A stretch of 33,682 nucleotides of DNA, from the NCBI GenBank assembly GCA_021404565.1, contig JAAWWF010000049.1, positions 1 through 33,682 on the forward strand. Direction: 5' to 3'. The stretch comes from Roseivirga sp. (lineage in GTDB: Bacteria; Bacteroidota; Bacteroidia; Cytophagales; Cyclobacteriaceae). The translations under genes and the position numbers were made by a program. Position 1 is the first letter of the stretch; each line of letters begins with the position of its first letter. Positions 1-33,682 of this stretch are shown in pieces. The notes under the pieces are model-generated. The model was not told the DNA's origin, made no database searches, and worked only from the letters and a program-made list of their open reading frames with translations.

Positions 1-1330
1 CTGATATCGAACAAAGCTTCATCATTGCCACTGCCTAAAGCGTAGGTTACCGGGTTGGCATCCGTTGCCGCAATGGTATAGGCGCTTCCTGTACCATTTT
101 CAGCGAAGTTTACCGCAGTACCCGAAGTAAAGACAGGCAATATTTCATCGACATCGGTAACGGTGATAGTTACGGTCTGACTGGCTGTATTCAATCCGTC
201 ATTGGCCTGCACTTCGATCACATAGCTGTTGTTAGTATCACCGTCTCTAGGGGCCTCAAAATTAGGAGCATTCTTAAAAGTGACCACTCCTCCGCTGATA
301 TCGAACAATGCTTCATCATTACCTGTGCCTAAAGCATAGGTTACAGGGTTGGCATCCGTTGCTAAAATGGTATAGGCTGTACCGGTTCCATTCTCAGCAA
401 AGTTTACCGCAGTACCTGAAGTAAAGACAGGCAATATTTCATCGACATCGGTAACGGTGATGGTTACAGTCTGAGTGGCCGTATTCAATCCATCATTAGC
501 CTGTACTTCGATCACATAACTGTTATTGTTATCACCATCTCCCGGAGCTTCAAAGTCCGGAGCATTCTTAAAGATGATCACTCCCCCGCTGATGTTGAAC
601 AAAGCTTCATCATTGCCAGTGCCTAAAGCGTAGGTTACCGGGTTGGCATCCGTTGCCGCAATGGTATAGGCTGTACCGGTTCCATTTTCAGCAAAGTTTA
701 CTGCGGTACCTGAAGTAAAGACAGGCAAAGTGCTGTCCTCAGCTACATCAGTAACTATAATTGTTACAGTCTGAGTCGCTGTATTCAATCCATCATTAGC
801 CTGTACTTCAATCACATAGCTGTTGTTAGTATCACCGTCTCCAGGGGCCTCAAAATCAGGAGCGTTCTTAAAGGTGACCACTCCCCCGCTGATATCGAAC
901 AAAGCTTCATCATTACCAGTGCCTAAAGCATAGGTCACAGGGTTGGCATCGGTAGCTGATACCGTATAGGCCGTACCGTTACCATTTTCTGCGAAATTTA
1001 CGGTTGTGACTGAGGTAAAGACAGGTAGTATTTCATCTACATCGGTAATCGTGATCGTTACGATCTGTGAGACCTGGTTTGTGGCATCACCGGCAATTAC
1101 ATCTACCAGATACTGATTATCTCCGTTATCATCGGCAGGATTCTCAAAATCGGGACTATTGATAAAGCCCAGTATTCCAGTTACAGGATCAATATTGAAC
1201 AGCCCCTCATCATTGTTGCTACCCAGGCTGTAAGTCAGCTGATCAGCATCGGTGGCAACAGCTGTATAGACAGTTCCCGTTCCGTTTTCTGCAAAGCTTG
1301 CTGCCGTAGCAGACGTAAATACCGGATCAA
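1..1330 (-). repeat. Tandem cadherin-like repeats in the giant protein
   Basis: Units of about 98 residues (294 bp; unit starts near 1, 295, 589 and 889) with the pattern FTSGTAVNFAENGTGTAYTI, ALGTGNDEALFDISGG and NSYVIEVQANDGLN. The copies between 1 and about 1020 are nearly identical in DNA, whereas the copy at about 1045-1330 is clearly diverged (SNNDEGLFNIDPVTG). This points to recent tandem amplification. The unit repeat probably continues past the left edge. Confidence 0.88.
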
Positions 1331-4300
1331 TTCCATCTGTTACAACAATCGTAAAACTCTGCTGTGCAGTCCCCCCATTGCCATCGTTGGCCTCCAGTAC
1401 AACATTATGACTACCTGCCCGGCCTGTAGGGTCTCCTGATAACAAGGATAATTCGCTTGATATCTTTCGGATTTTATTGCCCGCTCTCTCCACGACATAG
1501 GCATGACCGGAAGCATCCAGTGCTATTCCTGCAAGGTCATAAAAACCAGCAGCTGTACCAATACCATCGGTACTTTCATAACTACCGGAACCGGCCAGCG
1601 TAGTGACCACTCCTGACGGATCGATTTTTCGGATTTTGCGATCAGAACCATCTGTTACATATACATTGCCTAACGCGTCAATCGCCATGTCAGAAACGGA
1701 ATAAAACCTTGCGTTGGTACCAATGCCATCAATGCTTCCACGAGAACCTCCTGCGAAAGTACTCACTACCCCTGCCGGAGATATTTTACGAATGCGATAA
1801 TTGCCTCCATCCGCTACATATACATTACCCGAAGCGTCTATCGCTAAGCCCCGGGGGCCATTAAAACTGGCTGCAGTACCTGAACTATCCACACTTCCAC
1901 GAATGCCAGATCCTGCAAATGTACTGACAACCCCGGATGGGCTGATCTTTCGGATTTTGTTACTGTTTGTATCTCCTATGTATACATTACCTGATGCATC
2001 TACCGCTATTCCATAAGGCCGGTTAAAACTGGCATCTGTACCTGTGCCGTCAACACTTCCCGACCTCCCTGAACCGGCAATTGTAGTCACCACCCCAGAA
2101 GGTGATATTTTACGAATACGGTTATATGCAGCACCCACCACATATATATTATCTGATGCATCTATTGCTATACCTGAAGGGCCGCTAAAACTGGCCTCTG
2201 TGCCTGTACCATCGGCACTTCCATAATTTCCTGAGCCCGCAAATGTACTGACTACTCCAGATGGGCTGATCTTTCTGATCAGACTCTGCCTGGAATCGAA
2301 ATCACCCTGCGTAACGAAAATATTTCCGTTGCTGTCTACGGCTATTCCTGTGGGGGTAGCAAAACTCGCAGCCGTACCGGTGCCATCAGCAACTCCATAG
2401 TTACCGGATCCTGCAAAGGTACTAACCTTGTTTCCCACCAGGGGTGCCAGGCTCAACCAGGACGGTTCTGTTAAGGCAGTGACAACTACCGGATCTCCAT
2501 CGGTGTCTTCCGTAGTGACCAGGTAGCTGTAGCTGTTGTCCTCACTTACAGCTGTGACTGCCGTTGAGGTAAAAGTGGGTTCATTATTCAGCGTTGTAAA
2601 GGTTTGTACGTCACCTTCTGTAGCTCCGCCATTATCGGCATAGGCAACAAAACTATATGCTGTATTGCCCATCAGTCCACTTACGGCCATATCAAATGTT
2701 CCTGTAGTGCCGGGTACCGTTACCTTAAATACGGTTGACTCATCTACCTCAGTCAATGTAGGGGTGGCATCATCAGATGTACGTGCGTATACAAAACCTC
2801 TTTCTGTAATGGCGGCTCCACCTTCAGAAGTCACTTCGCCCTGCAGCGTTGCCCCACCCGGGGAAATAGAAACAGCCGTACCAGTGATAACCTCTGGTGC
2901 CGCAATTACTTCAATGGTAAAGTTCTGTTGTGAAACTCCCCCATAGCCATCATTTGCCTCCAACACCACATTATGACTGCCAGTCTGGCCTGCCGCATCT
3001 CCAGCTAACAAAGACGATTCGCTGATTATTTTCCGAATTTTGTGGATGGACTTATCAACAACATAAACATTGCCTGAAGGACCTGTTGTAATCCCTGTCG
3101 GTCTACCAAAACCGGCAGTCGTTCCGGTACCATCGGCAGTTCCTGAACTCTGCGAACCTGCTAAGGTAGTTACGACTCCCAATGGAGAGACCTTGCGAAT
3201 CTTACGATTGTATTGATCCGCTACCAGAATATTACCCGATTTGTCAACCGTCAGATCTGTGGGAGAGTAAAATCTAGCTCCCAAGCCTGTACCATCGATA
3301 TCTCCGCGAGAGCCACCGGCCAGGGTGGTCACTACTCCCTCCGGAGTGATTTTGCGTATGTTGTGGTTGCCAGTGTCTGCTACATATACATTACCGGAAG
3401 CATCCACAGTCAGTCCTGAAGGAGTATAAAAACTGGTACTGGTGCCAGTACCATTGGTATTTCCCCTAGCACCCGATCCGGCAATGGTACTCACTACACC
3501 GGAAGGAGATATCTTGCGAATCTTGCGATTGCCAGCATCTGCCACATAGATGTGGCCTGAAGCATCAATAGCAATGCCTTCAGGAGATCTGAAGCGCGCA
3601 TTCGTACCTGTACCATCATTACTTCCCGTGTAGCGATTACCAGCAAAAGTAGTGACCACTCCGGATGGTGTTATTTTGCGAATAGTATTATTGCCTCTAT
3701 CCGCTACATAGATATTATCTGAAGCATCTGTCGCTACCCCATATAAGTCAAAGAAACTGGCATTTGTACCAGTACCATCAGCAGACCCCCTGTTACCTGA
3801 ACCTGCAAACGTAGTCACCACCCCTGAAGGTGTAATCTTTCGAATTACATAATTTTGATCAAAGTCCGTATCTCCTGTTTCAGTGACATAGATGTTCCCC
3901 TGGGAATCGGTGGTAACTCTGCGAGCATAACTAAAAGCGGCAGCTGTACCCGTACCATCAATGCTTTCATCACTCCCCGAACCGGCAAATGTTGTGACCC
4001 TGTCTCCCGTTATAGGTGTCAGGCTCAACCAGCCGGGTTTTGTTGAAGCTGTGACTGCCACCGGATCTCCATCGGCATCCTGGATAGTGACTAAGTAGCT
4101 ATAGGTAGCCGCCTCACTTACGGACGTAGGTGCTGTTGAGGTAAAGGCCGGTGCATTGTTTAAAGTGGTAAAGGTCTGCACTGTACCTTCTGTAAGGCCA
4201 CCGTTATCGGCATAGGCAATAAAACTATATTCGGTATGGCCCGCCAGATTATTCAGCGCCAAATCAAACGTTCCAACAGCACCGGACACTTCCACTTTCA

Positions 4301-7300
4301 TCACAGTCGATCCATTTGCCTCTGATAAGGTAGGCGTGGCATCATCTGATGTAAGTGCGTATACAAAACCTCTTTCGGTGATGGCGGCTCCACCTGCAGA
4401 GGTTACTTCACCCTGCAGTGTTGCTTCGTCAGAGGATATTGAAACGGCCTGGCTGGTATTAACGGTAGGGGCTGCAATCACATTGATAGTGAAACTTTGT
4501 TGTGCAGTACCACCGTTGTCATCACTGGCCTCCAGCGTCACATTATGATTACCAGCCTGGCCTATAGGGTTTCCTTCCAATAAATAAGAACCTGGCAAAA
4601 CCCTACGAATTCTGTGGCTGCTCTCATCGACAACATAAACATTGCCAAAAGGGTCCATTGAGATTCCTGCCGGACTACTGAAACTGGCAGTGGTACCGGT
4701 ACCATCCGCAGATCCTGAATTTCCCGAACCTACTAAGGTAGTCACCACTCCCAATGGGGACACCTTACGAATTTTGCCATTGGATCGATCCGCCACCAGG
4801 ATATTACCCACTCTATCGACTACCAGATCAGACAGATCAGCAAATCTTGCGCTCCCCCCTGTTCCATCAATATCTCCTCTCGAACCTCCTGCCAGTGAAG
4901 TTACCACAGCTTCAGGAGTAATTTTACGAAGCCGATGACTTCCCCGGTCTGCAACGTATATATAACCTGAAGCATCAACAGCTAGTCCTGAAGGGCTATT
5001 AAAACTGGCGCTTGTGCCCGGTCCATTATTGTTTCCATAACTACCTGAACCGGCAATTGTACTCACCACTCCAGCGGTAGATATTTTACGAATCTTGCGA
5101 TTGCCGGTGTCTGCCACGTAAATGTTGCCTGAATTATCAATGGCGATACCCTCAGGAGATCTGAAGCTGGCGTTTGTGCCGGTACCATCAACACTTCCAA
5201 AGTTACTGCGACCGGCAAAGGTCGTCACTACCCCGGAAGGAGATATTTTACGAATAGTATGGTTCCCACGATCGACTACATACAAATTGTCCGAAGCATC
5301 TGTGACCACTCCGTACAGGTCATAGAAACTGGCGTTTGTACCTGTGCCATCAGCACTTCCACGGTTACCAGAACCGGCAAATGTTGTCACCACCCCTGAA
5401 GGTGTGACCTTTCGAATCAAATGGCTTTCATTAAATTCATTTCCCGCTTGAGTGACATAGATATTTCCCTGGGAATCGTTGGCTATTCTACGAGGCGAGC
5501 TAAAAGCAGCGGCCGTACCTCCGGCATCAATAGTGCCATCTATTCCAGAGCCGGCAAACGTAGTCACTTTGTCCCCTACCAAGGGGATTAAGTTCAGCCA
5601 TGTCGGTTTGGTGAGAGCATTGAGGACCAGCGGATCGTTATCAAGGTCTTCGGTTGTGACTGTATAACTATAACTTCCTTTCTCACTTATTGAAGTCGGA
5701 GCTGTTGAAGTAAAGGTGGGTTCATTATTTAAAGTGGTAAACGTCTTTATACTGCCTTCCGCAACTCCCCCGTTATCTGCATAGGCAACAAAACTATATT
5801 CGGTATTCCCTGTAAGGCCCGATATCGCTACATCAAACGTTCCTAAAGTACCGGATACCTCCACTTTAAATATGGTTGTCCCGTTTACCTCCGCCAAAGT
5901 TGGTGTGGCATCATCAATAGTACGTGCATAGACAAAACCCCTTTCTGCAATTGCTCCTCCACCTTCAGAGGTCACTTCACCCTGCAGTGTTGCCCCATCT
6001 GTGGATATTGAAGCGGCCTCACTGGTAACAATGGTCGGTGCCGCAATCACCTCAATACTAAAACTCTGTTGTACAGTACCTCCTTTGAGATCGTTGGCCT
6101 CCAGTACTACAGTGTGATTACCTGCCTGACCTCCTGAGTTGCCGCTCAGCTCATAGGATTCACTTAATATTTTTCGAACCTGGTGGCCGTCATCTACTAT
6201 ATAAACATTACCAAATGGACCGAATGCTATACCTCTTGGTGAATTAAAACCAGCCGCTGTACCCGTACCGTCATGGTTGGCAGCGCTGCCTGAACCCGCT
6301 ACCGTGGTGACCACTCCTGAAGGGCTGATTTTACGGATCTTATTGTTAAACCTATCTGCTACAAAAACATTGCCCGACAGGTCAACTGCTATATCATCAG
6401 GGGAGGAAAACCTGGCATCCGTTCCTGTACCATCGTTACTTCCCTGAAAACTTCCTGCCAGAGTGCTTACCACTTTATCCGGGCTGATGATACGGATACG
6501 CTCATTCCCCACATCCGCTACATAAACGTTACCGGCCGCATCAACAGCTACTCCATCAGGATACCTGAAAGTAGCAGCTGTGCCTGTACCCTCGGCACTT
6601 CCGCTGACACCGGAACCTGCCAGAGTAGACACCACTCCGGAGGGAGTAATCTTACGGATTTTGTGATTATATGTATCTCCTATGTATAAATTACCGGAAG
6701 CATCGATCGCAATGCCAGAAGGCTTATTAAAAGTGGCTGTAGTTCCCGTGCCATCGGCACTGCCGGCATTTCCTGAACCTGCAAGCGTAATAACCACACC
6801 TGCCGGGCTGATTTTGCGAATAATGTGATCATCTTTATCTACAACATATACATTGCCGGACGCATCTACCGCTATTCCTGCGGGATGATCAAAACTGGCA
6901 GCCGTACCTGTCCCATCAATACTGCTTTCATTACCAGAGCCTGCCAAAGTGGTGACTACCCCAGAAGGAGAAACCTTTCGGATTTTGAGGTTTCCCCGAT
7001 CAGAAATGTAAATATTTCCGGCAAGATCAGCGGCTACTCTTAAGGGAGAAAATAGACTGGCAGCAGTACCCGTACCATCAGCACTGCCCGAATTACCAGA
7101 GCCCACCACCGTGGTGACATTATTTCCTACGTTTGGTGTGAGCTTCAACCAGTCAGGCATTGTTGGTGCAGTAATAGCTACCTGATCTCCATCCAGATCT
7201 TCTGTAGTAACTGAATAAGTATAAGTTCTGCCTTCATTGATTGAAGTAGGTGCCGTTGAACTAAAAGTTGGTTCATTATTTAACGTAGTAAAGGTCTGAA

Positions 7301-10300
7301 CACTGCCTTCGGTAGTTCCTCCATTATCAGCATAGGCAACAAAACTGTATGCCGTATTTCCGGCAAGCGTATTGATTGCAATATCAAACGTTCCTACCGT
7401 ACCCGACACCTCTGCTTTAAATACGGTTGTTCCATTTACTTCTGCCAAGGTAGGGGTTGTATCATCTGCAGTGCGAGCATATACAAAGCCTCTTTCGGTA
7501 ATGCCGGCTCCACCTTCAGAGGTCACTTCGCCATGAAAGGTGACTCCGTTGGCGGCAATTGCAGTTGCCGTATGGGTAGTAACCACTGGTGCAGCAATTA
7601 CCTCAATGGTAAAGCTCTGTTGTGCCGTCCCCCCTTTGCCATCATTGGCCTCCAGTGCCACATCATGATTACCCATCTGACCTGCCGGGTCTCCTGTTAG
7701 CAGGTAAGCTTCTCTTAGCATTTTTCGGATCTTGACACCCTGCTCTAATACATAAGCATTGCCGAAAACATCAAACGCTATCCGTGAAGGAGAATTAAAA
7801 CCCGCAGTGGTGCCAATTCCGTCAAGACTTGTAGCACTGCCAGAACCTGCTAAGGTACTTACCACCGCGGAAGGAGTAATCTTCCGAATCTTGTTATTAG
7901 CTCCATCGGTAACAAAAAGATTACCCTGGGCATCAAAAGCTACTCCTCTTGGGTCATAAAAACGCGCGGCCGTACCTGTTCCGTCATTGCTTCCACGAGA
8001 ACTTCCTGCGAAAGTACTCACCAATCCGGAAGGAGTAACCTTACGGATTCTGTCATTATTGCTATCTGCGACAAAAACGTTACCTGAATCATCCACAGCT
8101 ATTCCCTCAGGAGAGTTAAAACTGGCAACCGTACCAGCGCCATCAATGCTTCCTCTGCTACCTGTACCCGCCAATGTGGTGACTACACCTGAAGGGCTGA
8201 TTTTACGGATTTTGTTGTTGTTCGTATCTCCTACATATACATTGCCAGAAGCATCTACAGCGATTCCCATAGGGTTATTAAATCGGGCAGTGGTTCCTGT
8301 ACCGTCATTATCTCCCGGGAGACTTCCTGCCAATGTAACCACTACACCCGATGGACTGATTTTGCGAATTCTGTTATTACCTCTATCTGCTGCGTAGATA
8401 TTGCCGGAGGCATCCACAGCCAATCCCCTGACGTCATAAAAACTGGCAGCTGTACCTGTTCCATCGGCACTTCCCATACCCGAACCAGCCAAAGTGGTGA
8501 CAACACCGGAAGGAGTTATCTTAAAAATCACGTAATCACCGTCAATGCCAGCCGTGTCACCATCCCTTGAATTCGCGATATAAATATTCCCGGCAAGATC
8601 TGCAGCTACTCCCCGGGGAGAGATAAAACTGGCAGTCGTACCCGTACCATCTACATTTCCTAAACCGGTCAGTGTGGTCACCTTATTTCCGGCTACTGGT
8701 ATCAGGCTCAACCAGGCCGGTTTGGTTAAGGCTGTAATGGCCACCTGGTCCCCATCGGTATCTTCCGTGTTGACCTGATAGGAATACGTTATCTTTTCAT
8801 TTATCGAGGTGAGTGCAGATGAGGTAATAGTTGGTTCATTATTTAAAGTGGTAAAAGTCTGTACACTACCCTCGGTAGCTCCACCGTTAGTCGCATAGGC
8901 GATAAAACTGTATTCTGTATTTCCGGTTAAACCTGACAAAACTGTATTAAAAGCTCCGGAAGTACCGGCAACCGTTACTTTGATTATGGTCGTCCCATTC
9001 ACTTCTGCCAGGGTAGGTGAATCATCGTCTGTTTTGCGTGAATAGACAAATCCTCTTTCAGTAATGGTTGCTCCGCCTTCAGCCACTACCTCCCCCTGTA
9101 GTGTAGCTTCGTTGGAAGAAATTGAAACGGCTACATCCGTAGCTACCGTTGGTGCGGCAATTACATCAATGGTAAAGCTTTGTTGTGCTGTACCTCCCTT
9201 GCCATCACTGGCTTCCAAAATCACATTATGATTCCCTACCTGACCTGTGGGGTCTCCTTCTAACAGAGACTGCCCACTCAAAATCTTTCGGATTTTATTT
9301 CCGGATTCTGCTATATAAGCATTGCCAAAGGCATCAAGGGCTATGCCTAAAGGAGAACTAAGACTTGCAGCTGTACCAATACCGTCAATACTCTCATAGT
9401 TACCTGAACCAGCTACCGTAGTGACTGCTCCGAATGGAGTAATCTTTTTGATTTTGTAATTATTTCTATCCGCTACAAAAACATTTCCCAATACATCAAC
9501 CGTCACATCGTAAGGGTTGTAAAACCTGGCCTGTGAACCTGTTCCATCAGCATCACCACGATAACTTCCGGCTAGAGTACTTACCACACCTGAAGGGGTG
9601 ACTTTACGGATAAGATGATTATCTCTGTCCGCCACATATACATTACCATCAGTATCTACAGCCATTCCGGCAGGGCTATTAAAACTGGCCGCTGTGCCCA
9701 CACCATCAGAGCTCCCTCTGTAACCCGAACCTGCCAGGGTGGTAACAACCCCTGAAGGGCTGATTTTTCTAATTTTATTATTACCAATGTCTCCTACATA
9801 AATATTACCAGATGCGTCTGCCGCTATGGCTGAAGGGAAACTAAAACTGGCTGTTAAACCCGTACCGTCAAAGCTCCCTCTGTTACCTGAACCGGCAAAA
9901 GTGGTTACCACCCCGGCCGGACTAATCTTGCGAATACGGTTATTCCCAGCATCTGCCACATATATATTGCCGGCTGCATCTGAAGTCATGCCTACAGGAC
10001 TATAAAAACCAGCCGCTGTGCCTGTGCCATCGGCACTTCCTCTATTACCTGAACCTGCAAAGGTAGTTACCACCCCAGCCGGACTAATTTTACGGATCAG
10101 GTGGCTCTCGATCTCAAAATTCCCCATCTCAGTCACATAAATATTTCCGGCAAGGTCTGTCGCTATTCCCTGGAGAGCATTAAAGCTGGCAGCTGTACCA
10201 GTGCCATCGGCAGTTTGAGCACTACCTGAACCAGCAAAGGTAGTCACTCTGTTTCCTACCAAAGATTTTAAATTCAACCAATTGGGTTTTGTCAGGGCGG

Positions 10301-12101
10301 AGATGACCACCTGATCTCCATCAGTATCTGCTGTGATGATATCGTAAGAATAAGTACCTCTCTCATTTACTGAAGCAGGTGCGACAGAAGTAAAGTTTGG
10401 TTCATTATTCAAAGTAGTAAAGGTCTGCACTGTTCCTTCTGTCAGGCCACCGTTGTCAGCATAGGCAATAAAGCTATACTGCTTATTACCAGCCAAACCT
10501 GATAATGGGGTATTAAAGACTCCGGAAGTACCGGCTACGGGTACTTTGATCACAGTGGTTCCATCGACCTTATCCAGGCTGGGAGCATCATTATCTGTGG
10601 TAAGCGCATAAACAAAACCTCTTTCAATCACAGCTGCTCCCCCTTCGGTTACTACTTCTCCATGAAGGGTAGCCTCATTACCGGTTATTCCTGTAGCTGC
10701 ACTGGTAGTCACTGTAGGGGCCGCCAGAACCTGAATGCTAAAGCTTTGTTGCACGCTACCTCCGTTGCCATCATTGGCTTCCAGTGTTACCGTATGATTA
10801 CCTGCCTGGCCAGCCGGATCTCCGCTTAACTGATAGGCTCCTCTCAAAATTCTTCGGATTTTATTACCGGATTCTGCTACATAGGCGTTGCCGAAAGTAT
10901 CCAGGGCTATTCCTACAGGAGAACTAAGACTAGCACTTGTACCAATACCATCAGTACTACCATAGCTACCTGAACCCGCCAGGGTAGTCACCACTCCGGA
11001 TGGAGTGATCATCTTCACTTTCTGATTATTTCTGTCTGCCACAAAAACATTACCCCTTATATCGACTGACACATCGTAAGGCGAGTAAAACCGTGCCTGT
11101 GCTCCCGTGCCATCAATATCCCCTCTAGAGCTTCCAGCCAAAGTGCTAACCACTCCGGAGGGGGTAATCTTCCGGATGTTGTGATTATCTCTGTCTGCTA
11201 CATATACATTGCCCTGGCTATCTACGGCTAATCCTGCGGGGCTATTAAAACTGGCAGCTGTACCTGTGCCATTAGAATTGCCTCTGTTGCCCGAACCTGC
11301 AAAGGTCGTAACTACGCCTGCCGGGGTAATTTTTCGAATTTTTCGATTACCCACGTCTGATACATATACATTACCCGACAGGTCTAATGCCACATATGAA
11401 GGGCCATTAAAGCGGGCAGATAAACCTGTACCATCATTACTTCCATAGGAGCTTCCTGCAAATGTCGTCACTACTCCTGACGGACTGATCTTACGAATAC
11501 GGTGATTACTCCTATCTGCCACATATAGGTTACCCGAAGCATCTGTTGCCATTCCTACAGGGTTATTAAAACCAGCCGATGTACCCGTGCCGTCAATACT
11601 GCCTCTGTTGCCTGATCCGGCAAAGGTGGTCACTACACCGGATGGACTAATCCTACGGATCAGGTGGCTCTCCATCTCATAGTTGCCCATCTCAGTCACA
11701 TAAATATTTCCGGCATGGTCTGTCGTTATTCCCTGGATAGCGTTAAAACTGGCGGCCAGGCCTGTACCGTCAATTGTTTCTCCACTGCCTGAACCCGCAA
11801 ACGTGGTCACTTCGTTGCCTACTAAAGCATTCAGAATCAACCAGGTCGGTTTTACCAAGGCAGTAATCGCCACCTGATCTCCGTCAACATCATCTGTGGT
11901 GATACTATAACTATAAGTTCCTCTCTCATTTACCGAGGTTGTGGGGGTAGAGGTAAAAGTGGGGTTGGTCTGGGCGCTTAGTTCAGTAGTAAGCCGTCCT
12001 GTGGTCAGGAGAAGTACTATCAAAAAACAAAGCTTCTTAAGACTTACTCTGGCCGCTGAACTTTCACGAGTCAGTCCGGTAAATGAAAATAAAAAATCCA
12101 T
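1..12101 (-). CDS. Giant secreted protein with seven nested NHL-propeller/cadherin-like modules (3' end outside window)
   Basis: Open reading frame of 4033 codons on the minus strand from ATG at 12101 to the left edge with no stop; frame was checked at several points. The N-terminus has a signal peptide (Lys-Lys, hydrophobic CFLIVLLL, probable cleavage after LSA near residue 44). Seven modules of about 520 residues follow: a cadherin-like domain starting 'NEPTFTST' and interrupted after 'PTWLSL' by six NHL repeats (consensus GIAVDASGNVYVAD), then resuming at 'GDPAGQAGNHTVTLEANDG'. Six of the modules are separated by a fibronectin-like domain ('GFVYA ... YSFIAYADNGG'). From about residue 3590 come cadherin-like repeats ('FAENGTGTAYTI'), four complete and one cut. 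Known families suggest binding or adhesion at the cell surface; no catalytic domain was seen. A C-terminal T9SS domain is expected by analogy with its two relatives but lies outside the window. Start choice is supported by the signal peptide. Confidence 0.93.
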   Translation of the reverse strand, partial: MDFLFSFTGLTRESSAARVSLKKLCFLIVLLLTTGRLTTELSAQTNPTFTSTPTTSVNERGTYSYSITTDDVDGDQVAITALVKPTWLILNALVGNEVTTFAGSGSGETIDGTGLAASFNAIQGITTDHAGNIYVTEMGNYEMESHLIRRISPSGVVTTFAGSGNRGSIDGTGTSAGFNNPVGMATDASGNLYVADRSNHRIRKISPSGVVTTFAGSSYGSNDGTGLSARFNGPSYVALDLSGNVYVSDVGNRKIRKITPAGVVTTFAGSGNRGNSNGTGTAASFNSPAGLAVDSQGNVYVADRDNHNIRKITPSGVVSTLAGSSRGDIDGTGAQARFYSPYDVSVDIRGNVFVADRNNQKVKMITPSGVVTTLAGSGSYGSTDGIGTSASLSSPVGIALDTFGNAYVAESGNKIRRILRGAYQLSGDPAGQAGNHTVTLEANDGNGGSVQQSFSIQVLAAPTVTTSAATGITGNEATLHGEVVTEGGAAVIERGFVYALTTDNDAPSLDKVDGTTVIKVPVAGTSGVFNTPLSGLAGNKQYSFIAYADNGGLTEGTVQTFTTLNNEPNFTSVAPASVNERGTYSYDIITADTDGDQVVISALTKPNWLNLKSLVGNRVTTFAGSGSAQTADGTGTAASFNALQGIATDLAGNIYVTEMGNFEIESHLIRKISPAGVVTTFAGSGNRGSADGTGTAAGFYSPVGMTSDAAGNIYVADAGNNRIRKISPAGVVTTFAGSGNRGSFDGTGLTASFSFPSAIAADASGNIYVGDIGNNKIRKISPSGVVTTLAGSGYRGSSDGVGTAASFNSPAGMAVDTDGNVYVADRDNHLIRKVTPSGVVSTLAGSYRGDADGTGSQARFYNPYDVTVDVLGNVFVADRNNYKIKKITPFGAVTTVAGSGNYESIDGIGTAASLSSPLGIALDAFGNAYIAESGNKIRKILSGQSLLEGDPTGQVGNHNVILEASDGKGGTAQQSFTIDVIAAPTVATDVAVSISSNEATLQGEVVAEGGATITERGFVYSRKTDDDSPTLAEVNGTTIIKVTVAGTSGAFNTVLSGLTGNTEYSFIAYATNGGATEGSVQTFTTLNNEPTITSSALTSINEKITYSYQVNTEDTDGDQVAITALTKPAWLSLIPVAGNKVTTLTGLGNVDGTGTTASFISPRGVAADLAGNIYIANSRDGDTAGIDGDYVIFKITPSGVVTTLAGSGMGSADGTGTAASFYDVRGLAVDASGNIYAADRGNNRIRKISPSGVVVTLAGSLPGDNDGTGTTARFNNPMGIAVDASGNVYVGDTNNNKIRKISPSGVVTTLAGTGSRGSIDGAGTVASFNSPEGIAVDDSGNVFVADSNNDRIRKVTPSGLVSTFAGSSRGSNDGTGTAARFYDPRGVAFDAQGNLFVTDGANNKIRKITPSAVVSTLAGSGSATSLDGIGTTAGFNSPSRIAFDVFGNAYVLEQGVKIRKMLREAYLLTGDPAGQMGNHDVALEANDGKGGTAQQSFTIEVIAAPVVTTHTATAIAANGVTFHGEVTSEGGAGITERGFVYARTADDTTPTLAEVNGTTVFKAEVSGTVGTFDIAINTLAGNTAYSFVAYADNGGTTEGSVQTFTTLNNEPTFSSTAPTSINEGRTYTYSVTTEDLDGDQVAITAPTMPDWLKLTPNVGNNVTTVVGSGNSGSADGTGTAASLFSPLRVAADLAGNIYISDRGNLKIRKVSPSGVVTTLAGSGNESSIDGTGTAASFDHPAGIAVDASGNVYVVDKDDHIIRKISPAGVVITLAGSGNAGSADGTGTTATFNKPSGIAIDASGNLYIGDTYNHKIRKITPSGVVSTLAGSGVSGSAEGTGTAATFRYPDGVAVDAAGNVYVADVGNERIRIISPDKVVSTLAGSFQGSNDGTGTDARFSSPDDIAVDLSGNVFVADRFNNKIRKISPSGVVTTVAGSGSAANHDGTGTAAGFNSPRGIAFGPFGNVYIVDDGHQVRKILSESYELSGNSGGQAGNHTVVLEANDLKGGTVQQSFSIEVIAAPTIVTSEAASISTDGATLQGEVTSEGGGAIAERGFVYARTIDDATPTLAEVNGTTIFKVEVSGTLGTFDVAISGLTGNTEYSFVAYADNGGVAEGSIKTFTTLNNEPTFTSTAPTSISEKGSYSYTVTTEDLDNDPLVLNALTKPTWLNLIPLVGDKVTTFAGSGIDGTIDAGGTAAAFSSPRRIANDSQGNIYVTQAGNEFNESHLIRKVTPSGVVTTFAGSGNRGSADGTGTNASFYDLYGVVTDASDNLYVVDRGNHTIRKISPSGVVTTFAGRSNFGSVDGTGTNASFRSPEGIAIDNSGNIYVADTGNRKIRKISTAGVVSTIAGSGSYGNNNGPGTSASFNSPSGLAVDASGYIYVADRGSHRLRKITPEAVVTSLAGGSRGDIDGTGGSARFADLSDLVVDRVGNILVADRSNGKIRKVSPLGVVTTLVGSGNSGSADGTGTTASFSSPAGISMDPFGNVYVVDESSHRIRRVLPGSYLLEGNPIGQAGNHNVTLEASDDNGGTAQQSFTINVIAAPTVNTSQAVSISSDEATLQGEVTSAGGAAITERGFVYALTSDDATPTLSEANGSTVMKVEVSGAVGTFDLALNNLAGHTEYSFIAYADNGGLTEGTVQTFTTLNNAPAFTSTAPTSVSEAATYSYLVTIQDADGDPVAVTASTKPGWLSLTPITGDRVTTFAGSGSDESIDGTGTAAAFSYARRVTTDSQGNIYVTETGDTDFDQNYVIRKITPSGVVTTFAGSGNRGSADGTGTNASFFDLYGVATDASDNIYVADRGNNTIRKITPSGVVTTFAGNRYTGSNDGTGTNARFRSPEGIAIDASGHIYVADAGNRKIRKISPSGVVSTIAGSGARGNTNGTGTSTSFYTPSGLTVDASGNVYVADTGNHNIRKITPEGVVTTLAGGSRGDIDGTGLGARFYSPTDLTVDKSGNILVADQYNRKIRKVSPLGVVTTLAGSQSSGTADGTGTTAGFGRPTGITTGPSGNVYVVDKSIHKIRKIISESSLLAGDAAGQTGSHNVVLEANDGYGGVSQQNFTIEVIAAPEVITGTAVSISPGGATLQGEVTSEGGAAITERGFVYARTSDDATPTLTEVDESTVFKVTVPGTTGTFDMAVSGLMGNTAYSFVAYADNGGATEGDVQTFTTLNNEPTFTSTAVTAVSEDNSYSYLVTTEDTDGDPVVVTALTEPSWLSLAPLVGNKVSTFAGSGNYGVADGTGTAASFATPTGIAVDSNGNIFVTQGDFDSRQSLIRKISPSGVVSTFAGSGNYGSADGTGTEASFSGPSGIAIDASDNIYVVGAAYNRIRKISPSGVVTTIAGSGRSGSVDGTGTDASFNRPYGIAVDASGNVYIGDTNSNKIRKISPSGVVSTFAGSGIRGSVDSSGTAASFNGPRGLAIDASGNVYVADGGNYRIRKISPAGVVSTFAGGSRGSIDGIGTNARFYSVSDMAIDALGNVYVTDGSDRKIRKIDPSGVVTTLAGSGSYESTDGIGTAAGFYDLAGIALDASGHAYVVERAGNKIRKISSELSLLSGDPTGRAGSHNVVLEANDGNGGTAQQSFTIVVTDGIDPVFTSATAASFAENGTGTVYTAVATDADQLTYSLGSNNDEGLFNIDPVTGILGFINSPDFENPADDNGDNQYLVDVIAGDATNQVSQIVTITITDVDEILPVFTSVTTVNFAENGNGTAYTVSATDANPVTYALGTGNDEALFDISGGVVTFKNAPDFEAPGDGDTNNSYVIEVQANDGLNTATQTVTIIVTDVAEDSTLPVFTSGTAVNFAENGTGTAYTIAATDANPVTYALGTGNDEALFNISGGVIIFKNAPDFEAPGDGDNNNSYVIEVQANDGLNTATQTVTITVTDVDEILPVFTSGTAVNFAENGTGTAYTILATDANPVTYALGTGNDEALFDISGGVVTFKNAPNFEAPRDGDTNNSYVIEVQANDGLNTASQTVTITVTDVDEILPVFTSGTAVNFAENGTGSAYTIAATDANPVTYALGSGNDEALFDI
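1340..11975 (-). repeat. Seven-copy array of about 1565-bp modules, each with a six-blade NHL propeller
   Basis: Module starts ('FTS ... S-V-N-E-x-G-T-Y-S-Y') lie near 11973, 10412, 8847, 7284, 5730, 4165 and 2590, a spacing of 1555-1575 bp. The propeller parts run approximately 11813-10850, 10250-9280, 8690-7717, 7126-6166, 5574-4597, 4006-3025 and 2437-1458. Each has exactly six repeats of about 57 residues carrying SGVVTTLAGSG, DGTGTxAxF, GIAVDASGNVYVAD and IRKI. Six fibronectin-like domains sit between consecutive modules. The module boundaries are approximate. Confidence 0.88.
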
Positions 12102-12119
12102 AGTGTTCTGGTTGGTAAT

Positions 12120-12142
12120 ATCTGAATAGCATGGCTTCAGAT
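12120..12142 (-). promoter_or_regulatory. Inverted repeat upstream of the giant-protein start
   Basis: ATCTGAA (12120-12126) and TTCAGAT (12136-12142) form a perfect 7-bp inverted repeat with a 9-nt spacer, 18 nt upstream of the ATG at 12101. It may be an operator or a leader hairpin. A 7-bp repeat can occur by chance. No convincing Bacteroidota promoter (TTG ... TAnnTTTG) was recognised in the 223-bp divergent gap 12102-12324. Confidence 0.3.
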
Positions 12143-12277
12143 GAATGCTTAAAATTAGCCGAACACGGAGGAGCTATTGTTTTAGGCGATCGCTTCATTT
12201 GCGACATAACAACCCATAAAAAATGGACATATATGATAAAAAACACATCCGTTAAGATTTTATTGATTGATTTATGA
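12131..12277 (+). CDS. Possible small ORF, 48 aa, unknown
   Basis: ATG at 12131 to TGA at 12275-12277 in the gap between the divergent giant gene and the HTCS gene. The predicted peptide starts MASDECLKLAEHGG and ends KILLIDL. A stop (TAA, 12116-12118) precedes it in frame, so it is not the tail of a longer gene. I do not recognise it. It has ordinary soluble-protein composition without a signal peptide or membrane segment. It overlaps the region expected to hold the promoters of both flanking genes, which argues against it being a real gene. Confidence 0.2.
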   Translation: MASDECLKLAEHGGAIVLGDRFICDITTHKKWTYMIKNTSVKILLIDL

Positions 12278-12324
12278 ATTAGCCCTGCTGACGTCTATCT
12301 GATTTTGCCTGCGGTCTTGTTTTA

Positions 12325-15300
12325 TTGTTATTTGTTGTGTTGAGGTATTTTTTAGTCACCATCGTATACCCAGAACCATTAATCAGGTATTATTTCAAAC
12401 CTCTGTTATGGTCCCTTTTATTACTAGGTCTGACGTTTGACAGCCAGTCACAGGAATTCTCGCTGGACCTACAGAAGATCAGTGTAGAAGAAGGGCTGTC
12501 CAGCCGTACAATCTATACAGCTTTTCAGGATCAGGCAGGGTTTATCTGGATATCGACCAGCTATGGACTGGACCGGTATGATGGCAGCAGATTTAAACAT
12601 TTTTCAGGGCAGGAATCGGGCATTAAACCAGGTCCGGATAAGCTGCTACAAGATTTCAACGGTAATATCTGGCTTCACTATAGCCGTGCTGAATCAGAAG
12701 GTATGGTTTATGACGTGGAGATCTTTCTCTCTGCCGATGGAAAAGGCCTACCGCTAAAAGACTACCTCTCCTATCCCCTGCCTTTTCAAAGTACCGATAT
12801 TACCTCTGTTTTAAACTCCTCCAATGGAGGTGTTCTGGTTTCAACAGTTGACGGAACGATTTATGAACTTTCCTCTGATAGTGTCTTACTAAAATACCGA
12901 CAAGCGAATGGTGAGAAAATTCATAATATTTCTCTTGTTTCCGATACCGGAGTCTGGATCGTTACAATGGATCAAACCATTAAGCTGGATAAGGATTGGA
13001 AACCTGAAAAGGCTTTCAAAAATACTCATAACTATATCAATTACTTTCAGGATACTCCGGAAACCGAGCATGTCAGAGCTCCACTCTTATCGGCTGAAGA
13101 AGATACCACAGGTAATATTCATTATAGAAGTTTTGACCAGGACAGGACAGGTTCTGAGTTAATTATGAGTTCAGGTTACTATAAAAACGGAGTAAAACAG
13201 CAAGTACAATTTCCGGATGTCCAATCAGCCTTTATCACCACCGTACCAGGTACTGCAAATCAACTGTGGATGTTCGATTCAGCCTCCAATGACAAAAGCA
13301 TTAACCTCGTTTCAGCCGACAAGAAAGTCCTGGCAAGTGTACCCTATAACTGGACTTATGCCCGTCCCCTTTTTTTTGATCAACAAAACAATCTTTGGAT
13401 TTACAATGAAAATTCTATCGTCATTCTGTCCTGGAAAAAATCGCCTTTCAGTCAATATCTGGCCGATCATAAATCTTATTACGGAGTAGACTTTGGAGCA
13501 CGCGGTATCATAGAGAAAAATAATGGAAGACTCATTATTAACGGTTTAGGCAAATCACAGGAAATAAATACCAGGGATGGAAGCAGAAAGCCAATCTCAT
13601 TTTCTGTCGAGCATGAGAGTCAATCAATCAGACTAGGGTTTGCCTTAGCCAATGAAGGTGAGAAAACCTGGTTTTCTTTCGAAGGTTCAAAAATACATCT
13701 TCATGACCCGAGTATCGGAGGCAACTCAATTATCTATCGTTATAAGGGCTGGAATGAGAAATCCGGTTCTGCCAAAACCTCTTTTCCAAAGCAGCATTGG
13801 GATATACATATTGATCGACAAGGCACACTATGGACAGGAAACACTCATGGACTCTCCTATCTGGACCGGGAAAAAGAATATCTGGTACCTCTGGCCAACG
13901 AAGGAGCTATGTCTGCACTGCAAGGGGCCATGGTAATCAATATTTATGAAAACGATACAGGGCTTTGGTTGGCCACTAACAGGGGGATTTATCTCTTTGA
14001 CCCTGTAAATCGGGCAATTCTGGAACATTACCACGCTGATGCCTCTCTCGAAAAACGACTCCCACATAATAGTTTTGCACATATTTATGAAGATAAGAAC
14101 GAGGGTTTCTGGCTTGCCAGCAAAGGTGGCGGGCTAATCAGATGGCACCCGCCAACCGGTCAATACAGACAATTTACTGTTGAAAACGGTCTCAGCAATA
14201 ATGTTATATATGCGGTATATGAAGACAGCTACGAAAACCTTTGGCTTCCTTCTGACAAAGGAATTAATCAATTCAATAAAGCCAGTTTTGAGGTAAATCA
14301 CTTTTCGGTAGCTGACGGGTTGAGTCATAATGAATTCAATACCATCTCTCACTATCGCGGCCGGGACAGCACGCTCTATTTCGGTGGCCTCAAAGGAGTC
14401 AATGTTTTTAATCCCAATGAAATTGTCAGGGCTCAGACCAGAGAATTTACCCCTTTGGTGATTACCGGTCTTCAAAAGCAAAGTCGTAAAGATGGCATAT
14501 TACGAGAGTATACAAGCGATTTTCTCAGGAATTACAAAATTGACCTGGAGCCTGGAGAACTGGGTTTTCAATTACAGTTCAGTCATCTGGATTTCCGTCC
14601 TCAAATAAATAAACAATACGCCTATATACTGGAAGGTATTGATGCGGACTGGAGCTATATCAATACAAATAGTATCAGGATAAACCCGCTGATCTATGGC
14701 CAGCATAACATGCTGCTCAAGGCAAGGCAAAGTAATGGGTTATGGACCACTCCCATATCTATCCCGCTTATTGTAAACAGCCCCCTTTATATGAAAACCT
14801 GGTTTATAAGCCTTTGTCTTTTCTTGTTTCTGGGAGGTGTTTATTTGGCGTTCAGGATCAGATTGAGGAGACTTAAACGGAATGAAGAAAGACTGGAAAA
14901 AGAAGTATTGGAACGCACCCGGGAAACCAGGGAACAAGCAGAACAACTCAGGCAACAGGCTGTCGAATTGAAAAAGCTGGATGAAGCGAAGTCACAGTTT
15001 TTCGCCAATATTTCTCACGAACTACGTACTCCGTTGACCTTGATCATGGGTCCGGTTGATCAAATGATCCAGGATCAGGAGTTAACAGCAAAACATGCGC
15101 TTCAACTAAAGAACATGTACCGCAACGGGCATAATCTTACAACCCTGGTAGAAGAAATTCTGGAGCTCTCAAAATTACAAGCAGGGAAGTTGGAAGTACA
15201 CGAATTTCCTGTCCGTATAAAGCATCTTCTGAATCGTATCTTTTCTGCTTACGAGTCCATGGCAGAAAGAAGAGGTATTGTTTACATCTCACGAATAGAG

Positions 15301-16566
15301 CTGGACAATCAACTTGTGGTAAATATTGACACCAACAAGACGGAAAAGATCATCAACAACCTGCTTTCCAATGCGTTAAAATTCACCCCGAAAGATGGTC
15401 TGATAAAGTTTGAAGCTGCTCTTAGTAATAATCGACTCTACCTGGTGGTAGAAGATTCGGGAAAGGGTATTTCGGAAAAAGACCTACCCTATATTTTCGA
15501 TCGTTTTTACCAAACGAGCGAAGAAGACCTTGGAAAAATAAAAGGCGGTACCGGTATTGGCCTGGCATTGGTAAAAGAACTCACTGAAGTTATGAACGGC
15601 TCGGTTTCAGTGGAGAGTCGTCTTTCAAAAGGCACCAGATTTGAGTTGCATTTACCTGTAAAAGAAGTAATTGCAGATAAACTTGCAGAACCTGAAATTG
15701 CGGAGGATCCTCTGGCGCATTTGCCAAAAACCCCGGTACGCTCAGAGTTCAGAACGGATGAACCCAGCCTGCTTCTGGTTGAAGACAACCCTGATATGCA
15801 GGATTATATAGCAAGCCTGCTCACTGAAAACTACAACGTACACACTGCGGACAATGGCCTGCAGGCATTGGAGGTTCTAAAAAAGATGAAACCAGATTTG
15901 ATCATTTCAGATGTCATGATGCCTGAAATGGATGGTTTCACCCTATTGGAAAGACTAAAGAGTGAGGATGTTTATCGCAATATACCTGTGATCATGCTCA
16001 CCTCCCTCACAGAACAGGAAGATAAATTAAGTGCTTTGACCATCGGAGTCGATGATTACCTTACCAAGCCCTTTGTAACAGATGAGTTACTGGCCAGAAT
16101 CAAAAATTTGCTGCATAACTACAAGTTACGCCAGATACCTGAGCCACTGGAATATCATGAAACGGAAGTACCTGATCACCCCGAAGATCTTATGCAATCA
16201 GTAGATGCCAAAATCACATCGGCAGTAGATCTGGCATGGATGAAGCAGGTAGAACATGTGGCACTCTCCCGACTTACTGATCACGATTTTTCTATGCAGG
16301 TACTGGCTGATTCGTTTGACATCGGAGTCCGTCAGCTCCAACGCAAGGTCAAAGATATTACGGGGTTGAGGCCCAACCAGTATATTCAGGAATTGCGCCT
16401 CCAACTTTCAAGATCTTATCTGGAAAAGAAAGTTTACACTACCGTAAATGAAGTTTCGCAGGCCATTGGTTTTCAATCCACACAGTATTTTTCAAAGCTC
16501 TTTAAAGAGCGTTTTGGCAAAAATCCAAGCGACTACCTGGCAGAACATAATCCCCCCAAAAACTGA
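12325..16566 (+). CDS. Hybrid two-component regulator (HTCS): Reg_prop propeller, Y_Y_Y, kinase, receiver, AraC-type HTH
   Basis: One-piece membrane sensor that probably detects a periplasmic ligand and regulates transcription directly. A signal peptide or anchor (KPLLWSLLLLGL) ends near residue 42. Reg_prop-type repeats follow (GLSSRTIYTAFQDQAGFIWI near 60; LPHNSFAHIYED and GLSNNVIYAVYEDSYENLWL further on), then a Y_Y_Y domain (YAYILEGIDADWSY near 770). The membrane segment is about 826-846. The H-box FFANISHELRTPL has phosphoacceptor His898. The ATPase domain has N-box IINNLLSNALKF near 1010, then DSGKGI and GGTGIGLAL. The receiver carries LLLVEDNPDMQD and Asp1196 in ISDVMMPEMDG. An AraC-type HTH occupies about 1295-1405 (ADSFDIGVRQLQRKVKDITG). 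All key residues are present and the length is typical of the family. No in-frame ATG precedes the signal peptide, so the start must be TTG 12325, GTG 12337 or TTG 12340; TTG 12325 is used here. The gene is divergent from the giant gene and convergent with gene 3. Confidence 0.93.
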   Translation: MLFVVLRYFLVTIVYPEPLIRYYFKPLLWSLLLLGLTFDSQSQEFSLDLQKISVEEGLSSRTIYTAFQDQAGFIWISTSYGLDRYDGSRFKHFSGQESGIKPGPDKLLQDFNGNIWLHYSRAESEGMVYDVEIFLSADGKGLPLKDYLSYPLPFQSTDITSVLNSSNGGVLVSTVDGTIYELSSDSVLLKYRQANGEKIHNISLVSDTGVWIVTMDQTIKLDKDWKPEKAFKNTHNYINYFQDTPETEHVRAPLLSAEEDTTGNIHYRSFDQDRTGSELIMSSGYYKNGVKQQVQFPDVQSAFITTVPGTANQLWMFDSASNDKSINLVSADKKVLASVPYNWTYARPLFFDQQNNLWIYNENSIVILSWKKSPFSQYLADHKSYYGVDFGARGIIEKNNGRLIINGLGKSQEINTRDGSRKPISFSVEHESQSIRLGFALANEGEKTWFSFEGSKIHLHDPSIGGNSIIYRYKGWNEKSGSAKTSFPKQHWDIHIDRQGTLWTGNTHGLSYLDREKEYLVPLANEGAMSALQGAMVINIYENDTGLWLATNRGIYLFDPVNRAILEHYHADASLEKRLPHNSFAHIYEDKNEGFWLASKGGGLIRWHPPTGQYRQFTVENGLSNNVIYAVYEDSYENLWLPSDKGINQFNKASFEVNHFSVADGLSHNEFNTISHYRGRDSTLYFGGLKGVNVFNPNEIVRAQTREFTPLVITGLQKQSRKDGILREYTSDFLRNYKIDLEPGELGFQLQFSHLDFRPQINKQYAYILEGIDADWSYINTNSIRINPLIYGQHNMLLKARQSNGLWTTPISIPLIVNSPLYMKTWFISLCLFLFLGGVYLAFRIRLRRLKRNEERLEKEVLERTRETREQAEQLRQQAVELKKLDEAKSQFFANISHELRTPLTLIMGPVDQMIQDQELTAKHALQLKNMYRNGHNLTTLVEEILELSKLQAGKLEVHEFPVRIKHLLNRIFSAYESMAERRGIVYISRIELDNQLVVNIDTNKTEKIINNLLSNALKFTPKDGLIKFEAALSNNRLYLVVEDSGKGISEKDLPYIFDRFYQTSEEDLGKIKGGTGIGLALVKELTEVMNGSVSVESRLSKGTRFELHLPVKEVIADKLAEPEIAEDPLAHLPKTPVRSEFRTDEPSLLLVEDNPDMQDYIASLLTENYNVHTADNGLQALEVLKKMKPDLIISDVMMPEMDGFTLLERLKSEDVYRNIPVIMLTSLTEQEDKLSALTIGVDDYLTKPFVTDELLARIKNLLHNYKLRQIPEPLEYHETEVPDHPEDLMQSVDAKITSAVDLAWMKQVEHVALSRLTDHDFSMQVLADSFDIGVRQLQRKVKDITGLRPNQYIQELRLQLSRSYLEKKVYTTVNEVSQAIGFQSTQYFSKLFKERFGKNPSDYLAEHNPPKN

Positions 16567-16615
16567 CGTTCGGGTCAAAATGGAAAAAGTAGCAGACTCA
16601 GGTGTGACAAGCCTT

Positions 16616-16629
16616 CTGTTATTTAACAG
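16616..16629. terminator. Small hairpin between convergent genes
   Basis: CTGTT (16616-16620), ATTT loop and AACAG (16625-16629) form a perfect 5-bp stem that can extend with flanking CC/GG past a bulge. It lies in the 72-bp gap between the HTCS stop (16566) and the stop of the convergent gene 3 (16639). There is no clear U-tract on either side, so a bidirectional terminator role is only a guess from position. Confidence 0.25.
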
Positions 16630-16638
16630 GGTCTAAAC

Positions 16639-19600
16639 TCATTTTCTGACCATCACCTTCTTTCTGATCACCTGCTCACCATCATAGCACTGTACAATGT
16701 AAATGCCACTGGTATAATCAGACACATCAAGTTCCAATATCTGCTCCCTATAGGCCTTTTGGGTGAAAACGGGGGTACCAGATGCATTGTATATCCGGAT
16801 ATTAACGGTTTCTGCACTAAGCTCTGACAGGTCAATCGTGAGCACCTTGCTGACGGGGTTGGGATAAAGGCTGATTTCCTCTGTCCTGCTTAGCCTTTGC
16901 AGATCGGTAAAATCTTCGCGGGCAGATACCTCTGTAAAACCAAGGCTCAGCTGGTTAGATACCTTGCTACCATTGCCGGCTACATCTTCAGCGGCATTGG
17001 CATTGATGGATACATCTACGGCCCCACCTGATGAGTTTACCAGGAATGAATAAGTGGTAGGACTTATTTGTTTCAGGTCACTCGCTATGCCACCTGCTAT
17101 GGTAATTTCTTCAAGAGTCAGGCCACTCACCGCTTCGCTAAAAACAGCATTGACCTGTTGACCGGCTACCGAGCTTCCGGCAAGGTCAATCGTCACCCCC
17201 GGCCCTGTAAAGTCAATCGTCAGGGTAAACGGATCACTGGTTATACTGCGGTTGCCTGCGAGATCAAATGCCTCAACCGTCATATTGGCTATAAACTGGG
17301 GAAGATTGAATCGGCTGATGTCCAGCATCCAATCGCCATTGGCATCATCGGCCAAAACAGTGCCGATTTTGCCGCCTGGTGAGAATACGTCTACAGAGGC
17401 ACCTGCCTCGGCTTTTCCATGAACAAGTATATTACGGTCGCTGGTTACCCCATCGGTAGCACTGCGGCCTGTATCATCACTAATATGTGTGATGGCAGGT
17501 TTGGCCGGAGCGGTGAAGTCGATGGTCAGGGTAAAGGGATCACTTGTTGCGCTGCGATTACCTGCCAGATCGATGGCCTCTGCCGTCATATTAGCGGTGA
17601 ACTGCGGCAGGTTGAACCTGCTGATATCCAGCACCCAGTCGCCATTGGCATCGGCCAGAACTGTTCCGATTTTACCTCCGGGTGAGAAGACATCTACACT
17701 GGAACCAGCTTCAGCCGTTCCATAAACGAGTATATTGCGATCGCTGGTTATGCCATCAGTGGCGCTGCTGCCTGTATCATCACTGATATGGGTGATGGCA
17801 GGTTTGGCCGGGGCAGTATAGTCAATGGTTATCTCAAATAAATCACCCCGGATGCTTCTGTTGCCCGATGCATCAATGGCCTCTGCCGAAGCACTGGTGG
17901 TCATTTCAGGCAGGTTAAAGCCTCTGATATCCAGAGTCCAATCACCTGCATCATCGGCCTGAACAGTGCCAATCAGGCCTCCTGGAGAGAATACTTCTAC
18001 AGTTGTGTTCGCCTCGGCCGTACCGTGAATGAGTAAGGTTCGGTCATTGGTAACTCCATCGGTACTGCTACTGCCGGTATCATCGCTTATGCCAGTTACC
18101 ACAGGTGCATCAGGGGCAGTAGTATCTTCGAGCTCATCTATGATGCGGATATTGATCAACAGGCTCAGATCTCCCCCTCCGTCATTGGCTATGAGCTCAA
18201 TCTCATAGATATTGTCTGCGTTGCCATCTACAGGTTTTTCGTAGTCAGGCACATTTTTAAAAGTGATGATTTCTCCTTCCAGGTTGAACAGTGACTCATC
18301 GCGCTCGGTCCCCAGCTTATAATCAATGCTGTTTCCGGAATTGGCCGTGGCTCTGTAAGCCGGGTCCGTACTGTTTTCCAGATAGGTGAGATTGAGCACA
18401 AAGATGGCCGGGGTATCAGCCATATCCGTCACTATTACCGATACCATTTTGCTTGTTGCGTTGAGTCCATCGCTGCCGATGATTTCCAGCTCATAACTGT
18501 TGTCTGAATCTAAATCCAGTGGATTCTCATAGTCTGGTGAAGTATTGAAAAGCACGATACTCTGATTTCCACCAATATTGAAAAGCGTAAACAGGTATTC
18601 ATCATGGCCATTGCCCAGGCTATAGGTCACTTCATTTTCATCGGTAGTGGTGGCCAGATAGGCTACCCCTGCCCCATTTTCAGCAAAATTTGTAGTGGTA
18701 GCTGATGTAAATACCGGGGCGGTATCGTCTACATCGGTGACAGTAATAGTTACACCTTGCTTCTTTTTATTGATGCCATCGCTTGCTATGACTTCAATGT
18801 AATAGATATTGTTCTCGTTGCCGTCAAGTGGGTTTTCAAAATCCGGAGGTGATTTAAAGTTCACGAGTCCATTATTAATTTCAAACAAGGGTTCGCTGAA
18901 ATTGATACCCAGGCTATAGGTCAGGCTGCTCTCATCGGTGGCCAGGGCAGTATAAACCGTTTCGGTGCCATTCTCTTCATATTCCACCGCTTTGCCAGAG
19001 GTGAAAACCGGGGCTGTATCATCTACATTGGTTACCGTGATTTTCACAAACTGGCTTACCTCGTTGGTACCATCTGATGCAATGACTCTTATGTAGTAGA
19101 TATTGTTTTCATTCTTGTCTGTGGGTGTTTCAAAATCAGGAGAGGTTTTAAAGGTGAGTGCTCCGGAGGTCAGATCAAATACCGGCTCATCGTTTAAAGT
19201 ACCAAGCTTATAGCTAACCGGGTTTTCATCGGTGGCTACTATGGTATAGGCTGTGCCCGTACCGTTTTCTGCAAAGTCTACCGCTATGGGAGAGGTAAAT
19301 ACAGGGTCGGTGAGATCGGGAATCACTTCATTCAGGTCGGTAACCGTAACACTGACATTGTGTATTTTGGTATTGATACCATCAGAGGCGATTACCCTGA
19401 ACTGATAGACATTGTCCTGATCAGCATCCATAGGAGTTTCAAAATCAGGAGCAGACTTGAAACTTACCGCTTTTCCTGAGATAGAAAACAAATGACTGTC
19501 AACTACAGTACCCATGCTATAGGTCAACGGGCTTTCATCAATAGCCTCTATGATATAAGCAGCTCCTGTACCATTTTCAACGAAGTTAACCTGGGTTGCG

Positions 19601-22599
19601 GAAGTAAATTCAGGCTTTGTATCGTCAATGTTGGTTACACTAATACTAACCGTTTTGGTTCTGAGATTTATGCCGTCAAAGGCTCTGAATTTTACCTTAT
19701 AGATATTATCAGCCCCCTGATCCTTTGGTGTTTCATAGTCTGGTACCTCCTTAAATGTAAGCACACCATTGGTCAACTTAAAGAGCCCTTCATCTCCCCC
19801 GGTAGTACCCAGGCTAAAAGTGACCTCATTGAGATCTGTGGCTGTAACCTGATATACCGGCCCGGTTTCATTTTCAACAAAATCCACAGTTCCGGCAGAG
19901 GTAAAAGCAGGTTTGGTGCCATCATGGTCCAGACTGATCTTATTGGACGCACTGTTTCCGTTATTGCCTTCATCTACGGCCACGTCTGCGGCCAGGCTCA
20001 CCTCCACCAGGCCATCTGAAGCCGGGGTGATCTTGGCGGTATACACCGTGGCACTGACCGCGGCAAAACTACCTGCAGTACCATTGGATACAGTAATGTC
20101 TGATTTGTTAAATCCTGTCACAGCACTGGAAAAAGTAAAAGTGGCTGTAAAAGGCGCATTGACCAGTGCAGCGGCATCTGTGGATACGGCTGTCGTGGTA
20201 CGCACCGAATTCAAGTTGTATTCATGAATTTTGTGGTTGTCGGAGCCCAGTACAAACATTTTGGTACCAGCATCATTAAAAGTAAGTGACCGGGGTTTGT
20301 CGTCTTCACCAGCCACTGAAAATCGCTCGTTATTACCGGTATATACTGAATTCACCACATCATAGGGAATGGCCATGGTATACTCATTAATATCATCCCC
20401 TTCGGTACCCATCACATACATCTTAGTACCGTCCAGGTTAAAAGCAAGAGAGTAAGGATTAGTCTCTTTCCCCCCCACCGGGCGGCTTCCTGTATGATCT
20501 GCTGTGGATACATCATAGGCCACAGCCAGGGCATATGCCTGTACTGCATCGTTTCCGGTCCCTAAAACAAACATTTTGGTACCGTCATTATTAAAGATCA
20601 GGGAGGTAGGATCATTTTCCTCACCACGAACCAGAAAGCTCTCCACATCTCCCTGGTAACTTACAGTAGACAAATCATAGCCCGTACTCAGCTTATACTC
20701 GCTCACATCATCACCATTCGGACCCAGTACATACATTCGGGTGCCGTCATGATTAAAGGCCAGTGAGCGTGGGTTGGTTTCCTGGGCCCCCAGGGAAAAA
20801 CGTTGTCCACCGGAAACCGCGGTAGCCGTTGAAACATCATAGGCTTTGGAGAGGCTGTATTTTAAAACATCTCCGTGCTCTTTTCCCACCACAAACATTG
20901 CTGTACCGTCAAGGTTAAAGGCAATAGACCTGGAAGCGTCTTCCCTACTCTCTATAGTTTTGCTCTCCGACTCACCGGCATACACTGCCCTGGACACGTC
21001 AAATGCCGCACCTACATAGTGATAACCTGCGTTTTTATAGTTATTGGCAAGGTTTACTCCGTTCTCATTCTTAATAGATCCTGCAATTTTCAGAAGGTCG
21101 ATGCTTACATAACCATCGCTCAGCGCAGGGATATTTTCTACCGTCACCACATACTCAGCACCGCTACCACTTACAGCTGTTATCGAAGCTCCCTCAATTT
21201 CCTCAGAAATATCCAGCCTAAAGTCCGCTTTACCCACACCAGTCACTGCTTCGCTAAAGGTGACGTTAAAATCAACAGAGCTTGCATTTGATGCAGGCGT
21301 TCCTGACAAACTAATATCTATCGCTAAGGGTGCTGAATCAAGGTCGAATTCATATATTCCACTCCCGAACAGGCTGGTCACAAACATTTTTGTACCGGCA
21401 GGATTAAAGGCAACAGAGGTTGCCGTGTGCAAGGCTGTTTCAGAAATACCATCTACATACCTGAGTGACTCAGCATTATGCGGGGAGGACATACTGAACA
21501 TATTTACATCCCCAAATCCAACAGCTATCATTCTTGTACCATCAGGGTTAAAGACCATACTTCGGTGAGGTTCTTCAGGTTGGTAATGGTTGGCTTGCTC
21601 CACGAGAACGCCATCAGATGCGGACGATACGTCAAAAGGGGCTGTTAGCGTGGCCTGGTAGGTTTCCGGGAGAACATATTGGTTGTATCTGGAGGCATAT
21701 ACTTTCATTCCATTCTGGCTGAATGCGACCTGATCAGCAATGTTTATATACAATAGGTTACTCCTCAATTTCCTTCTTGAATCCGGGACTGCGGTGGACA
21801 CGTCAAAGCCCGTGCTGAAGCTGTATTCATAAAGCCCCTCTGAGTTGTGCATAATCATTTTCTTCCCGTCTTCATGGAAAGTAAATGATTTAGGTAATTC
21901 AACATCACTCATAGTAAAGCTCTCTACTCTTCCCGTATAATCTACATCTGACATGCTATAAGGCGTTTGCAGAACGTATTCATGTATCGTATGATCTTGC
22001 AATACGAACATTTTCTTACCATCATTGCTGAACTGCATATGATCCGGAAAATAACCCAGCTTGTAAGTAATTACCGGATCGAGAGAGGTACGTTCTCTTA
22101 TATCAAAGGCTGCTCCTAAGTAATAATGTTCTCCCCCGTTAAAACCGGGTGAGGGAGTTCCACCAGAATCTTTAATATCAGTACCTGAATCTTTTAATTC
22201 AATTCCCAGGCTACCATCGCCATAGGCAACTACATTCAATACGGTTACTGTATAAATAGCACCACCACCACTAACATTGTAAACAACAGCTCCTTCCAGA
22301 TCACCGGTAGCTTTGACCATAAAATCACTTTTATCCACCCCGCTTACATCCTTGCTGAACACCACGATAAAATCGAGGGAGTTGGGTAGCCGTGGCTCGT
22401 AATCGGCAAGCGCTATACCCAGTACCTCAGGGCCGGCAAAGGCAGCAGACTCATCTCCACTATGGGTAGTGGCCTGTGACACCAGCGATCCCAGCATCAG
22501 GAAGGTGGCTATGACTGATTTCCGGAAGATACTTCGGTACCATCCAAAAAGGGATTGGTTTTGAAAAAAGGAGCTCAAGGATTTGGTGAATGCCATCAT
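16639..22599 (-). CDS. T9SS-exported multidomain surface protein (propeller, cadherin-like and bacterial Ig repeats)
   Basis: About 1986 residues. The frame is open to a TTG at 22608, but ATG codons at 22599 and 22596 give a better start (MMAFTKSL). The signal peptide hydrophobic stretch (SVIATFLMLGSLV) lies near residues 28-40. Order of domains: Big_12-like Ig and five blade-like repeats (about 55-430); a second such Ig (SGTPASNASSVDFNVTFSEA) and five more repeats with SLAFNLDGTKMYVMG (about 425-800); another Big_12-like Ig (FNKSDITVSNGT); six cadherin-like repeats (about 895-1490); three Big_6-like Ig repeats (GTAEAGSSVDVFSPGGKIGT); a final Big_12-like Ig; and a T9SS type A sorting domain (ISLYPNPVSKVLTIDL ... 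VIRKKVMVRK) at about 1905-1986. The protein is therefore expected to cross the outer membrane and be attached at or released from the cell surface. No enzyme domain was seen. Gene 4, upstream on the same strand, encodes a sensor with the same N-terminal module. Confidence 0.93.
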   Translation of the reverse strand: MMAFTKSLSSFFQNQSLFGWYRSIFRKSVIATFLMLGSLVSQATTHSGDESAAFAGPEVLGIALADYEPRLPNSLDFIVVFSKDVSGVDKSDFMVKATGDLEGAVVYNVSGGGAIYTVTVLNVVAYGDGSLGIELKDSGTDIKDSGGTPSPGFNGGEHYYLGAAFDIRERTSLDPVITYKLGYFPDHMQFSNDGKKMFVLQDHTIHEYVLQTPYSMSDVDYTGRVESFTMSDVELPKSFTFHEDGKKMIMHNSEGLYEYSFSTGFDVSTAVPDSRRKLRSNLLYINIADQVAFSQNGMKVYASRYNQYVLPETYQATLTAPFDVSSASDGVLVEQANHYQPEEPHRSMVFNPDGTRMIAVGFGDVNMFSMSSPHNAESLRYVDGISETALHTATSVAFNPAGTKMFVTSLFGSGIYEFDLDSAPLAIDISLSGTPASNASSVDFNVTFSEAVTGVGKADFRLDISEEIEGASITAVSGSGAEYVVTVENIPALSDGYVSIDLLKIAGSIKNENGVNLANNYKNAGYHYVGAAFDVSRAVYAGESESKTIESREDASRSIAFNLDGTAMFVVGKEHGDVLKYSLSKAYDVSTATAVSGGQRFSLGAQETNPRSLAFNHDGTRMYVLGPNGDDVSEYKLSTGYDLSTVSYQGDVESFLVRGEENDPTSLIFNNDGTKMFVLGTGNDAVQAYALAVAYDVSTADHTGSRPVGGKETNPYSLAFNLDGTKMYVMGTEGDDINEYTMAIPYDVVNSVYTGNNERFSVAGEDDKPRSLTFNDAGTKMFVLGSDNHKIHEYNLNSVRTTTAVSTDAAALVNAPFTATFTFSSAVTGFNKSDITVSNGTAGSFAAVSATVYTAKITPASDGLVEVSLAADVAVDEGNNGNSASNKISLDHDGTKPAFTSAGTVDFVENETGPVYQVTATDLNEVTFSLGTTGGDEGLFKLTNGVLTFKEVPDYETPKDQGADNIYKVKFRAFDGINLRTKTVSISVTNIDDTKPEFTSATQVNFVENGTGAAYIIEAIDESPLTYSMGTVVDSHLFSISGKAVSFKSAPDFETPMDADQDNVYQFRVIASDGINTKIHNVSVTVTDLNEVIPDLTDPVFTSPIAVDFAENGTGTAYTIVATDENPVSYKLGTLNDEPVFDLTSGALTFKTSPDFETPTDKNENNIYYIRVIASDGTNEVSQFVKITVTNVDDTAPVFTSGKAVEYEENGTETVYTALATDESSLTYSLGINFSEPLFEINNGLVNFKSPPDFENPLDGNENNIYYIEVIASDGINKKKQGVTITVTDVDDTAPVFTSATTTNFAENGAGVAYLATTTDENEVTYSLGNGHDEYLFTLFNIGGNQSIVLFNTSPDYENPLDLDSDNSYELEIIGSDGLNATSKMVSVIVTDMADTPAIFVLNLTYLENSTDPAYRATANSGNSIDYKLGTERDESLFNLEGEIITFKNVPDYEKPVDGNADNIYEIELIANDGGGDLSLLINIRIIDELEDTTAPDAPVVTGISDDTGSSSTDGVTNDRTLLIHGTAEANTTVEVFSPGGLIGTVQADDAGDWTLDIRGFNLPEMTTSASAEAIDASGNRSIRGDLFEITIDYTAPAKPAITHISDDTGSSATDGITSDRNILVYGTAEAGSSVDVFSPGGKIGTVLADANGDWVLDISRFNLPQFTANMTAEAIDLAGNRSATSDPFTLTIDFTAPAKPAITHISDDTGRSATDGVTSDRNILVHGKAEAGASVDVFSPGGKIGTVLADDANGDWMLDISRFNLPQFIANMTVEAFDLAGNRSITSDPFTLTIDFTGPGVTIDLAGSSVAGQQVNAVFSEAVSGLTLEEITIAGGIASDLKQISPTTYSFLVNSSGGAVDVSINANAAEDVAGNGSKVSNQLSLGFTEVSAREDFTDLQRLSRTEEISLYPNPVSKVLTIDLSELSAETVNIRIYNASGTPVFTQKAYREQILELDVSDYTSGIYIVQCYDGEQVIRKKVMVRK
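16994..17169 (-). repeat. Dispersed near-identical block (copy 1 of 2)
   Basis: A 176-bp stretch encoding most of the last Ig-like domain (QVNAVFSEAVSGLTLEEIT). It matches 26689-26864 in gene 5 with only two base differences, one synonymous and one Ile/Val. Flanking parts of the two genes are clearly less similar. Recent gene conversion or duplication is the simplest explanation. Confidence 0.9.
17205..18118 (-). repeat. Three tandem Big_6-like bacterial Ig repeats
   Basis: Three units of about 100 residues (about 300 bp), each starting ISDDTGSSxTDG and containing GTAEAG, VDVFSPGGKIGTV, ADANGDW, LDISRFNLP and AIDLAGNRS. One unit has an extra Asp (ADDANGDW). The family assignment is from the recalled consensus. 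The same repeat occurs four times in gene 5. Confidence 0.85.
18120..19920 (-). repeat. Six cadherin-like repeats in gene 3
   Basis: Six units of about 100 residues with the pattern FTSxxxVxFxENGTGxxY, xxDExLF, TFKxxPDFExPxD, NIYxIxVIASDG and VTxVDDTAPV. They are more diverged from each other than the tandem copies in gene 1, so this array looks older. The DxND/DxD type residues fit calcium-rigidified surface stalks in this domain class. Confidence 0.82.
20205..22430 (-). repeat. Two 'Ig + five-repeat' modules of gene 3
   Basis: Each module is a Big_12-like Ig (FSExVTGVxKxDF ... YVVTVENI), then YHYxGAAFD, then five repeats of about 57 residues ending in motifs such as PRSLAFNHDGTRMYVLG and YDVSTA. 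The first module (about 22430-21340) is more degenerate; the second (about 21325-20205) is regular. The repeats resemble beta-propeller blades (YVTN/WD40-like) but I cannot assign a named family. A third copy of the module forms the ectodomain of the kinase at 22785-26024. Confidence 0.83.
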
Positions 22600-22611
22600 G
22601 GTTGTCAATTC

Positions 22612-22651
22612 TTAATCGACCAGCCTGAATACGCCATAGCTGGACGATTAA
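22612..22651 (-). promoter_or_regulatory. 13-bp inverted repeat just upstream of gene 3
   Basis: TTAATCGACCAGC (22612-22624) and GCTGGACGATTAA (22639-22651) are inverted copies with one mismatch and a 14-nt spacer. The near arm ends 12 nt before ATG 22599. As DNA it could be an operator, for example for a regulator dimer such as the LuxR-type output of the upstream HTCS. As RNA it would place a strong hairpin beside the start codon. The arms differ in sequence from those upstream of gene 4. Confidence 0.5.
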
Positions 22652-22678
22652 AAATGCTAAGAACTTTCTCTCATCCTG

Positions 22679-22696
22679 TCACCCAGGGGTGGGTGA
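22679..22696. other. Perfect 7-bp hairpin between genes 4 and 3
   Basis: TCACCCA (22679-22685), GGGG loop and TGGGTGA (22690-22696) form a perfect GC-rich stem in the gap between genes 4 and 3. A short T run follows only on the plus strand, against the direction of the flanking genes, so it is not a typical terminator for gene 4. It could limit read-through, stabilise an mRNA end or bind a protein. Confidence 0.4.
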
Positions 22697-22784
22697 TTTT
22701 GCCCAAATCAACCTCCAAGAGTCAGAATTAATGTTTTCCAGCTTAAATATTTCCAGTCAGGAATGGCTTAAGAAGCCTGGAGAG

Positions 22785-25700
22785 CTACACCTCAGCGAAG
22801 TCGCTTAGTTTATCGGTTACCTCTACCCTACTGCGAATATCCATTTTGGAGTAGATGTTTTTCAGGTGGGTTTTCACTGTGTTACGCGACACGTGAAGTG
22901 CTTCGGCAATCTCAGGATTGGAGTAACGTTTGGCAATCAGCCTTATCACTTCTACTTCTCGTTCAGACAGATCATAGGTCTTCATAAGTGCTCTGCTGTC
23001 GGCTGTAAACCCACCGGATTCTGCGCCTTCCAGCCCTTTCAGTTCCCGCAGAATTTTAATCCGGTTTTCAAGAATGTTTTTGATCCTTGCCAGGAACTCT
23101 GAAGCATGAAAAGGCTTGGTCAGGTAATCGTCAATGCCCATGGTGAGGGCAAAGAGTTTATCTTCCTGATCAGCCCTGGCGGTAAGCATGATCAGCGAGA
23201 CCTCATGAAGTGACTTATCTTGTTTAATTGACTCCAACAGCTCGAATCCATCCATCACCGGCATCATCACGTCTGATAATACAATATCAATTCGCTCGGC
23301 TTTGAGAATTTCCAAAGCCACCTTACCATTCTCTGCCTGCCTGATCTCAAAATAAGGCTGTAAGGTCTGCACAATAAATGCCCTCATTTCAGGGTGATCT
23401 TCTGTCACCAGCAGCACGGGTTTCCCTACTTCAAACCTGACAGCATATCGGTGAATGGTTTCTTTCAGGGCTGAATCAACTGATACTGTTTCGGCTTTGG
23501 ATAGTGGTACAATGACTTCCTCGGTTACTTCTTTCAGGGGAAATTCAAAGGAAAACATGCTCCCTTTTCCTAACTCACTCTCAACCTTCAGATCACCTTC
23601 AAACAACAAAGCCAGTTCTTTGGCCAGCGCCAGACCTATTCCTGTACCTCCCACTGCTTTCTGACCAGGTTGCTCTGATTGATAAAAGCGATCGAAGATA
23701 TGCTTTACATCATTGGGGTGAATACCCTCTCCATTATCTTCAACACTCAGCTGTAACAGGTCGGGTCTTTCTGCCTTGTACTGAACGCATACCTTGATGC
23801 AACCGTGTTCCGGGGTAAATTTCAGAGCATTGGACAGCAGATTGTTAACGATCTTGCCAGCATAATTGGCATCCATCAGTACGGTCAGATTATCGTCAGG
23901 TTGAAAGTCGACAAGCAGATTAATCGACTTCTTTTGGAACCCGGTTTCATAGCCTTTCAACGTATCATTTACAAATTCAGAAAGACGTACGGGGTTTTCA
24001 ATAAGTTTTAGTTTACCGGCCTCCAGTTTAGTCAAATCCAGTATCTCCTCGACCAACGACAGAAGACTCCCCCCGTTTTTTCTGGCCACCCCCAGGGTTT
24101 TCAACACTTCTTCGTCTTCAATCTTTCCGTTTTCAATTAATGATTCCAGTGGCGCATTGATGAGGGTAAGAGGAGTTCTCAGCTCATGAGAAATATTGGC
24201 AAAAAATCGTGATTTCACTTTATCCAGCTCCTGTAGTCTGTCGGCCTGTTCCTTGATCAGTATATTGGCCTCTTCCACTTCTGACATGCGGGTTGCAATC
24301 TCTGCAGTACGCTGTTCTACAATTTTTTCGAGGTCCTTTTTTTCCTTTTCCAGACGCTTGGTGTTGAACTTGACGATACGCCAAATCAGTGTAATCAAAA
24401 TGGCTGTATAAAGCATATAGGCCCAAAAAGTAAAGTACCATGGCCTCTGGATGGAAAAAGTCAACTCACTGAGCGTACTTTCCTGGCCATATCGATTATG
24501 GGCTTTGACCTTAAAGGTGTATGTACCATGCCCCAATCTTGAGTATTCCTTTTTACTATCACTTGTCCAGGCAGACCAATATTCTTCGGCACCCTCCAAA
24601 ATGGTTTGATACTCAACCATATCTGATTGGTTAGTTGAGTTTGTCTGGTATTGAAAAACAACATTTTGCTCATCTGCTGTCAGTTGAACTGTTTCAGTCT
24701 CATCCTGAATGACCTCAACCGGTGGATTAGCCGGGTTTTCTCTCACTACCTTCAATATAGAGCTTTGGGTAAGGAGCAGTGGCCCTGAATCTAAAACGTA
24801 TTCCAGAACCTGATCCTCGCCATTGCCCAGAATGAACATTTTTGTACCATCCCCATTGAAAGTTACAGACCGTGGGTCTCCATCCTGATCAGCCACTGAA
24901 AATCGTTCTATATCGCCATGATAACTGGCAGTCGAAACATCAAAGGGAGTTTCCAACACATATTCGTTGATATCATTTTCCTCATTACCCAACAAGTACA
25001 TTCTGGTCCCGTCCATATTGAACTTCAATGAAACGGGTAAGCTTTCCTGAGCCGCACTGGAGAGCTTTTCCTTACCTCCTGCATACCTGGCAGTTGAGAC
25101 ATCAAAGGCTCTTGATAAATGGTATTCATTTACATTGGCTTCCCTCATTTCAGCCGTGAAAAGCTTTGTACCATCATTGTTAAATGACATGGAATAGGGG
25201 AAATTACCTTGCTTCTTGATATTAAAGGATCGTTCTACACCTGAGTAAGTAGCGGTAGAAATATCGAATGGAGATGACAGGGTATACTCAAATACCCTAT
25301 CCCTGGCAGAGCCAATCATGAACATTTTATCACCCTGAAGATTAAAGGCGAGTGATCTTGGGTTGATTTCCTGAGAAAATACCGAAAAGCTCTCCTGGTC
25401 TCCGGTATAAGTCGCAGTGGAGATATCAAATGCCGTAGTAAGATGATACTGATAAATCGTCTTGTTTCGAAAACCCATGATAAACATCTTCGAACCATCG
25501 GGAGTAAACTCCAATGAAAAAGCGTGTGATTCCTGATCAGTAAAGGAAAAACTCTCAGAATCTCCGGCAAACACCGCTCTGGAGACATCAAAGGCCGCTC
25601 CAGCATAATGATATAACCCCTGCGTGAACCCTCCTGCTACAGCTCTGGCAGCGCTCATTATACCAGTGCCTGAATCTCTGAGGTCAACACTAATCACTCC

Positions 25701-26024
25701 ATCAGCATTTTCCGGAATATTACTGATGGTAATGACATAGCTACTACCTGATCCACTAAGTCCCGAAATTCTTGCCTCAGTAAGTTGCTGAGAGGCCTCA
25801 ATTATGAAATCATCTTTGTCTACCCCGGTAACCTCTTCATTAAAAGTGATATCGAATTTTACCGAACTGGCACTACTGGCTGGTGTCCCTGATACTTTGA
25901 TGCTTTTGACAAAAGGTTTGCCGGACTGAGCGGGAAGAGAATGGGACAAGAAGCAAAGCAGTACCACGACAGGTAAACTCTGAAATAACCTTCGTAAGAC
26001 GGGGTGTGTTTTGACTGCCTTCAT
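22785..26024 (-). CDS. Hybrid histidine kinase with adhesin-type ectodomain and LuxR-type HTH
   Basis: 1079 residues from ATG 26024. The signal peptide (SLPVVVLLCFLSHSLPAQ) ends near residue 33. A Big_12-like Ig (about 37-135; SGTPASSASSVKFDITFNEE) leads through YHYAGAAFDVSRAVFAGDSE into five blade-like repeats (about 145-413; PRSLAFNLQGDKMFMIG). A Y_Y_Y-like domain (about 420-525), a membrane segment (about 531-551) and a coiled coil follow. The H-box FFANISHELRTPL has His613. The ATPase domain has IVNNLLSNALKF, DNGEGI and GGTGIGLAL. The receiver has Asp918 in LSDVMMPVMDG. A LuxR-type HTH is at about 1017-1065 (LSEREVEVIRLIAKRYSNPE, VSRNTVKTHLKNIYSKM). All key signalling residues are present. 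Typical HTCS carry Reg_prop repeats and an AraC HTH; both are replaced here. The ectodomain is homologous to the two N-terminal modules of the secreted protein encoded downstream, with a gap of about 185 bp on the same strand, suggesting co-expression or a shared ligand. Confidence 0.94.
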   Translation of the reverse strand: MKAVKTHPVLRRLFQSLPVVVLLCFLSHSLPAQSGKPFVKSIKVSGTPASSASSVKFDITFNEEVTGVDKDDFIIEASQQLTEARISGLSGSGSSYVITISNIPENADGVISVDLRDSGTGIMSAARAVAGGFTQGLYHYAGAAFDVSRAVFAGDSESFSFTDQESHAFSLEFTPDGSKMFIMGFRNKTIYQYHLTTAFDISTATYTGDQESFSVFSQEINPRSLAFNLQGDKMFMIGSARDRVFEYTLSSPFDISTATYSGVERSFNIKKQGNFPYSMSFNNDGTKLFTAEMREANVNEYHLSRAFDVSTARYAGGKEKLSSAAQESLPVSLKFNMDGTRMYLLGNEENDINEYVLETPFDVSTASYHGDIERFSVADQDGDPRSVTFNGDGTKMFILGNGEDQVLEYVLDSGPLLLTQSSILKVVRENPANPPVEVIQDETETVQLTADEQNVVFQYQTNSTNQSDMVEYQTILEGAEEYWSAWTSDSKKEYSRLGHGTYTFKVKAHNRYGQESTLSELTFSIQRPWYFTFWAYMLYTAILITLIWRIVKFNTKRLEKEKKDLEKIVEQRTAEIATRMSEVEEANILIKEQADRLQELDKVKSRFFANISHELRTPLTLINAPLESLIENGKIEDEEVLKTLGVARKNGGSLLSLVEEILDLTKLEAGKLKLIENPVRLSEFVNDTLKGYETGFQKKSINLLVDFQPDDNLTVLMDANYAGKIVNNLLSNALKFTPEHGCIKVCVQYKAERPDLLQLSVEDNGEGIHPNDVKHIFDRFYQSEQPGQKAVGGTGIGLALAKELALLFEGDLKVESELGKGSMFSFEFPLKEVTEEVIVPLSKAETVSVDSALKETIHRYAVRFEVGKPVLLVTEDHPEMRAFIVQTLQPYFEIRQAENGKVALEILKAERIDIVLSDVMMPVMDGFELLESIKQDKSLHEVSLIMLTARADQEDKLFALTMGIDDYLTKPFHASEFLARIKNILENRIKILRELKGLEGAESGGFTADSRALMKTYDLSEREVEVIRLIAKRYSNPEIAEALHVSRNTVKTHLKNIYSKMDIRSRVEVTDKLSDFAEV
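24785..25590 (-). repeat. Five blade-like repeats in the kinase ectodomain
   Basis: Five units of about 57 residues, each with the pattern AFDVSTAxYxGDxESFSV, then xxPRSLxFNxDGTKMFxxG and a short acidic/polar turn ending EYxL. They are the same repeat type as in gene 3, in the same number per module. Five units are few for a closed propeller of this length, so a blade may be completed by adjoining sequence. Confidence 0.85.
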
Positions 26025-26025
26025 G

Positions 26026-26062
26026 AAAAAAGTCCCTTGAGATCTTAACAGGGTGATCTCAA
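26026..26062 (-). promoter_or_regulatory. Terminator-like hairpin directly before the kinase start codon
   Basis: TTGAGATC (26037-26044) and GATCTCAA (26055-26062) form a perfect 8-bp stem with a 10-nt loop. In the direction of gene 4 the stem is followed by GGGAC, six T and then C-ATG (26024). The layout resembles an attenuator or a translation-control hairpin; the 5-nt gap before the T run makes it a weak intrinsic terminator. It could equally be an operator for a dimeric regulator. Confidence 0.45.
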
Positions 26063-26240
26063 AAAGTTAAGATAGAGTGTCAGTCGAAATTGACAAAGAA
26101 ACACTGTATAGAAGAGCCAAACAATCATCTTTAGCCATATTTCATACAGTACTCTCCGTTTTAAATTCAATTCATGACAAGGGGGGGGTACAGATAAGGT
26201 GTACATCCTAACGGCTTCAACCACAAGTACTGTAAACAAG

Positions 26241-26292
26241 AAAAAAATCAGCCATACCTCAGCATGACCAGCTTTTTGTTTTGTAGGCTGAG
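26241..26292 (-). terminator. Possible terminator of gene 5
   Basis: On the minus strand, downstream of the TAG of gene 5, CTCAGC (26292-26287) can pair with GCTGAG (26263-26258) across a 23-nt loop. Seven T follow about 10 nt later (26247-26241). The stem is short and the loop long, so support is weak; position is the main argument. Confidence 0.3.
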
Positions 26293-26327
26293 AGAGCTAC
26301 TGGCTTGATGGCTTTCTTCCTGTTATT

Positions 26328-29300
26328 CTACTTCTTCACCATCACCTTTTTCCTTATGATCTTATGGCCATCGTAGAGCTGAACAATGTAGAGCCCGCTG
26401 TTGTAATCAGATACATCCACCTTCAGGGTTTTCTTTTTGTAAGCTTCCTGTCTGAACACGGGCAGTCCGGCAGCATCATACATGTAGATATCCACAGCTT
26501 CTGCACTGAGCTCAGATAGATCCAGGGTCAGGATTTCGTTGGCAGGGTTAGGGTACACACTGATCTCTTCAGTGGTTCCTGTGCTTTGCAGGTTCGTGAA
26601 ATCTTCTTTAGTCGATATTGCAGTATCTGTAAAACCAAGTGTCAGCTGATTGGAGGCTGTATTTCCATTACCGGCTATATCTTCGGCTGCATTGGCATTG
26701 ATGGATACATCTACGGCCCCACCTGATGAGTTGACCAGGAATGAATAAGTGGTAGGACTTATTTGTTTCAGGTCACTCGCTATGCCACCTGCTACGGTAA
26801 TTTCTTCAAGAGTCAGGCCACTCACCGCTTCGCTAAAAACAGCATTGACCTGTTGACCGGCTACAGAACTTCCGGCAATATCAATCGTCACATCGGGACC
26901 AGTAAAATCAATGGTCAGGGTAAACGGATCACTGGTTATACTGCGGTTGCCTGCCAGATCAAATGCCTCAACCGTCATATCAGCGGTAAACTGCGGCAGG
27001 TTAAACCTGCTGATATCCAGCATCCAGTCTCCATTGGCATCGGCCTGCACTGTACCGATTTTACCTCCGGGAGAGAAGACATCTACACTGGAACCAGCTT
27101 CAGCCGTTCCATGAACGAGTATATTACGATCACTGGTGACTCCATCGGTATCGCTACTGCCTGTATCATCACTGATACCCGTGATAGCCGGCCTGGCCGG
27201 GGCTGTGAAGTCGATGGTCAGGGTAAAGGGATCACTTGTTGCGCTGCGATTACCTGCCAGGTCAATAGCCTCTGCCGTCATATCAGCCGTAAACTGGGGT
27301 AGGTTAAACCTGCTGATATCCAGTACCCAGTTGCCATTGGCATCGGCCTCAACCGTACCGATTTTGCCTCCAGGTGAGAATACATCTACAGCAGCACCTG
27401 CCTCGGCCGTTCCATAAACGAGTATGTTGCGATCACTAGTCACACCATCGGTATTGCTGCTACCTGTATCATCACTGATTCGGGTGACGGCTGGTTTGGC
27501 AGGAGCTGTAAAGTCTATCGTCAGCGTAAATGGATCACTTGTTGCGCTGCGGTTACCTGCCAGGTCAAAGGCCTCAGCCGTCATATTGGCGGTAAACTGC
27601 GGCAGATTAAACCTGCTGATATCCAGCATCCAGTCGCCATTGGCATCGGCCATAACCGTACCTATTTTGCCTCCGGGTGAGAACACATCCACAGAAGCAC
27701 CGGCCTCAGCGGTTCCATAAACAATGATGTTACGATCACTGGTTATACCATCCGCATTGCTGATACCCGTATCATCGCTTATGTGGGTGATAGCAGGCTT
27801 GGCCGGAGGCGTAAAGTCGATAGTCAAAGTAAAGGGATCACTTGTCTCGCTGCGGTTACCTGCCTGATCAATGGCCTCAGCCGCCATACTTGCCGTGAAC
27901 TGAGGAAGATTGAATCTACTGATATCAAGTGTCCAGTCTCCGTTGGCATCAGCCTGAACGGTACCAATTCTGCCTCCCGGTGAGAAGACATCTACATTGG
28001 CATCTGCTTCCGCTGTTCCATAAACGAGTATGTTGCGATCACTGGTCACACCATCAGTAGCACTGCTGCCGGTGTCATCTGATATACCTGTAATCACAGG
28101 CTTATCAGGAGCGGTTACATCTGTTACTGTTATATCAAAGCTCTGCTCTGCTCTTCCTCCATTGCCATCAGTAGCCTCAAGGCGAACCCTGTGAACCCCT
28201 AAAGGAGCAGCAAATTTTTGAGTCAGTCGTATATCGGAAAGCTCTAGTTTTCTTACTTTACTGGTACTTTCATCGGCTATATACAGGTTCCCGTTACCGT
28301 CAAAATCAAGAGCATTCGGGAAACCGAATCCAGCATTCGTTCCGACACCATCACCATATTCTCCCGAACCAGCAATTGTGGTTACAACCCCGTTATCAGT
28401 AATCTTCCTGATCAGATTATTCTCCCGGTCAGCAACATAGATATTGTCATCAGCATCAACTACCACTCCGGCTGGAAAAGCAAAAGAGGCTTCCGTTCCT
28501 GTGCCATCCTGACTACCTCTGTTTTTTGAACCGGCAATAGTAGAGACTATGCCATCGGTAGAAACCTTCCGTACTGAATGTTCGGCCAATACAATCAAGT
28601 TGTCCTGGCTATCGAAGGTAAGTCCCTGTATAAAATGGATAGGGGCTGTATTTACGGGGCCATCCACATTGTCGGGCACTCCGGTACCTGCAAAGTCTGT
28701 TACTACACCTTCCGGTGTTATTTTTCTTATGAGGGACCCATGCCCTACATATACATTCCCTTCCGAGTCAACAGCCATGGCAAAAATGTATGAGAAAGAA
28801 GCTGAAGTGCCTGTACCGTTGGCTACTTCATCATTCCCGGAACCTGCCAGTGTAGAAACCACGCCTTCAGGAGTGATTTTTCTAACTCTGTAGTTGTAGG
28901 TATCAGTCACATAGATATTGTTATTTGCATCGATAGCGATATCTGTGAGCGTATTAAACTGCGCATCACTTCCAGTACCATCGGCATAACCTGAAGAGCC
29001 ACCCGCCAGGAGGTTGACGGTGCCATCAGTCGACACTTTATAAACAGCATCATCGCCAAGAACATAAATGTTATCCAAACCATCCACAACAAGGCCATTC
29101 AACGAGCCATTGACTTCACTTGTGGTACTCACTGTCGCAGTGGGAGCCTGTTCGAGCCGAAGCCAGGCGGGAATCTCCAGTCCTGAAATCGTGACTTGAT
29201 CTCCATCGGAGTCAGCAACACTAATCGGATACTTGTAGGCAACATTATCGGCAACTGTGGTAATTCCGGATGAAGTAAATACCGGGGCATTGTTTGGAGA

Positions 29301-32300
29301 TTTCACAGTAATGGTAAAGCTCTGCTCAGCCGTACCTCCATCGGCATCTTCGGCCTTCAATGTCACATTATGGCTACCTACCTGACCTGCCGGGTTGCCC
29401 GTCAACCTGGTTTCGGATATGGCAATTCTCCTAATGGCGTCATTTCTTCTATCTGCCGAATAAAGTACCTGGTTTGCGTCAATGGCCAACCCTATCACTT
29501 CACTGAACCTGGCATCGGTACCTAAACCATCTTTGAAACCATTTTCGCTGGACTTTCCGGCATAGGTCGTAACCACTCTATTTCTGTCAATTTTACGAAT
29601 CCTGTCAACCTCATTTACATATAGATTTCCCGATTTATCGATAGCTATACCAGTGGGAGCAAAGAAGCCCGCCTCGGTTCCCGTACCATCGGCATCCCAT
29701 CCGGCAGCTCCTCCCCCCACAAATACACTCACATATCCGGAGGGTGAAATCTTCCTGATGACATCATTGAAGAATTCGGTTACATAAAAATTACCAAACT
29801 CATCTCTGACAATTGAATGTGGAGAATAAAACGAAGCGTTCGTACCAAAACCGTCAACGAAACCTGGATTCTTTCCGGCAAAAACCGTTACCTCTCCAGA
29901 TGGAGATACTTTGTTAATTTGATGCTTTTGTTGGTCTACAACGAAAATATTTCCTTCATCATCGAAAGTCATCCCACTGAGAAAACCGAAAGATTCACCA
30001 GTTGTAGTAATGGTAGTAACGACACCGTTCGCATCTATGCGCCTGATATAACTCTCAGTACCATTATCCAAAACATACAGGTTGTCATTCGGACCTACGG
30101 TTAAAGTATACGGATTGCCAAAAGAGGCCATCGTGCCTGTGCCATCAACATATCCTGTACTTCCTGAACCTGCCAAAACGGTGATTAAACCTTCGGGATT
30201 TATTTTCTTTACCGCCTTGCCCAAAACATCCGTAACATAAATATTAAAATCAGCATCTACAGCAACCCCGTTAGCTTCATCAAGGAGGAGTTCTGTGCCT
30301 GTCCCACTACTACTACCAATAGCCTCTGAAACCGCGAGTGTTGTTACTACTGCTTCTGAAGTCTCGAGGGTGAGCCAACCCGGAATGGTATTGGCAGTAA
30401 TGGTAAAAGGATCACAGTTATCATCTTCGACCAACACCAAATAGTCATAGATGGTATTTTCTGTGACTTCTTCTAAGGGTAAACTCGTAAAAACAGGATC
30501 AACGTTTATTACCACCGGGACAACACTGATGGTTAGCATCACAGTTAGCCCCTGGTTGTTGGCGTCATCCCTAACCTGTAACTCAATTTTATAGTCATTG
30601 TCTCCATTGAGGTTTAGCGGGTTCTGAAAATCCGGTGGGTTTTTGAATGTAACCTCTCCGGACAGTGAGTTAATATCAAACAAGGACTCATCGTAGCAAT
30701 CACCCAAACTGTAAGTAAGGACGGCTTTATTATTTGAATCAATCGCACGGGCAGTATACACAACACCCGTGCCAGCCTCGACAAAATTCACCGAATGATC
30801 GGACACAATAATTGGTGAAGTAGCGTCAAATACGCTCAAAGTAAAAGCCTGCTCAGTTGTGCCGCCATTACCGTCAGTAGCAGATAAAGTAACGCTATGT
30901 GTTCCTACCTGATCAACAGGGTTTCCTTCAAGAAGTGTCGAAAAGGGAGTGATTCTTCGGATGACATTATTAAACTGATCGCCAACAAAAATTAATCCAT
31001 CCGGGCCAATGGCGAGCGAGGTAACACTTCTGAACTGCGCATTTGTTCCTTTTCCATTTATAAAACCATATCCTTGCCCCCCTGCGACAGTTGTCACCAC
31101 ACCTTGCGGAGTTACTTTTCTGATTTTGTTATTTTCTGATTCAGTCACGTAGAAATTACCCGACTTATCAATATCAATATCTGTGAGTTGACTAAATCGA
31201 GCGCTAGTCCCTGTTCCGTCCAAATCACCCCTGGTACCATTCCCGGCAAAAGTGGTAACTACCCCAGTCAAAGACATTTTGCGTATACGATGACCACTGC
31301 CTTCAATGATATAAATATTTCCATCATGTCCCAAAGCCATATTTGAGGCTCCCCAAAACTGTGCATCGGTTCCGGTTCCATCGGCCGAACCGGATGTTCG
31401 ACTGCCTGCTATGGTGGTGACAACTCCCTCCGGGGTTATTTTCCTAATTCTACTGCCGTGGCCATCAGACACATACAAATTCTGATCATTATCAAAGACC
31501 AAGCCTCTTGGGGAAAGAAATTTTGTATTCGTACCGGTACCATCTAAAAAGCCAAATTCTGATCTACCAGCCAAGGTTGTAACTACTCCATCAGATGATA
31601 TCTTTCTAATTCTATGACCACTCCATTCGGTGACATAAACATTTCCGTTGTCATCAACAGCAATACTACTCGGCCCATTAAATGAAGCTTCTGTACCCGT
31701 GCCGTCTACAGAACTCTTGCTTCCACTTCCAACAAATGTCGAAACCACTCCCTCAGGGGTTATTTTGCGAATCAAATTATTTCGGGTATCAACAGCATAT
31801 ATATTTCCAAAGGCGTCAACAGCAACGGCACCAACCCGGTCAAACGATGCTTCAGTACCTGTACCATCAACACTTTGCTGTATTCCTGAGCCCACAAATG
31901 TGGTGACATCATATCCGTTTCTTGAAAAACTTAACCAGCCTGGTACACCACCTGAAACTATCACCTCATCTCCATCAGCGTCCATGGTATTTATTGAATA
32001 CTTGTACAATTCATTATCATTGACTGAAGTGAGGGGTACAGAAATGAATACCGGGTTATTATCTGAGCGGGTAACCGTAACCGTAAAGGTTTGCTCAGCG
32101 GTTCCTCCATTGACCGTATTAGCTCTTAGCACCACAGGATACTCCCCTTCCTGACCGGCAGGGTCACCTTTAAGCCTGGTTTCAGTGATGGCCAGCTTTC
32201 TGATAGCGTGATTAGCATCATCTGCAAAGTAGAGAACCTGATTTCTGTCAATCGCTAACCCTCCATTTCCTGCAAAAGCGGCCTCTGTGCCGATTCCATT

Positions 32301-33682
32301 CTGAAAGCCTGAGGTACCAGAACCAACAAAAGGCGTGATAGAACCATGGCTATCTATCTTCCTGATTCTTCTGGAAGCGTCCGACACATAGATGGTACCA
32401 AATTTATCGGTAACGATACCATGGACACCAAAAAGGGTATTATTGTTGGCAGACCCGGGGAAGTTACCAGCCAAGGTGGTAACTGTTCCTCCCGGAGAAA
32501 TTTTTCTAACCGCTCCATTACCTGTATCGCTTATTAATATCTGGCCTGAGGGGTTTATTGCTATGCCTGACGGAAAGGAAAAAGAGGCTTCGGTACCTGT
32601 TCCATCTGAAAAACCGTTCGCACTTCCAGCCAGCGTACTCACTACTCCTTCAGGGCTTATCTTTCTTATTCTGTGATTACTCTCGTCTGATACATAAAGG
32701 TTACCTGCAGTATCTATCACAATATCGGAAGGACCATTGAAGCCGGCATTGGTACCGGAGCCATCGGCCATTCCTGCTGAACCAGAGCCTGCCAGTGTGG
32801 TAACCACCCCTGTAGGGTCAATTTTTCTGATTGTATGATTTGCAGCATCCGTTCCGTAGATGTTACCAGCAGCATCCACTGCGATTCCCAGCAAAGCGCC
32901 AAATTCCGCTTCGGTGCCGGTTCCATCCGCAGAACCGCTGGTTCCTGATCCAGCCAGCGTTGTCACCACACCTGAGGGAGAAATTTTTCTAAGGGTATGA
33001 TTAAACCAGTCACTCACATATACATTGAAATCCTTGTCGACTGCTACATCTCTTGGTACGTAAAAGCCGGCTTGCGTGCCCGTACCATCCATACTTCCCT
33101 GGCTTCCGGAACCCGCCAAAGTAGTAACCACAGATTCCTTCGTTTCGATACTCAACCAGTCTGGTTTTGTAGTGGCGGTTATAATCAGAGCATCAAGGTC
33201 ATCATCTTCTGCCAGTACCAGGTAGTTATAGTAGTCTCTGCTTGTTATATCTGTAAGTGGTGTGGAAGTAAAAACAGGGTCCCGGTTAATTACGGTAATC
33301 ACCACATCCTGACCAGATGAATTATTGGCTTGATCTTCAGCTATCACGTTGATCAGATAGGTATTAGAGCTTCCGTCTGCTGTACCATCAATCGGGTTTT
33401 CAAAATCCGGAGGGGTCTTGAAGGTGACTATACCTGCCGTAGTGATATCAAACAGGCTTTCATCGTTGCCCGTTCCCAGACTGTAGGTCAGTGGATTGCT
33501 ATCTGTGGCCTCTGCTGTATGCGCTGCTCCTGTACCATCTTCTACAAAATACTCCGTAGTTCCTGAAGTAAATACAGGATCGGTTACATCAACCACATTG
33601 ATTGTGAAGCTTTGGTTGGTAATACCTCCATGACCATCATCTCCCCTCAAAGTAACCGCGTGGTCTCCACTCAACTGACCGG
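26328..33682 (-). CDS. Giant T9SS-exported protein with four nested NHL propellers (5' end outside window)
   Basis: Frame open from the right edge to TAG at 26328; about 2450 codons visible and the N-terminus is missing. An in-frame TTG at 33674 is not a credible start because it falls inside a domain (GQLSGDHAVTLRGDDGHGG). Order: end of a cadherin-like domain, one cadherin repeat, two cadherin-like domains each holding a six-repeat NHL propeller, one cadherin repeat, two more propeller-bearing domains, four Big_6-like Ig repeats, a Big_12-like Ig, and a T9SS type A sorting domain (ISVYPNPANEILTLDL ... IIRKKVMVKK). The family pattern suggests a surface-displayed or released binding/adhesion protein; no enzyme motif was seen. 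It resembles gene 1 in the nested propellers and gene 3 in the C-terminal third, so it bridges both. It lies upstream of the kinase gene on the same strand, with 303 bp between them. Confidence 0.93.
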   Translation of the reverse strand, partial: GQLSGDHAVTLRGDDGHGGITNQSFTINVVDVTDPVFTSGTTEYFVEDGTGAAHTAEATDSNPLTYSLGTGNDESLFDITTAGIVTFKTPPDFENPIDGTADGSSNTYLINVIAEDQANNSSGQDVVITVINRDPVFTSTPLTDITSRDYYNYLVLAEDDDLDALIITATTKPDWLSIETKESVVTTLAGSGSQGSMDGTGTQAGFYVPRDVAVDKDFNVYVSDWFNHTLRKISPSGVVTTLAGSGTSGSADGTGTEAEFGALLGIAVDAAGNIYGTDAANHTIRKIDPTGVVTTLAGSGSAGMADGSGTNAGFNGPSDIVIDTAGNLYVSDESNHRIRKISPEGVVSTLAGSANGFSDGTGTEASFSFPSGIAINPSGQILISDTGNGAVRKISPGGTVTTLAGNFPGSANNNTLFGVHGIVTDKFGTIYVSDASRRIRKIDSHGSITPFVGSGTSGFQNGIGTEAAFAGNGGLAIDRNQVLYFADDANHAIRKLAITETRLKGDPAGQEGEYPVVLRANTVNGGTAEQTFTVTVTRSDNNPVFISVPLTSVNDNELYKYSINTMDADGDEVIVSGGVPGWLSFSRNGYDVTTFVGSGIQQSVDGTGTEASFDRVGAVAVDAFGNIYAVDTRNNLIRKITPEGVVSTFVGSGSKSSVDGTGTEASFNGPSSIAVDDNGNVYVTEWSGHRIRKISSDGVVTTLAGRSEFGFLDGTGTNTKFLSPRGLVFDNDQNLYVSDGHGSRIRKITPEGVVTTIAGSRTSGSADGTGTDAQFWGASNMALGHDGNIYIIEGSGHRIRKMSLTGVVTTFAGNGTRGDLDGTGTSARFSQLTDIDIDKSGNFYVTESENNKIRKVTPQGVVTTVAGGQGYGFINGKGTNAQFRSVTSLAIGPDGLIFVGDQFNNVIRRITPFSTLLEGNPVDQVGTHSVTLSATDGNGGTTEQAFTLSVFDATSPIIVSDHSVNFVEAGTGVVYTARAIDSNNKAVLTYSLGDCYDESLFDINSLSGEVTFKNPPDFQNPLNLNGDNDYKIELQVRDDANNQGLTVMLTISVVPVVINVDPVFTSLPLEEVTENTIYDYLVLVEDDNCDPFTITANTIPGWLTLETSEAVVTTLAVSEAIGSSSGTGTELLLDEANGVAVDADFNIYVTDVLGKAVKKINPEGLITVLAGSGSTGYVDGTGTMASFGNPYTLTVGPNDNLYVLDNGTESYIRRIDANGVVTTITTTGESFGFLSGMTFDDEGNIFVVDQQKHQINKVSPSGEVTVFAGKNPGFVDGFGTNASFYSPHSIVRDEFGNFYVTEFFNDVIRKISPSGYVSVFVGGGAAGWDADGTGTEAGFFAPTGIAIDKSGNLYVNEVDRIRKIDRNRVVTTYAGKSSENGFKDGLGTDARFSEVIGLAIDANQVLYSADRRNDAIRRIAISETRLTGNPAGQVGSHNVTLKAEDADGGTAEQSFTITVKSPNNAPVFTSSGITTVADNVAYKYPISVADSDGDQVTISGLEIPAWLRLEQAPTATVSTTSEVNGSLNGLVVDGLDNIYVLGDDAVYKVSTDGTVNLLAGGSSGYADGTGSDAQFNTLTDIAIDANNNIYVTDTYNYRVRKITPEGVVSTLAGSGNDEVANGTGTSASFSYIFAMAVDSEGNVYVGHGSLIRKITPEGVVTDFAGTGVPDNVDGPVNTAPIHFIQGLTFDSQDNLIVLAEHSVRKVSTDGIVSTIAGSKNRGSQDGTGTEASFAFPAGVVVDADDNIYVADRENNLIRKITDNGVVTTIAGSGEYGDGVGTNAGFGFPNALDFDGNGNLYIADESTSKVRKLELSDIRLTQKFAAPLGVHRVRLEATDGNGGRAEQSFDITVTDVTAPDKPVITGISDDTGSSATDGVTSDRNILVYGTAEADANVDVFSPGGRIGTVQADANGDWTLDISRFNLPQFTASMAAEAIDQAGNRSETSDPFTLTIDFTPPAKPAITHISDDTGISNADGITSDRNIIVYGTAEAGASVDVFSPGGKIGTVMADANGDWMLDISRFNLPQFTANMTAEAFDLAGNRSATSDPFTLTIDFTAPAKPAVTRISDDTGSSNTDGVTSDRNILVYGTAEAGAAVDVFSPGGKIGTVEADANGNWVLDISRFNLPQFTADMTAEAIDLAGNRSATSDPFTLTIDFTAPARPAITGISDDTGSSDTDGVTSDRNILVHGTAEAGSSVDVFSPGGKIGTVQADANGDWMLDISRFNLPQFTADMTVEAFDLAGNRSITSDPFTLTIDFTGPDVTIDIAGSSVAGQQVNAVFSEAVSGLTLEEITVAGGIASDLKQISPTTYSFLVNSSGGAVDVSINANAAEDIAGNGNTASNQLTLGFTDTAISTKEDFTNLQSTGTTEEISVYPNPANEILTLDLSELSAEAVDIYMYDAAGLPVFRQEAYKKKTLKVDVSDYNSGLYIVQLYDGHKIIRKKVMVKK
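26689..26864 (-). repeat. Dispersed near-identical block (copy 2 of 2)
   Basis: This copy in gene 5 matches 16994-17169 in gene 3 at 174 of 176 positions by direct letter comparison. It encodes the Ig-like domain just before the sorting domain. The sorting domains themselves and the Big_6 repeats around it are less alike between the two genes. Confidence 0.9.
26900..28115 (-). repeat. Four tandem Big_6-like bacterial Ig repeats
   Basis: Four units spaced 300 bp apart (boundaries near 28100, 27800, 27500 and 27200), each 100 residues with ISDDTGSSxTDG, ILVYGTAEAG, DVFSPGGKIGTV, ADANGDW and FDLAGNRS. The copies are highly similar in DNA, indicating recent unit duplication. Gene 3 carries three copies of the same unit. 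Confidence 0.88.
28230..33180 (-). repeat. Four nested six-blade NHL propellers in gene 5
   Basis: Propellers lie near 33140-32190, 31920-30950, 30350-29420 and 29145-28235. Each has six NHL repeats (for example RDVAVDKDFNVYVSD, LGIAVDAAGNIYGTD) with DGTGTxAxF turns. Each interrupts a cadherin-like domain between 'PxWLS' and 'RLxGxPAGQxGxHxVxL'. Propellers 1/2 and 3/4 are back to back; one cadherin repeat separates 2 from 3. The repeats are more diverged than those in gene 1. Confidence 0.86.

Follow-up and report, generated by a model that had tools for sequence, protein, structure and literature searches.

A sensor kinase and the adjacent T9SS surface protein of a Roseivirga genome share an Ig and propeller module and are separated by a conserved intergenic element

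Results

Organization of the locus

The window, i.e., the whole stretch of DNA analysed here, is a complete contig of 33,682 bp from an 8.57 Mb Roseivirga genome (G000). Three genes lie in series on its minus strand, and these encode a T9SS protein with NHL propellers, a hybrid sensor kinase and a T9SS surface protein (Table 1). The kinase is composed, in order, of a hydrophobic N-terminus, an Ig-like domain, a five-repeat propeller, a Y_Y_Y domain, one transmembrane segment, HisKA, HATPase, a receiver and a LuxR-type helix-turn-helix (HTH). The Y_Y_Y domain sits between the propeller and the membrane, and the HisKA, HATPase_c, receiver and DNA-binding domains are all found on the one polypeptide above their Pfam cut-offs. 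The output domain is of the LuxR (GerE) type, not the AraC type.

The surface protein consists of two Ig and propeller modules, a Big_12 domain, a stalk that looks cadherin-like by eye, Big_13/Big_6 domains and a type A sorting domain. The most likely start of its gene is the ATG at 22599, at which the ortholog also aligns. By eye, the N-terminus has a short hydrophobic stretch behind charged residues, though no 19-residue window scores above 1.6. Module 2 alone is barely over the Pfam cut-off of Lactonase PF10282 (22.2 against 21.7).

Table 1. Features of the window discussed in the text
Feature	Position	Strand	Basis or remark
Giant NHL-like protein	3-12101	minus	by eye
Second kinase P0004 (Reg_prop, AraC-type HTH)	12325-16566	plus	Pfam
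T9SS surface protein	16639..22599	minus	Pfam, TIGR04183, BLASTP; frame open to 22608
Type A T9SS sorting domain	16648..16869	minus	TIGR04183 46.7 bits (cut-off 23); PF18962 57.1 bits (cut-off 27)
Surface module 2 (Ig + propeller)	20206..21333	minus	46% identical to kinase
Surface module 1 (Ig + propeller)	21334..22434	minus	30% identical to kinase
Conserved intergenic element	22635..22699	minus	between kinase stop and surface ATG
18-bp palindrome TCACCCACCCCTGGGTGA (TCACCCA-N4-TGGGTGA)	22679-22696	minus	80-97 bp before surface ATG
Hybrid sensor kinase, 1079 aa	22785..26024	minus	Pfam, hydropathy, ORF
LuxR-type (GerE) DNA-binding domain (aa 1019-1071)	22812..22970	minus	Pfam 61.3 bits
Kinase transmembrane segment (aa 533-551)	24372..24428	minus	hydropathy
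Y_Y_Y domain, PF07495 (aa 467-525)	24450..24626	minus	Pfam 30.4 bits, cut-off 26.6
Kinase propeller, five 54-aa repeats (aa 142-413)	24786..25601	minus	BLASTP, own HMM, AlphaFold2, Foldseek
Kinase Ig-like domain (aa 35-137)	25614..25922	minus	own HMM; AlphaFold2 model; sub-threshold Pfam Big_12
Second T9SS protein (NHL propellers, Big_13, type A CTD)	26328..33680	minus	upstream of kinase; cut by contig end

The kinase ectodomain occurs twice in the neighbouring protein

Kinase residues 37-413 match the surface protein twice, over its residues 427-801 with 46% identity (173/378; BLASTP E 2e-103) and over its residues 60-430 with 30% (117/385; E 2e-45). These E values exclude chance, and a common fold follows from the homology. 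Thus, the first-pass annotation was right in placing the ectodomain unit twice in the adjacent T9SS protein; its coordinates are correct and both genes are on the minus strand. The linker that it quoted is also there, with 17 of 20 residues identical. It had described the unit as a Big_12-like Ig domain plus five blade-like repeats. The five 54-residue repeats are indeed modelled as blades, but Big_12 remains under its Pfam cut-off (12.9 bits against 27, or 14.8 when the ectodomain is searched by itself), and neither the Ig domain nor the repeats score above the cut-off of any Pfam model. Reg_prop, which the annotation had implied to be missing here, gave no match at E <= 1 when the ectodomain was searched alone against Pfam.

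AlphaFold2 gave a confident Ig domain and propeller for the ectodomain (pLDDT 95). This final model was made from 54 sequences, and an earlier alignment of 8 sequences gave a pLDDT of 65. The TM-scores in Foldseek's own list are low (0.33-0.43 by query), and a second structural comparison was preferred; no HTCS structure is among its best 50 rows listed, which excludes nothing. A PDB sequence search with the ectodomain alignment returned kinase and receiver matches among the best 60 of 434, because the alignment contained full-length kinases. As the earlier annotation had proposed, the two modules are predicted to lie on opposite sides of the outer membrane, that of the kinase in the periplasm and those of its neighbour on the cell surface.

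The gene pair is kept in a second genome

The kinase form of the module is found in two of 390 family genomes, i.e., the own genome and G016 (uncultured Roseivirga 727-3Z). In G016 (locus L049) the next gene on the same strand behind that of the kinase encodes a surface protein of 5120 aa, which has four modules as well as a T9SS tail. The two kinases are 69% identical over 1047 aa, and their HTH segment SRNTVKTHLKNIYSK is identical. The surface proteins are 44% identical over residues 61-1490, and the sorting domain is common to both. The immediate flanks differ on each side. Upstream there is a T9SS NHL protein in the window and two ORFs of 580 and 542 aa in G016, and downstream a convergent kinase in the window and a 324-aa ORF in G016. 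The wider neighbourhood is not wholly different, since a protein related to the NHL proteins of the window lies about 5 kb upstream in G016. By eye, the 580- and 542-aa ORFs are peptidase-like.

Both genomes descend from one ancestral arrangement, so the linkage counts as one event, not two: it is one ancestral linkage retained in two lineages. At least 16 kinases carry the module, and both of the two with a readable context stand beside a T9SS protein with the same module, in line with the earlier expectation. For the metagenomic kinases, surface partners were sought through contigs of equal size, and none was found in the 120 of 885 listed, where only proteins of about 1094-3481 aa were admitted.

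A rare palindromic element precedes the surface gene

The kinase stop and the surface ATG are 185 bp apart in the window and 175 bp apart in G016. Between them lies an element, AAATCACCCA-x-CCCTGGGTGA-x-AGGATGAG, with 28 of 30 positions identical in the two genomes; the best matches in 40 shuffles had a mean of 17.2 and a maximum of 19/30. From the start of its palindrome to the ATG the distance is 97 bp in both genomes, and 60 of these 97 positions are identical with no indel. Conservation extends beyond the palindrome to AGGATGAG, then AAGTTCTT and ATTTTTA. The region upstream of the kinase gene is without the element (best 18/30, with shuffles up to 20).

With up to 2 mismatches allowed, the own genome has a single copy of the core pattern. 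Among the 390 family genomes it is exact in only two, G000 and G016, once each; when up to 2 mismatches were allowed, G204 and G242 also matched, each with 2 mismatches, and the reversed-pattern control gave 1. When the window was shuffled 100 times, the longer pattern never arose. The palindrome by itself, with 2 mismatches allowed, arose in 22 of 100 and is not improbable at window size; with 1 mismatch allowed it has one site in the 8.57 Mb genome, as does the reversed control.

This element, and with it a candidate operator, is new in this analysis. A palindrome beside the gene behind a LuxR-type regulator is an obvious candidate operator, and its conservation supports regulation of the neighbour, which the first-pass annotation had not proposed. 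The element could instead be an RNA or promoter feature. If it were the promoter or leader RNA of the surface gene, read by another regulator, the kinase would control other genes; this alternative overlaps the others and we regard it as distinctly improbable. It would account for the conservation beyond the palindrome, and pairing rules permit a 7-bp stem with a 4-nt loop in the palindrome. However, a search of Rfam gave no match at E <= 1, and for the 196-nt leader only a mildly stable fold was predicted (z -1.59; 10 of 200 shuffles equally stable), with the palindrome stem absent from its centroid. The restriction of the exact core to the two kinase-bearing genomes of 390 also argues against this alternative. 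An intrinsic terminator was considered and rejected, the T run being on the strand opposite to both genes.

The kinase modules form a lineage of their own

In a tree of the Ig domain and propeller (31 rows), the 16 kinase modules lie on one side of a branch with 90/90 support, found in 88% of 200 bootstrap trees. In the same tree, module 2 of the window's surface protein clusters with G016 surface modules 2 and 4 (99/97). A propeller-only tree (52 rows) did not recover the kinase separation; it required 3 changes and has several long branches. Identity of the kinase propeller is 72% to its G016 counterpart, 47% to module 2 of its own neighbour and up to 51% to surface modules from other genomes; in the comparisons made (P0001 and P0060 rows) no surface module exceeded 51% identity to a kinase module. 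At such a distance between kinase and neighbour modules, recent exchange or gene conversion between the two genes is ruled out.

A signature of shared specificity was also looked for and rejected, as no residues tie the kinase propeller to its neighbour above some other surface modules. Among residues that the kinases conserve and that are rare outside them, 9/24 are present in G016 module 2 and 7/24 in window module 2, against 10/30 each in an R. seohaensis module and a Marivirga module. The other 24 of the 28 surface modules have 0 to 6, including G016 module 4 with 3/25. These residues were defined as conserved in the 9 nearest of the 16 kinases, with eight long-branched or poorly aligned surface modules omitted. 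The specially close relation between kinase and neighbour modules that the annotation had drawn is thus not borne out: the kinase modules are their own lineage, and some foreign surface modules share the conserved residues about equally.

One alternative, which the annotation had named next to a shared ligand or partner, is that the kinase monitors the exported protein. The two modules would pair in the periplasm during export, or a backlog would be sensed, with feedback on synthesis. The presence of the same module on both partners, the linkage and the element upstream of the surface gene are all consistent with such monitoring. T9SS cargo, however, crosses the periplasm only in transit. The identities between the two genomes are also uneven (72% for the kinase propellers, 61% for surface module 2 and 29% for surface module 1), and co-evolution cannot be read from as few as two genomes. 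There is a precedent in Porphyromonas gingivalis, where the T9SS sorting-domain surface protein PorA is reported to act on a sensor kinase pathway, PorXY, and to affect PorY signalling (PMC7712824). PorA has a FimH-like domain, and the abstract mentions no module shared with PorY (PMC7712824). Altogether, we consider monitoring quite unlikely.

The module is widespread and its kinase form is rare

The kinase ectodomain matched 994 proteins, of which the best 120 were listed, and secreted proteins widely carry the module where there is no kinase with it. Among 73 genome loci kept from 417 candidates (further rows unscanned), it occurs in SAR11, other marine alphaproteobacteria, Patescibacteria, flavobacteria and Balneola. 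The possibility, set out beforehand, that the module is frequent on unlinked HTCS kinases is not borne out among these 73 loci, where there is 1 kinase, and it is linked. In the family, 36 of 390 genomes, the own genome included, have the module at E <= 1e-15; the best 4 candidates per genome were scored, and some hits were judged by frame length alone. With the full-length divergent member P0166 as query and the best 2 candidates per genome scored, whole-length matches were found only in G000 and G016 of the 390 genomes, and other matches start no earlier than residue 433, in frames that are 870-1375 aa long. Query P0181, run against 194 relatives of G016, had a whole-length match in G016 only, among the matches listed, which do not include G000.

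By our own HMM, the Ig domain and propeller are present on 16 of 121 kinase-bearing proteins compared, and the propeller is missing from the other 105; there are at least 16 such kinases in the protein database. P0059 and P0125 both have a longest contig of 73,911 bp, and P0115 and P0129 both one of 18,139 bp. These equal contigs make it likely that each pair is a pair of tandem paralogs. The nearest propeller-less kinases are mostly 1246-1313 aa long, and several are named Roseivirga. One in the own genome is 62% identical over the shared part, with a borderline Reg_prop (20.2 bits against 20.4). The simplest history that we infer is of a kinase that already stood among giant surface genes, and whose Reg_prop sensor was swapped for an Ig and propeller module.

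Of 11 large kinases inspected in the own genome, 6 adjoin a giant ORF whatever their ectodomain, and one more has a masked neighbour. Kinase paralogs at L011 (own genome) and L171 (G007) lie between co-directional giant ORFs, the upstream one with a T9SS tail. In other Roseivirga genomes a different sensor kinase and its LuxR-type regulator adjoin a propeller-bearing surface gene (L124, L125 and L127, of which L125 was checked with Pfam), which speaks for the dedicated pair proposed below. The placement of the large kinases of the own genome, whatever the ectodomain, would suit domain reuse without coupling, in which an abundant scaffold propeller replaced Reg_prop and the adjacency reflects local duplication or the habit of these kinases to sit beside giant genes. 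So would the breadth of the blade, with 72 of the 73 kept loci not being kinases, and the low identity of the separate kinase lineage to the surface modules. On the other hand, the pair persisted through changed immediate flanks, with a conserved element between its genes. Uncoupled reuse is, in our judgement, unlikely.

Discussion

We suggest that the gene pair is a dedicated unit of sensor and surface protein, in which the kinase regulates its neighbour and a shared ligand is the likeliest cue; we hold the case for this to be evenly balanced. A dedicated pair is suggested because both the pair and the intergenic element have been kept in a second, distant relative. The kinase would be an inner-membrane hybrid kinase on an HTCS backbone, in which the Reg_prop sensor has been replaced by the neighbour's Ig and five-repeat propeller, and the neighbour would display its Ig and propeller modules on the cell surface. 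A cue in the periplasm may bind the kinase and lead to phosphorylation of its own receiver. The LuxR-type HTH could then act on the palindromic element and so set the amount of surface protein. The likeliest cue would be a soluble piece of the very polymer or partner to which the surface modules bind outside, so that the sensor is matched to the bait. Since unrelated bacteria commonly have the module in their secreted proteins, it may be generic, which counts against a dedicated unit. Overall, the pair is real, rare and conserved as a unit, and its functional reading is plausible but unproven.

The kinase resembles the HTCS in having a periplasmic propeller region, Y_Y_Y, one transmembrane segment, HisKA, HATPase and a receiver in one polypeptide, as described for that family (PMC3243724). 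It differs in that its propeller does not consist of Reg_prop repeats and reaches about half the size (Ig domain plus five repeats against two seven-bladed propellers), and in its LuxR-type HTH where HTCS have an AraC-type one (PMC3243724). Published HTCS ectodomains, by that account, bind oligosaccharides (PMC3243724). The window kinase also adjoins a surface protein and not a polysaccharide utilisation locus. As neither Reg_prop nor an AraC-type HTH is present, the kinase is a variant on the HTCS backbone, not a typical HTCS, and no new class of system.

Related logic is known elsewhere. The sensory modules of RsgI belong to the same families as the modules of exported enzymes, and in BlaR1/MecR1 the sensor domain of the receptor resembles the effector under its control. 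If the dedicated unit holds, it would be like RsgI of Clostridium thermocellum, described as a regulator in the membrane that has sensory modules on the outside and controls exported proteins (PMC6056542, PMC12203970). The likeness would be one of function. RsgI is Gram-positive, has a sigma factor output and uses carbohydrate-binding modules. BlaR1/MecR1 differ in their metalloprotease relay and are from Gram-positives. PorZ of the Porphyromonas gingivalis T9SS and the HTCS BT4663 offer another parallel, in which a surface protein exported by the T9SS follows the domain plan of an HTCS sensor (PMC5121618). That likeness is of fold and domain order across species, with two seven-bladed propellers (PMC5121618), and since the two proteins come from different species they are not gene neighbours. 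Among the open-licence PMC papers listed by our searches, we recognised none on the present kinase and surface-protein arrangement.

To our knowledge, the ligands of giant T9SS surface proteins and the cues of HTCS-type kinases outside polysaccharide loci are largely unknown. A kinase that shares a module with its neighbour, together with a candidate operator, makes both questions testable by one ligand screen and one DNA-binding assay. A further proposal, which we put forward tentatively and think somewhat unlikely, is recognition in two compartments, with one module on both sides of the outer membrane and the kinase controlling the surface protein via a dedicated single-copy operator. If this is true, clade kinases elsewhere are predicted to lie next to a surface gene that shares both module and element, and the surface protein would be made only when fragments of its target reach the periplasm.

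Surroundings of the surface gene

The inverted repeat listed in the table is the second one before the surface gene, and in the comparison with G016, another genome with a module kinase and a surface gene, it was not seen in the aligned stretch. At both ends of the contig (1-33682), giant repetitive genes run across the boundary.

Inverted repeat upstream of the surface gene
Feature	Coordinates	Strand	Position
Second inverted repeat, 11-bp arms (AATCGTCCAGC ... GCTGGTCGATT)	22614-22649	-	Immediately ahead of the surface gene start

Relatives of the module and its repeat

Among module-bearing kinases from the protein database, P0059/P0125 and P0115/P0129 are diverged pairs. Because the longest contigs are equal in size within each pair, we suggest that they are tandem paralogs. 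Propeller arrays of the same 54-aa repeat also occur in large proteins encoded by marine single-cell genomes, SAR11 among them (L054, L056, L060-L063 and others). Among the matches listed, many relatives have general propeller Pfam matches alone, such as SGL or WDR36.

Sensor kinases beside giant ORFs and surface genes

In the Roseivirga sp. genome itself, giant ORFs often directly adjoin large hybrid or HTCS kinases. We considered 11 large kinases taken from the top of a longer list of large kinase frames. Six adjoin a giant ORF, namely the two in the window (including 12325-16566) and those at L011, L015, L182 and L183, with T9SS tails seen only at loci whose fetched sequence reached the ORF end. 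Four have no such neighbour (L012, L016, L018 and L185), and at L017 the neighbour is masked.

Loci in R. seohaensis (L124), G002 (L125) and R. spongicola (L127) hold a cassette of a LuxR-type response regulator, a different sensor kinase, with HisKA_3 and Reg_prop as tested in L125, and a propeller-bearing surface protein. A PorP/SprF gene comes next in L125 (by Pfam) and L127 (by eye), while the L124 sequence stops short of this position. These cassettes contain a second sensor type adjoining the same module.
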